A DNA stretch of 59,111 nt from Paracoccaceae bacterium (lineage in GTDB: Bacteria; Pseudomonadota; Alphaproteobacteria; Rhodobacterales; Rhodobacteraceae). The notes under the pieces were generated by a model. The model had not been told where the DNA came from and made no database searches. It worked only from the letters and a program-made list of their open reading frames with translations. Shown here piece by piece: positions 1 through 59,111 of the stretch; within the stretch, counting starts at the first letter, position 1; every line of letters starts with the position of its first letter. The translations under genes were made by a program, and so were the position numbers. Location: contig JAGWVA010000019.1 of the NCBI GenBank assembly GCA_028875855.1, positions 1 to 59,111 of the forward strand. The letters are read 5' to 3'.

Positions 1-902
1 GGGATAGTCCCGACGCGGCTCGGCAGCGACCAACCGCGCAAAAGCTCGTCCGCGCTCATCGGCCTCTTGCCTTCCCGCTGCGCCAGCGTGATCTCGACCG
101 CGCCCTCGCCGCAGGCGATCGTCAACCCGTCAAGCACCTGCCCCGGCGCCCCCTGCCCTGCCACGACGCGCGAGCGCAGAAGCTTCAGACGCTCGCCCGC
201 GACATCGACCCATGCGCCCGGAAAAGGCGACAGGCCCCGGATCAGCCGATCCACCTCGGCCGCGGGTCTGGAGAAATCCACCTGCGCCTCGGCCTTGTCG
301 ATCTTCCGGGCATAGGTGACGCCGTCCTCGGGCTGCGGTTCGGGCGTCAGACCGTCCAGATGCTCCAGCGTCTCGAGGATGGCCGCGGCCCCCATCCCGG
401 ACAGCCGGTCATGCAGGTCGGCCGTCGTCTCTTCCGCCCCGATGGCAGTCGCCTTGCGCAGGAGCACCGCGCCGGTATCCAGCCCCTCGTCCATCTGCAT
501 GATGCAGACGCCGGTTTCGGCATCGCCCGCCATGATCGCGCGATGGATCGGCGCCGCCCCCCGCCAGCGCGGCAGGAGCGAGGCGTGGATGTTCAGGCAT
601 CCCTTCGCCGGCGCATCGAGGATGGGCTTGGGCAGGATCAGCCCGTAGGCCACGACCACCGCCACGTCGGCCCGCAAGGCCGCGAATTCGGCCTGCGCGG
701 CCTCGGTCCTGAGGCTCACGGGATGACGCACGGGCAGGCCCAATGCCTCGGCCGCCGCCTGCACGGGGCTGGGCCGGTCCTTCTTGCCGCGCCCGGCGGG
801 CCGGGGCGGCTGGCAATAGACGCAGACGACCTCGTGCCGCGCGGCGAGGGCCTTGAGCACCGGGACCGAGAACTCCGGCGTGCCCATGAACACGACCCTC
901 AT
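1..902 (-). CDS. fmt: Methionyl-tRNA formyltransferase (3' end cut off)
   Basis: Fmt transfers a formyl group from 10-formyl-THF to initiator Met-tRNA in the cytosol. The reading frame starts [19 protein letters not shown], the typical Fmt N-terminus, and carries the core around residues 106-110 ([13 protein letters not shown]), where Asn and His of the formyltransferase site are visible. About 300 residues lie in the window, close to full family length, so only a few C-terminal residues are missing at the left edge. The ATG (900-902) overlaps the stop of the upstream deformylase gene as ATGA, which suggests translational coupling in a def-def2-fmt operon: formylation and deformylation of the N-terminal Met encoded together. 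Identification is secure. Confidence 0.95.
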
Positions 903-1402
903 CCGCGCCGCCCCATCTTCTGCGCCTTCGTCACAAGCATCTTGCGCTTGAGCGGCGACAGGCGGTCGAAATACATCCGGCCGTTCAGGTGGTCGATCTG
1001 GTGCTGGACCGAGGTGGCCCAAAGGCCCACGAAATCGCGTTCCTCGACCTCTCCCGCCTCGTTGAGGAACCGCACCGTCACCGCCCGCGGGCGCGAGATC
1101 ACGGCAGAGACGCCCGGAAGGTTGGGGCTTGCCTCCTCATGCTCGCGGAACTGGACCGAGGCATGCAGCACCTCGGGGTTGGCAAGCTTCACCGCCTTGC
1201 CCCGGGTGTCCGAGCAATCGACCACGGCCAGACGCCGCATCACGCCGATCTGCGGCCCCGCCAGACCATAGCCCGGCATCGCGTCCATGGTTTCCACCAT
1301 GTCGGCCCAGATGGCGCGAATGTCGTCGGTGATCGCCTCGACCGGCGCGGCGGCGGTCTTCAGACGCGCATCGGGCCAGGGCACGAAGGGGCGGACCGTC
1401 AC
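899..1402 (-). CDS. Peptide deformylase-like protein with degenerate active site
   Basis: A 167-residue protein of the peptide deformylase fold, second of two paralogues before fmt. Motif 1 is [10 protein letters not shown] (canonical GxGLAAPQIG). Motif 2 reads EEASPNLPG where the active paralogue has EEGCLSIPE, so the metal-ligand Cys is Ser92. Motif 3 is QHQIDH instead of QHEID H, so the catalytic Glu is Gln135; His134 and His138 remain. From family knowledge these changes should abolish or strongly reduce deformylase activity. The GTG start (1400-1402) overlaps the TGA of the upstream def as GTGA, which decides the start. It may bind nascent chains or another substrate without catalysis; that is inference. 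Confidence 0.85.
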
Positions 1403-1920
1403 GCCCGCGCCCGTTCGCGTTTCAGCTTTTCCATCTTCCGCGTGATCATCTGGCGCTTCAGCGGCTTGAGGTAGTCGATGAAAAGCTTGCCATCGAGGTG
1501 GTCGATCTCGTGCTGCACGCAGGTCGCCCAGAGGCCCGAAAATTCCTCTTCCTGACGGGTGCCGTCGAGCGCGGTCCATTGCACGCGCACCACGGCGGGT
1601 CGCTCCACCTCGGCATATTGTTCCGGGATCGACAGGCAGCCCTCTTCATAAGTGCTGCGGTCCTCGGACGACCAGGTGATGACGGGGTTGATCAGCGCCA
1701 TCGGCCGCTGCGCGAGCTCAGGGTCCTTGACGCAATCCATGACCAGCAGACGTTGGGTCACGCCGATCTGCGGCGCGGCCAGCCCGATGCCGGGCGCGTC
1801 ATACATGGTTTCCAGCATATCCTCGGCCAGCTTGCCGATCTCGACCGGCACGCCGGTGATCGGGTCGCAGACTTTCTTCAGCCGCGGATCGGGATGGATG
1901 AGAATGGGGCGTATCGTCAT
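1399..1920 (-). CDS. def: Peptide deformylase
   Basis: Removes the formyl group from N-formyl-Met of nascent proteins. This 173-residue protein has all three family motifs intact: GIGLAAPQIG at about 44-53, EGCLS at 93-97 (metal ligand Cys95) and QHEIDH at 136-141 (His137 and His141 as ligands, Glu138 as catalytic base). It is first in the def-def2-fmt run and overlaps the degenerate paralogue by 4 nt. No strong Shine-Dalgarno sequence is visible ahead of its ATG. The operon presumably starts in the 250-nt gap it shares with the divergent patB-like gene. Confidence 0.97.
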   Translation of the reverse strand: MTIRPILIHPDPRLKKVCDPITGVPVEIGKLAEDMLETMYDAPGIGLAAPQIGVTQRLLVMDCVKDPELAQRPMALINPVITWSSEDRSTYEEGCLSIPEQYAEVERPAVVRVQWTALDGTRQEEEFSGLWATCVQHEIDHLDGKLFIDYLKPLKRQMITRKMEKLKRERARA

Positions 1921-2170
1921 GCTTGGGATTTAGGCGATCCGGGGCCGCGACGCAACGGGCGGCCAAGCGCGGCCCGGACAGGCCAGGGCTGCGGATCAAT
2001 TTTTGGATCATCGCAAGAATGGAAGAAATTGTTCCATGAATATTCACATATAGGGAATATTTTTCCCCTTCAGACAGTAAGCCCGGAAAACAGTCCACTT
2101 CGCCGCCACACAAGGGTGCTTGCGTCCGCCGTGCGGCTCGCTAGGCTCTGCAAAAATCACGGAGTCCCCC
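1921..2170. promoter_or_regulatory. Divergent promoter region between def and the PatB-like gene
   Basis: A 250-nt gap between divergent genes. Positions 1995-2100 are much more AT-rich than the surroundings. Two related elements, GAATATTC (2038-2045, a perfect palindrome) and GAATATT (2055-2061), stand 9 nt apart and could be an operator; two GGATCA copies lie near 1993-2010. No regulator can be assigned. A GGAG ribosome-binding site at 2160-2163 serves the plus-strand gene. Confidence 0.4.
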
Positions 2171-3343
2171 ATGTCCTTTGACGAAATCATCGACCGCCGC
2201 GGCACCCATTGTTCGAAATGGGACATGATGGAAAAGATCTACGGCGTGCCCTCTGACACGGGGATTGCGATGTGGGTGGCCGACATGGACTTCCGCCCGC
2301 CCGCCTGCGTGACCGGCGCGTTGCAGAAGATGATCGATCACGGCGTTTACGGCTATTTCGGCGACGACCGGGATTACCTCGCCTCCATCCAGTGGTGGAT
2401 GAAGAACCGCCACGGCTGGGAGGTGGACCCCGGCTGGATCTTCACCACCCACGGCCTTGTCAACGGCACGGCGCTCTGCGTGGACGCCTTTACCAAGCCC
2501 GGCGACGGGGTGGTGCTGTTCACGCCGGTCTATCACGCCTTTGCCCGCGTCATCAAAACGGCGGGGCGCGAGGTGGTGGAGTGCAAGCTCGTCAACGCCT
2601 CGGGCCGCTACGAGATGGACTTCGACACCTACGACGCGCAAATGACCGGCAAGGAGACGATGCTGATCCTGTGCTCGCCGCACAATCCGGGCGGCCGCGT
2701 CTGGACCGAGACGGAACTGCGCGACGTGGCCGACTTCGCCAAACGCCACAACCTCACGATCGTGTCGGACGAGATTCACCATGACCTCGTCTTCCCCGGC
2801 CACCGGCATACGGTGATGGCCAAGGCCGCGCCCGAAGTGCTGGATCGTCTGGTCATCATGTCGGCCACCACGAAGACCTTCAATATCGCGGGCAGCCATT
2901 CGGGCAATGTCATCATCCCCGACGCGGCCCTGCGCGCCCGTTTCGCCGCGCGCATGGGGGCGCTTGGCATCTCGCCCAATTCCTTCGGCCTGTTCATGGC
3001 CACCGCGGCCTATTCGGCAGAGGGTGCGGCCTGGGTCGATGAATTGATGGCGTATCTCGACGGCAACCGGAAGCTCTTCGACGAAGGGGTGAACGCGATC
3101 CCCGGCCTGGCCTCGATGGAGCTTGAATCGACCTACCTCGCCTGGGTCGATTTCTCGCGCACGGGGATGGAGCCTGCGGAATTCACCGCGCGCGTGGAAC
3201 GGCAGGCGCAGATCGCCGCGAACCACGGACCGACCTTCGGCCGGGGCGGCGAGGATTTCCTGCGCTTCAACCTGGCCACGCCGCGCAGCCGGATCGAAGA
3301 AGCGGTCGAGCGCCTGCAGAAGGCCTTTGCCGATCTGCAGTAG
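2171..3343 (+). CDS. PatB/MalY-type PLP-dependent aminotransferase (cystathionine beta-lyase)
   Basis: A 390-residue fold-type I PLP enzyme of the MalY/PatB group, which mostly cleave C-S bonds in cystathionine or cysteine conjugates to pyruvate, ammonia and a thiol. Visible are the N-terminal MWVADMDF signature (about residues 36-43), the PLP-contacting CSPHNPGG segment, the SDEIHHDL segment with the conserved Asp, and the Schiff-base Lys at about 235 in SATTKTFNIAG. The ATG at 2171 is chosen because GGAG lies 7 nt upstream and the product then begins like family members (MSFDEIIDRRGT); the open frame extends further upstream without support. It is convergent with the small gene that follows. 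The in vivo substrate is unknown. Confidence 0.88.
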   Translation: MSFDEIIDRRGTHCSKWDMMEKIYGVPSDTGIAMWVADMDFRPPACVTGALQKMIDHGVYGYFGDDRDYLASIQWWMKNRHGWEVDPGWIFTTHGLVNGTALCVDAFTKPGDGVVLFTPVYHAFARVIKTAGREVVECKLVNASGRYEMDFDTYDAQMTGKETMLILCSPHNPGGRVWTETELRDVADFAKRHNLTIVSDEIHHDLVFPGHRHTVMAKAAPEVLDRLVIMSATTKTFNIAGSHSGNVIIPDAALRARFAARMGALGISPNSFGLFMATAAYSAEGAAWVDELMAYLDGNRKLFDEGVNAIPGLASMELESTYLAWVDFSRTGMEPAEFTARVERQAQIAANHGPTFGRGGEDFLRFNLATPRSRIEEAVERLQKAFADLQ

Positions 3344-3357
3344 GAACGCGGCGGCGA

Positions 3358-3705
3358 TCAGGCCGGGGGCAGGTATCCCACGGGGGCATCCTCGTCCTTG
3401 ACGAAATCCGCGGGCGGAGCGCCATTCGCCCCGGTCGTCCACTTGAATTCGCAGACGATCTCGCCCGCCTCTTCCGTCGAGGCGACGATCAGGCATTGCA
3501 TCAGGTGCCGTGAGCCGTCGTAAAGATCGACGAGGCCGCGCAGATGGGGCGCGCTGTCCGCATCGAGCGCGAAACCGCGATCCCAAAGACGCAGAACCGG
3601 ATAGAGGGCATCGCCCACCTGCACGCGCAGCCTCGATTTCCGGCGCGCGTCACGCTTGCGGGCCGCCTCTAACCCCGCAAGAACTTCCTTCGAGAAATAT
3701 TCCAT
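3358..3705 (-). CDS. Small conserved-looking hypothetical protein (PilZ-like?)
   Basis: A 115-residue soluble protein with no membrane segment or signal peptide. The N-terminal part is basic (AARKRDARRKSRLRVQVG), followed by alternating beta-type sequence (YPVLRLWDRGFALD, HLMQCLIVAS, VCEFKW). A basic patch followed by a beta-barrel-like pattern faintly recalls PilZ proteins, but the diagnostic RxxxR/DxSxxG pair is not clear, so this is only a suggestion. It lies downstream of dapA on the same strand, separated by a terminator-like hairpin, and converges with the PatB-like gene 14 nt away. Function unknown. Confidence 0.65.
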   Translation of the reverse strand: MEYFSKEVLAGLEAARKRDARRKSRLRVQVGDALYPVLRLWDRGFALDADSAPHLRGLVDLYDGSRHLMQCLIVASTEEAGEIVCEFKWTTGANGAPPADFVKDEDAPVGYLPPA

Positions 3706-3766
3706 ATCGACCTTGCCCGCCCCCGAACAATTCTGGGTCCGAGCGGTCTGAAATCAAGGAGATAGA

Positions 3767-3791
3767 GTGTGGCCTTGCAAGAAGGCCACAC
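3767..3791 (-). terminator. Hairpin downstream of dapA
   Basis: A perfect 10-bp inverted repeat, GTGTGGCCTT and AAGGCCACAC, with a 5-nt loop, 38 nt past the dapA stop. On the dapA strand it is followed by a moderately T-rich tract (TCTATCTCCTTG). It probably terminates dapA before the downstream 115-residue gene. Confidence 0.7.
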
Positions 3792-3829
3792 CCGAGTTGC
3801 ATGAAAACATCAACCCGAGGCGGATCGGG

Positions 3830-4714
3830 TCAGTCGATCAGCCCGGCAAACCGCATCGCCGCATCGATCCGCGCCTTGGTCGCGTCGGTCAGCCCGACCA
3901 GCGGCAGACGCACGTCGGGCGCGCAAAGGCCAAGCCGCGACAGGCCGTATTTCGCCCCCGCAACGCCCGGCTCGAGGAAGATCGCCGTATGCAGCGGCAT
4001 CAGCCGGTCCTGGTATTCCAGCGCCTTTGCGTAGTCGCCCGCCAGCGTCGCCGCCTGGAACTCGGCGCAAAGGCGGGGGGCCACGTTCGCGGTCACGCTG
4101 ATGCAGCCGACCCCGCCATGGGCGTTGAAGCCAAGCGCGGTCGCATCCTCACCCGACAGCTGGATGAACTCCGGCCCGCAGGTCTGGCGCTGCTTCGAGA
4201 CGCGGGCGATATCGCCGGTCGCATCCTTCACGCCGATGATGCGCGGCAGCTTCGCAAGCTCTCCCATCGTCTCGGGCGACATGTCCACGACCGACCGGCC
4301 GGGGATGTTGTAGATGATGATCGGCAGATCGCAGGAATCGTGCACCGCCTTGAAATGCGCGATCAGCCCGGCCTGCGTCGGCTTGTTGTAATAGGGCGTC
4401 ACCACCAGAGCGGCATCCGCACCCACCTTCTCGGCGTGGCGGATGAGGCGGATGCCTTCGACCGTGTTGTTGGACCCCGCGCCCGCGATCACCGGAACGC
4501 GGCCGGCTGCGGCCTTCACCACCTCTTCGACGACACGTTCGTGCTCTTCGTGGCTCAGCGTCGGGCTTTCGCCGGTGGTGCCCACGGGCACGATCCCCGA
4601 CGAGCCTTCGGCAACATGCCAGTCCACCAGTTTTTTCAGCGCATCGAGATCCAGTTCGCCGTTCTTGAACGGCGTCACCAGGGCGGGGATGGACCCTTTG
4701 ATCCCTTTGATCAT
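3830..4714 (-). CDS. dapA: 4-Hydroxy-tetrahydrodipicolinate synthase
   Basis: Condenses pyruvate with aspartate semialdehyde in the diaminopimelate/lysine pathway, supplying peptidoglycan and lysine. The 294-residue product has GTTGE at 45-49, Tyr135 in IIIYN, the Schiff-base Lys163 in [10 protein letters not shown] and the GAGSNNT segment near 78-84, all typical of DapA. The ATG at 4712-4714 is chosen because GGAG sits 8-11 nt upstream (AAGGAGAAGCGTGTC) and the protein then begins [16 protein letters not shown]; the longer open frame adds an unsupported 20 residues. It is transcribed divergently from the lytic transglycosylase gene; both act in cell-wall metabolism. Confidence 0.95.
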
Positions 4715-4861
4715 GACACGCTTCTCCTTGATATGGGCCCGATTCAGGCGCCCGGCTGCAAATCGGGCGGACACTAGCCGTCCGCCGCGCGCTTGCCAAG
4801 TTTGTCTGTTGCCTCGCCGGGACGCCTGTTAGACTGAAGCCCATTCCTGAGGTTGCCTGAT

Positions 4862-6826
4862 TTGCTTCGCTTGCCCTCCCCCCTGCGCCGCGCCCTGCCG
4901 GCGCTCGCCATAGCCCTGATCGCCGCCCGTCCGGCACTGTCGCTTTCCCCGCAGGCCTCGGCCTTGCAGGAGGCCCTCCAGCTTGCCGACAGCAAGAACT
5001 GGGACGCGGCCCTTGCCACCGCGCGGCAGGCGGGGCCGCTGGGCGTCGATGTCATCGAGTGGCAACGCCTTCGGGCGGGAGACGGCAACTTCACGGCCTA
5101 TGCCGGCTTCCTCAGCCGCCACCCCGACTGGCCGGGGCTGGGCTACCTGCGGTTCAAGGGCGAGGCGTCGATCAATGCCGACACGCCCCCGGCAGAGGTG
5201 GTCGCCTATTTCGCGCATGGACGCCCGCGCACCGCGGCAGGGTCTCTGGCCTTGCAGGCCGCCCTTCAGCGAACCGGCCAGCCCAAGGCGGCCGAGGCCG
5301 AGGCGATGCGGGCCTGGCTCGACCTGTCCTACACCGCCGATCAGCAGAAGGCGGAGCTGACCGCCTTCGGCCCGATCCTCACGCCCCTGAACGACCGCCG
5401 CCTGCAAACCCTGCTCTGGCGCCGCGATGCCGGCGAGGCCGAGCGGATGCTGCCGCTGGTCTCGCGGGATCAGGCCGCGCTCGGCCGCGCCCGGATCGCG
5501 CTGCAAAGGCGCGACAAGACGGGCGTGAACGACCTCATCGCGGCCGTCCCACAGGCCCTGCGCGAGGATGCGGGCCTTGCCTACGACCGATTCCGCTACC
5601 GGCTGGACGAGGGCAAGACGGACTGGGCGGTCAATCTGCTTCTGTCGCGGTCGGCGTCGGCAAAGCTGCTGGGCAACCCCGAGGTCTGGGCGCGGTCGCG
5701 CGGCTGGCTGGCGCGCAAGGCCCTGTCCGACGGCAAGGCCCAGACCGCTTATCGCATCGCCGCCGACCATCACCTGACGGGCGGGGCGACCTTTGCCGAT
5801 CTGGAATTTCTGGCCGGATACATCGCCCTCAAGTCCCTTCATGCGCCCAAGACGGCGCTGCGGCACTTCGAGGCGCTGGAAAAGGCGGTGACGACCCCGA
5901 TCAGCCTGTCACGCGCGGCCTATTGGCAGGCGCGGGCGGAAGAGGCGCTTGGCGACCGCAAGGCGGCGCAGGCCGATTTCGCCAAGGGGGCGAAATACCA
6001 GAGCGCCTTCTACGGTCTCCTGTCGGCCGAGGCGATCGGCGAGAAGCTGGACCCCGCGCTGTTGTCGGATGCGCGCTTTCCCGATTGGCACAGGGCGGCC
6101 TTTGCGGGTTCGCCCCTGCTGCGGACGGGCGAGTTGCTGCTGAGCGCCGATCACGAGGAGATCGCGAAGTACTTCTTTCTCAAGGTCGCGGACGGTCTCG
6201 ACATCACCGGGCTCGGACAGCTTTCGGATATGGCGCTGGCGCTGAATTCGCCGCATATCGCGATCCTTGTCGCCAAGAAGGCCGCCCAGCGCGGCACGAT
6301 CCTGTCGCGGGCCTTCTACCCCATGACCTCGCTTGCGCACGTCAAGCTGCCGGTCTCGAACGATCTCGCGCTTGCCATCGCCCGGCGGGAAAGCGAATTC
6401 TCCGTGTCGATCGTAAGCCCCGCGGGGGCGCTTGGGCTCATGCAGCTCATGCCGGCGACGGCGCAGCGGATGTCGAATGCGGCGGGTCTTCCCTACAACC
6501 GCGCGCGGCTCACGTCGGATGCGGCTTATAACGTCACGCTGGGCAGCACCTATCTTGCGAAACTGGTCGATCAGTTCGGCCCCGCGCTGACGCTGGTCGC
6601 GGCGGGCTACAACGCGGGCGAAGGGCGGGCGGCGCAGTGGATCACCCAGCTTGGCGATCCGCGCGCGGCAAATGTCGATCCGATCGACTGGATCGAAAGC
6701 GTGCCCTACACGGAAACGCGCGACTACATCATGCGCGTTGCGGAAAGCTACGAGGTTTACCGCGCCAAGATTGCCGGGCGGCCGCTGCCGATCCGGCTTA
6801 CGGCGGAGTTGAAGGGACAACGGTGA
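4862..6826 (+). CDS. Soluble lytic murein transglycosylase (Slt-type)
   Basis: A periplasmic enzyme that cleaves peptidoglycan glycan strands with 1,6-anhydro-MurNAc formation. The product (654 residues with this start) has an N-terminal hydrophobic signal-like segment (RRALPALAIALIAARPALS), a long helical superhelical U/L-type region, and a C-terminal GH23 domain with the catalytic Glu in RRESEF, then SPAGALGLMQLMPATA and AGYNAGEG. The start is a TTG at 4862, 9 nt after GAGG (4849-4852); a TTG at 4853 abuts that site and is less likely. It overlaps the convergent EamA gene by 29 nt. Family identification is secure, the exact start is not. Confidence 0.9.
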   Translation: MLRLPSPLRRALPALAIALIAARPALSLSPQASALQEALQLADSKNWDAALATARQAGPLGVDVIEWQRLRAGDGNFTAYAGFLSRHPDWPGLGYLRFKGEASINADTPPAEVVAYFAHGRPRTAAGSLALQAALQRTGQPKAAEAEAMRAWLDLSYTADQQKAELTAFGPILTPLNDRRLQTLLWRRDAGEAERMLPLVSRDQAALGRARIALQRRDKTGVNDLIAAVPQALREDAGLAYDRFRYRLDEGKTDWAVNLLLSRSASAKLLGNPEVWARSRGWLARKALSDGKAQTAYRIAADHHLTGGATFADLEFLAGYIALKSLHAPKTALRHFEALEKAVTTPISLSRAAYWQARAEEALGDRKAAQADFAKGAKYQSAFYGLLSAEAIGEKLDPALLSDARFPDWHRAAFAGSPLLRTGELLLSADHEEIAKYFFLKVADGLDITGLGQLSDMALALNSPHIAILVAKKAAQRGTILSRAFYPMTSLAHVKLPVSNDLALAIARRESEFSVSIVSPAGALGLMQLMPATAQRMSNAAGLPYNRARLTSDAAYNVTLGSTYLAKLVDQFGPALTLVAAGYNAGEGRAAQWITQLGDPRAANVDPIDWIESVPYTETRDYIMRVAESYEVYRAKIAGRPLPIRLTAELKGQR

Positions 6827-7694
6827 CGCCGGATTTCACCTTGGCGCGCCACAGGGTGAAAAGACCGGCCGAAACCACGACAATCGTTCCGATCACGGTG
6901 TTGAGGTGGATCGCATCGCCGAAGACCATCACGCCGACGCCCGAGGCAAAGATCAGTTGCAGGAAGGCAAAGGGCTGGATCGCGCTTGCCTCCGCGACCT
7001 CGAAGGCGCGGATCAGAAGACCGTGGCCCAGAACAGCGGTGCAGCAAAGGCACGCCATCAGCACCCAGTCGGTCCCCGTCATCGGCTGCCAGAAGTACAG
7101 CCCGACGCCCGTCATCGCGACCGCGCCCGGCACGCCGGTCCAGAAGAAGCTGACCGACGCGGGGTCCTGACGCGCGACGTAACGGGTCAGCAGGCCGTAA
7201 AGCGCGAACATGCAGGCCGCAAGCAAGGGCGCCGCCGCCCATGGCGAGAAGACGGTCACGCCGGGCTCCAGCACGATCAGCACGCCGACGAAACCGATCC
7301 CGATCGCGGTCCAGCGCCGCCAGCCCACCGCCTCTCCCAGGATCGGGCCGGAGAAGGCCGCGACCATGAGCGGGTAGGAACTGAAGATCGAATGGGATTC
7401 GACAAGGCCAAGATGGGTGAAGGCCTGCACCATGACGACGATCTCTGCTGCGAGCAGCAGGCCGCGGAAGATCTGCACGAGCGGCTGTTTCGTCGCCATC
7501 GCCCGCTTCAGCCCGCCCGGCCGCCGCGCGGTCAGCACCATGACGAAACTGGCGAAGAACCAGTAGCGCAGCATCACGATCATATAGACGTTATAGGCGC
7601 CGGCGAGGTGGCGCGACAGGCCGTCCTGGATCGAGAAGACGAAGGTCGTCGCGATCATGAGCAGGATGCCGAGCCGGGTATTCTGTTCAGTCAT
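6798..7694 (-). CDS. EamA/DMT-family inner-membrane transporter
   Basis: A 298-residue protein with ten hydrophobic segments arranged as two five-helix EamA repeats, typical of drug/metabolite transporters that export small molecules. The N-terminus (MTEQNTRLGILLMIATTFVFSIQDGLSR) is the usual first helix. Its ATG overlaps the 3' end of mnmD by 8 nt, so both genes are probably cotranscribed; its own 3' end runs 29 nt into the convergent transglycosylase gene. The substrate cannot be told from sequence. Confidence 0.88.
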   Translation of the reverse strand: MTEQNTRLGILLMIATTFVFSIQDGLSRHLAGAYNVYMIVMLRYWFFASFVMVLTARRPGGLKRAMATKQPLVQIFRGLLLAAEIVVMVQAFTHLGLVESHSIFSSYPLMVAAFSGPILGEAVGWRRWTAIGIGFVGVLIVLEPGVTVFSPWAAAPLLAACMFALYGLLTRYVARQDPASVSFFWTGVPGAVAMTGVGLYFWQPMTGTDWVLMACLCCTAVLGHGLLIRAFEVAEASAIQPFAFLQLIFASGVGVMVFGDAIHLNTVIGTIVVVSAGLFTLWRAKVKSGVTVVPSTPP

Positions 7695-8373
7695 CGCGCG
7701 CCAACCATCCCCTGCTCATGTGCCGCTTGCCGGCATGGCCCGGCCGACGCTCTACCCGGAATCCTGCCGCCTGCAAGCCCCTGCGGACGAAGCCCGCGGC
7801 CGTGTAGGTTGCAAAGGTGCCGCCTTCGGCCGTGTGGGATGCCACCTCGGCCATCAACTCCTCGGACCACATCTCGGGGTTCTTGGCGGGCGAGAAGCCG
7901 TCGAGGAACCAGGCATCCGCCCGGCCCTGCCATGCGGGGAGCGTCTCGCGCGCGTCGCCCCTGACGATCGTCGCGGTCATGCGGTCAAGCTCGATCCGCC
8001 GGGCGCCCGTGGCCCATTGCGCGACGAAGGGACCAGCCAGCCCCGCCACCTCGGGAAAGGCGGTCAGGGCGCGTTCGACATCCCCGGCCGCCATCGGAAA
8101 AGCCTCGAAGCTCGTGAACAGGAGCCGCCCCGGCACATCCGCCGCCTGCCACGCCAGCGCAGCGGCCAGCATGTTCAGCCCGGTGCCGAAGCCCAGTTCC
8201 GCGATGTGGAACCCGTCGCGGAACCGGCCGGGCAGGTCATTGCCCTCAAGAAAGACATGGCGCGTCTCGGCCAGCCCGTCGCGGATCGAGAAATAGGGAT
8301 CGTCGAACCGCTCGGACACCGGCACCCCGCCCTCGCGCCACGCGATCCTCGCCGTCTGGTCCCCGGTCGTCAT
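7687..8373 (-). CDS. mnmD: tRNA mnm5s2U34 methyltransferase
   Basis: Stand-alone counterpart of the N-terminal methyltransferase half of MnmC; it converts nm5(s2)U to mnm5(s2)U at the wobble base using S-adenosylmethionine. The 228-residue protein has the SAM-binding IAELGFGTGLN, the WFLDGFSPAKNPEMW signature diagnostic of MnmC1/MnmD, and GGTFATYTAAGFVRRGLQ near the C-terminus. The ATG at 8371-8373 is preferred over an upstream one because the protein then starts at the family N-terminus (MTTGDQTARIAWREGG). It is divergent from the FAD half (mnmC2-like), separated by 48 nt. Confidence 0.92.
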   Translation of the reverse strand: MTTGDQTARIAWREGGVPVSERFDDPYFSIRDGLAETRHVFLEGNDLPGRFRDGFHIAELGFGTGLNMLAAALAWQAADVPGRLLFTSFEAFPMAAGDVERALTAFPEVAGLAGPFVAQWATGARRIELDRMTATIVRGDARETLPAWQGRADAWFLDGFSPAKNPEMWSEELMAEVASHTAEGGTFATYTAAGFVRRGLQAAGFRVERRPGHAGKRHMSRGWLARDD

Positions 8374-8421
8374 TTGCCCTACACCCCGTCTGCGCGGGCA
8401 CAATGCGGAAGGGCGCGGGGA

Positions 8422-9465
8422 ATGGCAACGCCGGACGTGACGGTGATGGGCGGGGGCATCTTCGGACTTTCCGTCGCCTACAGTTGCCTGCGCCGCGGCG
8501 CGAAAGTGCGGCTGATCGAGGCGCGAGCCATCGGCGCGGGATCAAGCGGCGGCGTGGTCGGCGCACTGGCGCCCCATGTCCCGGACCAGTGGAACGACAA
8601 GAAGCAATTCCAGCTCGACAGCCTGCTGATGGCCGCGTCGCATTGGGCCGAGGTCGCGGCGCTGTCGGGTCTCTCGCCGGGCTATGCGCGCACGGGTCGT
8701 TTGCAGCCCTTGGCCGACGACGCGGCGGTGGCGCTGGCGCGCGTGCGTGCGAAGAACGCCGAGGCCCTTTGGGCCGGTCAGGCCACGTGGGAGATCGTGC
8801 CGGTCAACCGCTTCCCCGGCTGGGCGCCCCGGACGCCCACGGGCCTTGCGGTTTTCGACACGCTGAGCGCCCGGATGCATCCCCGCCGCGCGGCCGAAGC
8901 GCTCGCCGGCGCCATCGCCGCGCTTGGGGGCGAGATCGTCATCGGCGACGCCCCGCAGGATGGGGCCGTGGTCTGGGCCACGGGCTATCTTGGGCTGCTA
9001 GAACTTTCGCAGGCGCTCGGCCGGCCGGTCGGCAACGGGGTCAAGGGGCAGTCGCTCGTCCTCGGCCACGATGCGCGCGACCTGCCGCAGCTGTTCGTGG
9101 ACGGCCTGCATCTCGTGCCCCATGCCGACGGCACGCTTGCCATCGGATCGACGAGCGAACGGGCCTTCGACGCCCCCGACACGACCGATGCCCAGGTCGA
9201 GACGTTGCGCGCGCGCGCCATTGCCGCCTTGCCGGGTCTGGCGGCCGCGCCCGTGCTGGAACGCTGGGCCGGGGTCCGCCCCCGCGCCGCGAGCCGCGCC
9301 CCCATGCTCGGGCCATGGCCCGACCGTCCGGGGCATTTCATCGCCAACGGCGGGTTCAAGATCGGCTTCGGGATGGCGCCCAAGGTGGGCGAGGTGATGG
9401 CCGACCTGATCCTGAACGGGGAGGACCGAATCCCCCCCGGCTTCCGGGCCACGGCCAGCCTCTAG
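8422..9465 (+). CDS. FAD-dependent oxidoreductase, MnmC2-like
   Basis: A 347-residue DAO-fold flavoprotein. The N-terminal dinucleotide-binding motif is VMGGGIFGLSVAYSCLRRG, followed by the acidic residue at the end of beta 2 (LIEARAIGAGSSGG), and the C-terminal FAD segment is IANGGFKIGFGMAPKVGEVMADLI. With mnmD directly divergent, the simplest reading is the separate MnmC2 oxidase that converts cmnm5(s2)U to nm5(s2)U. A generic glycine/D-amino-acid oxidase role cannot be excluded from sequence alone. The ATG at 8422 follows a GGAAGGG-rich leader. The open frame continues far upstream, but that part is antisense to mnmD. Confidence 0.8.
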   Translation: MATPDVTVMGGGIFGLSVAYSCLRRGAKVRLIEARAIGAGSSGGVVGALAPHVPDQWNDKKQFQLDSLLMAASHWAEVAALSGLSPGYARTGRLQPLADDAAVALARVRAKNAEALWAGQATWEIVPVNRFPGWAPRTPTGLAVFDTLSARMHPRRAAEALAGAIAALGGEIVIGDAPQDGAVVWATGYLGLLELSQALGRPVGNGVKGQSLVLGHDARDLPQLFVDGLHLVPHADGTLAIGSTSERAFDAPDTTDAQVETLRARAIAALPGLAAAPVLERWAGVRPRAASRAPMLGPWPDRPGHFIANGGFKIGFGMAPKVGEVMADLILNGEDRIPPGFRATASL

Positions 9466-9468
9466 CGC

Positions 9469-10344
9469 CTAAAGCGACAGCACCCGCTCGGGCGCCATGC
9501 GACCGCGCAGGAGATCGCCCAGGGCGATGAAGTTCCCCCTCAGCCGCCCGCGCCGGTCCACCCATGGCTCGGGACGCGAGGCATGCAGCAGATTGGCGGC
9601 GATGTTCTTCACGACGTGCCAGATCGCAAGGCGGGGATGCATCGTCCCCTTGCCGATCAGGTAGATCGGATTGGCGACCTGCGAATACCCCAGCCGCGTT
9701 CCGCTCGTCCGTCCCATCTTCGTGCCCAGATGCACGCCCAGAAGCGCGTCCGAGCGCACGATGCGGCCATGCGGCGCCAGCCGGCGCGAGAAGTCCACAT
9801 CCTCGAGCCAGCCGTAAAGCGGCAGGCGTTCGTCGAATCGCAGATTGCCTTCGACCACCGGGCGCGCGCGGAAGGCCATGTTGCAGCCGTAGCCGTTGTA
9901 GGTCTCGTGCATCGGCGCGCCGGTCATGCCGCGGGCCGAGCCGAGTTCGCTCAATCCTTCCTGCAAGCCGAAGCCCGGGCCGCCGATACCGTCCGCAATG
10001 ACCGTGCCCGTGGTCATCACGATGTCCGGGCAGGTCTCGAACAGGGTGAGCATCTGGGCGAGGTAGTCCGGCGCCATCAGGAAATCGTCGTCGATCAACA
10101 GCATGATGTCGTCGGGGCCGAGCAGCGCCAGCATCCGGTTGCGCTGCGCGCAGAGCCCCTTTGGACCGCTGACGATCATCCGGGCGCAGGGAAGGGTCTC
10201 GAGCACGGCGGAATCCACATCCTCCGGGCTGGCGACGCTGATGGCGACCAGATCGGGCAGCCGCGTCTGATGCACGATCTGGCTGATCGTGTCGGACAGC
10301 ACCTCCCGCCGGCCCGTCGTTGCAATTGCCAGAATCAGTCTCAT
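9469..10344 (-). CDS. Family 2 glycosyltransferase
   Basis: A 291-residue GT-A fold glycosyltransferase: nucleotide-binding N-terminus MRLILAIATTGRREVL, a DxD-type metal site in LLIDDDFLMAPDYL, and an acceptor-side ED in YGWLEDVDFSRRL. No transmembrane segment is obvious, so it probably works at the cytoplasmic face adding a sugar to a lipid-linked intermediate. The ATG at 10342-10344 gives the family N-terminus; the longer open frame adds about 62 residues of unlikely composition. It is the outermost member of the polysaccharide locus and is convergent, 3 nt apart, with the mnmC2-like gene. Confidence 0.88.
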   Translation of the reverse strand: MRLILAIATTGRREVLSDTISQIVHQTRLPDLVAISVASPEDVDSAVLETLPCARMIVSGPKGLCAQRNRMLALLGPDDIMLLIDDDFLMAPDYLAQMLTLFETCPDIVMTTGTVIADGIGGPGFGLQEGLSELGSARGMTGAPMHETYNGYGCNMAFRARPVVEGNLRFDERLPLYGWLEDVDFSRRLAPHGRIVRSDALLGVHLGTKMGRTSGTRLGYSQVANPIYLIGKGTMHPRLAIWHVVKNIAANLLHASRPEPWVDRRGRLRGNFIALGDLLRGRMAPERVLSL

Positions 10345-10684
10345 TTTCGCCCGATTCGCAGGCTTAGCTTTACCAAGCTCGAAGTTATCCGTGTCTTTAC
10401 GGGGCAAATTATGCAAACTCACTCCGACCTTGTTCCAGTGCGTTCCGATTTCGCCTGGAGCGACTTCGCCCAAGCGACGCATCCGAACGGTTTGTGCATG
10501 ATGAGAGAGCCGCGGGAAAGTCTTCAGCATGGCCGGCCCTGCCCGGGCTGGCTGCGCAACTTGAATCCTGCCGTCATCCGCAGCGCTGTCGTGCTTGGCT
10601 GCGCCGCATGCTGGTGCGCGGTTGGGGTCGTGGTGTTCATGACGCTTTAGGTCCTCCCGGTCCCGTCTGGCCCGACACGCGGGA
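10345..10684. other. 340-nt gap between GT2 and the ExoY-like gene
   Basis: The part near 10360-10420 is AT-rich relative to the flanks and probably carries the promoter of the minus-strand glycosyltransferase. The only plausible gene here is the 50-codon frame listed separately. No clear terminator or known RNA was seen. Confidence 0.5.
10498..10650 (+). CDS. Possible 50-residue single-pass membrane protein
   Basis: An ATG-started frame (ATGATG at 10498) in the gap between two minus-strand polysaccharide genes. The N-terminal half is basic and polar, and the C-terminal half is one hydrophobic stretch (AVIRSAVVLGCAACWCAVGV, then VVFMTL to the stop), giving the look of a small membrane-anchored protein. 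There is no convincing ribosome-binding site, and the open frame extends upstream as antisense of the GT2 gene. It may be chance; no family is recognised. Confidence 0.3.
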   Translation: MMREPRESLQHGRPCPGWLRNLNPAVIRSAVVLGCAACWCAVGVVVFMTL

Positions 10685-11380
10685 CTAGTGGGCGCCCTTG
10701 CCGTGCAGAACGACCGCGACCGTCCGCAAAACGATCCTCATGTCGCGCCAGAACGTCCAGTTGCGGACATAGTCCACGTCCATCTCGACCCGCTCCGCAT
10801 AGGTGGTCGTGCTGCGTCCGCCCACCTGCCAGGCCCCGGTCAGACCCGGCCGCACGGCCAGGTAATAGTCGATCCGGTCCTGGTAGTGGTGAAGCTCGGC
10901 GGCGGTGACGGGACGCGGCCCCACCATCGACATCTGCCCCCGCAACACGTTCCAGAACTGCGGCAATTCATCGAGGCTCGTCCGGCGCAGCAACGCCCCG
11001 AGACAGGTGACCCGGGGATCGGCGCTCAGCTTGCGGCTGGTCTCCCATTCGGCGCGGGCCGCGGGATCCGTGCGCAGCAGTTCGGCGAGACGGTCGTCCG
11101 CGTCCACGGCCATCGTGCGGAACTTCAGGCACCGGAACGGCCGCCCGTTCTGCCCGATGCGTTCATGGGCAAAGAGCACCGGCCCCCGCTCCGAAAAGCG
11201 CAGGATCACGGCGATCGCCAGCATGAACGGCGCAAAGAACACCAGCCCGCAAAGCGCGGCCAGCTTGTCGAAGAACGCCTTCGACAAGGGGATGTGCCCC
11301 CGGGACGAACCGGCGACGAGATCAGAGACGCCCGCGACCGAAAGAAGCTTCGCGGGTTCTACACGCCATGCCTTCGTCAT
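10685..11380 (-). CDS. ExoY-like undecaprenyl-phosphate sugar-1-phosphate transferase
   Basis: Probable priming enzyme of the polysaccharide: it transfers a hexose-1-phosphate to undecaprenyl phosphate at the inner membrane. The 231-residue length is that of the short ExoY type, with one N-terminal membrane segment (FFDKLAALCGLVFFAPFMLA) and the bacterial sugar-transferase signatures KFRTM, RRTSLDELPQFWNVLRG and MSMVGPRPV, then RPGLTGAWQVGGR. The ATG at 11378-11380 is chosen because upstream codons look non-coding. Its promoter should lie in the AT-rich gap to the flippase gene, which is divergent. Confidence 0.92.
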   Translation of the reverse strand: MTKAWRVEPAKLLSVAGVSDLVAGSSRGHIPLSKAFFDKLAALCGLVFFAPFMLAIAVILRFSERGPVLFAHERIGQNGRPFRCLKFRTMAVDADDRLAELLRTDPAARAEWETSRKLSADPRVTCLGALLRRTSLDELPQFWNVLRGQMSMVGPRPVTAAELHHYQDRIDYYLAVRPGLTGAWQVGGRSTTTYAERVEMDVDYVRNWTFWRDMRIVLRTVAVVLHGKGAH

Positions 11381-11724
11381 TGCACCAATACCATTTGACT
11401 GGCCTCCCGAAGAACGCCAAGCCGAACCACACCCATCTCTGCGATACATAATTCAAAAGAATATATTGAGTGGTTTGGTATGAATTGTAAGTTTCACATT
11501 AAGAAACTATTAACCAATTTCTGTTTTTAAATTGCCTTAATCCCTTGTTTCGGTAGAATTTTAGCAGGTCAGGCAGCGCCCCTCCGGCCTGCCTTTCGGC
11601 GCACCGATGTGTCACATTGGTGGGACTCGCATTGTAAATCTTTCGGGCCTGCCGCATGAATGGACCAAGGCCGGGTTCTGGGGGCGGAACCGGTCAGCAT
11701 TGCGCGAGCGAGTGATCGAGTAAC
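11381..11724. promoter_or_regulatory. AT-rich divergent regulatory region between ExoY-like gene and flippase
   Basis: 344 nt with no gene. Positions about 11445-11570 are strikingly AT-rich in a high-GC genome (runs such as AATTTCTGTTTTTAAATTGCC). This is where promoters of both divergent genes should be. In alphaproteobacteria such AT-rich leaders of exopolysaccharide genes are often bound by MucR/Ros-type regulators; that is inference and no specific site is defined. Confidence 0.5.
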
Positions 11725-13209
11725 GTGGCCCGGAACACCGAGAACCCAAAGCCCCAGAGTCTTTCTCGCTCCATCAGCGGCGGATTCTGGACGGTGGCCG
11801 AGCGCATCATCGCGCAGGTGAGCCAGCTCGTCCTGTTCGTCGCCGCCGCGCGCATCCTGTCGCCGGCCGATTTCGGGGTCTTTGCGCTGGTCTCCAGCGC
11901 GGCCATCCTGCTCATGCGGTCGGCCGAGGTCGGCTGGGCGCCCTACATCATGTCGTGGGAGGGCGACGACACGGTGCCGCGGCAGGTCGTGATGGTCGCC
12001 CTGATCAGCGGCGTCTGCATCGGCGCCCTTGCCTTCGGGGTCGGCTTGCTGTTGCCCCTGATCGGACTGCCGGCCGTCGTCAGCCACCTGTTCCTGCTGT
12101 TTTCCGTCTGGATCGCGCTCGCCACGACATCGTCGGCACAGCGCGGCATGATGATCTGGCGCGACGGCCTTCTGGGATCGTCGATTGCCGAAAGCCTTGG
12201 CGAGATCGCGGGCATGCTGGTCGCGCTCGTGCTGCTGTTTCACGGCTACGGCGTCTATTCGCTGGCCTTCGGGCGGCTGGCCTATCAGACGGTGCACATC
12301 GTCCTGAGCTTCGCGGTGACCCGGCGCAGCCCGCTGTGGGGGATGCCGCGCGCCGAGTTGCGGGCCCTTGGGCATTATTCGTGGCAGATCTTCACCAGCC
12401 GCTTCATCACGAACATGCGTCTCTACATCGGCACCTTCCTGATCGGCGGCTTTCTCGGCCCGGCGTCGGTCGGCTACTACCGCGCGGCCCAGCGGCTGGT
12501 GGGGTCGGTCGCCGAGATCATCGGCTCGCCCAGCCTTGTGCTGTCCTGGAGCATGTTCCGGCAAGCCCGCGACCGTTTCGGCGCGCGCAGCCCGGGCTTC
12601 CAGACCCAGGTGAACGTCTATTTCAAGCTGCTCACGGCCGCAGGCCTTCCCATCTTCCTCTGGCTTGGCCTGATGGGGGGCGACCTGATCACGGGCCTGA
12701 TCGGCGCGAAGTGGCTTCCGGCCCTGCCGCTGGTCCCCGTCCTCGCCTTTGCCCGGGCGCTGACGATGCCCAATACGGTGCTGGAGCCGATCCTTTCCCT
12801 GACCGGCGAGATCCGCCGCTTGCCGGGGTTCACGCTGATCTTCTTCATCGTCGCGGCGGTCTCGACCGTCGCGGGCGGGATGATCGGGCTGACCGCCGTC
12901 GCCTGGTCGGAAGTGCTCACCTCGGCCCTTGCGATGGTGGCGGGCGGCGTCCTGCTGCAACGGCATTGCGGGATCGCGTGGGACGAAGTCTTCGCCGCCC
13001 TGCGCAGCCTTGTCCTGCCGCTCCTTGCCGGAAGCCTCGCGCTGCTCTTCTTTCGGGAAACGCTCGGCACGGCGCAGATCGGCCCGCTGACCCGCGTCCT
13101 GATCGCCACGCTGCCGTCGCTTGTCATCTATGCGCTGGCGCTTGCCCTTTTCGACCCCGATCTGCGTCTGTTTCTGCGCCGTCGGCTGCGGGCGCGCGCC
13201 AACGCCTGA
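11725..13209 (+). CDS. Polysaccharide flippase (Wzx-like, MOP superfamily)
   Basis: A 494-residue integral membrane protein with about 12-14 hydrophobic helices and the N-terminal MOP/polysaccharide-transporter signature (GGFWTVAERIIAQVSQLVLF, then AARILSPADFGVFAL). Wzx proteins flip undecaprenyl-linked repeat units across the inner membrane. The start is a GTG at 11725. The ribosome-binding site is weak, but the next in-frame starts would remove the first helix. It is divergent from the ExoY-like gene and lies directly upstream of the NRPS-PKS on the same strand, separated by 329 nt, so the two need not share a transcript. Confidence 0.88.
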   Translation: MARNTENPKPQSLSRSISGGFWTVAERIIAQVSQLVLFVAAARILSPADFGVFALVSSAAILLMRSAEVGWAPYIMSWEGDDTVPRQVVMVALISGVCIGALAFGVGLLLPLIGLPAVVSHLFLLFSVWIALATTSSAQRGMMIWRDGLLGSSIAESLGEIAGMLVALVLLFHGYGVYSLAFGRLAYQTVHIVLSFAVTRRSPLWGMPRAELRALGHYSWQIFTSRFITNMRLYIGTFLIGGFLGPASVGYYRAAQRLVGSVAEIIGSPSLVLSWSMFRQARDRFGARSPGFQTQVNVYFKLLTAAGLPIFLWLGLMGGDLITGLIGAKWLPALPLVPVLAFARALTMPNTVLEPILSLTGEIRRLPGFTLIFFIVAAVSTVAGGMIGLTAVAWSEVLTSALAMVAGGVLLQRHCGIAWDEVFAALRSLVLPLLAGSLALLFFRETLGTAQIGPLTRVLIATLPSLVIYALALALFDPDLRLFLRRRLRARANA

Positions 13210-13538
13210 CGGCACGGTCGGCCGGAAAGGCCAGCCGGCGCGTGGCCACACACCTTCCGTGAAGATGAGAAACTTACCGTTTCCAATTCGCCCCAAATGG
13301 CCACGCCGGTCAGAAAAAATCATTCCTTAACAAACGTTTAAAAATCTTTGGAAACAATGATTGCCTGAGCCGCAACAGCCCTGCCCCACCCCAAACCGTG
13401 CCGTCGTTGACTTGCCCGACCGCCCGTGAAAGCAAGGTTTCGGGGGTTATCCGCAGCGCCGTGTTTTGGTCTGCGGATCGTGTAACGCGACCGGTTGCGG
13501 GCCTTGTCCGTGTCCGGCAAGTCGTGGAGTGCAGCGCC
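13210..13538 (+). promoter_or_regulatory. Leader and probable promoter of the NRPS-PKS operon
   Basis: 329 nt without a supported gene. Positions 13262-13365 are AT-rich and contain a perfect palindrome AAACGTTT (13332-13339) centred between inverted AATCATT (13318-13324) and AATGATT (13356-13362), a symmetric arrangement suitable for an operator. A TTGACT box occurs at 13407-13412 without a convincing -10. A GGAG at 13526-13529 lies 9 nt before the GTG taken as the synthetase start. An open frame to 13398 exists but has no ribosome-binding site. Confidence 0.5.
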
Positions 13539-16500
13539 GTGCCCCAGTTGCCCGTCAAGGCGGTAGACCCTCTCGGCCCGATCTGGCCGGCCTTTGCGGC
13601 GGCGAGGGATGCGGTCCCCGACGCGCCGGCCCTGCTTGCCGACGGACGCCACCTGACCTACCGCGCGCTTTCCGACGCCGCCGAGCGGGTCGCGGCGCAC
13701 CTGATGGCCATGGGCGTGTGCCGCGGGGATTTTGTCGGTCTGCTCGCCTCCCGCTCGGTCGATGCGGTGATCGCCATGTTCGGCGTGCTGCGAGCGGGGG
13801 CGGCCTATGTGCCGCTCGATCCGACGCATGCGCCCGAACAGCTTCCCTTCATCGCCCGCGACCTGCCGCTAAAGGCCGCGCTGGTGGCCGATCGCTGGGC
13901 CGACCGCGCGGGGGATGTGCTGCCCGAAACCGTCCCCCGAGAGAGCCTCGATACGGTGCTGTGCAGGGACGCGGCGTTGCCCGCCACCTGGCCGGAGCCC
14001 CGGGCCGAGGACGTGGCCTATGTCATGTATACCTCGGGCACGACCGGCCAGCCCAAGGGCGTTGTCGTGCCGCAGGCAGGCATCACGGCCTTTTCCTATC
14101 GTCAACCGATGCTGGATGTGCGGCCGGACGACGTGGTGCTGCATGCCAATACCATTGCCTGCGACGGCTCGACCTTCGACATCTTCGCTCCGCTTCTGAA
14201 CGGTGCGGCCTGCGCCGTGGCCGAGATGCCCTTTCCGGCGATGGTCGAGCTGGCCCGCGTCTTCACCACGCATCGCGTGACGATGGCGATGCTTTATGCG
14301 GGCGTCTGCAACCTGATGATCGATCACCAGCTTGCCGCGCTCGGCACGGCACGGATGATCTACTCGGTGGGTGACGTCATCTCGATCCCGCATGCCCGCC
14401 GGCTGCTGGATGCCTACCCGGAGATGATCCTCCAGAACTTCTACGGCCCGACCGAGGTGACCTGCATCACGCTGGGCTGCCGCATCACGGCCGGGATGCT
14501 GGACGGTCGCCCCCTGCCGATCGGACGCTGCCTCGAGCGGAAAGAGGCTTTCGTCGTGGACGACGACCTGACCCCCCTGCCCGAGGGCGCAAGGGGTCAA
14601 CTGGTGCTGGGCGGCTGCGGCGTGGCGGCGGGTTACTACAATCAGCCCGAGCGCACGGCGGCCTCGTTCATCCCCGATCCCCGTCCGGGGCACGACGGGG
14701 TCGTCTATCTGACCGGCGATCTGGTCGAAATGCGATCCGATGGGCTTTACGCCTTCCACGGCCGCGCGGATCGGCAGGTGAAGCTGGGCGGGCGACGGAT
14801 CGAGCTGGACGGGATCGAGCATGTCCTGCGCCAGCAACCGGGCGTGGCCGATGCGGTGGTGATGGTGGTGACCGACCGCGGCGGCGACCGCAAGATCGGC
14901 GCGTTGATCCATCCCGCCGATGCTTCGGCGGAGCCTGAAGCCCTGATCCGCGCTGTCCTGCACGGGGCAGGTGAAAAGCTGCACCCGGCCACCCTGCCGA
15001 AGATCGTGCGGGTCACGACGGACTGGCACCTGACGCCCGCCGGCAAGGTGAACCGCCGCGCGATGCTGCCGCAACTCGAAGCAGCGCCTGCGCAGGCAGA
15101 GCCGCCGGCACCCGCGTCCGCCGCGCAGGATCGGGATGTGAAGGCGCTCGTGACCGAAGTCTGGGAAGAGATCCTGGGCTACAGCCCGATCCCGCAGGAT
15201 GCGACCTTCTTCGAGGCGGGCGGCTCGTCCATGCAACTGATCGACGCGCATTCGCGGATCGAGGCACGGCTGGGCCAGCATTTCGACATCACCCTGCTGT
15301 TCGAGACGCCGCGGCTGGGCGATCTGGCCGAACGGCTCGGCCGCCTTGCGCCTGCCGCCGCCATGACAAAGCCGCAGGCCGACCACGACACCGACCGCGA
15401 TATCGCCATCGTCGGCCTTGCCGGGCGCTTCCCCGGCGCGCCGACGCTCGAAGCCTTCTGGCAGCATTTGCGCCGCGGCGACAACCTGATCCCCCGCTTC
15501 TCCCCCGAGGAGATGGAGGACAGCTTCACCCCCGACGAGCGGCGCAGCCCGCATTACGTGCCCGCGCGCCCCATCCTCGACGGTGCGGAGGCGTTCGACG
15601 CGAAGTTCTTCGGCATCCTGCCGCGCGAGGCGGAGCGGATGGACCCGCAGGCCCGCGTGTTCCTTGAACTCTGTTCCGAGGCGCTGGACGACGCGGCCAT
15701 CGACCCGGCGCGGGCCGGCGGCCGGATCGGCGTCTGGGCCGGAAGCTCGATGAGCACCTACATGCTGCGCAACCTGATGGCGGACCGCGATGGGCTTCAC
15801 GCCTTCACCTCGGGCTACCAGATTTCCGACTATGCCACGCTGACCGGCAACCTGCCCGACAGCCTGGCCACCCGCGTCGCGTGGAAGCTGGACCTCAAGG
15901 GCCCGGCGATGACGGTGCAAACGGCCTGTTCCACCTCGCTCACCGCGATCGCGCAGGCGGTCACGGCGCTGCGCGGCGGGCTGGCGGATGTGGCGCTGGC
16001 GGGCGGCGTGTCGATCACCTTCCCGCAGAAACGGGGCTATTTCGCGCAGGAAGGGGGCATGGGCTCGACCGACGGGCTGTGCCGCCCCTTCGACGCGGAT
16101 GCGTCTGGCACAGTCTTCGGACATGGCGCGGGGGTCGTGGTGCTGAAGCGTCTGTCGGATGCGCAGGCGGCCGGGGATCGCATCCTTGCCGTTATCAAGG
16201 GCGTGGGTCTGTCGAACGACGGGGCGGACAAGATTTCCTATACTGCGCCATCCGTCACCGGTCAGGCCGAGGCGATCCGCGCAGCCATTCGCGATGCCGG
16301 CGTTGCGCCGCAGACGATCTCGTATGTCGAATGCCACGGCACCGCGACGCCGCTGGGCGACCCGATCGAGGTCGCCGGGCTCAATCAGGCCTTTGCCGGA
16401 ACGCCAACGGGTGCGGTGGCGCTCGGCTCGGTCAAGGGCAACATCGGGCATCTCGACGCGGCGGCAGGCGTGATGGGGGTCATCAAGACCACGCTGATGC

Positions 16501-19500
16501 TGCAGGCGCGAGAGATCCCGCCGGTCGCGCATTTCAAGGCGCCCAACCCCCGGATCGACTTCGCGGCAAGCCCGTTCAGGGTGGCTGCCGCGCTGCAGCC
16601 GTGGCAGAGCGACGGCCCCCTGCGGGCGGGCGTCTCCGCCTTCGGGGTGGGGGGCACCAATGCCCATGTCGTTCTGGAAGAAGCGCCCGCCGCGCCTGTC
16701 GCTGCGCCCGCTGCCGCGCCGCAGGTCCTGCCGCTCTCGGCGGCGTCGCCCGAAGCGTTGAAGGACTATGCCGCGCAGCTTGCCCGTCGCCTCACCGCGC
16801 CGGATGCGCCTGCGCTGGCGGATGTGGCCTTCACCCTGCAAGAGGGCCGGCGCCGCTTCGGCTATCGCCTCGCCCTTGCCGCCCGATCGGCACCTGAGGC
16901 GGCCGAGGCGCTGCGCGCCGCGCGGATGCCCGAGACGGCCGCCCCGGCGCGGAGACCGAAGACCGTCTTCATGTTCCCCGGTCAGGGGTCGCAATATCCC
17001 GGCATGGGGCGCGGGCTCTACCAGTCCGAGCCGGTCTTTGCCTCCGTGATCGATGCGGGCGTCGAGATCCTGAAACCGCTGATCGACACCGATCTGGCGC
17101 GGCTTCTGTGCTACGCCGACGTCTCGGACGAGGATGCCGCCCGCGCGCTCCGCGAGACGCGGCTGACGCAGCCCGCGCTGTTCCTGACCGAGGTGGCGAC
17201 CGCCCGGCTGTGGCAGGCGCGCGGCGTTATGCCGGATGCGATGATCGGCCATTCGGTGGGCGAATTCGCCGCGGCCGTGATCGCGGGCGTGATGTCCTTC
17301 GAGGATGCGCTGCGCATCATCGCCGCGCGCGGGCGGCTGATGCAGTCGCAGCCTGCGGGCGCGATGCTGTCGGTCCGCGCGACGGTCGAGGCGCTGACGC
17401 CCTTCCTGCACGGCGGGGCCGAGCTTGCCGCCTGCAACGCGCCCAATCTTCAGGTCATCGCCGGACCGGACGCGACCATCGCGGCCCTTGCCGAACGGCT
17501 TCAGGCGGCGGGCATCGTCTCGTCGCGGCTGCACACGTCGCACGCCTTCCATTCGGCGATGATGGACCCGGTGGTCCCGGCGTTGCAGGCCGCGATCGAA
17601 AAGCTGACCCTGAAGGCGCCCGTGCTCCCGATCATCTCCACCGTCACCGGACGGAAGATGACGGCGGCCGAGGCGCAAGACCCCGCCTACTGGGCTGCGC
17701 AGGCCCGGGCGACGGTCGATTTCCAGACCGCCCTCAAGACGGCGGCAGACGAGGTTTCCGAGACGGGGACGCCGGTGTTCATCGAGGTGGGGGCGGGTCG
17801 CACCCTCTCCGCCTTTGCCGGGCAGACCCTGAAACGCGGCGGCCATGGCGGGATCATCCAGTCCTTGCCGGACCACACCCAAACCGGCCAAGACGATTCA
17901 ACCGTCATGGCCGCCGCGTTCGCCAATCTCTGGGCCGCGGGCGCAGAGGTGGACTTTGCCCGCCTGCCCCGCGGCGCGCGGCGGGTGTCCCTGCCGCCCC
18001 ATCCCTTCCTGCGCAAACGCTACTGGGTCGAACCGGCGAAGCCCTCGGAACCGCCGGAAAGCCGCCACGATGGTGTCGCCTTCGCCCAACAGACCGCGGC
18101 CTTGCCCGCTCTGCCCCAATCCGACCCGACCAAGACCGACGTGCCAGTGCAGCCCTTACCCCAAGAGGCCAAGATGACCCTTGCCGACCGCAAACCCCGC
18201 CTGACGACCGCGCTTCTGGCGTTGTTCGGAAACATCTCCGGCGACGATCTGACCGAGGCGGATGCGGGCACGCCGTTCCTCGAACTCGGGTTCGACTCGC
18301 TGTTCATGGCGCAGGCCGCGACGGCCATCACGAAGGACTACGGGGTCGAGGTGCCGTTCCGCGCCATGCTGACCGATCATCCCTCGGTCGCGGCCCTTGC
18401 GGACCATCTCGACGCGATCCTGCCGCCCGATCCGCAGGTGGCCGAGGCACCGGCGGCCCCCGTCGCCGTGCCGGCACAGGCGGCGGCCCCTCTGCCCGCG
18501 CCTCAGGCGGCCCCGGCCGTTGCCCCGGCGGTCCGGATGACCGGCGATCTGTCCGGCGTCCTTCAGGCCCAGATGGCGACGATGCAGGCGGTCTTTGCGG
18601 ATCAGCTTCGCGCGCTTGGAACGCCGATGGCGCTGCCCATGGCCGCCGAACCGGCGCCCGCGCCATCCGCGCCCGTCCCATTGCCCGTCGCGGCGCAGCC
18701 TGCGCCCGTCGCGGCGGCCGCAGCGGTGGCGGTCGCGAAACCCGCCGATCCGAAGCCCGAGGGCGGGTTCAAGCTCGGCCGCGGCCCGAACGTCTCGGGC
18801 GCCGTCCTCACCGATCAGCAAAAGACCTTCGTCGCCGACCTCGCACGGCGGTATTCCGAGCGCCACGCCGCATCGAAGGCCTATACCGAGCGTTACCGGG
18901 ACGTGCTGGCCGATCCGCGCACGGCGGCGGGCTTTCATCCCGACTGGAAGGAACTGACCTTCCCCATCGTCGCCGACCGCTCGAAAGGGGCCCATATCTG
19001 GGACCTCGACGGCAACCGCTTCGTGGACGTGGTGAACGGCTTTGGCCAGACCGCCTTCGGCCACTCGCCCGATTTCGTGAGCGAGGCCGTGGTGAAGCAG
19101 CTTGAGAAGGGGTACGCCATCGGCCCGCAGGCCGACCGGGCCGGCCCGATCGCCGAGCGGCTGGCAAAATACCTTGGCCACGACCGCGTCACCTTCTGCA
19201 ACACCGGGTCCGAGGCCGTGATGGCCGCCATGCGCCTTGCGCGCGCCGTCACGGGGCGCGATCGGGTGGTGGTCTTCTCGAACGACTACCACGGCCAGTT
19301 CGACGAGGTTCTGGTGCGCGGCCGCGCGCGCGGCGGCGAGCCGGCAGCCCTTCCCATCGCGCCGGGCATCCCGCGGTCGGGCTTGGCCAACATGACGGTG
19401 CTGACCTACGGCGCGCCCGAGTCGCTCGACTGGATCCGCGCCAATATCGCCGACATCGCGGCCGTGATCGTGGAACCGATCCAGAGCCGCCATCCGGAAT

Positions 19501-22500
19501 TGCAGCCCAAAGCCTTCGTCCACGACCTTCGGGCGGTGACCGGGGCGGGCGGCACGGCGCTTGTGATCGACGAGGTGGTGACGGGCTTCCGCACCCATCC
19601 GCGCGGCATGCAGGCCGTCTGGGGGATAGAGGCCGACATGGCCACCTATGGCAAGGTCGTGGGCGGCGGGATGCCCATCGGCCTGCTGGCGGGCAACCGC
19701 CGCTTCATGGACGCGCTCGATGGCGGGGCCTGGCATTTCGGCGACGCCAGCAAGCCCGAGGTCGCGCCAACCTTCTTCGCCGGCACCTTCGTCCGCCACC
19801 CGGTGGCGCTGGCCGCCATCGACGCCGTGCTGGACCATCTGGAAGGACCGGGCCGCGCGCTCTGGGAAGACGTGCCTGCGCGCGCGGCGGCGCTGGCGGG
19901 CCGCATGAACGCCTTCCTCGCAGATCGCGGGCTGCCGGAGTTCGTGACGAACTACAACGGCTGGTTCGTCATCAACGCGACCGCGCAGGACCCGCGCGCC
20001 ACGCTGCTCTTTGCGCTGATGCGGCTGGAGGGGGTGCATATCCTCGACGGCTACTGCGGCTTCCTGACCACGGTGCACAGCGCCGAGGATATCGAGGCGA
20101 TCTTCACCGCCTTCGCCAAGGGCATCGATACGCTGCAATCGGTCGGCATCCTTGGCGGCACACGGCGACCGCTGATCGCGGTGGAGCCACCCCGCAAGGG
20201 CATTCCGCTGACCGAAAGCCAGACCGAGATCTGGCTGACCAACCAGCTTGGCGACACCGCCGCCTGCGCCTTCAACGAAGGGGTGACGCTGCGCCTTGAC
20301 GGGCCGTTGGACGTGGCCGCCCTGAATGGTGCGCTGACCGCGCTGGTCGCCCGGCACGATGCGCTGCGCATGGTCTTCGACCGGGCCGGCACAAGCTTCG
20401 ACGTGATCGATGCGTTCAGCCCCGACATGCCGCTGATCGACGCAAGCGCCGAGGCCGATCCCGAAGCCGCCCTGGCCCGCGCGCTCGACGACGAGGCCGC
20501 CACGGCCTTCGACCTGACCGCGGAACCGCCGATCCGCTTCGCGCTGGTCCGCCTGTCGGAGGCGGCGCATGTCCTGCTGATGACCGCCCATCACATCGCC
20601 GTGGACGGCATGTCCTACGGGCTGATCCTCAGGGACCTTGCCGCGCTTTATGCGGCCCGGGTCGAGGGGCGGGCCGATCCCCTTCCGGCAGCCGCCTCTT
20701 TCGCGGCGGTTGCGGCAGAGGCCCCGGCCGAACCGGACGCAAAGGCGCTGGCCTACTGGAAAGCGCAATACGACACGATCCCGGCCCTGCCCGATCTGCC
20801 CACCGACCGTCCGCGACCGGCGATGAAAAGCTTCAACGGCGCGACGGTGACCGAGGCGCTTGCCGCCGAAGACATGAAGGCCATCCGCAAGGCGGGCGCA
20901 AAGCTCGGCTGCACGCTCTTCTCGACGCTTTTCGCCGGGCTTCAGATCACGCTTGGCAAGCTTTCGGGCGCGCGGGACGTGGTGATCGGCGTGCCGTCCG
21001 CCGGGCAGACGCTGCTGGCCGACCCGAATGTCGTGGGTCATTTCGTCAACCTGCTGCCGATCCGTGCGGCCTTCGATCCCGCCGAACCGGCGGCGGCGCA
21101 TCTCAAGCGCGTGGGCGCAAAAGTGATGGAGGCCTTCGACCATCAGGGCCTCACCTTCGGGACGCTGGTGCGCGCGCTGGCGGTGCCGCGCGCGCTCGAC
21201 CGGATGCCTCTGACCGAGGTGCAGTTCAACCTCGAGCGCGCGACCGAAGGGCTGAGCGCGGCCGGCGTGACCTTCACCCCCGCGCCCTCGCCCAAGGCCG
21301 CGTCGAACTTCGACATGTTCATCAACGTCACCGAAAGCCGCGAGGGGCTGCGGGTGGACGTGGATTACAACGCCGATGTCTATGACGCCGCCACGATCCG
21401 CCGCTGGATCGCGCATTACCGCACCGTGCTGATGGCGCTTGCGACGGATACCGAGACGCGGATCGCCGATCTGCCGCTGATCCCGGTGACCGACGAGACG
21501 GGCACGCCAGAAATGGCCTTCGACCGCTCCGCCATGGTGCAGGACCTGATCGCGCGCGGCGCGGCGCTCGATCCGGCGGCCGTGGCGGTCGAGGGGCCGG
21601 ACGCCCGCCAGACCCATGCCGAGCTGGCCGCGGCCAGCGATGCGCTGGCGGCCCATATCCAGTCCCGCCTGCCCGAGCCCGGCGCGCGCATCGCCGTGGC
21701 CCTGCCGCGCGGCGCGGGGATGCTGGTGGCGCTGCTGGCCGTGCTGAAGGCCGGGCACACCTACGTCCCGCTCGATCCCCGCCAACCCGCGGCGCGGTTG
21801 CAGTCCATCGTCGAAACCGCCGAAGCGGCGGCGCTGATCGCGGCCGAGGCGCCCTTTGCGACCGGTCTGCCGCTGATCCGGCCGGATGAGGCCAAGCCCG
21901 GGGCAAGGCCCGCGCCGGTGACGGCCGATCCCGAACGGGCGGCCTATGTCATCTTCACCTCCGGCTCGACCGGCACGCCGAAAGGGGTCGCCGTGCCCCA
22001 TCGCGCGGTGGTGAACTTCCTGACCTCGATGGCGCGGGAGCCGGGGCTGAGCGCAAGGGACAGCCTGCTTGCCGTAACGACCGTCAGCTTCGACATTGCG
22101 GTGCTGGAGCTGTTCCTGCCGCTGAGCGTCGGGGCAAGGGTCGTGATCGCTTCGGCCGATGACGTGCGCGACGGCTTCCCGCTGGTCGAGCGCCTCAAGC
22201 GGGGCGACATCACCACGATGCAGGCGACCCCGACCCTCTGGGCGATGATGCTGGACGCGGGGCTCAAGCCGGGCGCGGGGTTCAAGATGCTCTGCGGCGG
22301 GGAACCCCTGCCCGAGGATCTGGCCGCACGGCTCAGCGCGGGCGGCGGAACGCTCTGGAACCTTTACGGGCCGACCGAGACGACGATCTGGTCCGCGATC
22401 AAGAAGGTGGAGCCCGGCGCGCCGGTCACCATCGGCCACCCGATCGGCAATACGGAACTGCATGTGCTGTCCGAAGACGGCCAGGTCCAGCCGATCGGTG

Positions 22501-23318
22501 CGGTGGGCGAGTTGAACATCGGCGGCGCGGGGTTGGCGCTTGGCTATCTCAACCGTCCCGACCTGACCGAAGCCGCCTTCCGCGACGTCGTGCTGAACGG
22601 CAAGCCCCGCCGTCTTTACCGCACGGGCGATCTCGCCCGGCGCCTGCCCGATGGCGAGATCGTCGTGCTGGGCCGGATCGACGGTCAGGTGAAACTGCGC
22701 GGCTTCCGGATCGAGCTGGGCGAGATCGAGGCGAAGCTGCGCGCCCAGGCTGGCGTTGCCAAGGCCGCGGTGGACCTTCGCCCCGGCGCCCATGGCGACA
22801 AGCGCCTTGTCGCCTGGATCGTCGCAGAGACCGGGGCAGCCCCCGACTTTGCCGAGCTTGCCCGCGCGCTTGGGCAAAGCCTGCCGGATTACATGATCCC
22901 GCAGGGATGGATGCGGCTTGACGCGCTGCCGCAGACGGCAAACGGCAAGCTGGATCGCAAGGCCCTTCCCGCCCCCGAGATTGCCGCGCCGTCCGAGGCC
23001 AGCCTCGTTGCGCCGCAGACGGAAACCGAGGGCAAGATCGCCGCCATCTGGGCCGAGGTTCTGGGCCAGGAGGCGATCAGCGTCACGGCAACGCTGCAAT
23101 CGCTGGGCGTGGATTCCTTGTCGGTGTTCCGCATCGCGGCGCGAATGCTGGATGCCGGTCTGGGCCTCGAGGCGCGCGACATGCTCAGCCATCCGACGAT
23201 CCGCGAACTGGCCGCCCATGCCGACCAGCGCGGCGGCGATGCCGACGGGCGCGGGGCGCGGCCCTCGCTCAAGTCCTTCCGCGGCGGCGCGCGGCGCGGC
23301 ATGAAGGCGGCGTCGTGA
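13539..23318 (+). CDS. Hybrid NRPS-PKS megasynthetase with in-line aminotransferase
   Basis: 3259 residues; numbering from the GTG at 13539, chosen for its GGAG site (a GTG at 13398 is possible). Domains: A1 ~17-510 (YTSGTTGQPKG, NFYGPTE, LTPAGK); PCP1, Ppant Ser564; KS ~621-1046 with catalytic Cys797, His933, His971; AT ~1142-1440 with Ser1239 (GHSVGE) and HAFH at 1335, the malonyl-CoA type; ACP Ser1587 (GFDSL); Ala/Pro-rich linker 1634-1739; class III PLP aminotransferase ~1753-2198 (NTGSEA, Asp2011, Schiff-base Lys2039); C ~2224-2645 with HHIAVDG at 2351; A2 ~2670-3145; PCP2 Ser3193. No ketoreductase, dehydratase or enoyl reductase is present, so the malonyl-derived beta-keto group is expected to be transaminated. 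The A2 pocket, read by hand, is DILQLGLIWK, a glycine-type code. The stop overlaps the next gene (TGATG). Confidence 0.93.
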   Translation: MPQLPVKAVDPLGPIWPAFAAARDAVPDAPALLADGRHLTYRALSDAAERVAAHLMAMGVCRGDFVGLLASRSVDAVIAMFGVLRAGAAYVPLDPTHAPEQLPFIARDLPLKAALVADRWADRAGDVLPETVPRESLDTVLCRDAALPATWPEPRAEDVAYVMYTSGTTGQPKGVVVPQAGITAFSYRQPMLDVRPDDVVLHANTIACDGSTFDIFAPLLNGAACAVAEMPFPAMVELARVFTTHRVTMAMLYAGVCNLMIDHQLAALGTARMIYSVGDVISIPHARRLLDAYPEMILQNFYGPTEVTCITLGCRITAGMLDGRPLPIGRCLERKEAFVVDDDLTPLPEGARGQLVLGGCGVAAGYYNQPERTAASFIPDPRPGHDGVVYLTGDLVEMRSDGLYAFHGRADRQVKLGGRRIELDGIEHVLRQQPGVADAVVMVVTDRGGDRKIGALIHPADASAEPEALIRAVLHGAGEKLHPATLPKIVRVTTDWHLTPAGKVNRRAMLPQLEAAPAQAEPPAPASAAQDRDVKALVTEVWEEILGYSPIPQDATFFEAGGSSMQLIDAHSRIEARLGQHFDITLLFETPRLGDLAERLGRLAPAAAMTKPQADHDTDRDIAIVGLAGRFPGAPTLEAFWQHLRRGDNLIPRFSPEEMEDSFTPDERRSPHYVPARPILDGAEAFDAKFFGILPREAERMDPQARVFLELCSEALDDAAIDPARAGGRIGVWAGSSMSTYMLRNLMADRDGLHAFTSGYQISDYATLTGNLPDSLATRVAWKLDLKGPAMTVQTACSTSLTAIAQAVTALRGGLADVALAGGVSITFPQKRGYFAQEGGMGSTDGLCRPFDADASGTVFGHGAGVVVLKRLSDAQAAGDRILAVIKGVGLSNDGADKISYTAPSVTGQAEAIRAAIRDAGVAPQTISYVECHGTATPLGDPIEVAGLNQAFAGTPTGAVALGSVKGNIGHLDAAAGVMGVIKTTLMLQAREIPPVAHFKAPNPRIDFAASPFRVAAALQPWQSDGPLRAGVSAFGVGGTNAHVVLEEAPAAPVAAPAAAPQVLPLSAASPEALKDYAAQLARRLTAPDAPALADVAFTLQEGRRRFGYRLALAARSAPEAAEALRAARMPETAAPARRPKTVFMFPGQGSQYPGMGRGLYQSEPVFASVIDAGVEILKPLIDTDLARLLCYADVSDEDAARALRETRLTQPALFLTEVATARLWQARGVMPDAMIGHSVGEFAAAVIAGVMSFEDALRIIAARGRLMQSQPAGAMLSVRATVEALTPFLHGGAELAACNAPNLQVIAGPDATIAALAERLQAAGIVSSRLHTSHAFHSAMMDPVVPALQAAIEKLTLKAPVLPIISTVTGRKMTAAEAQDPAYWAAQARATVDFQTALKTAADEVSETGTPVFIEVGAGRTLSAFAGQTLKRGGHGGIIQSLPDHTQTGQDDSTVMAAAFANLWAAGAEVDFARLPRGARRVSLPPHPFLRKRYWVEPAKPSEPPESRHDGVAFAQQTAALPALPQSDPTKTDVPVQPLPQEAKMTLADRKPRLTTALLALFGNISGDDLTEADAGTPFLELGFDSLFMAQAATAITKDYGVEVPFRAMLTDHPSVAALADHLDAILPPDPQVAEAPAAPVAVPAQAAAPLPAPQAAPAVAPAVRMTGDLSGVLQAQMATMQAVFADQLRALGTPMALPMAAEPAPAPSAPVPLPVAAQPAPVAAAAAVAVAKPADPKPEGGFKLGRGPNVSGAVLTDQQKTFVADLARRYSERHAASKAYTERYRDVLADPRTAAGFHPDWKELTFPIVADRSKGAHIWDLDGNRFVDVVNGFGQTAFGHSPDFVSEAVVKQLEKGYAIGPQADRAGPIAERLAKYLGHDRVTFCNTGSEAVMAAMRLARAVTGRDRVVVFSNDYHGQFDEVLVRGRARGGEPAALPIAPGIPRSGLANMTVLTYGAPESLDWIRANIADIAAVIVEPIQSRHPELQPKAFVHDLRAVTGAGGTALVIDEVVTGFRTHPRGMQAVWGIEADMATYGKVVGGGMPIGLLAGNRRFMDALDGGAWHFGDASKPEVAPTFFAGTFVRHPVALAAIDAVLDHLEGPGRALWEDVPARAAALAGRMNAFLADRGLPEFVTNYNGWFVINATAQDPRATLLFALMRLEGVHILDGYCGFLTTVHSAEDIEAIFTAFAKGIDTLQSVGILGGTRRPLIAVEPPRKGIPLTESQTEIWLTNQLGDTAACAFNEGVTLRLDGPLDVAALNGALTALVARHDALRMVFDRAGTSFDVIDAFSPDMPLIDASAEADPEAALARALDDEAATAFDLTAEPPIRFALVRLSEAAHVLLMTAHHIAVDGMSYGLILRDLAALYAARVEGRADPLPAAASFAAVAAEAPAEPDAKALAYWKAQYDTIPALPDLPTDRPRPAMKSFNGATVTEALAAEDMKAIRKAGAKLGCTLFSTLFAGLQITLGKLSGARDVVIGVPSAGQTLLADPNVVGHFVNLLPIRAAFDPAEPAAAHLKRVGAKVMEAFDHQGLTFGTLVRALAVPRALDRMPLTEVQFNLERATEGLSAAGVTFTPAPSPKAASNFDMFINVTESREGLRVDVDYNADVYDAATIRRWIAHYRTVLMALATDTETRIADLPLIPVTDETGTPEMAFDRSAMVQDLIARGAALDPAAVAVEGPDARQTHAELAAASDALAAHIQSRLPEPGARIAVALPRGAGMLVALLAVLKAGHTYVPLDPRQPAARLQSIVETAEAAALIAAEAPFATGLPLIRPDEAKPGARPAPVTADPERAAYVIFTSGSTGTPKGVAVPHRAVVNFLTSMAREPGLSARDSLLAVTTVSFDIAVLELFLPLSVGARVVIASADDVRDGFPLVERLKRGDITTMQATPTLWAMMLDAGLKPGAGFKMLCGGEPLPEDLAARLSAGGGTLWNLYGPTETTIWSAIKKVEPGAPVTIGHPIGNTELHVLSEDGQVQPIGAVGELNIGGAGLALGYLNRPDLTEAAFRDVVLNGKPRRLYRTGDLARRLPDGEIVVLGRIDGQVKLRGFRIELGEIEAKLRAQAGVAKAAVDLRPGAHGDKRLVAWIVAETGAAPDFAELARALGQSLPDYMIPQGWMRLDALPQTANGKLDRKALPAPEIAAPSEASLVAPQTETEGKIAAIWAEVLGQEAISVTATLQSLGVDSLSVFRIAARMLDAGLGLEARDMLSHPTIRELAAHADQRGGDADGRGARPSLKSFRGGARRGMKAAS

Positions 23319-26092
23319 TGACGGGCGAAACGAAGGTTGCGGGATCGGTGGCAGAGGTCATCGGCGAATTCCCGACATCGGCCACGCAGCGGCGCTGCTG
23401 GTTTCTGGATCAGGTCACGCCGGGCAATCCCGCCCTAAACGTTGCCGTGCGGTGGGAACTGCGCGGCAAGGTCTCGGCGTCAAGCGTGGAACGCGCGTTT
23501 CGCCATGTGATCGACCGGCACGAAATCCTGCGCACGCGCCTTGTCGCGCGCGAAGGGATGCCCGTGCAGGAAGTGGTCAGCCATGTCGATTTCAAGCTCG
23601 GGCTGATCGACATCGCCGCGACCCCGGAAACCGACCATGCCGAGCGTCTCGACGTCATCGCGCATGAGAATGCCGCGCAGCCCTTCGATCTGACGAAGCC
23701 CGGCCTGATCCGGGCTACGCTCGTCCGCTTTGCTCCCGACCGGGCCATGCTGCTGATCGTGGCGCATCAAAGCTGCTTCGACGGCTTCTCGATCGGTGTG
23801 CTCGGGGAAGAGATCGGGACCGCCACCGCCGCCTTCGAGGCCGGACGGCAGCCGGACCTGCCGGACCTCGCCCTGCAATACGGCGACTTCTGCCTTTGGC
23901 AGCAGGAATACCTTGCCAGCGGCGTGCTGGAGGAGGAAACCGCCTATTGGACGGAGACGCTCCGCAACGCGCCCTATTTCGAGGTCGATCCCGACAAGCC
24001 GCGCCCGGCCAACCGCGGCACGGCCGTGGCGCAGGCCGACCTCCGGCTTGCCCCCGAATTTCACGACCGGCTCGCCGCCGCCGCCAAGGCGCAGGGCGTG
24101 TCGCCCTTCACCTACGGCAGCGCGCTCGTCTCTGCCTGCCTGCACCGGCTGACCGGGGCGGGCGAGGTGCTGATGGGCACGCAGGTGGCCGGCCGGACCG
24201 AAGTGGACCTTGAGCCGCTGATCGGCGTCTTCATCAACAACCTCGTGCTGCGGTTCCAGACGGCGGCCGAAACGCCGTTCGCGGATCACCTGAAACAGGC
24301 CCGCCATGTGGTCGAGGGGGCGCTGAGCCACCAGAGCCTGCCGTTCAACATGCTTGTGGAACGGCTGAACCCGGTGCGCGACGCCTCGCGCAATCCGCTG
24401 ATCTCGGTCAACTTCCTGCTTCAGCATGTGTTCCTGAAGGGCAAGCGCTACGGCACGTTCGATCTGATCTCGGTGCCGTCCCACGCCCCGGGCGCGGTCT
24501 ATGATCTCAGCTTCATCGTGATCGGCCGCCCCGAGACGGGGTGGAAGATCAGCTGCGAATACGCGACCGAGCTGTTCGAGCGCGACACCATCGATCGGCT
24601 GCTGGCGATGATGCGCGACGGCTTCGACCGTGTGATGGATCAGCCGGACCTGCGGCTGGGCGATCTGCCGATGGACCCGCAACTGGCAGCGCGGCAGGAT
24701 CAGGGCACCCGCGCCCTCAAACGGATCGAGGAAGCCATCGCGGCCCATCCGCAGGTGCGCGAGGCGGCGGCCATCCGGGCGGGCAGCGGCTTTTACGCCT
24801 TCGCCGTCCCCGGGGCGGCGGGCGTCACGCCTCTGGAAACCATGCCCGGCCTCCTGATGGACTTCGCCGCGCGCCGGCTTTCGCCCAGCGAGATGCCGAT
24901 GGGGATCAGCATCCTTGCCGATTTCCCGCGCAGCTCACGCGGGGCGATCAACCGCGCGGCCCTGAGCCTGCCGCCTTCCGCGACCGCGCGCGCCACGGGG
25001 CGTCAGCTTCCCCCGGACCCGCAGATCGAAGCGCGGCTGGCCGAGCACTGGAAGGACATCCTGACGATCACCGATGTCCCGCCCCATGCCACCTTCTTCG
25101 AGCTGGGCGGGCATTCCCTGCTGGCGGTCCGCCTGCTGACCCGCATCCGTCAGGACTGGGGGTTGGAACTGGGCGTGGCGACGATCTACGAACACGCGAC
25201 CCTTCCCGCGCTCGCGCGGCTCGTCAGCGAACAGACGGCGGGCCGCACGGAACCCGTGGAAGACGACTGGCGCATCCTGCCGCTCGTTCGCGGCGACACG
25301 GGCCTGCCGATCCTGTCGATCAACGACGTGGGCGTGACCCTTGCTACCGTGACCCGCATGGCTGCACCCCACCCGGCCACCTGCATCCGCCTGTTCGATG
25401 GCAAGCGCGGCATCGATCAAGGCGAACGGTCGTTCGAGGAGATCGGCGCGGAATATGCCAAGGTGGTCCGCAAGGCGCGGCCTGACGGGCCGTATATCCT
25501 CTATGGCAACTGCGTGCACGGCAATGTCGCGGTCGAGACCGCCCGGCACCTGCAGGAAACCGGCGCGGAGATTGCCGCCGTCGTCCTGAAGGACGTGTGG
25601 GAGCCGGGCTACGTCGAACGGCTCAAGGCCAGCCGCAAGCACCGCTGGCTGGAACGCGTTCATGCCTTCCGCAACCGCCTTCGCCTCGTTCGGGCGGGAC
25701 ACATGAGCCTTGCCGCGATGCTGGGCAGCTACCGCCTTGTCCGGGCCAGCGGAGTGCTGAACCTTGCGCGTGCGATCGGACTGATCGACCGGGTCAAGGG
25801 GCTGGACGTGACCGAGGAACAGGAGGGCTTCGTGGCCTACCTCGCCCGCGCCCGCGACCGTTATCGCCCCCGCCCCGTGACCTTTCCCGTGTTGCATGTC
25901 GTCACGAAGATCACCCCGCAGGGCAAGGCCTTCGCGCCTTCGATCGGCTGGGAAAAGGTCGTGACGGGCCGGCTGAAGACCGTCCATCTGGACGACGTGC
26001 GGGTCCGTCAGGGCAAGGAGATCGGGACGGCGGACCTCGCGGTCGAGATCGACCGGTTCCTTGCCGAGATCGGGCAGGACGGACGCGCCTAG
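23318..26092 (+). CDS. Terminal NRPS protein: C, A remnant, PCP, thioesterase
   Basis: 924 residues, numbered from the ATG at 23318 that overlaps the stop of the megasynthetase; certainly its partner. Condensation domain ~18-450 (SATQRRCWFLDQ, RHEILRTR), but the active-site motif is HQSCFDG at 150-156, so the catalytic second His of HHxxxDG is Gln151. Residues ~465-552 resemble only the C-terminal subdomain of an adenylation domain; the ATP-binding core is absent and the usual A10 Lys is missing (RGAINR). PCP ~570-635 carries Ppant Ser600 (FFELGGHSLLA). The alpha/beta-hydrolase thioesterase ~650-915 has the elbow GNCVHG with Cys732 in place of Ser, probably with Asp759 and His890. It would release the chain. 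The frame is continuous, so the deletion is not a frameshift. Confidence 0.9.
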   Translation: MTGETKVAGSVAEVIGEFPTSATQRRCWFLDQVTPGNPALNVAVRWELRGKVSASSVERAFRHVIDRHEILRTRLVAREGMPVQEVVSHVDFKLGLIDIAATPETDHAERLDVIAHENAAQPFDLTKPGLIRATLVRFAPDRAMLLIVAHQSCFDGFSIGVLGEEIGTATAAFEAGRQPDLPDLALQYGDFCLWQQEYLASGVLEEETAYWTETLRNAPYFEVDPDKPRPANRGTAVAQADLRLAPEFHDRLAAAAKAQGVSPFTYGSALVSACLHRLTGAGEVLMGTQVAGRTEVDLEPLIGVFINNLVLRFQTAAETPFADHLKQARHVVEGALSHQSLPFNMLVERLNPVRDASRNPLISVNFLLQHVFLKGKRYGTFDLISVPSHAPGAVYDLSFIVIGRPETGWKISCEYATELFERDTIDRLLAMMRDGFDRVMDQPDLRLGDLPMDPQLAARQDQGTRALKRIEEAIAAHPQVREAAAIRAGSGFYAFAVPGAAGVTPLETMPGLLMDFAARRLSPSEMPMGISILADFPRSSRGAINRAALSLPPSATARATGRQLPPDPQIEARLAEHWKDILTITDVPPHATFFELGGHSLLAVRLLTRIRQDWGLELGVATIYEHATLPALARLVSEQTAGRTEPVEDDWRILPLVRGDTGLPILSINDVGVTLATVTRMAAPHPATCIRLFDGKRGIDQGERSFEEIGAEYAKVVRKARPDGPYILYGNCVHGNVAVETARHLQETGAEIAAVVLKDVWEPGYVERLKASRKHRWLERVHAFRNRLRLVRAGHMSLAAMLGSYRLVRASGVLNLARAIGLIDRVKGLDVTEEQEGFVAYLARARDRYRPRPVTFPVLHVVTKITPQGKAFAPSIGWEKVVTGRLKTVHLDDVRVRQGKEIGTADLAVEIDRFLAEIGQDGRA

Positions 26093-26761
26093 TCAGTCCG
26101 GCAGCGGCATCGCCCCCTCGCGCAGGCGCAGTTCCACGGGCGCGCCTGCGCCGATCATCGCCACGGCCCCGGCCATCCGGGGACCGAGCGGCAGATCTGC
26201 CAGCGTCCAGTCGCGCGGATCGCCTCCCTCCATCCGGTTCAGGGCGGCGATCTCGGTCAGAGTGACGTCGAAACTGTCCAGAGGATGGGAAAGCCCCGTG
26301 CCCAGGGCCTTCACCACGGCCTCCTTCCGGGTCCAGAGACGAAAGAAGCCGGTGGGCCAGTCGGTGATCGGCAGCCTTCTCAGCGCGGCCTGTTCGGCGG
26401 GCGAGAAGAAGCGCCGCGCCACGGCGGTTTCCACCGGGCGATGGGCTTCCAGATCGACGCCGAGCGGATGCGCCGGTGTCACGCCAAGCAGCGCCCAATC
26501 CCCGGAATGGGACAGGTTGAAGGATGGCCCGCCCGGCAGGAAGGGCTTGCCTGCCGCGTCCTGCCGGAAGGTCAGGCACGCGGGATCGCGATCCATCACC
26601 AGACCCAGCACCCGGCGCAATCCGGCACGGGCGGCCCGAAAGGCCATACGATCCCGGGCATGGACGTAGCGGCCCGCGCGGGCTTCCTCGTCCTCGCTGA
26701 GGCAGCCTGCCGGCGTCTGGCGATCCAGCCGCCACAGCCAGAGATCGACTGTCACCGACAT
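26093..26761 (-). CDS. Sfp-type 4'-phosphopantetheinyl transferase
   Basis: Transfers phosphopantetheine from CoA to the serine of carrier domains, here most likely the four carriers of the adjacent assembly line. The 222-residue length fits the Sfp group, with FNLSHSGDWALLGV, the Mg-binding GVDLEAHRP, and the WxxKEAxxK signature as WTRKEAVVKALG. Its stop codon abuts the stop of the thioesterase gene (0 nt between convergent genes), and its start is 5 nt after the stop of the upstream GT4 gene, so it probably shares a transcript with the wzc-GT4 operon. That links carrier activation to the polysaccharide genes. Confidence 0.93.
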   Translation of the reverse strand: MSVTVDLWLWRLDRQTPAGCLSEDEEARAGRYVHARDRMAFRAARAGLRRVLGLVMDRDPACLTFRQDAAGKPFLPGGPSFNLSHSGDWALLGVTPAHPLGVDLEAHRPVETAVARRFFSPAEQAALRRLPITDWPTGFFRLWTRKEAVVKALGTGLSHPLDSFDVTLTEIAALNRMEGGDPRDWTLADLPLGPRMAGAVAMIGAGAPVELRLREGAMPLPD

Positions 26762-26766
26762 GGCGA

Positions 26767-27945
26767 TCAGGCCATCAGGCGGGCCGCGCTCGTCCCCACG
26801 CCCAGCCGCGAAAGGCTGGCGGAGATGCCACGGCGAAAGGCGGCCTCGTCAAAGCTGTGCGCGTGGCGGACGAGGTCGGCGGGGGACATGGCTGTCGCGC
26901 CAAGGGACTCGAACCGTTCGACGGCATCCATCAGGGCTTCGACGCTCTGGTCGTGGAAGAACAGCCCCGTGCGGCCCTCGATCACCGTATCCAGAACCCC
27001 GCCCCGGCCATAGGCGATGACCGGACGGCCGGAGGCCATCGCCTCGACCGGAACGATGCCGAAATCCTCTTCGCCCGGGAAGATCAGCGCCTTGCAGCGC
27101 GCGAGATGGGCCCTGAGCACGTCGAAAGGCACCTGCCCGAGAAAACGCACGTTGTCCGGCGCGCCAGCGGCAAGCCGCTTGACCGTCTTGCCCGGCCCGC
27201 CAATCACCACCAGCGGCTTCTTCAGCCGCCGAAAGGCCTCGATCGCCAGATCGGGGCGCTTGTAGGGGGCCAGCTCCCCGGCCCAAAGGTAGAAATCGCC
27301 CAGTTCGGCCGTCGGCACGGGGGCGAAATCGCCCACCGCGACGGGCGGGTGGACGATGTCGGCGTCGCGGCGCCAATACTTGCGGATGCGGTTGGCGACA
27401 TGGCTCGAATTGGCGGCAAAGCCATCCACGCGGCTGGCGCTTGCCACGTCCCACTGGCGCAGGCGATGGGCGAGCCCCGGCATCATTGCGCGCGACACGA
27501 AGCCCGCCGTCTCGCGATAGACGTGATATTGGTCCCACAGATAGCGCATCGGCGAATGGCAATAGCACAGGTGCGGCGCTTCGGGCGGGGCGATCACGCC
27601 CTTGGCCGGGCCCGCCTCGCTCGAGATCACCAGATCGTAGCCGGTCAGATCCAGTTCCTCGAGGGCGCGGGGCATGAAGGGCAGGTATTTCTGGTAGAGC
27701 CGCGGCGCGAAAGGCAGCCGCGCGACCGAGGTCGTGACGATCCGATGCGCGTTGATGACCGGGCTCACGCGTCCCGGCACATGGACATGAGTGAAGATGT
27801 CCGCCTCGGGGAACATTCGGCAGAGCGCTTCCAGCACCTTCTCGCCGCCCCGCATCCCCACAAGCCAGTAGTGGATGATCGCCACACGGCGCGGGCCTTT
27901 TCCAAGGCGCGGCAGGACAAGGGGGGCCTCAGCTCGAATATTCAT
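26767..27945 (-). CDS. Family 4 glycosyltransferase (GT-B)
   Basis: A 392-residue retaining GT-B enzyme. The C-terminal domain has the sugar-nucleotide site EEDFGIVPVEAMASGRPVIA and the phosphate-contacting VIGGPGKTVKRL. The N-terminal domain has a glycine-rich HYWLVGMRGGEKV loop. It probably adds a sugar to the lipid-linked repeat unit in the cytoplasm. The ATG at 27943-27945 lies inside the 3' end of wzc (17-nt overlap), indicating translational coupling. It precedes the PPTase gene on the same strand. Confidence 0.9.
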   Translation of the reverse strand: MNIRAEAPLVLPRLGKGPRRVAIIHYWLVGMRGGEKVLEALCRMFPEADIFTHVHVPGRVSPVINAHRIVTTSVARLPFAPRLYQKYLPFMPRALEELDLTGYDLVISSEAGPAKGVIAPPEAPHLCYCHSPMRYLWDQYHVYRETAGFVSRAMMPGLAHRLRQWDVASASRVDGFAANSSHVANRIRKYWRRDADIVHPPVAVGDFAPVPTAELGDFYLWAGELAPYKRPDLAIEAFRRLKKPLVVIGGPGKTVKRLAAGAPDNVRFLGQVPFDVLRAHLARCKALIFPGEEDFGIVPVEAMASGRPVIAYGRGGVLDTVIEGRTGLFFHDQSVEALMDAVERFESLGATAMSPADLVRHAHSFDEAAFRRGISASLSRLGVGTSAARLMA

Positions 27946-30127
27946 AGCTGCCCGCGTAATTCTCGACCCCGGCCTGCGGATCGACATGGGTGAGGACAAG
28001 ACCCCCGATCATGGCGCCTGCCCCCGTGAGCTGCGCCAGACCCTTCGCCACCGCGTCCCGCGGGGTCGAATGCCAGCGGACGATATAGACGCATTCGTCC
28101 ACCGCCTGACCGAGGATGGTCGCATCCGCCACGGCCAGCGATGCCGGGGCATCCACGAGCACCAGATCATAGACCGACTTGAGCGAGGCGATGAGCGGGC
28201 GCAGCCATGCCACGTCCAGCGTGTCCGCCGCCTTGGGTTGCGGCCGGGCCGGGCCAAGGATGTCGAACCCGGCCTTCGGCTCGCGGTAGATCGCATCGGT
28301 CAGCGGGCAGCGGTCGGCAAGGAAATCGACGAAATCGCTGCCCATCTTGCGGTCGAGCACGTCGCAGATGCCGGGGCGACGCAGATCGGCATCGACCACG
28401 ATCACCTTCTTGCCCACCGCCGCCGCCATTCGCGCAAGCGCAAGCGTCGTGGTGGTCTTGCCCTCGTCGGGCACCGAGGAACAGACCAGCACCGACCGCG
28501 CCGCCGTCTTGCCGTCCTTCACCAGAAGCCCGGTGCGCACCTGCCTGATGCGTTCGGCATACATGCCGTGGGGCCGTTCCTCGAGTTCCGCCCAGAGATC
28601 GGCGGGGGTCTTCCAGTCCCCGGCCGGCACCGAGGCAAGCACCGGAAGCCCCGTATCCGCCTCAAGTTCGGAGGCGCGCGAGTAACTGGGAGAGGTCATT
28701 TCCTGGAACAGCAGGATGCCGAAACCGACCGTCAGGCCGCCGAGAAGACCGATGATCGCCATCAGCTTGGTCTTGGGCGACGACGGCACGGTCGGAACGG
28801 TGGCCTGCTCGATCACCCGCGACATCGGCTGCTGCATCTCGGCCTCGGTGCGCGCCTCGTTCACACGGGCAAGGAGGTCGTCATAGGCCTTCTGCGCGGA
28901 ATCGGCGACGCGCTGCAACTGGCGCAGGCCGATGGTGTTCTGCGACAGGACGACCGCGCGCTTTTCCAGCGCCGAGATGCTGTCCTGCATCGTCTGTTCG
29001 CGCAGTTCCGCCTGTGCGAGGGCGCTTTGCTTCTGGTCGTAGATCTTCTGGACCTCGGCGGCGATGTCGGTCTTCACGCCCTTGATCTCGCCGGCCAGCC
29101 TCACCCGTTCGGGATGCTGGGGTCCGTAGTTCTGCGCCCAGATCATGTCCTGCCGTTGCAGGTCCATCAGCTTGACGTTCAGCGACTCGAGCGTGGGCGA
29201 CGTGACAAGGTTGCTGACGGCGCCGACGCCATCCTTGGCCCTGACTTCCTTCAGCCGGTTGAACGCCGCCTCGGCCGAGATGCGATCCGCCCGCGCCATG
29301 ACAAGCTGGTTGTTCAGGTCGGAAAGCTGCTGCGTGGCCGCGCCAAGCGACCCGCCGTCCGAAATCAGATGCGCCGCACGGAACTGGTCCACGGCGGTCT
29401 CGGCCTTCTCGACCGCGGTCCGCATCGTGTCGAGCCGCTGTTGCAGCCCCTTGGTCGCCTCGTCCGCCATCTGGCGGCGGCCTTGCACCTGGCTCACGAC
29501 GAATTCGGCGGCCAGCGCATTGGCGATCGTCGTGGCAAGAACCCGGTTCGGATTGGTCACCGCGATGTCGATCACGTTGGACTGCACCTCGCGCGAGACC
29601 CGCAGGTCCTTCATGATGGCAAAGGTCAGCCGCTGCATCTTCGCCTGCTCGGGCGTCAGGAGGGCCGGCCCCGTATGCCGCGCGGCAAAGACCGACCGGA
29701 TCGCGTCGATCGCACCGCCCACCAGCGAGCGCGGCTGCGACGCCGGATCGAGCGCGTCGAGCTTGTCCATCCCGATGCGGTTGATCGCCTGCCCGATCAG
29801 CACGTTCGACTCGATCACCGACACGACGCTGTTCACGGCCTGATCCGTCACCGCCATGCCGGGCACGATCTGGGTCTGGCTCTGGGTCTGCGGCAGCCGC
29901 GCCTCGATCACGATCTTCGAGATGCTGGTGTATTTCGACGTCATCAGCATGGTCGCCGTCAGCGCAAGGGCAAGCCCGACACCCATGCCGTAAAGCACGA
30001 CCTTGCGCCGCCGCCAGATCAGGCCGAACAGTCCGCGCACATCGACCCGGTCCGGCTGCGCCGCACTGGACGGCCGCCCACGTCCGAGGTGGGACACCGG
30101 CTCAAAAGGCGGCAATCTGCTGTTCAC
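27929..30127 (-). CDS. Wzc/ExoP-type polysaccharide copolymerase and tyrosine autokinase
   Basis: 732 residues from a GTG at 30125-30127 (GAAGGG upstream). It has an N-terminal Wzz domain with first membrane helix (VVLYGMGVGLALALTATMLM), a long periplasmic coiled-coil region, a second helix (IIGLLGGLTVGFGILLF), then a cytoplasmic BY-kinase: Walker A SSVPDEGKTTTT near residue 555, Walker A' VIVVDADLRRP, Walker B LVLVDAPA. The C-terminal tyrosine cluster is short, three Tyr in the last 11 residues (ENYAGSYEYSS). These proteins set chain length and drive export of surface polysaccharide by cycles of phosphorylation. The start is uncertain because the open frame runs on upstream. Confidence 0.9.
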   Translation of the reverse strand: MNSRLPPFEPVSHLGRGRPSSAAQPDRVDVRGLFGLIWRRRKVVLYGMGVGLALALTATMLMTSKYTSISKIVIEARLPQTQSQTQIVPGMAVTDQAVNSVVSVIESNVLIGQAINRIGMDKLDALDPASQPRSLVGGAIDAIRSVFAARHTGPALLTPEQAKMQRLTFAIMKDLRVSREVQSNVIDIAVTNPNRVLATTIANALAAEFVVSQVQGRRQMADEATKGLQQRLDTMRTAVEKAETAVDQFRAAHLISDGGSLGAATQQLSDLNNQLVMARADRISAEAAFNRLKEVRAKDGVGAVSNLVTSPTLESLNVKLMDLQRQDMIWAQNYGPQHPERVRLAGEIKGVKTDIAAEVQKIYDQKQSALAQAELREQTMQDSISALEKRAVVLSQNTIGLRQLQRVADSAQKAYDDLLARVNEARTEAEMQQPMSRVIEQATVPTVPSSPKTKLMAIIGLLGGLTVGFGILLFQEMTSPSYSRASELEADTGLPVLASVPAGDWKTPADLWAELEERPHGMYAERIRQVRTGLLVKDGKTAARSVLVCSSVPDEGKTTTTLALARMAAAVGKKVIVVDADLRRPGICDVLDRKMGSDFVDFLADRCPLTDAIYREPKAGFDILGPARPQPKAADTLDVAWLRPLIASLKSVYDLVLVDAPASLAVADATILGQAVDECVYIVRWHSTPRDAVAKGLAQLTGAGAMIGGLVLTHVDPQAGVENYAGSYEYSS

Positions 30128-30489
30128 CCGGTCAACCCTTCGTCGCCCATCCGGACATCCCGCCGACGACCCGCCGGAGACATGCCTCCCACCACCTAAA
30201 CTGCACTGGTCGCACCTTGATGGGGCCGTTCGGGGGCCAAGGTCAAACAATGGCCATCCTGAACAATCTTCCGAATATTTTCTGCAAACAATCCGGACCG
30301 AGGGGCCGCATTGGACCCTATCCCGGAACGAACCGGGGGGTGCCAAGTCCCCGGGGCCGCGGCGATTCTGCCGGCCGGGACGGCCTCAGGATGCGGGTTG
30401 ACGCAATCCGGCGCGCGCGCTCATATTGAGCGGATTTTCGTTCCGGCAAGACATGTTCGACCGGCTCCAATCGGAAAAGACGGCTCACG
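30128..30489. promoter_or_regulatory. Divergent intergenic region between wzc and the Wzy-like gene
   Basis: 362 nt without a supported gene. The middle (30240-30300) is AT-rich and contains an inverted repeat GGCCA-N11-TGGCC (30235-30255) followed by AATATTTTCTGCAAACAATC. It should carry promoters for both divergent polysaccharide units. No terminator or known RNA motif was recognised. Confidence 0.45.
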
Positions 30490-31872
30490 ATGCAGGTATT
30501 GCCGAGTACGGTTCTTGCGGTCTTGCTGATCCTTGTCTTCGTGCTGCGGGGCCCCTACCGCGCCCTGCCGTTCCTGATGGCCTCGACCCCGTTCGGCGTC
30601 ACGGCGGCCTTCAACCTGCCCGCGCTTGGCGGGGCGTCGATCATGATCACGGACATCGGCGTGGCCTTTGCCTTTGCCCTGTTCCTGTTGCAGCGCGACG
30701 CGGCGGGCCGGGGGCTCGGGACCTTGCGCCCGTTCCAGCCGGGGTTCTTTCTGGGCCTTGCGCTGGTGCTGGCCACTGTCTCGGCGATCGTGTTTCCGCG
30801 GTTCTTCGCCAATCAGACCGAGGTCTTCGGCCTTGCGCATTCGACCGACAGCGACGTGATCATCCTGATCCCGCTGCATGCCACGAACGGCAACATCACG
30901 CAGCTCTTCCGCCTTTACCTCGACGTGATCGCCTTTCTCGTTTACGCCACGCTGCTGCGCGAAAGGCCGGACCCGCGGCTTGTCATCGTGTCGCTGGCCG
31001 CCGCTTCGATCCTGAATTTCGCGCTTGGCTGGCTCGACATCCTCGCAGGGACGTCGGGGGCGAACGTGGTGATGGAGCTGATCCGGACCGCGAACTATTC
31101 GATCATCAAGAACGCGACCATGGGCGGGCTGAAGCGCATGATCGGCGGCTTCTCGGAAGCCTCGTCCTTCGGATATTACACGCTGGGGCTTTTCGGGTTC
31201 TGGCTGCAATACTGGCTCAGCGGCGGGCGATGGCGCTGGACGGGCTGGGTGCTGGCGGGCACGACCCTTCTCGTGCTGCGCTCCACCTCGTCGTCGGCCT
31301 ATGTGGCGCTGGTGATCCTGCTGGTCCTCATCGGCGCGGTCGCACTCATGCGCAGTCTGGGGCGGACCGTGGACCGGCGTCTGATGAGCCTGATCCTGTG
31401 GGGGGTCTTCACCCTGTGGCTGGCGCTTCTGGTGCTGGGAACGGCCTACCTGCTGTCCGACCCCGTGCAGGCCTTCTTCAACCGGACGCTGTTCAACAAG
31501 CTCAGCAGTTCTTCCGGGGTGGAGCGGATGAGCTGGAACATCCAGGCGCTGGAGAATTTCCTCGATACCGCGATGGTCGGAACCGGGATCGGCAGCATGC
31601 GCGCCTCGAACTGGCTTCTGGCCTGCCTTGGCAGCATCGGGCTTCTGGGCACGGGCCTGCTGCTGGCTTTCCTCGGGCGGCTGTTCGTCGCGCCGGGCGC
31701 GTCGGACGACAGCGAGACGACCGCCGTGATCGAGGGGTTGAAGGCGGCCTGCCTTGCCACGCTGATCTCGGCGCTGCTGATCGTGCCGACCCCCGACCTC
31801 GGGGTGCCCTTCTTCCTGTTCGCGGGTCTGCTCGTGGGCCTGTCGCGCAGCACCGAAGTCGGCAGCGTCTGA
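30490..31872 (+). CDS. O-antigen ligase/Wzy-like polysaccharide polymerase membrane protein
   Basis: A 460-residue protein with about ten to twelve hydrophobic segments and a large soluble loop in the second half (around PVQAFFNRTLFNKLSSSSG, then VGTGIGSMRASNW), the layout of the Wzy/WaaL superfamily. Such proteins join lipid-linked oligosaccharides in the periplasm, either polymerising repeat units or ligating chains; sequence alone does not separate the two. In this locus, with a flippase, a copolymerase and a priming transferase, polymerase is more likely. ATG at 30490, with GGAAAAG about 10 nt upstream. Confidence 0.78.
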   Translation: MQVLPSTVLAVLLILVFVLRGPYRALPFLMASTPFGVTAAFNLPALGGASIMITDIGVAFAFALFLLQRDAAGRGLGTLRPFQPGFFLGLALVLATVSAIVFPRFFANQTEVFGLAHSTDSDVIILIPLHATNGNITQLFRLYLDVIAFLVYATLLRERPDPRLVIVSLAAASILNFALGWLDILAGTSGANVVMELIRTANYSIIKNATMGGLKRMIGGFSEASSFGYYTLGLFGFWLQYWLSGGRWRWTGWVLAGTTLLVLRSTSSSAYVALVILLVLIGAVALMRSLGRTVDRRLMSLILWGVFTLWLALLVLGTAYLLSDPVQAFFNRTLFNKLSSSSGVERMSWNIQALENFLDTAMVGTGIGSMRASNWLLACLGSIGLLGTGLLLAFLGRLFVAPGASDDSETTAVIEGLKAACLATLISALLIVPTPDLGVPFFLFAGLLVGLSRSTEVGSV

Positions 31873-31905
31873 CCGGGAGCGTCTGACCGGTGCCGGGCGA
31901 TCCGG

Positions 31906-33042
31906 CTAGGAGACGCGCTCTGCCGTCAACGCCCCGATCAGGCGCAGGAAATCGGATGCCTGCCCTTTTTCCTCGTGCGCAAGCGCGAAGGCCGGACGCC
32001 CCCGGAACACGGCCGGATCGGCGGCATAGGCCCGCAGCGCCGCCTCGATCGAGGCCTGATCGTGGGGGATATAGGTCGCAGCCGCGCCGCCCGCCTCGCG
32101 CAGCGACGGGATGTCCGAGGCAAGCGCCGTCGCGCCGCACATCAGCGCCTCGCGCAGCGGCATGCCGAAGCCTTCGTAGATCGGCAGGAACAGGAACAGG
32201 CTGCACGCGGCGTAAAGCGCGGGCAGCAAATCCTGCGGCACGAAATCCAGTTTCTGGATCAAGTCCTGGCGGACCAGATCGTCCACGATTTCCTCGATCT
32301 CGCGCGATCGCCAGCCCTTTGCCCCGGCCACGACGAGCCGCGGCAAGCGGTATCCGGCCTCGATCGCGGACCGGTAGGCCCGCAGGATGGTGACGACGTT
32401 CTTGCGCGGCTCGAGCGTGCCCAGAACCAGCAGGAAGTCCTGCGGCAGCGCGAACCGCTCGCGCAGCCTACGCAAGTCGTCAGCGTCAACGGGGTGATTG
32501 AAGGCCCGCTCCATCCGCGGATGAAGGATCAGGTCGGCGGTGCGGCCATGGTGCTTGCGGATATCGGCGGCCGTCGCGTCCGAGACCGTCGTCACGGCAT
32601 CCGCGCGACGGGCCGCGAAGGACTGCACGATCCGGCGCGCGGCATAGGTTTCCCGCGTGATCGTGTGGCGCGCGAAGAGATGCACCAGATCGTGGATCGT
32701 CACGATGTATTTCGTGCGCCCCTGACGCAGGAACGGGATATAGCCGTTCGTTCCCCAGAAGATGTCCAGATCGTCGCGCGCGATCAGCGCGTTCAGCCCG
32801 GTGTTCATCCACAGCGGCCCGCTTCGCGCGATATGGCCGACATGCTCGCGCACCTCGCCGAAGGACCTGCCATCGGCCGAAATCTCTGCCCGGCTGTAAA
32901 GGAAGAAATCGATCGGCGGGTTCAGCTCGCGCATTTCCGACATGAGGTTGAAAAGGTAATTGCCGACGCCCGTCCGCTTTTCCTCGAACGGACAGGCATC
33001 GAGCCCCACCCTCAGTCTCGGTCTGCGCATTTCCATCGTCAT
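31906..33042 (-). CDS. Family 4 glycosyltransferase (GT-B)
   Basis: A 378-residue GT4 enzyme with RTGVGNYLFNL in the N-terminal domain, LGTLEPRKN at the start of the C-terminal domain and the donor-site IYEGFGMPLREALMCGATAL. No membrane helix. It converges with the Wzy-like gene and is the right-hand member of the polysaccharide locus. The ATG at 33040-33042 is preferred over the upstream TTG/GTG; further ATGs follow 6 and 12 nt later, so the exact start is uncertain. Confidence 0.88.
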   Translation of the reverse strand: MTMEMRRPRLRVGLDACPFEEKRTGVGNYLFNLMSEMRELNPPIDFFLYSRAEISADGRSFGEVREHVGHIARSGPLWMNTGLNALIARDDLDIFWGTNGYIPFLRQGRTKYIVTIHDLVHLFARHTITRETYAARRIVQSFAARRADAVTTVSDATAADIRKHHGRTADLILHPRMERAFNHPVDADDLRRLRERFALPQDFLLVLGTLEPRKNVVTILRAYRSAIEAGYRLPRLVVAGAKGWRSREIEEIVDDLVRQDLIQKLDFVPQDLLPALYAACSLFLFLPIYEGFGMPLREALMCGATALASDIPSLREAGGAAATYIPHDQASIEAALRAYAADPAVFRGRPAFALAHEEKGQASDFLRLIGALTAERVS

Positions 33043-33409
33043 CGGCACCAATTCTTGCCTGCCCGCCCGATCCCGTTACTCAATCCGTCCCACACACAGG
33101 CAAGCGGCAGCGTCGGCCTTTGGCCATCCCGGTCGGGCACTTCGCGTGGGCCGCGTGGGAAGACCTTCCCCTGCATCCCCTGCGCTCGCCCGCCCCGATG
33201 GCATCGCGGCCCTGCCTTTTCCGACCCTTCGCAGAACCACCCTTGCGGCATCGCCAGACAAGCTGACCATGCGTCTGCCGCGCGCGATGCCTCTCCAAAG
33301 GTTAACCACCCGTAAACAGATGGGTAACATACGACTTGCGGCCGTAGAGATTAGCCGTTGAATCGTGAACAGAGTTTTGACGCATCCGGCCAGCATCGCA
33401 GGCCGCGCG
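33043..33409. promoter_or_regulatory. Intergenic region upstream of the right-hand GT4
   Basis: 367 nt without a supported gene; it should carry the promoter of the minus-strand GT4. Positions 33296-33330 hold a perfect palindrome GGTTAACC (33300-33307) and a second element GGGTAAC (33322-33328) in near-inverted relation, which could be an operator. Short open frames here are on GC-biased shadow frames. Confidence 0.4.
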
Positions 33410-34189
33410 TCAATCGGACCCTGCGGTTGCCTGCATGCAAAGCCGACCGTCCGGGCCTTCCACCCAAAGGCTGTGCCCCCTGCGGCAAAGCCGCGCCGTC
33501 TCGGTATGATAAAGCGGCGCCGTCGCCCGAAAACGGAACTGCGCGAGCGGCGCGGGCGCCATCAGCATCAGGAATTGCGCCAGCAGGGGCCCGTGGACGA
33601 TCAGGCCGGGATAGCCCTCCACGTCGCGGCAGTAGTCCAGATCGTAATGGATGCGGTGCCCGTTGAAGGTCAGCGCCGAATAGCGAAAAAGCAGCGTGGA
33701 CGAGGCGCGGAGGGCACGCACCTCTTCGGCCGCCTCTGGCGCCTTCGGCGGCGCGGGTTGCGGCGTGCCGGGGGTCGGGTCCTCGCGGTAAACGAGATCC
33801 TGCCATTCCGTCACCCGCGTCGCGCCGTCCTGCACGATGTCGTGGCGCAGGGTCACGAAAGCCAGCGGACCGCTGCGCCCCTCCTTCCGCGCGACGTCCT
33901 CCAGCACCGACACACGCTCGGCCGCGCGCCCGGCGTGCAGCGGTCCGTGAAAGTGCAGCCGCCCCCCCGCCCACATCCGGCGCGGCAGGCCAAGATCGGG
34001 GATGAGCCCCGCCCCCAGACGCGGATGCCCGTCGCGGCCAAGCGCCGACTCCGGCAGGGCCTGCCAGAAATAGACCTGATGGAAGAAGGGCGGCAAGGCA
34101 TCGCCGGGACGCCAGTCGATGCCCAAAGTCGCCGCCAGCGCCGCCGCGCGGGCCGGGTCCATCGCGTCTGGGGTCCGGGCCGCCTCCAT
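33410..34189 (-). CDS. MaoC-like (hot-dog fold) acyl-CoA hydratase
   Basis: A 259-residue two-part hot-dog fold protein resembling the mesaconyl-C4-CoA/itaconyl-CoA hydratase group. The N-terminal part contains RMWAGGRLHFHGPLHAG, typical of the FAS1-dehydratase-like half. The C-terminal part carries the hydratase segment FNGHRIHYDLDY and GLIVHGPLLAQ, with the Asp/His pair expected of the active site. It would hydrate a C4 or branched enoyl-CoA. Its ATG overlaps the stop of the FMN reductase gene (TGATG), so the two form an operon. The open frame extends upstream antisense through two genes, which I reject. Confidence 0.75.
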   Translation of the reverse strand: MEAARTPDAMDPARAAALAATLGIDWRPGDALPPFFHQVYFWQALPESALGRDGHPRLGAGLIPDLGLPRRMWAGGRLHFHGPLHAGRAAERVSVLEDVARKEGRSGPLAFVTLRHDIVQDGATRVTEWQDLVYREDPTPGTPQPAPPKAPEAAEEVRALRASSTLLFRYSALTFNGHRIHYDLDYCRDVEGYPGLIVHGPLLAQFLMLMAPAPLAQFRFRATAPLYHTETARLCRRGHSLWVEGPDGRLCMQATAGSD

Positions 34190-34722
34190 CAGCCCCCCGC
34201 CGCGCGGCGCAGCGCCTCCATGAGTTCCGCAAGCGCCTGCGCATGTTTCGGGTCGATCAGCCGGCCGTCCGCATCGAAGGCCTTGCCGCTGTCGGGCACC
34301 AGAACCTCCGGCCCGGCCATCAGCCAGGGCCGGAACGGCGCGAGGAACAGCCGAAGCGCATATTGCGTCCGCTCGCCCCCCGCACGGCCGCCCGTGGCCG
34401 ACATGATCGCGACCGGCTTGTCGCGGAAGGGGCGGCCCTTGGTCCGGCTGACCCAATCGAGCGCGTTCTTCAGCACGCCCGGCGGCGCCTTGTTGTATTC
34501 CGGCGTCGCGATGATGACCGCATCGGCCCCCGTGATCGCGTCCGCCAGCGCCTGCACCTCGGCGGGGATGCCCGCGGCCTCTTCCATGTCCGCATCGTAA
34601 AGCGGCAGGCGAAGGTCGCCCTCGGCATAATCCGCCGCGCCGAAGGTCCGCCGCGCCTCTGCCAGAAGCAGGCGGTTCGTCGATCCGGCGCGCAACGCGC
34701 CACACATACCCAGAAGCTTCAC
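34189..34722 (-). CDS. NAD(P)H-dependent FMN reductase
   Basis: A 177-residue flavodoxin-fold reductase with the FMN phosphate loop CGALRAGSTNR at the N-terminus and the diagnostic TPEYNKAPPGVLKNALDWVS. It reduces flavins or quinone-like substrates in the cytosol. The GTG at 34720-34722 is chosen because AGGGAGA lies 7 nt upstream and the protein then starts at the first strand (VKLLGMCGALRAG). It is the first gene of a two-gene operon with the MaoC-like hydratase and divergent from the ThDP enzyme. Confidence 0.88.
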   Translation of the reverse strand: MKLLGMCGALRAGSTNRLLLAEARRTFGAADYAEGDLRLPLYDADMEEAAGIPAEVQALADAITGADAVIIATPEYNKAPPGVLKNALDWVSRTKGRPFRDKPVAIMSATGGRAGGERTQYALRLFLAPFRPWLMAGPEVLVPDSGKAFDADGRLIDPKHAQALAELMEALRRAAGG

Positions 34723-34837
34723 GCCATTCTCCCTGATCGCTGCGCCAAACCCTAGGGTGATCGGCGGCGGCTGCAAGACCGCTTGCCCCCGCCGTCCGCC
34801 TGACGCAGTTTGGCGGCAACGAAAATCGGAGGCGACC

Positions 34838-36499
34838 ATGCGGCACGGCGGCAAGATCTTGGCGGACCAACTCGTGATTCAGGGCGTCAGGCGCGTCTTC
34901 TCGGTCCCCGGCGAAAGCTTCCTTGCCGCCCTCGACGGGCTTTACGAAAGCGGCATCCAGAACGTCGTCTGCCGTCAGGAAGGCGGGGCCGCGATGATGG
35001 CCGAGGCCTATGGCAAGATGACGGGCGCGCCGGGGGTGCTGTTCGTCACGCGCGGGCCGGGGGTCACCAATGCCTCGTCCGGCATCCATGTCGCCAAGCA
35101 GGATTCGACCCCGATGGTCGTCTTCGTGGGCCAGATCGCCCGCAACCACCGCGACCGCGAGGCGTTTCAGGAGGTGGACTACCGCGCCGTCTTCGGCACG
35201 CTGGCGAAATGGGTGGCCGAGGTCGATCAGACCGATCGCCTGCCCGAATACATCAGCCGCGCCTTCCACATCGCTCGCTCGGGCCGCCCCGGCCCCGTCG
35301 TTCTGGCGCTGCCCGAAGACATGCTGAGCGCGGCGGCCGAGGTGGCGGACATCGCGGCCCCCGCCCCGCTGGAGATGGGGCTGAGCGGCGCGCAGGTCGC
35401 CGCCGGGACGCAGGCGCTGGCATCGGCGGAACGCCCGCTGGTCGTCGTCGGCGGTAGCCAATGGTCGCCGCAGGCCGCCAGCGACCTGCAAGCCTTCGCC
35501 GAACGCTTCGACCTGCCGGTCACCGTGACCTTCCGCCGGCAGGATCGGATGGACAACCGCCATCCTAATTACGCGGGCGATCTGGGCGTGGGCATGAACC
35601 CGAAGCTGGGCGCAAGGCTGAAGCAGGCGGACCTTCTTCTTGTGATCGGCTCGCGTCTGGGCGACATCGCGACGGGCGGATACGAGCTGCTCGACCCCGG
35701 CAAGGCGCTGCCGAAGATCCTGCACATCTACCCCGACCCCGACGAACTGGGCCGCGTCTTCCGCCCCGACATGGGTCTGGTCGCCACGGCCCCGGCGGCC
35801 GTGGCCGCGCTGGCGCAAGCGACCGGCCCCGCCGCGCCCAGATGGACCGGCTGGACCGCCAGCGCCCGCGCCGATTACGAGGCATGGCAGCAGCCGCAGC
35901 CCACCCCTGGCGCGGTGCAGATGGAAGAGATCATCCGCTGGCTTTCCGCCAACCTGCCCGAGGACGCCGTGCTGACCAACGGCGCGGGGAACTACGCGGC
36001 CTTCCTGCACCGCTATTTCCGCTTCAAGAAGACCGGCACGCAGCTTGCGCCCACCTCGGGAAGCATGGGCTATGGCTTCCCCGCCGCGATCTCGGCCAAG
36101 CTGGAACATCCGGGGCGCACGGTGGTCTGCCTTGCGGGCGACGGCTGTTTCCAGATGACGGTGAACGAATTCTCGACCGCGATGCAGCACGGGGCGGCGG
36201 TGATCGTGGTGGTGGCGAACAACGGCCGCTACGGCACGATCCGGATGCATCAGGAACGCCATTACCCCGGCCGCGTCTCGGGCACCGATCTTGCCAACCC
36301 GGACTTCGCCGCCCTCGCCCGCGCCTATGGCGGGCATGGCGAGACGGTGAGCGCGAATGCCGACTTCGCCGATGCCTTCGCCCGCGCCGTGGCCTCGGGC
36401 AAGCCCGCGGTGATCGAGCTGACGCTCGACCCCGAGATGCTGTCCACCGCCATGACGGTCAGCGAGATGCGCCGCGCCGGCGAAAAGGCCAAGGGCTGA
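34838..36499 (+). CDS. Thiamine-diphosphate enzyme, acetolactate synthase large-subunit family
   Basis: A 553-residue three-domain ThDP enzyme. The pyrimidine domain has the cofactor-activating Glu in CRQEGGAAMMAEAYGKMTG. The pyrophosphate domain has the GDG...NN motif (LAGDGCFQMTVNEF through VVANNGRYG). No regulatory ilvN-like subunit is adjacent and the gene is monocistronic, so it is more likely a catabolic or uncharacterised decarboxylase/carboligase than the biosynthetic IlvB. ATG at 34838 with GGAGG 5 nt upstream. The substrate cannot be assigned. It converges with adenine deaminase, 3 nt apart. Confidence 0.85.
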   Translation: MRHGGKILADQLVIQGVRRVFSVPGESFLAALDGLYESGIQNVVCRQEGGAAMMAEAYGKMTGAPGVLFVTRGPGVTNASSGIHVAKQDSTPMVVFVGQIARNHRDREAFQEVDYRAVFGTLAKWVAEVDQTDRLPEYISRAFHIARSGRPGPVVLALPEDMLSAAAEVADIAAPAPLEMGLSGAQVAAGTQALASAERPLVVVGGSQWSPQAASDLQAFAERFDLPVTVTFRRQDRMDNRHPNYAGDLGVGMNPKLGARLKQADLLLVIGSRLGDIATGGYELLDPGKALPKILHIYPDPDELGRVFRPDMGLVATAPAAVAALAQATGPAAPRWTGWTASARADYEAWQQPQPTPGAVQMEEIIRWLSANLPEDAVLTNGAGNYAAFLHRYFRFKKTGTQLAPTSGSMGYGFPAAISAKLEHPGRTVVCLAGDGCFQMTVNEFSTAMQHGAAVIVVVANNGRYGTIRMHQERHYPGRVSGTDLANPDFAALARAYGGHGETVSANADFADAFARAVASGKPAVIELTLDPEMLSTAMTVSEMRRAGEKAKG

Positions 36500-36502
36500 G
36501 CC

Positions 36503-38200
36503 TCAGGCCATCACCTCGAAGCGGTCCACGTCCACCATGCCGTGATCGGTGATCTTCAGATGCGGGATCACCGGCAGGGCAAGGAAGGCAAGCTGGAGGA
36601 ACGGCTCCTCCAGCACCACGCCAAGCTCTTTCGCCGCCGCGCGCAGCTTGCGCAGCGCAGCCTCCACCGCCTCGAACGGCTCAAGCGACATGAGCCCCGC
36701 CACGGGCAGGGCAACCTCGGCCAGGACCCTGCCCCCCGCCGCGACGACGAAGCCGCCCTCGATCTCGCCCAGCCGGTTGGCGGCCACGGCCATGTCGCTC
36801 TCGTCCACGCCCACCACAGCGATGTTGTGGTGATCGTGGCAGACGGTCGAGGCGATTGCCCCGCGTCGCAGGCCGAAGCCGCGCACGAAGCCGGTGGCGA
36901 TGTTGCAGTTCACCCCGTGGCGTTCCACCACGGCGATCTTGGCCAGATCGCGGGCGGGATCGGCCTTCTTGTCGCCATCGACGGGGGCGATGACCTCGGT
37001 CAGATGCTCGGTGATGATCTTGCCGGGCAGGATGCCGATCACCGGCGTCTCGGCCCGGTTGGTCTTGGTGCGGAAATCGCTGGCCGCCACACGCCGCGCC
37101 TTGACGGAATGACGGGCGACCGGCGGGATCTCTTCCCGCGCGGCGAAGGCCTGCGCATCGGCCAGCACGCCGCCGCAGATCACGGCCTGCGCGTGGCAGC
37201 CCTCCAGCGTGTCGATCAGCACGATATCCGCGCGCTTGCCCGGCGCGATCAATCCGCGATCCTTCAGCCCGAAGGCCTCCGCCGCCGAAAGGCTCGCCGC
37301 CCGATAGACGGCCAGAGGGCTCGCCCCAAGCGCGATGGCGGTGCGGATGACGTAATCGAGGTGACCGTGTTCGGCGATGTCCAGCGGGTTGCGGTCGTCG
37401 GTGCAGAAGCACAGGTAGGGCGAATGCCGCTCGGTGATGATCGGGGCCAGGGCATGCAGGTCCTTGGACACCGACCCTTCCCGCACCAGAACCCGCATCC
37501 CCTTCCTGAGCTTTTCCAGCGCCTCGGCCGCGCTGGTCGCCTCGTGTTCGGTGCGGATGCCGGCGGCGATATAGGCGTTCAGGTCGCGCCCCGTCAGCAG
37601 CGGGCAATGCCCGTCGATATGCCGGCCGCGCCAGGCGTCGAGCTTGGCCATGCAGCCCGGATCGCGGTGGATGACGCCGGGATAGTTCATGAACTCCGCC
37701 AGCCCGATCACGCGGGGATGGTCCATCAGCGGGATCAGGTCGGCCGCCTCGAGCCGCGCGCCCGTCGTCTCCATATGGGTCGAAGGCACGCAGGACGAAA
37801 GCTGCACGCGGATGTCCATGACCGTGCGGGCCGAGGCGCGCAGGAAATAGTCGATGCCCGTGAGCCCGCAGACATTGGCGATCTCGTGCGGGTCGCAGAT
37901 CGCCGTCGTCACCCCGCGCGGGGTCACGCAGCGGTCGAATTCGAACGGCGTGACCATCGAGCTTTCGATGTGCAGATGCGTGTCGATGAAACCGGGCACG
38001 AGGATCGCGCCCTGCGCGTCGATCACCCGCTTGCCCTCATATCCGCCCTCGAACACGCCGACGATGGTATCGGCGCAGATCGCCACGTCGCTTTGCACGA
38101 GGTCCCCGGTGATGAGGTCGAAGACGCGCCCGCCCCGGATGACGAGGTCGGCGGGACGTTCGCCCCGGCCCTGCGCGATGATCTCTGCCAAATCCGCCAT
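36503..38200 (-). CDS. ade: Adenine deaminase
   Basis: Converts adenine to hypoxanthine and ammonia in purine salvage. The 565-residue amidohydrolase has the metal-binding DTHLHIESS near residue 90, [26 protein letters not shown], and the C-terminal [12 protein letters not shown] characteristic of Ade. Length matches the family. The ATG at 38198-38200 gives the usual [14 protein letters not shown] start. It is divergent from an EamA-family exporter across 141 nt, which could export a purine, though nothing in the sequence proves that. Confidence 0.93.
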
Positions 38201-38341
38201 GTCGTTGCCTTTCCTGTTGCCGCCAGAAGACCCCAAGCCCCGGCCCGCGTCCAGCCCTTGCGGCCCCCGCCAAAGCGTGCCAGACCGGCGAGGACGTCCG
38301 CGCGCCGCGGGCGCCTGATCCGTCTCATTCCCGGTCCGACC

Positions 38342-39256
38342 ATGCGCCCCCTTCGCGGCATCGCGATGAAGATCGCCTCTGTGACGCTGTTCATGGTGAT
38401 GAACGCGCTGATCAAGGCCGTGTCGGGCGGCGTGCCCACCGGCGAGATCGTCTTTTTCCGCTCGGCCTGCGCGATGCCCGCGATCCTTCTGTGGCTTGTC
38501 GCGCGCGGAGAGTTCCCGGCAGGCCTGCGGGTGCGCTCGCCCTTCGGTCATGTGCTGCGCGGGCTTCTGGGGTCCACGGCGATGGGGCTCGGGTTTGCGG
38601 GGCTTGCCTTCCTGCCGCTTCCCGAGGTCGTGGCCATCGGTTACGCCGCGCCGCTGCTGACGGTGGTTTTCGCGGCGCTTCTCCTGGGGGAAAAGGTCCA
38701 CCGGTTCCGCATCTCGGCCGTGGGGCTGGGAATGACGGGCGTGCTGATCGTGCTCATGCCGAACCTCGCGGGGCTCTTCGGCAACGGCGATCCGCGCGCG
38801 ACGATGGGGGCGCTGATCGTGCTGACCGGGGCCGTCAGCGCAGCGCTGGCGCAGGTCTGGGTGCGCAGGCTCGTGCAGCGCGAACAGGTTTCGGCCATCG
38901 TCTTCTACTTTGCCGTCAGCGCAACGCTCCTGTCGCTTCTGACGATCCCGTGGGGCTGGGTCCGCCCCTCGCCCGGCGAGGCCGCGATGCTGGTGCTGGC
39001 CGGGCTCTTTGGCGGGGTCGGGCAGATCCTCCTGACGTCAAGCTACCGCGAGGCCGACGCCTCGCTGATCGCGCCGTTCGAATATTCCTCGATGCTGATG
39101 GCGCTTGGCATCGGCTATTTCATTTTCGACGAGGTGCCGACCTGGATGACCGTCGCGGGTGCCACGATCATCGTGACCGCCGGGCTCATCATCATCTGGC
39201 GCGAGCGCCAGCTTGGCATCGAACGGGCCCGCCAGCGCAAGGCGATGACGCCGTAG
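38342..39256 (+). CDS. EamA/DMT-family inner-membrane transporter
   Basis: A 304-residue, ten-helix protein of two EamA repeats, of the same broad family as the exporter at 6.8-7.7 kb (compare [12 protein letters not shown] here with GFVGVLIVLEPG there). The second repeat contains [20 protein letters not shown], a common EamA signature. ATG at 38342; a second ATG 24 nt downstream would also leave the first helix intact. Substrate unknown. Confidence 0.87.
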
Positions 39257-39307
39257 GGGTGACCCTGCGGCGCCGTTTCGTCTTCCCGACAAAGGACTGC
39301 CCTGCAA

Positions 39308-39328
39308 GGCCGCGGAACGCCCGCGGCC
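39308..39328 (-). terminator. Hairpin downstream of frcA
   Basis: Perfect 8-bp inverted repeat GGCCGCGG and CCGCGGCC with a 5-nt loop, lying between the convergent EamA and frcA genes. There is no T-tract on either side, so an intrinsic terminator is only likely, not certain. Confidence 0.45.
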
Positions 39329-39333
39329 CGCGG

Positions 39334-40119
39334 TCAGGCCGCCTGTCCCACGCCCTCGGGGAGTTTCGCGCCGGTCATGAAGGCCACCGCGTCGGACATG
39401 GAATAGTCCTTGGGGTCGATGACGCAGAGCCGCTCGCCCAGCCGGTGGATGTGGATGCGGTCGGCGACCTCGAAGACATGCGGCATGTTGTGGCTGATCA
39501 GGATGATCGGGATGCCCCGCCGCTTCACGTCAAGGATCAGCTCCAGCACGCGGCGGCTTTCCTTGACGCCCAGCGCCGCCGTCGGCTCGTCGAGGATGAT
39601 GACCTTCGACCCGAAGGCCGCCGCGCGCGCGACCGCCACGCCCTGCCGCTGACCGCCCGACAGGGTCTCCACCGCCTGGTGGATGTTCTGCACGGTCATC
39701 AGGCCCAGCTCGCTCAGCTTGTCGCGGGCGAACTGTTCCATCCGCGCATGATCGAGCTTGCGCAAGAGCTTGCCCGCAAGGCCCGGTTTGCGGATCTCGC
39801 GGCCAAGGAACATGTTGTCCGCGATCGACAGCGCCGGAGACAGCGCAAGGTTCTGGTAAACCGTCTCGATCCCCGCCGCGCGGGCATCTTCGGGCGCGCG
39901 GAAGTGGACGCGCTTGCCGTCCAGCTCGATCTCGCCGTGGTCGGGCACGACCGCGCCCGACAGCGCCTTGATGAGGGTGGACTTGCCGGCCCCGTTGTCG
40001 CCGATCACGGCAAGGATCTCGCCCGGCATCAGGTCGAAGTCGCAGCCGTTCATGGCCACCACCGTGCCGAAGCGCTTCATCAGCCCGCGGGCCTTCAGGA
40101 CGGGTTGCACAGCGGTCAT
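39334..40119 (-). CDS. frcA: Sugar ABC transporter ATPase (fructose type)
   Basis: A 261-residue single-domain ABC ATPase: Walker A GDNGAGKST, Q-loop in VYQNLALSP, signature LSGGQRQ, Walker B KVIILDEPTAALG and the H-loop ISHNM. It energises uptake through FrcC with FrcB as binding protein. The single domain (not the double RbsA type) fits the FrcA family. ATG at 40117-40119 overlaps the frcC stop as ATGA and has GGAGG upstream. Confidence 0.88.
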   Translation of the reverse strand: MTAVQPVLKARGLMKRFGTVVAMNGCDFDLMPGEILAVIGDNGAGKSTLIKALSGAVVPDHGEIELDGKRVHFRAPEDARAAGIETVYQNLALSPALSIADNMFLGREIRKPGLAGKLLRKLDHARMEQFARDKLSELGLMTVQNIHQAVETLSGGQRQGVAVARAAAFGSKVIILDEPTAALGVKESRRVLELILDVKRRGIPIILISHNMPHVFEVADRIHIHRLGERLCVIDPKDYSMSDAVAFMTGAKLPEGVGQAA

Positions 40120-41192
40120 TTCGTCGCCCTCCGCAGCCATTGGTCAAGTGCCACCGCGATGATCACGAGGCTGCCCACCGCGAACATCTGCCAGTAGTCG
40201 TCCACCCCGGCCAGCGAGAGGCCAAGGTTGAAAACGCCGACGATCATTGCCCCCAGCACCGAACCGACGATCGAGCCGCGCCCGCCGAAGAGAGAGGTGC
40301 CGCCGATCACAACTGCGGTGATCGAGTCGAGGTTCACCGTGTCGAACGAGATCGGCGAGACCGATCCCACGCGGCCGATCGCCACCCAGGCGCCGAAGCC
40401 GCAGACGAGACCCGCGACCGCATAGACCGACGCCAGCGTGCGTTCGGTGCGGATGCCCGACAGCATGGCCGCGTCCGGATCGTCGCCCACCGCATGGACA
40501 TGTCGGCCCCAGGCAGTGTGCTGAAGGATATACCAGAACACCGCGGCCAGCAGCAGAAGCGAGATCCCGCCATACATGACGCTGGTGTTGCCCATCTTGA
40601 ACGAATTGCCGAGCCAGAGAAGGAAGGATGCCTTGGCTTCGATGTCGCTTCCGCGCACGGATTCGGAATGCGAATACCAGAGCTTGATCGCCGTGAAGAC
40701 GCTGAGCGTGCCCAGCGTGGCGATGAACGGCGGCAGCTTGATGCGGGCCACCAGCAGGCCGTTGATCAGCCCCATCAGGGTCGTCACACCCATGCCGATC
40801 AGGATCGCGAGCGGGGCGGGCACGCCGGAATAGACCGCGAGCCGCCCCATCACCAGCGTCCCAAGGACGAGGATCGCCCCCACCGACAGGTCGATGCCGC
40901 CGGTCAGGATGATGATGGTCTGCGCGATTGCGACGATCCCCGTCACCGTCACCTGCTGCAGGATCAGCGAGATCGTCGGCGACGTGAGGAAACGATCCGA
41001 CAGCATGCCGAAGACCAGCATGCTGAGGATCAGCACCAGCAACGGGATCGTGGTCGGATAGCTGCGCAGCACGTTGCGCAGGATGTGCATCGGCGTCTTG
41101 TCGTCGCGTTCGAAACTGGCGACCTTGCGGTCGGCCTGTCCCAGCGTCGCCTCGAAATCCGAAATGGTCTTGGTCGGAGCCGGATCGGTCAT
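40116..41192 (-). CDS. frcC: Sugar ABC transporter permease (fructose type)
   Basis: A 358-residue BPD_transp_2 permease with about nine or ten membrane helices, the family signature GGIDLSVGAILVLG near the centre of the first half, and NLDSITAVVIGGTSLFGGRGS in the second. It forms the inner-membrane channel and overlaps frcA by 4 nt. The ATG at 41190-41192 is used. A strong hairpin separates it from frcB, probably lowering its expression relative to the binding protein. Confidence 0.88.
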   Translation of the reverse strand: MTDPAPTKTISDFEATLGQADRKVASFERDDKTPMHILRNVLRSYPTTIPLLVLILSMLVFGMLSDRFLTSPTISLILQQVTVTGIVAIAQTIIILTGGIDLSVGAILVLGTLVMGRLAVYSGVPAPLAILIGMGVTTLMGLINGLLVARIKLPPFIATLGTLSVFTAIKLWYSHSESVRGSDIEAKASFLLWLGNSFKMGNTSVMYGGISLLLLAAVFWYILQHTAWGRHVHAVGDDPDAAMLSGIRTERTLASVYAVAGLVCGFGAWVAIGRVGSVSPISFDTVNLDSITAVVIGGTSLFGGRGSIVGSVLGAMIVGVFNLGLSLAGVDDYWQMFAVGSLVIIAVALDQWLRRATK

Positions 41193-41243
41193 CGCCCCCA
41201 ATTCCCCTCTAGCGGGCGCCTACGGCGCAGGCGCATAAAGAAT

Positions 41244-41266
41244 AGGGCGGCGGGTGCCGCCGCCCT
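41244..41266 (-). other. Intercistronic stem-loop between frcB and frcC
   Basis: Perfect 10-bp GC-only-core stem (AGGGCGGCGG and CCGCCGCCCT) with a 3-nt loop in the 104-nt gap after frcB, followed on the transcript by ATTCTTTATG. By analogy with other binding-protein transporters it may protect the frcB 3' end or partly terminate, giving excess binding protein. That role is inference. Confidence 0.7.
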
Positions 41267-41296
41267 GTCCGATGTTAGCGGTTTTGCGGGATCAAA

Positions 41297-42316
41297 TCAG
41301 CCCCAGCAGAGCTCCAGGCCCTTCTTCGAGTCGATCGAGGGCACGCCCGGCACCGGGTGATCGGTCACGAGGTTCACACCCGTGTTGAAGAAGGTCAGGC
41401 CAGCCGAAGCCTTCGGCTTCTGCCCGGTCTTCGCGTAGGTCGCGATCGCCTCGATGCCCTTGGAGGCCATCAGCAGCGGATACTGCTGCGAGGTGGCGCC
41501 GATCACGCCCGCCGCGACGTTCTTCACGCCCGGGCAGCCGCCATCGACCGAAACGATCAGCACGTCCTTCTTGCCGGCCTTCTTGAGCGCCTGATAGGCG
41601 CCGGCGGCGGCGGGTTCGTTGATCGTGTAGACCACGTTCATGTTCGGGTCCTTGGCGAGCAGGTTCTCGACCGCCTTCACGCCGCCTTCCTCGTTGGCGT
41701 TCGAGGTTTCGTGGCCGATCACGCGCGGGTCCTTTTCCGACGCCAGCACCTTCGGATCCGGAACCTTGATCCCGAAGCCCATCAGGAAGCCCGTGTCACG
41801 CGCCACGTCCACCGAGATGTTGTCCTTGTTGATGTCGAGCATGCCGATGCGCGCATCCTTGGCCTTGTCGCCCAGCTTGCCCTTGGCCCAGGCGCCGATC
41901 AGCTTGCCGGCTTCGAGGTTGTCGGTGGCGAAGGTCATGTCCTGCGCGTCCTTGTCCGCCAGCGGCGTGTCGAGCGCGATGACGAGGATGCCGGCGGCGC
42001 GGGCCTTCTTCAGGTCGGGGCCGACCGAGTCGTTCGACGGGGTGATGAGGATACCCTTCACGCCAGCGGCCATGCAGTTCTCGATCGCCTTGATCTGCGG
42101 ACCGGCGTCGCCGTCGGTGATCCCGGCATAGGCCTTCAGGTCGATCCCGGCGGCCTTCGCGCCCTTCTCGGCGCCTTCCTTCATCTTCACGAAGAACGGG
42201 TTCGAGTTGTTCTTGGTGATCAGGCAGGCCTTCACGCCGGCAGCCATCGCGGGCGCCGAAGACATCAGGGCAATGGCGGCCGCGCCCATCAGCGCGGTGG
42301 TTTTGAATTTCGTCAC
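41297..42316 (-). CDS. frcB: Periplasmic sugar-binding protein, FrcB-type (fructose)
   Basis: 339 residues with a clear signal peptide ([20 protein letters not shown], cleavage near APAMAA). The mature protein is a type I periplasmic binding protein closely resembling rhizobial FrcB as I recall it: [59 protein letters not shown] and the C-terminal [14 protein letters not shown]. It captures a monosaccharide, most likely fructose (FrcB proteins also bind related sugars). It is the first gene of frcBCA; a palindrome lies about 100 nt upstream of its start. Confidence 0.88.
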
Positions 42317-42621
42317 GATAGTCCTCCCAAGGTCATGTTCGGGGCAGCGCCCCCGTCGCAGGCTGCAGACGTTCCTCCGGCTGCGATGTGCAGAAGAAAG
42401 CCGATTCCCGGGGCTGCGTCAATAAATAAATCACTCTGATTTACTATTGACAGACTCCTCCTGCGCCCGCACTCTGCGGATGGCTCGAAAAGGGCTGGAC
42501 GCGTGGAATGCCCGCGCCGGGAGGACTTGCAGCAGGGACAAAATGCCACCGGCCCGATCGGGATCGGGCTGGACCTGCGATGCCGTGCCGGCGCCAGACC
42601 GCCTGGACTGGAAGACAACGG
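42317..42621. promoter_or_regulatory. Divergent control region between frcBCA and the mutarotase-ROK unit
   Basis: 305 nt without a supported gene. The part nearest frcB (42410-42455) is AT-rich and contains the 34-bp palindrome listed separately. The rest is GC-rich, with a CCCGATCGGG-like palindromic stretch near 42556. Promoters of both divergent units should be here. Confidence 0.55.
42418..42451. promoter_or_regulatory. 34-bp palindrome, probable operator of the ROK regulator
   Basis: Arms GTCAATAAATAAATCA and TGATTTACTATTGAC flank CTC; the arms match almost perfectly, with a one-base length difference. It lies about 100 nt upstream of the frcB start, where a repressor would cover the promoter. 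The ROK-family regulator encoded in the facing unit is the obvious candidate ligand; this is inference from position and symmetry. Confidence 0.7.
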
Positions 42622-43059
42622 ATGCTCATCGGAATACCGTCGATACTCGGACCGGACCTGCTCTACACCCTCCGCGCCATGGGGCACGGGGACGAGATTG
42701 CCATCGTGGATGCCAACTACCCCGCGCAGGAACATGCACGGCGGCTTGTTCGCGCCGATGGGCACGGTCTGATCGATCTGCTGGAGGCAATCCTGAAGAT
42801 CATGCCGCTCGACCGGTCGAGCCATCACGCGATCTTCCGGGCGGCGCTGAACAACGCCCCCGAGCAAAGCGGCCCGATCCATCGCGCGATCGATGCGACC
42901 TGCGCCGCCGTGGCCCCCGGCTTTGCGGTAAAACCCCTGTGCGGAGACGATCTTTACCCGCGCATCCGGGCGGCGCATACGATAGTCGCGTCCGGGGAGC
43001 TTGCGCTTTTTGGCAACGTGATCCTGCGCAAGGGCGTCATCGGCGCGCAGGGAAGCTGA
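42622..43059 (+). CDS. RbsD/FucU-family sugar mutarotase/pyranase
   Basis: A 145-residue RbsD/FucU protein. It begins MLIGIPSILGPDLLYTLRAM with the conserved catalytic His22 and Asp24 in GHGDEI, then DANYPA, and ends with the typical FGNVILRKGVI. Such proteins interconvert anomers or ring forms of ribose or fucose so that they fit the downstream kinase. It is 21 nt upstream of the ROK regulator and divergent from frcBCA, so it probably acts on the sugar imported by that transporter. The exact sugar is unknown. Confidence 0.85.
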   Translation: MLIGIPSILGPDLLYTLRAMGHGDEIAIVDANYPAQEHARRLVRADGHGLIDLLEAILKIMPLDRSSHHAIFRAALNNAPEQSGPIHRAIDATCAAVAPGFAVKPLCGDDLYPRIRAAHTIVASGELALFGNVILRKGVIGAQGS

Positions 43060-43080
43060 CGGACAGTTGGACAAGGTATC

Positions 43081-44307
43081 GTGAAGGGCGCTGTGGAAAG
43101 TCTTGCCGAGCGGGTGGATGGAAGGACCGAGGGCGGCCTTCGCGGGTCCAACCAAAGCGGGATGCGCGCCCATAACGAACGGCTGGTCCTGTCGCTGGTG
43201 CGCCACGAGCCGATGGCAAAGTCGGACATCGCACGGATCACCGGACTGTCGGCACAGACGGTGTCGGTCATCATGCGCAGCCTCGAGGCCGATGGCCTCT
43301 TGCTGCGGGGCGAGCCGATCCGGGGACGGATCGGCCAGCCGTCGGTGCCGATGCACCTGAACCCCGAAGGCGCGTTCTTCTTCGGCGTCAAGATCGGGCG
43401 GCGCAGCGTGGACCTGATCCGCACCGACTTCCTGGGCCGCATCGTCGATCACCGCCACCGGACCTATCCCTATCCTACGCACCATGCCGCCGTCGCCTTC
43501 ATCGGCGAGGCGCTGCCCCAGATGATCGCCGCGATGCCCGCGCCGCAGCGCGACCGCGTCGCCGGTCTGGGGATCGCGATGCCCTTCCAGATGTGGAACT
43601 GGGCGCAATACGTGGGCGCCCCGGCCTCTGAAATGGCGGCATGGCGCGACCGGGACATCCAGTCCGAGATCGCGGCGATCTGCCCCTTCCCGGTCTATGT
43701 GCAGAACGACGCCACCGCCGCCTGCAGCGCAGAACTCGTCTTCGGCACCGGCGAGCGGCCGCAGAACTTCATCTATTTCTACATCGGCTATTTCGTGGGT
43801 GGCGGTGTGGTCATCAACGGGCAGCTTTACACAGGGCCCACCGGCAACGCGGGGGCGCTTGGCTCGATGCCGGTGCCGGGGCCGGACGGCGCGATGCGCC
43901 AGTTGATCCAGGTCGCGTCCATGGCCTCGCTCGAACGCTACCTGGCGCAGGCGGGCCATGCCTCCGATACGCTCTGGAACACCCCGCCCGCCTGGTCGGT
44001 GCCCGACGACATCCGCGACCGCTGGCTGGACGAGGTCGCACGCGGGATCGCGCACGCCAGCCTGTCGAGCACCGCCGTGCTGGAGACCGAGGCCGTCCTG
44101 ATCGACGGCTGGATGCCCGACGACGTGCGCGCCCGGCTGGTCGATCGCACGGTTCAGGCGCTCGACCAGCTCGATTTCGCGGGGATCGACCGGCCCCGGG
44201 TTCGTCCGGGAACCGTCGGCGATCACGCCCGGGCGCTTGGCGCGGCCTCGATCCCGCTGTCGCAGCGCTACCTTGTCGATCCGGCCGCCATCCTGAAGGA
44301 AAGCTGA
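43081..44307 (+). CDS. ROK-family transcriptional regulator
   Basis: 408 residues: an N-terminal winged helix-turn-helix (RLVLSLVRHEPMAKSDIARI, then TGLSAQTVSVIMRSLEADGLL) followed by a ROK/actin-fold effector domain. The sugar-kinase phosphate motif and the Cys/His zinc cluster usual in ROK kinases are not visible (the zinc region reads GALGSMPVPGPDG), so it is a sensor without kinase activity. It forms a unit with the mutarotase and probably represses frcBCA through the palindrome at 42418. A GTG at 43081 is used as start; an ATG at 43162 would still keep the HTH. Confidence 0.87.
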   Translation: MKGAVESLAERVDGRTEGGLRGSNQSGMRAHNERLVLSLVRHEPMAKSDIARITGLSAQTVSVIMRSLEADGLLLRGEPIRGRIGQPSVPMHLNPEGAFFFGVKIGRRSVDLIRTDFLGRIVDHRHRTYPYPTHHAAVAFIGEALPQMIAAMPAPQRDRVAGLGIAMPFQMWNWAQYVGAPASEMAAWRDRDIQSEIAAICPFPVYVQNDATAACSAELVFGTGERPQNFIYFYIGYFVGGGVVINGQLYTGPTGNAGALGSMPVPGPDGAMRQLIQVASMASLERYLAQAGHASDTLWNTPPAWSVPDDIRDRWLDEVARGIAHASLSSTAVLETEAVLIDGWMPDDVRARLVDRTVQALDQLDFAGIDRPRVRPGTVGDHARALGAASIPLSQRYLVDPAAILKES

Positions 44308-44370
44308 ACGCCCCTGTGACTTCGCGCCCCGCTGGTGTAAGCGGAAGGCGGGACAAACGGGAGGACACAG

Positions 44371-45669
44371 ATGCTTGACCTTACGGCGCAGTGGGAAGGG
44401 CTGCTGGCCATCGCGATCTTCGTGGGCGCCTACCTGCTCGTGATCTTCGAAGAGACGACGCAGATGCGCAAATCGAAGCCCGTGCTGATGGCCGCCGGTC
44501 TGATCTGGGCGCTGATCGGCATCGCCTATGCCGCCGCCGGCCATTCGGCAGACGCCCATGCCGAGGCCACCGCCGTGATCGAGGAATACGGCGAACTGTT
44601 CCTGTTCCTGCTGGTCGCCATCACCTACGTCAACACGCTGGAGGAACGCCGCGCCTTCGAGGTGCTGCGCGCGCGCCTCGTCGCGCTTGGCCTGAGCTAC
44701 CGGCAGCTTTTCTGGCTGACCGGCATCCTGTCCTTCTTCCTGTCGGCGATGCTCGACAACCTGACGACCGCGCTCATCATGGGGGCGGTGGTGCTGACCG
44801 TGGGCAAGCATTCGCGCCGCTTCGTCACGCTGGGCTGCATCTCGATCGTCGTCGCCGCCAATGCGGGCGGGGCCTTCTCGCCCTTCGGCGACATCACCAC
44901 GCTGATGATCTGGCAGAAGGGCAAGCTGGCCTTCGGTCAGTTCTTCGACCTGTTCATCCCCTCGCTGGTGAACTGGCTCGTGCCCGCCATCCTGATGTGG
45001 GCGGCCCTGCCCAAGACGAAACCCGAACCGACCGGAGAACATGTCCAGCTCAAGCCCGGCGCGCGGGGCGTGATGGTGCTGTTCGCGGCCACGATCCTGA
45101 CGGCCGTGATGTTCAAGAACTTCCTCGGCCTGCCGCCCGCCGTCGGGATGATGACCGGGCTTGGCTACCTGCAGATCTGGTCCTACGTGCTGCAACGGCG
45201 CGGGGCGCGGCGCAATGACGACGACATGGTGCTCGACAGCTTCGCACAGGTGGCGCGGGTGGAATGGGACACGCTCCTGTTCTTCTTCGGCATCATCTTC
45301 GCGGTCGGGGGCTTGGGCGTTCTGGGTTACCTCGGCCTTGCCTCGCAGGTGCTTTACACCGGCTATGGCCCGACGCCCGCGAACATCACGATCGGCGCAC
45401 TGTCGTCCATCGTGGACAACATCCCCCTGATGTTCGCCGTCCTGACCATGGACCCCGCCATGTCGCATGGCCAATGGCTGATGATCGCGCTGACCTGCGG
45501 CGTGGGCGGGTCGATCCTGTCGATCGGCTCGGCCGCCGGGGTGGCGCTGATGGGGCAGGCCAAGGGGCTTTACACCTTCGGCAGCCACCTGAAATGGTCC
45601 TGGGCGATCATCCTGGGCTATGCCGCCAGCATCGCCACGCATCTCGTGGTGAATGCCGCGCTGTTCTGA
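44371..45669 (+). CDS. nhaD: Na+/H+ antiporter, NhaD type
   Basis: A 432-residue integral membrane protein of the NhaD/ArsB (ion transporter) superfamily with about 12 hydrophobic segments. Characteristic stretches are FFLSAMLDNLTTALIMG, AANAGGAFSPFGDITTLMIW and SSIVDNIPLMFAVLTM, which carry the conserved Asp/Asn residues of the ion site. It would exchange sodium (or lithium) for protons across the inner membrane. ATG at 44371 with GGGAGG 7 nt upstream. It has its own transcription context, between the ROK regulator and deoC. Confidence 0.9.
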   Translation: MLDLTAQWEGLLAIAIFVGAYLLVIFEETTQMRKSKPVLMAAGLIWALIGIAYAAAGHSADAHAEATAVIEEYGELFLFLLVAITYVNTLEERRAFEVLRARLVALGLSYRQLFWLTGILSFFLSAMLDNLTTALIMGAVVLTVGKHSRRFVTLGCISIVVAANAGGAFSPFGDITTLMIWQKGKLAFGQFFDLFIPSLVNWLVPAILMWAALPKTKPEPTGEHVQLKPGARGVMVLFAATILTAVMFKNFLGLPPAVGMMTGLGYLQIWSYVLQRRGARRNDDDMVLDSFAQVARVEWDTLLFFFGIIFAVGGLGVLGYLGLASQVLYTGYGPTPANITIGALSSIVDNIPLMFAVLTMDPAMSHGQWLMIALTCGVGGSILSIGSAAGVALMGQAKGLYTFGSHLKWSWAIILGYAASIATHLVVNAALF

Positions 45670-45702
45670 CCGAACGGTATTTTACCGCCCGGTCAAAAGA
45701 TC

Positions 45703-45738
45703 TTGCGCGACCCTGCCCCCCGTGCAAGGGTCGCGCAA
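45703..45738 (+). terminator. Strong hairpin between nhaD and deoC
   Basis: Perfect 12-bp stem (TTGCGCGACCCT and AGGGTCGCGCAA) with a 12-nt loop, 34 nt after the nhaD stop and 33 nt before the deoC start. A smaller hairpin (CGGTA-TTT-TACCG) precedes it. No T-tract follows, so it may terminate nhaD, stabilise its mRNA, or act in the deoC leader. Confidence 0.55.
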
Positions 45739-45770
45739 ACCCTGCGCCAAGCCCCTTACGGGAGGAGCCC

Positions 45771-46766
45771 TTGCAGACCCTCACCCAGACCGAGAGCGCG
45801 CCCCACCAGTTGCCGCAGCTCTCCCACGCCCGCAACGCAGGCCAGCCTCTCGATCTCGACTGGGTCGCGTCCGTGCAGGCCAACACCTCGGCCATCGAAC
45901 GCCGCACGGCGACGCTGCCGGGCCGGCGCTCGGTGAAAAAGGACCATCAGGCGGCGTGGCTGTGCAAGGCGGTGTCGCTCATCGACCTCACGACGCTCTC
46001 GGGCGACGACACATGGGGGCGGGTCGAGCGCCTTTGCGCCAAGGCCCGCCAACCGGTGCGCCCCGACATCCTCGAAGCCCTGGGGATGGAGGGCCTGACC
46101 ACCGGCGCCGTCTGCGTCTATCACGAGATGGTCGAAACCGCCGTCAGGGCGCTCGAGGGCACGGCGATCCCCGTCGCTGCCGTCTCGACCGGCTTTCCGG
46201 CCGGGCTGTCGTCCTTTCGCACCCGCCTGATGGAGATCACCGACAGCGTCGCCGCCGGCGCGCGGGAAATCGACATCGTGATCTCGCGCCGCCACGTGCT
46301 GACCGGCAACTGGCAGGCGCTTTATGACGAGACCCGCGCCATGCGCGAGGCCTGCGGCGCGGCGCATATGAAAACAATCCTCGCCACCGGCGAGTTGGGC
46401 AGCCTGCGCAACGTGGCGCGGGCAAGCCTTGTGTGCATGATGGCGGGGGCCGATTTCATCAAGACCTCGACCGGCAAGGAGACCGTCAACGCGACCCTGC
46501 CCGTCAGCCTCGTGATGATCCGCGCGATCCGCGATTACGAGACGCGCACCGGCTTCAAGGTCGGCTACAAGCCGGCGGGCGGGATTTCCAAGGCCAAGGA
46601 CGCGCTGACCTACCTCGCCCTGATGAAGGACGAGCTGGGGATGCCATGGCTGCAACCCGACCTCTTCCGCTTCGGCGCCTCGTCGCTTCTGGGCGATATC
46701 GAGCGTCAGTTGGAACACCATGTCACCGGCCGCTACTCCGCCGCCAACCGCCATCCGATGGGGTAA
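45771..46766 (+). CDS. deoC: Deoxyribose-phosphate aldolase
   Basis: Cleaves 2-deoxyribose-5-phosphate to acetaldehyde and glyceraldehyde-3-phosphate in deoxynucleoside catabolism. The 331-residue product is of the longer DeoC type; the Schiff-base Lys lies in GADFIKTSTGKETVNAT and the second active-site Lys in VGYKPAGGI. A TTG at 45771 is taken as start because of the strong GGAGGAG at 45761-45767; the open frame upstream overlaps nhaD antisense/other-frame sequence. It is followed 2 nt later by an aldehyde dehydrogenase, a logical partner for removing acetaldehyde. Confidence 0.92.
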   Translation: MQTLTQTESAPHQLPQLSHARNAGQPLDLDWVASVQANTSAIERRTATLPGRRSVKKDHQAAWLCKAVSLIDLTTLSGDDTWGRVERLCAKARQPVRPDILEALGMEGLTTGAVCVYHEMVETAVRALEGTAIPVAAVSTGFPAGLSSFRTRLMEITDSVAAGAREIDIVISRRHVLTGNWQALYDETRAMREACGAAHMKTILATGELGSLRNVARASLVCMMAGADFIKTSTGKETVNATLPVSLVMIRAIRDYETRTGFKVGYKPAGGISKAKDALTYLALMKDELGMPWLQPDLFRFGASSLLGDIERQLEHHVTGRYSAANRHPMG

Positions 46767-46768
46767 CC

Positions 46769-49108
46769 ATGACCGTCCGCGACATCTTCGACACCATGTC
46801 CTACGGCCCCGCCCCCGAAAGCGCGACCGAGGCGATGGCATGGCTCGACAGGCACAACCGCCGCTTCGGGCATTTCATCGACGGCAGCTTCACCGACCCC
46901 GGCGAGACCTTCGCCACAAGGAACCCCGCGACGGGCGATGAACTGGCGCAGGTCACCCAAGGGACCGAAGCCGACGTGGCCCGCGCCGTCGCAGCCGCCC
47001 GCCGGGCGCAGCCGAAATGGGCCAAGCTTTCCGGTCACCAGCGGGCGAAGATCCTTTATGCGCTGGCCCGGCTCGTGCAGAAACACGCGCTCCTGCTTGC
47101 AGTCCTCGAAACACTCGACAACGGCAAGCCGATCCGGGAAAGCCGGGACATCGACGTGCCGCTGGTCGCGCGGCATTTCTATTACCACGCGGGCCTTGCC
47201 CAGCTTCTGCCGAAGGAACACCCCGAGGCGACGCCGCTCGGCGTCTGCGGCCAGATCATCCCGTGGAACTTCCCCCTTCTGATGCTGGCATGGAAGGTCG
47301 CGCCCGCATTGGCCGCCGGCAATACCGTCGTGCTGAAGCCCGCCGAATATACGCCGCTGACCGCCCTCCTTTTTGCCGAGATCAGCCGCGAGGCCGGGCT
47401 GCCGAAGGGCGTTCTCAACATCGTCACCGGCGATGGCGCGACCGGTGCGGCGCTGGTCGCGGCACAGGTGGACAAGATCGCCTTCACCGGCTCGACTGAA
47501 GTCGGCCGCAAGATCCGCACCGCCACCGCGGGCCGGGGCATCGCGCTCACGCTCGAACTCGGCGGCAAGTCCCCCTACATCGTCTTCGACGACGCCGACC
47601 TCGACAGCGCGGTCGAGGGGCTGGTGGACGCGATCTGGTTCAACCAGGGGCAGGTCTGCTGCGCGGGCTCGCGCCTGCTGGTGCAGGAAGGCATCGCGGA
47701 ACGGTTCCACGACAAGCTGAAACGCCGGATGGACGGCCTTCGCATCGGCGACCCGCTCGACAAATGCATCGACGTCGGCGCCATCGTCGATCCGGTGCAA
47801 CTGGCGACGATCACCCGCATGGTCGAAGGCGCGAGCGAAGGCACGCTCTACCGCGCCGCCACGCCCGTCCCGCCGGGCTGCTTCTACCCGCCCACGCTCA
47901 TCACCGGCCTCACCCCCTCCGCCCGGCTCTGTCAGGAAGAGATCTTCGGGCCCGTCCTCGTCTCGATGACCTTCCGCACGCCCGAAGACGCGGTGAGCCT
48001 TGCCAACAACACCCGCTACGGCCTTGCCGCGAGCGTCTGGACCGAGAACGTGAACCTCGCCCTCGACCTAGCGCCGAAGATCGCGGCGGGCGTGGTCTGG
48101 GTGAACGGCACCAACATGTTCGACGCCGCCGCCGGTTTCGGCGGACTGCGCGAATCCGGCTTCGGCCGCGAAGGGGGATGGGAAGGGCTGATGGCCTACC
48201 TCAAACCAGCCGGAAAGACGGCCACCCTGAAACCGATCGCCCCCTTCGCCCAGCCGTCCGAACCGGAAGCCCCCGCGCTCGACCGCACCGCCAAGCTCTA
48301 CATCGGCGGCAAGCAGGCCCGGCCCGACAGCGGCTATTCCCGCCCCGTCTGGGGGCCAAAGGGCGCGCTTCTGGGCCATGTCGGCCTTGGCAACCGCAAG
48401 GATATCCGCAATGCGGTCGAGGCCGCCCATGCGGCCAAGGGCTGGGCCAAGACCACGGCCCACAACCGCGCGCAGGTGATCTACTACATCGCCGAGAACC
48501 TCTCGGCCCGCGCCCCGGAATTCGCCGCGCGCCTGAAGGCGATGACCGGCAGACCCGGCGAGGCCGAGGTCGAAGCCGCGATCGATCGCCTCTTCACCTA
48601 TGCCGCCTGGGCCGACAAATGGGAGGGCGCGGTGAAGCCGGTCCCGCTGCGCGGCGTGGCCCTTGCGATGAACGAACCCACGGGCGTCATCGGCGCGCTC
48701 TGCCCCGACGAGGCGCCGCTTCTGGGCCTCGTCTCGATCATGGCGCCCGCCATCGCGATGGGGAACCGCGTGGTGCTGGTGCCCTCGCACCCCTTCCCGC
48801 TAGCCGCGACCGATCTTTACCAGGTGCTCGACACCTCCGACCTGCCGGGGGGCGTGGTGAACATCGTCACCGGCGATCCCGCAGACCTCGCCAAGACGCT
48901 CGCCGGTCACATGGACGTGGACGCGGTCTGGAGCTTCGCCGGCGCCGACCTCTCGCGGCTGATCGAGGCGGAAAGCGCCTCGAACCTCAAGCGCACTTGG
49001 GTCAACAACGGCCGCGCCCGCGACTGGTCCGGCCCCGCGGGCGAAGGCCGCGAATTCCTGCGCGCCGCGACCGAGGTCAAGACGATCTGGGTCCCCTACG
49101 GCGAGTGA
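46769..49108 (+). CDS. Tandem aldehyde dehydrogenase (active N-half, truncated C-half)
   Basis: 779 residues. The N-terminal ~485 residues are a complete NAD(P)-dependent ALDH: PWNFPLLMLAWKVAPAL, GSTEVGR, catalytic Glu263 (LELGGKSP) and nucleophile Cys297 (GQVCCAG). Residues ~495-779 are a second ALDH-like N-terminal region (GGKQARPDSGYSRPV, then TGVIGALCPDEAPLLGLVSI) that stops before the catalytic Cys domain, so it cannot be an independent enzyme. Coupled to deoC (2 nt after its stop), it most likely oxidises the acetaldehyde released by DeoC to acetate. The extra half may serve in oligomerisation or substrate channelling; that is inference. Confidence 0.88.
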   Translation: MTVRDIFDTMSYGPAPESATEAMAWLDRHNRRFGHFIDGSFTDPGETFATRNPATGDELAQVTQGTEADVARAVAAARRAQPKWAKLSGHQRAKILYALARLVQKHALLLAVLETLDNGKPIRESRDIDVPLVARHFYYHAGLAQLLPKEHPEATPLGVCGQIIPWNFPLLMLAWKVAPALAAGNTVVLKPAEYTPLTALLFAEISREAGLPKGVLNIVTGDGATGAALVAAQVDKIAFTGSTEVGRKIRTATAGRGIALTLELGGKSPYIVFDDADLDSAVEGLVDAIWFNQGQVCCAGSRLLVQEGIAERFHDKLKRRMDGLRIGDPLDKCIDVGAIVDPVQLATITRMVEGASEGTLYRAATPVPPGCFYPPTLITGLTPSARLCQEEIFGPVLVSMTFRTPEDAVSLANNTRYGLAASVWTENVNLALDLAPKIAAGVVWVNGTNMFDAAAGFGGLRESGFGREGGWEGLMAYLKPAGKTATLKPIAPFAQPSEPEAPALDRTAKLYIGGKQARPDSGYSRPVWGPKGALLGHVGLGNRKDIRNAVEAAHAAKGWAKTTAHNRAQVIYYIAENLSARAPEFAARLKAMTGRPGEAEVEAAIDRLFTYAAWADKWEGAVKPVPLRGVALAMNEPTGVIGALCPDEAPLLGLVSIMAPAIAMGNRVVLVPSHPFPLAATDLYQVLDTSDLPGGVVNIVTGDPADLAKTLAGHMDVDAVWSFAGADLSRLIEAESASNLKRTWVNNGRARDWSGPAGEGREFLRAATEVKTIWVPYGE

Positions 49109-49110
49109 CC

Positions 49111-49135
49111 GCGGCCAAGGCCGCTTCATTTTCTG
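49111..49135 (+). terminator. Terminator after the deoC-ALDH operon
   Basis: Perfect stem GCGGCC and GGCCGC with an AA loop starting 2 nt after the stop codon, followed by TTCATTTTCTG. It merges into the repeat element that follows and may work in both directions between the convergent genes. Confidence 0.65.
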
Positions 49136-49172
49136 TCCGAAAATATCCCGGGGTCCGGGGCAGAGCCCCGGG
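49136..49172. repeat. Intergenic repeat with AAAATATCCC core and hairpin, copy 1
   Basis: AAAATATCCC (49140-49149) followed by a GC hairpin CCGGGGC-AGA-GCCCCGG (49155-49171). The same 10-bp core followed by a GC hairpin occurs at 53595. Both sit between convergent gene ends. I recall similar elements being common in Rhodobacterales genomes, but could not search. Confidence 0.55.
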
Positions 49173-49175
49173 GCC

Positions 49176-51218
49176 TCACACCCCCAGAACGCTGACCTCT
49201 TCCGGCGCTCCCGCCGCAGCCACCCTTGGCCGGCCCGTCGCCGTGACGCGCAGACGCGCCTCGATGAACATCTGCCGCCCCTCGATCTCGACTTCCTGAA
49301 CGTCGCGCGTCGTGCTCAGCCGGACCTCCTCGGCCCCTGCCTCGCGCGCGCGCGCCCGCGCCTCGACCGACAGGGCCGCCTCCGCCGCCGCCAGCGCCGC
49401 GTCGCGGTCGGCGAAGGTCTCGGCGCCACCGGCAAGGTGGACGACAAACCGCCCCTCGCCCGGCGAGGTGACGATGCAATCGGCATGCTGCGACACCTGG
49501 CCCACCACCGCGCCGATGGCATTGGCGACGCCCGCATGTTCCGGCAGCACCATGCGCGTGCCCAGCCGCTCGCCCACCGCGCCGTAATAGGACGGGGCCG
49601 AGGCCCCGAGCCCGATCACCGGCACGCCAAGCCGAAGCGCCACCTCCACCACCCCGCCCGCGCGGTTGAGCCCCTCGCGCGTCAGGACATGGCGCGCCAG
49701 CGCCTCGGGCGTCTCGCCCGCCCAGTCGCGGCCGTCCTCGGCAAAGGCCGCCTCCAGCAGGCAATCGACCGTCTGTGCGGTAAGCGCGTCGATCACCGCC
49801 TGCGCCATCGCCTCCGGCCCCGGCGCGATCCGGTCGCCGCGCCCGTTGCGTTTCTTCGCGAAAAGCCGCAGCGCCTTTTCCGCGGCCTGCCCGTCCCAGT
49901 CCGCCAGCCGGCCCAGCACATGGCTTGCATCCGACGGCGTCACGCCCGAGAGCATGACAAGACCCCGCGCCACCAGTTTCGTCAGCGCCGCCCCGTCCAG
50001 CCGCGTCTGCAGGATCGCCCCCACCGTCGCCGCCCCGCCCTTCAGCCGCTCCAGCACGGCGGCCTCGCGCACGGAAAGGCCCGCGGCGGGCACATGGGGC
50101 ATCGCCAGCGCGAAACGCCCGTCATGTTCGCCCGAGGTCTCCGACGACAGCCAGCGGTCCAGCGCGTCGTGCACCAGATCGGGCCAGTCGCGCGCCATCA
50201 GGGACACCGGGATCAGGCGGCGCGGGCCAAGCCGCAGCCCCCCCGCCAGCCCCTCGATCACCGACACCTCGCTATCGCCGCCAAGGCCAGTGGTGCGCAT
50301 CGCGACCGCCTCGACCATGGTGCGCCAGCCGCCGACCCGGGCGCCCAGCGGGTCGATTTCGGGCAGGCCGCCGCGCAAAAGCGCCACGTCGGTCGTCGTG
50401 CCCCCGATGTCCGACACCAGCGCATCCGCCTCGCCCGTCAGCCACCGCGCCCCCACGATCGAGGCGGCAGGCCCGGACAGGATCGTCTCGATCGGCCGGG
50501 CACGCGCGACCTCGGCCGAGATCAGCGCCCCGTCGCCCCGCACCACCATCAGCGGCGCATGGATGCCCACGGACACCAGATGCGCCTCGCAGGCGTCGAT
50601 CAGCCGCGCGATCATCCCGATGAGCCGCGCATTCAGCACCGCCGTCAGCGCGCGTTTCGGGCCGTTGAGCTTGGCCGACAATTCGTGCGAACAGGTGACC
50701 GGCCGCCCCGTCAGCCGCCGCACCGCCTCGGCCGCGGCCAGTTCATGGGCGGGATTGCGCACGGCAAAGCGGGCCGCGACGGCAAAGCCCGCGACCTCCG
50801 GGCCGAGCCGGGCCACCTCTGCCTCGAGCCGCGCCCTGTCCAGCGCCGCGGCCTCGGTCCCGCCGTGGGTGTGACCGCCCGGCAGGACGACCACCGGGTC
50901 GCCCGCCAGCGCCTCGGCCAGCCCCTCGCGGACAAGATCGCCCTCGTCGAAGCCGATGAAGATCAGCGCCACGCGCCCGCCCTGCCCCTCGACCAGCGCG
51001 TTCGTGGCAAGCGTCGTGGACAGCGACACCATCGCCACCTCGCCCGGCGCGACACGGGCCCCGGCCAGCGCCGCATCCACGGCACGCCCGATCCCCATCG
51101 ACAGGTCGGCCCGCGTTGTCAGCGATTTGGCCTTGGCGATCACCCGCGCCTCGCCCTCGTCCACCACCACCGCATCGGTGTAGGTGCCCCCCGTATCGAC
51201 CCCCAGAAAAACCGCCAT
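49176..51218 (-). CDS. Hydantoinase/oxoprolinase family protein (HyuA-like)
   Basis: A 680-residue HyuA-type protein: N-terminal ATPase-like motif FLGVDTGGTYTDAVVVDE, a second actin-like phosphate motif SDIGGTTTDVALL in the middle, and a C-terminal region ending RVAAAGAPEEVSVLGV. Family members hydrolyse cyclic amides such as hydantoins or 5-oxoproline with ATP, usually with a HyuB partner; no HyuB gene is adjacent here. The ATG at 51216-51218 is preferred because the protein then begins at the family start (MAVFLGVDTGGT). It converges with the deoC-ALDH operon and diverges from selD across 178 nt. Confidence 0.85.
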   Translation of the reverse strand: MAVFLGVDTGGTYTDAVVVDEGEARVIAKAKSLTTRADLSMGIGRAVDAALAGARVAPGEVAMVSLSTTLATNALVEGQGGRVALIFIGFDEGDLVREGLAEALAGDPVVVLPGGHTHGGTEAAALDRARLEAEVARLGPEVAGFAVAARFAVRNPAHELAAAEAVRRLTGRPVTCSHELSAKLNGPKRALTAVLNARLIGMIARLIDACEAHLVSVGIHAPLMVVRGDGALISAEVARARPIETILSGPAASIVGARWLTGEADALVSDIGGTTTDVALLRGGLPEIDPLGARVGGWRTMVEAVAMRTTGLGGDSEVSVIEGLAGGLRLGPRRLIPVSLMARDWPDLVHDALDRWLSSETSGEHDGRFALAMPHVPAAGLSVREAAVLERLKGGAATVGAILQTRLDGAALTKLVARGLVMLSGVTPSDASHVLGRLADWDGQAAEKALRLFAKKRNGRGDRIAPGPEAMAQAVIDALTAQTVDCLLEAAFAEDGRDWAGETPEALARHVLTREGLNRAGGVVEVALRLGVPVIGLGASAPSYYGAVGERLGTRMVLPEHAGVANAIGAVVGQVSQHADCIVTSPGEGRFVVHLAGGAETFADRDAALAAAEAALSVEARARAREAGAEEVRLSTTRDVQEVEIEGRQMFIEARLRVTATGRPRVAAAGAPEEVSVLGV

Positions 51219-51396
51219 GCCCTGCCCCGTTCCGTTCGCCCCATGGGGTCTAGGGCGCGCCCGGCCGTTCGTCATCCCGTAAAGCGACCCTTTGCGGCCG
51301 CCGCGCCGTCGCTTTCAGCCTCTGGCGGGTGCGGCGGCCTTCCCCCTCGCCAACCGGGCCCGCCTGCGCTAGGCCTGACCAAAGCCCGGAGACGCC

Positions 51397-53577
51397 ATGC
51401 AACCGCAGATCCCCCTGACCCGAGACCTCGTGCTGATCGGCGGCGGCCATGCCCATGCGCTGGTGCTGCTCCGGTGGGGGATGACGCCCCTTCCGGGCAC
51501 ACGGCTGACGGTGATCGACCCGAACCCGACCGCCCCCTATACCGGCATGCTGCCCGGGCTGATCGCGGGCCACTACCGGCAGGACGAGCTGCAGATCGAC
51601 CTCGTGAAGCTGGCCCGCCATGCCGGCGCCCGGCTGATCCTTGGCCGCGCGACGGGCATCGACCGGGAGGCACGGCGCATCACGGTGCAGGGGCGCCCTC
51701 CCCTGCGCTACGACGTGGCGTCGATCGACATCGGCATCACCTCGGCCCTGCCGGAGCTGCCGGGCTTTCTGGATCACGGCGTCGCGGCGAAACCGCTGGG
51801 CGGCTACGCCGAGCGCTGGCAGGCCTTCCTCGACGATCTGCCGGCCCCCGCGCCCGTGGTGATCCTTGGCGCTGGGCTCGCGGGGGTGGAACTGGCGCTG
51901 GCCACCGCCCACCGGCTGCGGCAGGCCGGGGTCGCACGGCCAGAGGTCACGCTGATCGAACAGGCACCCGAGGCGCTGCCCGGGATCGGCGCGGGCGCGC
52001 GGCGGGCGCTCATGTCGCACCTCGCGCGCGAGGGGGTAAGGCTCATCACCGGCGCCACCGTCGCCCGCGTTGCGCCGACCGCGGTGGACCTGACCGACGG
52101 CCAAAGCCTGCCCTCGGCCTTCACCCTTGGCGCGGTGGGCGCGCGGCCCCATGACTGGCTGGCCGGGACCGGCCTAGACCTCACGCGCGGCTTCGTCACG
52201 GTCGATGCAACGCTGCGGTCCACCAACGACCCCGACATCTTCGCCGTGGGCGATTGCGCGCATCTTTCGCACGCCCCCCGCCCCAAGGCCGGCGTCTTCG
52301 CCGTGCGCGAGGCGCCGGTCCTGTTTCACAACCTGCGCGCCCGGCTGACCGGGGCCGCCCTGCGCCGCTACCAGCCCCAGCGCGACTACCTCAAGCTGGT
52401 GTCGACCGGGGGCAAGGGGGCGCTGGCCGACAAATGGGGGCTGCGGCTCGACGGGCCGCTCCTCTGGCGCTGGAAGAACCGGATCGACCGGCGCTTCATG
52501 CGCATGTTCCACGATCTGCCGCAGATGCCCGCCCCCCCGCTGCCGCGCCCGCTGACCCTTGGCGTCGCGCAGGAGCTTGCGGGGCAAAAGCCGCTCTGCG
52601 GTGGCTGCGGGGCCAAGGTCGGGGCCGGGGCGCTGGCGGCGGCGCTGGCCGGCCTGCCCGCGCCGGCCCGCGCGGATGTCCTCTCCGGTCCCGGCGACGA
52701 TGCCGCCGTGCTGGACCTTGGCGCGACGCGGCAGGTCCTTACCACGGATCACCTGCGCGCCATGGTCGAAGATCCCTTCCTGATGGCGCAGATCGCCACC
52801 ACCCATGCGCTTGGCGATATCTGGGCGATGGGGGCCGAACCGCAGGCCGCCCTGCTCCAGATCACCCTGCCGCGCGCCTCTGACCGCTTGCAGGCCGACA
52901 TGCTGGCCGAGATCATGGCCGCCGCCGGGCAGATCCTCCGCGCCGCCGGGGCAGAGGTCGTGGGCGGCCATACCTCGATCGGGGCGGAACTGACGATCGG
53001 CCTGACGGTCGCCGGCCTCGCGCCCAGCCCCGTGCCGAAGGGCGGCGCGCAGCCGGGCGATGCGCTGATCCTGACGAAGCCGCTTGGCACCGGCACCGTT
53101 CTGGCGGCCGAGATGACTCGCCATGCCCCGGGCCGCGCGGTGGCGGCGACGCTCGCCAGCATGATCCGCCCGCTGGGGCCGGCCGCCGCGATCCTTGGCC
53201 CCTTGGCCCATGCGATGACAGATGTGACCGGCTTCGGCCTTGCCGGGCATCTGCTGGAAATGCTCGACGCCGCGGGCTGCGCCGCCACACTCGATACCGC
53301 GGCGATCCCGCTGCTGCCCGGCGCGGCAGAGCTTGCCGCCGCGGGCGAGGCCTCGACCCTCGCGCCTACCAACCGTCTGGCGGTGGAGAGCCGCATCGAC
53401 CTGCCCGACACCCCGCTTGGCGCCCTGCTGATCGACCCGCAGACCTGCGGCGGCCTGCTTGCCGCCGTGCCCGCCGATCAGGCCGCGGCCCTCGTTGCCC
53501 GCCTGCACGCGACCGGTGCGCCCGCTGCGATCATTGGTCGGATCGAGCCGGGCGCGCCCCACTTCACCCTGCGCTGA
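51397..53577 (+). CDS. selD: Selenide, water dikinase fused to an N-terminal FAD/NAD-binding oxidoreductase
   Basis: 726 residues. Residues 1 to ~380 form a pyridine-nucleotide-disulfide-type flavoprotein (VLIGGGHAHALVLLRWGM at 12, FAVGDCAHLSHAPRPKAG near the end). From ~398 the SelD kinase follows: KPLCGGCGAKVG with Cys401/Cys404 and Lys407 at the catalytic position, then GDDAAVLDLG, ALGDIWAMGAEPQAALLQITLP, VVGGHTSIGAELTIGLTV and TDVTGFGLAGHLLEML. SelD makes selenophosphate from selenide and ATP; the flavin domain may reduce a selenium donor. Cys, not selenocysteine, occupies the active loop. It faces mnmH, which uses the product. ATG at 51397 with GGAG 6 nt upstream. Confidence 0.93.
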   Translation: MQPQIPLTRDLVLIGGGHAHALVLLRWGMTPLPGTRLTVIDPNPTAPYTGMLPGLIAGHYRQDELQIDLVKLARHAGARLILGRATGIDREARRITVQGRPPLRYDVASIDIGITSALPELPGFLDHGVAAKPLGGYAERWQAFLDDLPAPAPVVILGAGLAGVELALATAHRLRQAGVARPEVTLIEQAPEALPGIGAGARRALMSHLAREGVRLITGATVARVAPTAVDLTDGQSLPSAFTLGAVGARPHDWLAGTGLDLTRGFVTVDATLRSTNDPDIFAVGDCAHLSHAPRPKAGVFAVREAPVLFHNLRARLTGAALRRYQPQRDYLKLVSTGGKGALADKWGLRLDGPLLWRWKNRIDRRFMRMFHDLPQMPAPPLPRPLTLGVAQELAGQKPLCGGCGAKVGAGALAAALAGLPAPARADVLSGPGDDAAVLDLGATRQVLTTDHLRAMVEDPFLMAQIATTHALGDIWAMGAEPQAALLQITLPRASDRLQADMLAEIMAAAGQILRAAGAEVVGGHTSIGAELTIGLTVAGLAPSPVPKGGAQPGDALILTKPLGTGTVLAAEMTRHAPGRAVAATLASMIRPLGPAAAILGPLAHAMTDVTGFGLAGHLLEMLDAAGCAATLDTAAIPLLPGAAELAAAGEASTLAPTNRLAVESRIDLPDTPLGALLIDPQTCGGLLAAVPADQAAALVARLHATGAPAAIIGRIEPGAPHFTLR

Positions 53578-53583
53578 TCCCCT

Positions 53584-53620
53584 TCTCTTTGGCCAAAATA
53601 TCCCCGCCGGAGGCTCCGCC
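53584..53620. repeat. Intergenic repeat with AAAATATCCC core and hairpin, copy 2
   Basis: AAAATATCCC (53595-53604) followed by a small hairpin CGGAG-G-CTCCG (53608-53618), between the convergent selD and mnmH genes. Same arrangement as the copy at 49136. It may act as a bidirectional transcription end. Confidence 0.5.
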
Positions 53621-53640
53621 CTTGCGGCCGCGCGCCGGTG

Positions 53641-54693
53641 TCAGCCCTTGGCGACCCGCGCCGCGAGCCGGTCCGCCAGCCGCGCCAGATCGTCCGGCTC
53701 CAGCCCCTCGGTCTCGAAATCTTCCGCAACCGCCCCCTCGGCCCGCTCGCGTTGCTTGGCGTAGCGTGGATCGTAATGGCGTTGCATCAGTTCCCCGGCC
53801 AGAACCTCGTTCTCTCCGGCTGCGGCAAGGGCCTGCCAGCGGTGGATCACCTCGACCGGCTGCAACGGGCGCAAGAGATCGATGACGCGGGCCAGCGCCG
53901 CGCGGTCCGCCGTCAGATCGGCATAGGCCCGGGCAAGGTAGCGCGCCCGCGCCGCCACGGGGGCCACGACATGCAGGCGCGGCGCGGCGCGCATCGCCTT
54001 CCAGAGCGGCGGCGGCAGGGACCGGTCGCCGACCTTGCTCGATTCCGCCTCGATCACCACGGGCCGGGCAGGGTCGAGCGCCGCCAGAGCCGCGGCCAGC
54101 CGCCCCTCGAACGCCTTCTGGCTGGGTTGCCCGCCCACGCGATGCCCGAACAGCGAGCCGCGATGGTTCGCCATGCCCTCGAGGTCGATCACCTGCACTC
54201 CACGGTCGGCAAGCAGGCCCAGAAGCTCGGTCTTCGCGCTGCCTGTGTTGCCGTCGAGCAGGATCACCGGCGCGGGAACATCGCGCTCGTGCACCGCCTC
54301 GACCACCAGCCGGCGATAGGTCTTGTAGCCGCCCTCCACCACATCGGCGCGCCAGCCCACCTGCGTGAGGATCGACGCGAAGCTGTTCGACCTTTGACCG
54401 CCGCGCCAGCAATAGATCAAGGGTTTCCATCCGCCGGTCTTGTCGGCCAGCGGCCCTTCAAGGTGGCGGGCCGCGTTCTTGGCAACCAGCGCCGCCCCGA
54501 CCTTTCGGGCGCGAAAGGGGCTTTCCTGCACGTAGATCGTGCCGACCACCGCGCGTTCGTCGTTGTCCAGCACCGGCAGGTTGATTGCGCCGGGGACGTG
54601 ATCCTCCTCCCATTCGGCTGGAGAGCGGACGTCGATGATTTCATCGAAGCCGAGCGTCGCAAGGTCGGAAAGGGAGGTCAGCCGGATCGCCAT
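53641..54693 (-). CDS. mnmH: tRNA 2-selenouridine synthase
   Basis: Converts 2-thiouridine at wobble position 34 of certain tRNAs to 2-selenouridine through a geranylated intermediate, using selenophosphate from SelD. The 350-residue protein has an N-terminal rhodanese domain with catalytic Cys95 in LIYCWRGGQRSNS and a C-terminal P-loop domain (LLDGNTGSAKTELL). Length matches YbbB/SelU. It acts on the same wobble uridine as the MnmD/MnmC2 pair at 7.7-9.5 kb. Convergent with selD. ATG at 54691-54693. Confidence 0.94.
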   Translation of the reverse strand: MAIRLTSLSDLATLGFDEIIDVRSPAEWEEDHVPGAINLPVLDNDERAVVGTIYVQESPFRARKVGAALVAKNAARHLEGPLADKTGGWKPLIYCWRGGQRSNSFASILTQVGWRADVVEGGYKTYRRLVVEAVHERDVPAPVILLDGNTGSAKTELLGLLADRGVQVIDLEGMANHRGSLFGHRVGGQPSQKAFEGRLAAALAALDPARPVVIEAESSKVGDRSLPPPLWKAMRAAPRLHVVAPVAARARYLARAYADLTADRAALARVIDLLRPLQPVEVIHRWQALAAAGENEVLAGELMQRHYDPRYAKQRERAEGAVAEDFETEGLEPDDLARLADRLAARVAKG

Positions 54694-54772
54694 GCCAAAG
54701 CCTTACAGGAGGAAGCGCCGCGCCGGAAGCCGTCTGCGGCCCCCATGCCGCGATGCCCGGCCGCGCCGCGCC

Positions 54773-55765
54773 TCAGCCCAGCCCGTGCTTCTGGAAAAGC
54801 GCGCGCAGGTCCGCCTCGGGCCGCGCGCCGATATGGCTGATGATCTCGGACGCGGCGACGCATCCCATGCGCCCGCAGGTCTCGAGATCATGCCCCTCGG
54901 CCAATGCCCACAGGAAAGCGCCCGCGAACAGGTCCCCCGCCCCGGTCGCATCGACGATCTTCGTCGGGATCGCGGGCACATGGCGGTGCTGGCCGTCCCA
55001 GAGGACATGCGCGCCCTTCTCGCTTTCCGTCGCGGCGACGATGGCAACCTCGGACGCGGCGGCCTTCATCGCGACGGCGAAGTCGTCGGTCTGATACATC
55101 GACATCAGCTCGGCCCGGTTGGCGAAGAGCAGGTCCACATCCTCGCGGATCATCTTCCGGAAGGCGTCGCGGTGGCGTTCGACGCAGAACGGATCGGAAA
55201 GCGTGAGCGACACCCGCCCGCCTGCCGCGCGGGTCGCGGCGATGGCCTTGGCGAAGGCCTCGTGGCTTTCCGGCCCGTCGAAGCGGTAGCCCTCGAGATA
55301 GATCCACTCTGCCTGCGCCATCTGCGCCTCGTCGATGTCGGCCGGCGTCAGGAACTCGGTCACGCCGAGATAGGTGTTCATCGACCGCTCGCCGTCCGGC
55401 GTGACAAGGATGATGCAGCGCCCGGTTTCCTGCTCGGCCGTTTTCGGGGCAAAGGCGGTCTGATACACCGCGCCCTGCGCGCGCAGGTCATGGGCGAAGA
55501 TCGCGCCCAGCTGGTCGTCCTTGACCTTGCCGACATAGGCCGTCCGGCCACCCAGCTTGGCAATGCCCGCGATGGTATTGGCCGCCGATCCGCCCGAGAC
55601 TTCCTCGGCCGGGCCGATGCGGGAATAGAGATCGACCGCACGCGGCATGTCGATCAGTTGCATGATCCCCTTCTGGATACCAAGCGCGGACAGGTCCCCT
55701 TCCGTGGCATGCGAGATCACATCGACCATCGCATTGCCGATGCCGACCACCTGAAATGTCTTCAT
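54773..55765 (-). CDS. Adenosine kinase / PfkB-family carbohydrate kinase
   Basis: A 330-residue ribokinase-fold kinase: N-terminal GIGNAMVDVISHA, the substrate-side GGSAANTIAGIAKLGG and the PfkB signature 2 DATGAGDLFAGAFLWAL with the catalytic Asp. It phosphorylates adenosine to AMP, or a related nucleoside or sugar; alphaproteobacterial members with this N-terminus are usually annotated adenosine kinase. The ATG at 55763-55765 overlaps the stop of nth as ATGA, so the two are translationally coupled. Substrate assignment is from resemblance only. Confidence 0.85.
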   Translation of the reverse strand: MKTFQVVGIGNAMVDVISHATEGDLSALGIQKGIMQLIDMPRAVDLYSRIGPAEEVSGGSAANTIAGIAKLGGRTAYVGKVKDDQLGAIFAHDLRAQGAVYQTAFAPKTAEQETGRCIILVTPDGERSMNTYLGVTEFLTPADIDEAQMAQAEWIYLEGYRFDGPESHEAFAKAIAATRAAGGRVSLTLSDPFCVERHRDAFRKMIREDVDLLFANRAELMSMYQTDDFAVAMKAAASEVAIVAATESEKGAHVLWDGQHRHVPAIPTKIVDATGAGDLFAGAFLWALAEGHDLETCGRMGCVAASEIISHIGARPEADLRALFQKHGLG

Positions 55766-56406
55766 TCCGTCTTGTCCTCGTAGGCGCAAAGGTCCCGGAT
55801 CAGGCAATCGCCACAGCGGGGCTTGCGGGCAGTGCAGATATAGCGGCCGTGCAGGATCAGCCAGTGATGGGCATGGGTCTGGAACTCGGCCGGGACGTTG
55901 TCCTCGATCGCGCGTTCCACGACGTCCACATCCTTGCCGGGCGCGATGCCGGCGCGGTTGCCGACGCGGAAGATGTGTGTGTCCACCGCCTGCGCGGGCA
56001 GGTGCCACCACATGTTCAGCACCACGTTCGCCGTCTTGCGGCCCACCCCCGGCAGCGCCTGCAACGCCGCGCGGGAAGACGGCACTTCGCCGCCGTAGTG
56101 ATCGACAAGGATCTGGCTCAGCTTGATGACGTTCCTCGCCTTGTTGCGAAACAGGCCGATCGTCTTGATATGCGCGATCAGCCCCTCTTCGCCCAAGGCC
56201 AGCATCTTCTGCGGCGTATCGGCGATCTTGAACAGCTCTCGCGTCGCGCGGTTCACGCCCGCGTCCGTCGCCTGCGCCGACAGCGCGACCGCCACCAGCA
56301 GCGTGTAGGCGTTGACGTGCTCAAGCTCTCCCTTCGGTTCGGCCTCGGCGGCCTGGAACCGGCGGAAGATCTCGCGCATCGTGAGGTAGTCGAGTTGGCG
56401 TGCCAT
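55762..56406 (-). CDS. nth: Endonuclease III
   Basis: Base-excision repair glycosylase/AP lyase for oxidised pyrimidines. The 214-residue protein has the helix-hairpin-helix LQALPGVGRKTANVVL with the catalytic Lys, the downstream catalytic Asp in VDTHIFRVGNR, and the 4Fe-4S cluster Cys-x6-Cys-x2-Cys-x5-Cys near the C-terminus (CTARKPRCGDCLIRDLC). The ATG at 56404-56406 gives the family start. It is divergent across about 115 nt from a second DNA-repair gene (AraC-MGMT fusion). Confidence 0.95.
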   Translation of the reverse strand: MARQLDYLTMREIFRRFQAAEAEPKGELEHVNAYTLLVAVALSAQATDAGVNRATRELFKIADTPQKMLALGEEGLIAHIKTIGLFRNKARNVIKLSQILVDHYGGEVPSSRAALQALPGVGRKTANVVLNMWWHLPAQAVDTHIFRVGNRAGIAPGKDVDVVERAIEDNVPAEFQTHAHHWLILHGRYICTARKPRCGDCLIRDLCAYEDKTE

Positions 56407-56521
56407 GCCGTCCCTATGCCCTGCCCCGCTGCGGCGGACAAGCCGGAGCCCGGCGACAAAGCGCAAAATCCGGGTCGCGTGGCGCGGGGCGCACGCCTAA
56501 TCTGGCGGCATGGAGGCCCCG

Positions 56522-57367
56522 ATGACCGACACGCCCGAACCCCTTGCCTATCACTACCAGACCATCGCCCGCGCGCTGAAGCTGATCGAGGCCGAAGGGC
56601 GGGAGATGCCGCTCGAGGATCTCGCCGCCGCCATGGGGATGAGCGCGGCGCATTTCCAGCGTGTCTTCAGCCGCTGGGTCGGCGTCTCGCCCAAGCGGTA
56701 TCGGCAATACCTGACGCTGGACCTTGCCAAGCGGCTTCTGGCCGAACGCCACACGGTTCTGGACACCGCGCTGGAGGCGGGGCTGTCCTCGACCGGGCGG
56801 CTGCACGATCTGTTCCTGACATGGGAGGCGATGAGCCCGGGCGACTTCGCCCGCGGTGGCGCGGGCCTCGCGATCTTCTGGGGATGGTTCGAAAGCCCCT
56901 TCGGCCCGGCCCTCGTGATGGGCACCGACAAGGGCATCTGCGGCATCGGCTTTGCCGCCGAGGCGGGGGCAGAGCCGACGATGGCCGACATGCTGTCGCG
57001 CTGGCCCAGGGCCACCTTCATCGAGGACCCGATGCGCCTCAGGCCCTGGGCGATGGCGGCCTTTGGCGCGGATGCCGCGGCGCCGCTGCCGCTTTACCTG
57101 ATCGGGGCGCCGTTCCAGATCAAGGTCTGGGAGGCGCTTCTTGCGATCCCCTCGGGCCATGTCACGACCTACACCGACCTTGCCCGCGCGGTGGGCCATC
57201 CTTCTGCGCAGCGCGCGGTCGGCACCGCCGTGGGGCGCAACCCGATCAGCTTCCTGATCCCCTGCCACCGGGCGCTGCGCACCACGGGGGCGCTTGGCGG
57301 TTATCACTGGGGCCTGCCGGTCAAACGCGCCATGCTGGCCTGGGAGGCCGCCCGGGCCGAGGCCTGA
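56522..57367 (+). CDS. AraC-type HTH fused to O6-methylguanine-DNA methyltransferase (Ada-like, no N-terminal sensor)
   Basis: 281 residues. The N-terminal third is an AraC-family double helix-turn-helix (LEDLAAAMGMSAAHFQRVFS, then WVGVSPKRYRQYLTLDLAKRLL). The C-terminal half is an MGMT domain with the acceptor Cys in IPCHRALRTTG and the DNA-binding VTTYTDLARAVGHPSAQRAVG. The N-terminal zinc/Cys methylphosphotriester sensor of E. coli Ada is absent. It repairs O6-alkylguanine and may regulate transcription. The ATG at 56522 is chosen for GGAGG 5 nt upstream; an ATG at 56510 is possible. Confidence 0.9.
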   Translation: MTDTPEPLAYHYQTIARALKLIEAEGREMPLEDLAAAMGMSAAHFQRVFSRWVGVSPKRYRQYLTLDLAKRLLAERHTVLDTALEAGLSSTGRLHDLFLTWEAMSPGDFARGGAGLAIFWGWFESPFGPALVMGTDKGICGIGFAAEAGAEPTMADMLSRWPRATFIEDPMRLRPWAMAAFGADAAAPLPLYLIGAPFQIKVWEALLAIPSGHVTTYTDLARAVGHPSAQRAVGTAVGRNPISFLIPCHRALRTTGALGGYHWGLPVKRAMLAWEAARAEA

Positions 57368-57494
57368 GCGCCGCCCACCGGTTCGTGATGGGCAAGAACC
57401 TGCCAGCTTGAGGCGCGATCTGTTCCCCGCCGCCCGCCCCCGCTATAACGGGGGCAAGGCCCGCAAGATGGGCCAAGGGAAAGAGGCAGACGTG

Positions 57495-58157
57495 ATGCGG
57501 ATGAATTCCATTCTGATCCTGGCGACCGTCGGCGCGCTGAGCCTGTCGGCCTGCGCCCCCCAGGGCTACAGCAACCCCAACGACCCCAACGCGAACGCGC
57601 GCGCCGGGGCCATCGCCGGCGCCGTGGTCGGCGGCCTGGCCGGCGCCCTGCAACCCGGGCGCGGCGCGCTTGGCAAGTCGATCCTCGGAGCTGCCGCCGG
57701 GGCGACCGTCGGCGCCATCGCCGGCGGCGCGCTTGACCAGCAGGCGCAGGACCTGCGCTCGTCGCTGGGCAACGACAATATCGGCGTGACCAATACGGGC
57801 AGCGAACTGGTGGTGTCGATGCCGCAGGACATCCTGTTCGACACGAACTCCACCGTCATCAAGCCGCAGATGCAGAACGAACTGGCCTCGGTCGCGCAGA
57901 ACCTTCTGCATTATCCCGACAGCCAGGTCACGATCATCGGGCATACCGACAACACCGGCAGCGCGGCCTACAACCTGCAACTGTCGCAGCAGCGCGCCGA
58001 CGCGGTTGCGGGCGTGATCGAGGACAACGGCGTGAACCCGAACCGCATCGTCACGATCGGCCGGGGCGAAAGCCAGCCGATCGCCACGAACCTTACGGCG
58101 GCGGGACGTTCCAAGAACCGCCGGGTGGAAATCCACATCCGCCCGACCAACGGCTGA
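57495..58157 (+). CDS. OmpA-family lipoprotein (glycine-zipper plus OmpA domain)
   Basis: A 220-residue outer-membrane lipoprotein. Signal peptide with lipobox LSLSAC (lipidated Cys near residue 19), then a glycine-zipper hydrophobic region (GAIAGAVVGGLAGAL and AAAGATVGAIAGGAL), then a C-terminal OmpA peptidoglycan-binding domain (DILFDTNSTVIKP, GHTDNTGSAAYNLQLSQQRA, GRGESQPIATN, SKNRRVEIHI). It tethers the outer membrane to peptidoglycan. The ATG lies two codons before a second Met. It resembles the YiaD group. It is followed by a good terminator. Confidence 0.92.
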   Translation: MRMNSILILATVGALSLSACAPQGYSNPNDPNANARAGAIAGAVVGGLAGALQPGRGALGKSILGAAAGATVGAIAGGALDQQAQDLRSSLGNDNIGVTNTGSELVVSMPQDILFDTNSTVIKPQMQNELASVAQNLLHYPDSQVTIIGHTDNTGSAAYNLQLSQQRADAVAGVIEDNGVNPNRIVTIGRGESQPIATNLTAAGRSKNRRVEIHIRPTNG

Positions 58158-58176
58158 CCATCCTTGCATTTCGCGC

Positions 58177-58206
58177 GGCCGGGCCCTGCCCGGCCGTATT
58201 CTTTTC
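58177..58206 (+). terminator. Intrinsic terminator after the OmpA lipoprotein gene
   Basis: Perfect 8-bp GC stem (GGCCGGGC and GCCCGGCC) with a CCT loop, followed by GTATTCTTTTC; 19 nt past the stop codon. The best intrinsic terminator in the window. Confidence 0.82.
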
Positions 58207-58224
58207 ATTGACGCGCCCTCATGC

Positions 58225-58241
58225 GGTCATATGATCTGACC
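58225..58241. promoter_or_regulatory. Operator-like palindrome upstream of the FCD-GntR gene
   Basis: Inverted repeat GGTCA-N7-TGACC ending 18 nt before the start codon. FadR/PdhR/LldR-type regulators recognise TGGTnnnACCA-like sites, so autoregulation is likely. No other target is visible in the window. Confidence 0.6.
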
Positions 58242-58259
58242 AATTGATGGGTTTGAGTT

Positions 58260-59027
58260 ATGCCATTCCAGAAAGTCGTGCCCGAGAAACTCTCCACCGC
58301 CGTCGTCCGTCAGATCGAACTTCTGATCCTGCGAGGTATTCTGCGACCGGGCGAACGCCTGCCCTCGGAACGCGAAATGTCCGAGATGCTGGGCGTCTCG
58401 CGCCCCAGCCTGCGCGACGCCGTCGCCGAGCTTGAAGAGCGCGGCTTGCTGATCGCCCGGGCCGGTGCGGGGATCTTCGTGGCCGACGTGCTCGGGTCGG
58501 CCTTTTCGCCCGCGCTCGTGGACCTTTTCGCCAGCCATGACGAGGCGATGTTCGACTACCTGTCCTTCCGCCGCGATCTCGAGGCGCTGTCGGCCGAGCG
58601 CGCGGCGATGCTGGGGACGGACACCGATCTGAAGGTCGTGGCGAGCGTCTTCGCCAAGATGGAAGCTGCGCATTCCAAGCGGAACCCCTCGGACGAGGCG
58701 CGGCTGGACGCGGAGTTCCACCTGTCCATCATCGAGGCGAGCCACAACGTCATCATGCTGCACATGATGCGGTCGATGTTCGACCTGCTGCGGCAGGGCG
58801 TGTTCTACAATCGGCAGGTGATGTTCAAGCAACGCACCACGCGATCCGCGCTTCTGGACCAGCATCGCGCGATCAACGACGCGATCCAGACGCGCGATCC
58901 CGCCGCCGCCCGCGCCGCGGTCGAAGGGCATCTGAACTATGTCGAGGATTCGCTGCGCGCCCAGCAGAAAGCCGACCGGAACGAGTTGATCGCGCAGCAG
59001 CGGTTCGAACACGAACGGGGCCGCTGA
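58260..59027 (+). CDS. FCD-type GntR-family transcriptional regulator (PdhR/LldR-like)
   Basis: 255 residues: an N-terminal GntR winged HTH (QIELLILRGILRPGERLPSE, then REMSEMLGVSRPSLRDAVAEL), followed by an all-helical FCD effector domain with the metal-ligand-type Asp/His residues (DAEFHLSIIEASHN and VEGHLNYV). FCD-GntR proteins usually sense organic acids such as lactate, pyruvate or glycolate. The N-terminal pattern is closest to the PdhR/LldR group. ATG at 58260. A palindrome lies directly upstream. The target genes are probably to the right of the window or elsewhere. Confidence 0.9.
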   Translation: MPFQKVVPEKLSTAVVRQIELLILRGILRPGERLPSEREMSEMLGVSRPSLRDAVAELEERGLLIARAGAGIFVADVLGSAFSPALVDLFASHDEAMFDYLSFRRDLEALSAERAAMLGTDTDLKVVASVFAKMEAAHSKRNPSDEARLDAEFHLSIIEASHNVIMLHMMRSMFDLLRQGVFYNRQVMFKQRTTRSALLDQHRAINDAIQTRDPAAARAAVEGHLNYVEDSLRAQQKADRNELIAQQRFEHERGR

Positions 59028-59030
59028 GGG

Positions 59031-59111
59031 CTATCCGCGCCCGTCCATCAGCGTGACCAGCCCGCGCAACAGGTCGATGGGCCGGGGCGGGCAGCCCGGG
59101 ATCGTCAGCGC
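59031..59111 (-). CDS. C-terminal end of a NuoB/hydrogenase small-subunit-like iron-sulfur protein (partial)
   Basis: Only the last 26 codons plus the stop are in the window, read on the minus strand. They contain PGCPPRPIDLLRGLVTL, matching the PGCPPxP motif that supplies the last Cys ligand of the 4Fe-4S cluster in NuoB, HycG and Ni-Fe hydrogenase small subunits. The very short tail after the motif fits the 20-kDa subunit family. Which complex it belongs to cannot be told from this fragment. Confidence 0.6.
   Translation of the reverse strand, partial: ALTIPGCPPRPIDLLRGLVTLMDGRG

Follow-up and report, generated by a model that had tools for sequence, protein, structure and literature searches.

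The window, a stretch of 59,111 nucleotides that forms a single contig of a 3.86-Mb genome, carries a hybrid NRPS-PKS line encoded by two overlapping genes on the plus strand. NRPS1 (13539..23318) has the domain order A1-PCP1-KS-AT-ACP-AMT-C1-A2-PCP2; Pfam and NCBIfam models recognize two AMP-binding domains, three PP-binding domains, KS, AT, a class-III aminotransferase (AMT), and a Condensation domain, with E values from 1.7e-143 to 8.5e-36. The frame is open over 13398-23318 (3306 aa counted from GTG 13398), and GTG 13539 looks a likelier start than GTG 13398, judged by the position of A1 in homologues. NRPS2 (23315..26092), which overlaps NRPS1 by 4 bases, is organized as C2-(A3 remnant)-PCP3-TE and matches Condensation (1.3e-81), AMP-binding_C, PP-binding, and Thioesterase; the AMP-binding_C stub scores 24.5 bits, exactly on the cut-off. 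An Sfp/HetI-type 4'-phosphopantetheinyl transferase (PPTase; 26093..26761, minus strand; Pfam/NCBIfam) lies tail to tail with NRPS2 so that the stops abut. Both the two-gene architecture and the convergent PPTase agree with the preliminary description of this DNA. The domain order is common to homologues from two orders, which argues that the arrangement is not due to chance.

The catalytic motifs of NRPS1 are present in the alignment: ACST of KS and GHSVG and HAFH of AT (KS and AT, 15396..17837), the YGK lysine of the in-line AMT (18888..20147; Lys in 91/91 rows), and HHIAVDG of C1 (20202..21485), whose HHxxxDG is intact in 90/94 rows (three gaps, one DH). All four carrier serines of the line are likewise in place. 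Catalytic residues had been described as intact for the first C domain only, and rightly so; the second C domain reads HQSCFDG.

The A1 domain (13602..15077) has the motif-anchored pocket D-G-F-G-Y-V-F-C-I. The amine-binding Asp is found in 86/86 rows, and these aligned rows contain 46 different pocket codes, so the first residue probably differs between lineages. The best solved matches of A1 are NRPS adenylation domains rather than fatty-acyl-AMP ligases of the loading type, and with the invariant Asp this upholds the earlier proposal of an amino-acid loading domain. The HAFH motif of AT, which we take to be malonyl-type by the specificity rule, suggests that AT takes malonate. The AMT follows the PKS ACP and precedes a C domain, as in iturin/mycosubtilin-type lines, a position that by analogy supports the claimed action on a beta-keto thioester. 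For A2 (21561..22949), the code DILTLGLIW belongs to a near-invariant pattern, DIL(T/S)-x-G-(M/L)-(I/V)-W, present in 95/95 rows and presumably Gly-like according to known specificity codes; among the solved structures closest to it are LgrA and 5u89, taken here to be the Gly modules of LgrA and DhbF. The coupling to Gly that had been suggested is thus consistent with both code and relatives. Together, A1, AT, AMT, and A2 would yield a 3,4-diaminoacyl-Gly chain.

The polysaccharide locus and its linkage to the line

Polysaccharide genes flank the line on both sides. Upstream are a GT2 glycosyltransferase (9469..10530, minus strand), an initiating sugar (phosphoglycosyl) transferase (10685..11449, minus strand; Bac_transf, 9e-65), and a Wzx-type flippase (11725..13209, plus strand) of the subtype that, in the Wzx tree described below, accompanies the NRPS-PKS. 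Past the PPTase follow a GT4 glycosyltransferase, GT4a (26767..27999, minus strand), one of the conserved core genes of such loci; a Wzz/Wzc-type chain-length determinant with an autokinase-like part (27929..30346, minus strand); a hydrophobic protein (30490..31872, plus strand); and a second GT4 glycosyltransferase (31906..33051, minus strand). The hydrophobic protein has no Pfam/NCBIfam match; it is a putative Wzy/O-antigen-ligase-like protein, judged from its hydrophobic sequence and from homologues at the same place in two other loci (G182 and G007). Sugar transferase, Wzx, Wzz/kinase, and glycosyltransferases thus occur together, as expected of a Wzx/Wzy-dependent locus. A single query found no match to the outer-membrane exporter Wza in the window; Wza is annotated in two related loci (L039 and L042). 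The window's locus has no CocE, the best match in the genome having 32% identity and lying on a different contig, so CocE is not essential. The coordinates of the preliminary description cut off the surrounding locus; it mentioned neither these polysaccharide genes nor the Cys nucleophile of the TE nor the Gln of C2.

A search of plasmid proteins returned 988 records with a match, 52 of them covering at least 80%. The line, PPTase, kinase or Wzz, flippase, and glycosyltransferases occur together in four annotated records: Rhodobacter CZR27, Jannaschia M317, Loktanella salsilacus, and Rhizobium CCGE532; for Rhodobacter CZR27 a sugar transferase is not listed in the stretch. Genome contigs yielded no relative with a single-protein query and 506 relatives with an alignment query; the 80 best matches were retained for comparison. 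Bearers of the line include legume symbionts (Rhizobium, Ensifer/Sinorhizobium) and marine Rhodobacterales. Among the best 80 of 506 loci, AMT is found in 76, KS in 75, and a PPTase homologue in 67; their fetched flanks contain homologues of the TIGR04325 methyltransferase in 35 and of pyruvyl transferase in 13.

At least one polysaccharide gene is present in the fetched stretches of 65 of these 80 loci. Four of the remaining 15 (L108, L112, L117, and L133) are truncated at the end of a contig, and 11 were followed with PF02397; nine of the 11 could be extended via overlapping sequence on contigs that match the loci in length, and all nine have polysaccharide genes. The other two (L103 and L121) have no polysaccharide gene within the stretches read. 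After extension, polysaccharide genes lie near the line in 74/80 loci, a sample made up of the 80 closest relatives among the 506 and scored by BLAST, the controls being scored by HMMs trained on members. The controls were alphaproteobacterial NRPS loci of at most 40 kb each; they came, with the divergent members G568 and G1008, from class- and phylum-level alignment searches that gave mostly ordinary C domains. Sixteen were chosen and 15 kept, G969 having been moved to the divergent members after its domains were read; three of the 15 gave less than 33 kb (contigs or contig ends). At E<=1e-10, sugar transferase, Wzx, and GT4a were each found in 0/15 control loci, Wzc in 1/15 (G651, which also has a GINT1_N match), and a PPTase match in 4/15. 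The link between the line and the polysaccharide pathway is well supported.

In the annotated loci L039-L042 no TonB receptor, exporter, or resistance gene was recognized directly beside the line. A siderophore reading was dropped, as neither a TonB receptor nor an iron transporter is listed in these loci, whose plasmid gene tables are incomplete. L039 does encode a DMT transporter some 9 kb from NRPS2, and L041 has an RND pair at a distance of some 11 kb, so the product may have an alternative export route.

Line-free loci and the flippase subtype

Close homologues of GT4a (E<1e-120) are found in 26/295 genomes of the window's family. Six of these are known bearers of the line; among the 20 other GT4a loci that were fetched, 18 are line-free in the stretch read and two (G142 and G251) are line-bearing, with NRPS and polysaccharide genes together despite a rearranged gene order. 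Three of the line-free loci (G253, G229, and G276) encode lone KS- or A-like proteins. PPTase, CocE, and the TIGR04325 methyltransferase each occur in 0/18 line-free stretches versus 18/20, 8/20, and 13/20 loci with the line, the 20 line-bearing loci of this comparison excluding G568, G1008, and G969. Homologues of the sugar transferase and GT2 are also present in line-free loci, and a GINT1_N homologue is found in 5/18.

The flippase differs with the presence of the line. Within the stretches read, Wzx was seen in 11/18 line-free loci, where it scores at most 90 bits to the window's Wzx, versus 152-190 bits for the Wzx of seven line-bearing Hyphomicrobiales, which belong to another order. In a 43-row Wzx tree, which took 17 of the 39 loci with a Wzx in the set of 80 (four near copies were left out), 29/32 line-bearing rows from two orders form one clade (support 97/94) with 0/11 line-free rows inside; the line-free rows are not one clade by the AU test. 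The exceptions are G142, which has the line with a flippase of the line-free type, and the Wzx of CZR27 and G568, weak matches on long branches that fall outside the clade. A flippase HMM gave 481-558 bits for eight untrained loci, which are kin of the trained ones, versus at most 154 in line-free loci.

A GT4a tree of 51 rows, for which 10 selected loci were tried out of the 25 with GT4a in the set of 80, has about nine changes in the presence of the line (bootstraps give 8-10, and starred branches force at least 4); the Wzx tree has three. These changes suggest repeated gain or loss on a conserved polysaccharide backbone, and the line is accordingly read as an optional cassette that appears to travel with a flippase subtype. 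The association with the flippase could partly reflect joint inheritance of one block.

The last module and its cysteine thioesterase

The second His of the C2 motif (HQSCFDG, 23765..23785) is replaced by Gln. Over 97 rows this position is Gln in 75, His in 20, and Arg in 2, and the Gln-bearing rows come from two orders and more. C2 has a median identity to the window's protein of 51.5% versus 44.9% for C1. As C2 is without the usual catalytic His, the final step may not be condensation. The A3 remnant (24725..24943) retains the C-terminal subdomain only, as seen from its AMP-binding_C match. One divergent relative, G568, keeps HHxxxDG and has an intact Gly-like A3 at the remnant's place together with a Cys thioesterase, and another, G969, has the order C-C-PCP-TE with a Ser thioesterase; in light of both, the stub in the window looks like a decayed A3. 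With C2 altered, A3 decayed, and the thioesterase of the Cys type, the chain may end as X-beta-amino acid-Gly, or it may gain a residue if PCP3 is loaded in trans.

The TE (25250..26089) is an alpha/beta-hydrolase thioesterase with the nucleophile elbow GNCVHG. In its predicted structure (pLDDT 94.4), Cys733 occupies the elbow and Asp760 comes immediately after its strand (position I). His735 is part of the nucleophile helix, within its first turn, and His861 belongs to the next-but-one strand. The nucleophile is Cys in 87/88 rows; the exception, L083, has a frame that is unaligned there. No His stands at the canonical place, after the last core strand, in any of the 33 Rhodobacterales rows, the window included, and exactly two His columns are invariant in these rows: His735 (CVHG) and His861 (PVLH). 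Of the 50 Hyphomicrobiales rows, 46 have the canonical His. At column 735, 46 of these 50 rows have Asn and 4 have His; at column 861, 44 have Leu, Ile, Val, or Met, 4 have Gln, and 2 have His.

Row by row, 40 of the 88 have His735 without the canonical His, 47 have the canonical His without His735, and only L083 has neither; each of the 87 Cys rows thus has one or the other and never both. The row counts include duplicates (by length, the pairs G007/L058, G091/L065, G139/L077, and G006/L078 each represent a single contig; over the part compared, Loktanella1 does not differ from G006; and Samer is identical to L098), and after removal of five duplicate rows the swap holds in 82/83. This either-or pattern suggests that His735, two residues past the Cys, is likely the substitute general base. 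The pattern largely follows one split between lineages. Two other residues were considered as the base: His861 was set aside, since 4/40 rows with His735 and without the canonical His also lack His861, and the window's His at residue 891 of NRPS2, where the last core strand ends, was rejected because this column is His in only 12/88 rows.

The best solved match of the TE, by sequence and by fold, is AB3403 (4ZXH), with which it shares a Cys nucleophile and an Asp at position I. The conserved Asp is not at position II, after strand 7, where the beta-lactone- and beta-lactam-type enzymes ObiF and SulM carry it. AB3403 is described as the sole structurally characterized Cys-nucleophile NRPS thioesterase besides ObiF and SulM, with its Asp at position I (PMC11298585); for ObiF and SulM, which have Asp at position II, a shift to hydrolysis is reported in Cys-to-Ser variants (PMC11298585, PMC6668435). 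By analogy, the Cys thioesterase of the window may suit transfer to an acceptor better than hydrolysis.

Proposed pathway, rival explanations and known systems

The best, if unproved, reading of the locus is covalent decoration, in which the optional cassette would supply a 3,4-diaminoacyl-glycyl group for transfer by the Cys thioesterase to the repeat unit of an exopolysaccharide; the probability assigned to this is about 0.55. If the genes are expressed, as we infer, A1 would load a lineage-variable amino acid, the KS-AT-ACP module would extend it with malonate, and the in-line AMT would convert the beta-ketone to an amine, giving a 3,4-diamino acid that C1 would join to glycine on A2-PCP2. 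The altered C2 (HQxxxDG) would hand the chain to PCP3, possibly adding a trans-loaded residue, and Cys733 of the TE would receive it, with His735 probably standing in as the base. Favoring transfer over hydrolysis like known Cys thioesterases, the TE would then acylate the repeat unit on a hydroxyl or an amine of a sugar, and the line-associated flippase subtype would export the decorated unit for polymerization. More tentative is the proposition that this amounts to a new glycan modification, in which the line, its PPTase, the flippase subtype, and a Cys thioesterase with its catalytic His moved to a Cys-x-His motif in one lineage acylate exopolysaccharide units. The acyl group would be a cationic 3,4-diaminoacyl-glycyl group, its first residue varying between species, and many Alphaproteobacteria of soil, symbiotic, and marine habitats would have positively charged, strain-specific polysaccharides. 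We place this proposition slightly short of an even chance.

NRPS-PKS lines usually release free products, and the preliminary description had envisaged a free, very small molecule. A free diamino-acyl peptide (a signal, metallophore, or antibiotic) could merely be co-inherited or co-regulated with polysaccharide genes, for example in biofilm life; the variable A1 pocket (46 codes in 86 rows) is what diversifying natural products display, the fold of the TE is ordinary, and the transporters 9-11 kb off in L039 and L041 could serve such a product. As stated, however, the claim is unsupported, as the line is linked to polysaccharide genes in 74/80 homologous loci (best 80 of 506). That linkage, which persists where gene order is rearranged, the flippase subtype that goes with the line, and the lack of a recognized exporter or resistance gene directly beside the line in L039-L042 make a free product unlikely, though it is a serious rival to covalent decoration.

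The product might instead serve as a primer, cap, or anchor, present once per chain or lipid-linked oligosaccharide and not on every repeat unit. A modified first unit would equally explain the specificity of the flippase, and the TIGR04325 methyltransferase (35/80) and pyruvyl transferase (13/80) homologues of the loci fit such a role; the sugar transferase and GT2 homologues, however, occur without the line too, and this explanation is considered improbable. Least credible, and very improbable, is an iturin/microcystin-like line with a decaying, inactive last module that makes the locus a relic in this genome: A3 is a stub and C2 has HQ instead of HH, but C2 is better conserved than C1, Gln is kept in 75/97 rows, the remaining catalytic motifs are undamaged, and the reading frames are open.

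If covalent decoration is correct, assembly-line chemistry builds polymer side groups, and genome mining for free metabolites would be searching the wrong fraction for the product. Given its occurrence in legume symbionts and marine Rhodobacterales, the line may then play a part in surface recognition and in biofilms. The TE also offers a testable example of a Cys enzyme whose catalytic His changed position, and C2 represents a conserved HQxxxDG condensation domain. A search of the open-access literature for the link itself, rather than for product names and with subscription journals mostly outside its reach, found no report of an association between NRPS-PKS lines and polysaccharide genes.

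The iturin/mycosubtilin (MycA, ItuA) and microcystin (McyE) lines carry an in-line class-III aminotransferase. They have in common with the window's line a KS-AT-ACP-AMT-C-A-PCP core, in which amination of the beta-keto thioester precedes condensation; the window's line differs in its amino-acid-type A loading domain, polysaccharide locus, Cys thioesterase, and small number of modules. In Dlt-type systems, single A-PCP pairs put aminoacyl groups on polysaccharides; these systems share with the proposed pathway the delivery of thiotemplated amino acids to a glycan polymer, whereas the window has a full hybrid line with polyketide extension and transamination. The TE has the GxC nucleophile of the NRPS thioesterases AB3403, ObiF1, and SulM, and its Asp at position I is like that of AB3403 only; in contrast to all three, the window's TE, as in 40/88 rows, has no canonical His and instead a His two residues past the Cys. 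For promonan-type alphaproteobacterial Wzx/Wzy loci, acylation of lipid-linked units has been proposed as a critical assembly step (PMC11340318). As described there, the promonan locus resembles that of the window in its sugar transferase, glycosyltransferases, flippase, Wzz/kinase, and Wzy-like gene, but it uses an OafA-type acyltransferase where the window's locus has a hybrid NRPS-PKS with its own PPTase (PMC11340318).

Accessory proteins encoded in the homologous loci

The CocE/NonD (S15) hydrolase of a plasmid locus carrying the line (L039:13899-15731) has relatives elsewhere and is found in 8 of the 20 line-bearing loci compared versus none of the 18 line-free polysaccharide loci; its N-terminus is hydrophobic and it is likely exported, and trimming or transfer of aminoacyl esters is a possible role. 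The GINT1_N (PF24793) protein, encoded at 22583-24184 in plasmid locus L042 and with relatives elsewhere, is present in 47 of the best 80 of 506 relatives, and also in 5 of the 18 loci without the line; it is perhaps a sugar-modifying enzyme. The window itself holds, on the minus strand at 899-1920, two neighboring genes that look peptide-deformylase-like by motifs in their translations.

Variant forms of the assembly line

In the divergent member G568 (L186-L187, G568:C93:38500-64391) the third module is intact and reads C(HH)-A(Gly-like)-PCP-TE(Cys), likely the older state behind the C-(A remnant)-PCP-TE of the window. The line of G969, another divergent member, terminates in C-C-PCP-TE (L224-L225, G969:C1:1715000-1754800), with a thioesterase that has serine as nucleophile and a PGDH-type histidine; homologues of the TIGR04325 methyltransferase, PPTase, and Wzc share 40 kb with this line. 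In the genome of Loktanella salsilacus DSM 16199 (G006; L078, L051-L052), NRPS1 occupies two frames, with the break within C1, whereas the two Loktanella plasmid copies lack this split.

A control NRPS locus

In the control G651 (L210-L211), homologues of Wzc and GINT1_N lie close to an NRPS locus of several modules, perhaps a second instance of an NRPS within a polysaccharide locus.
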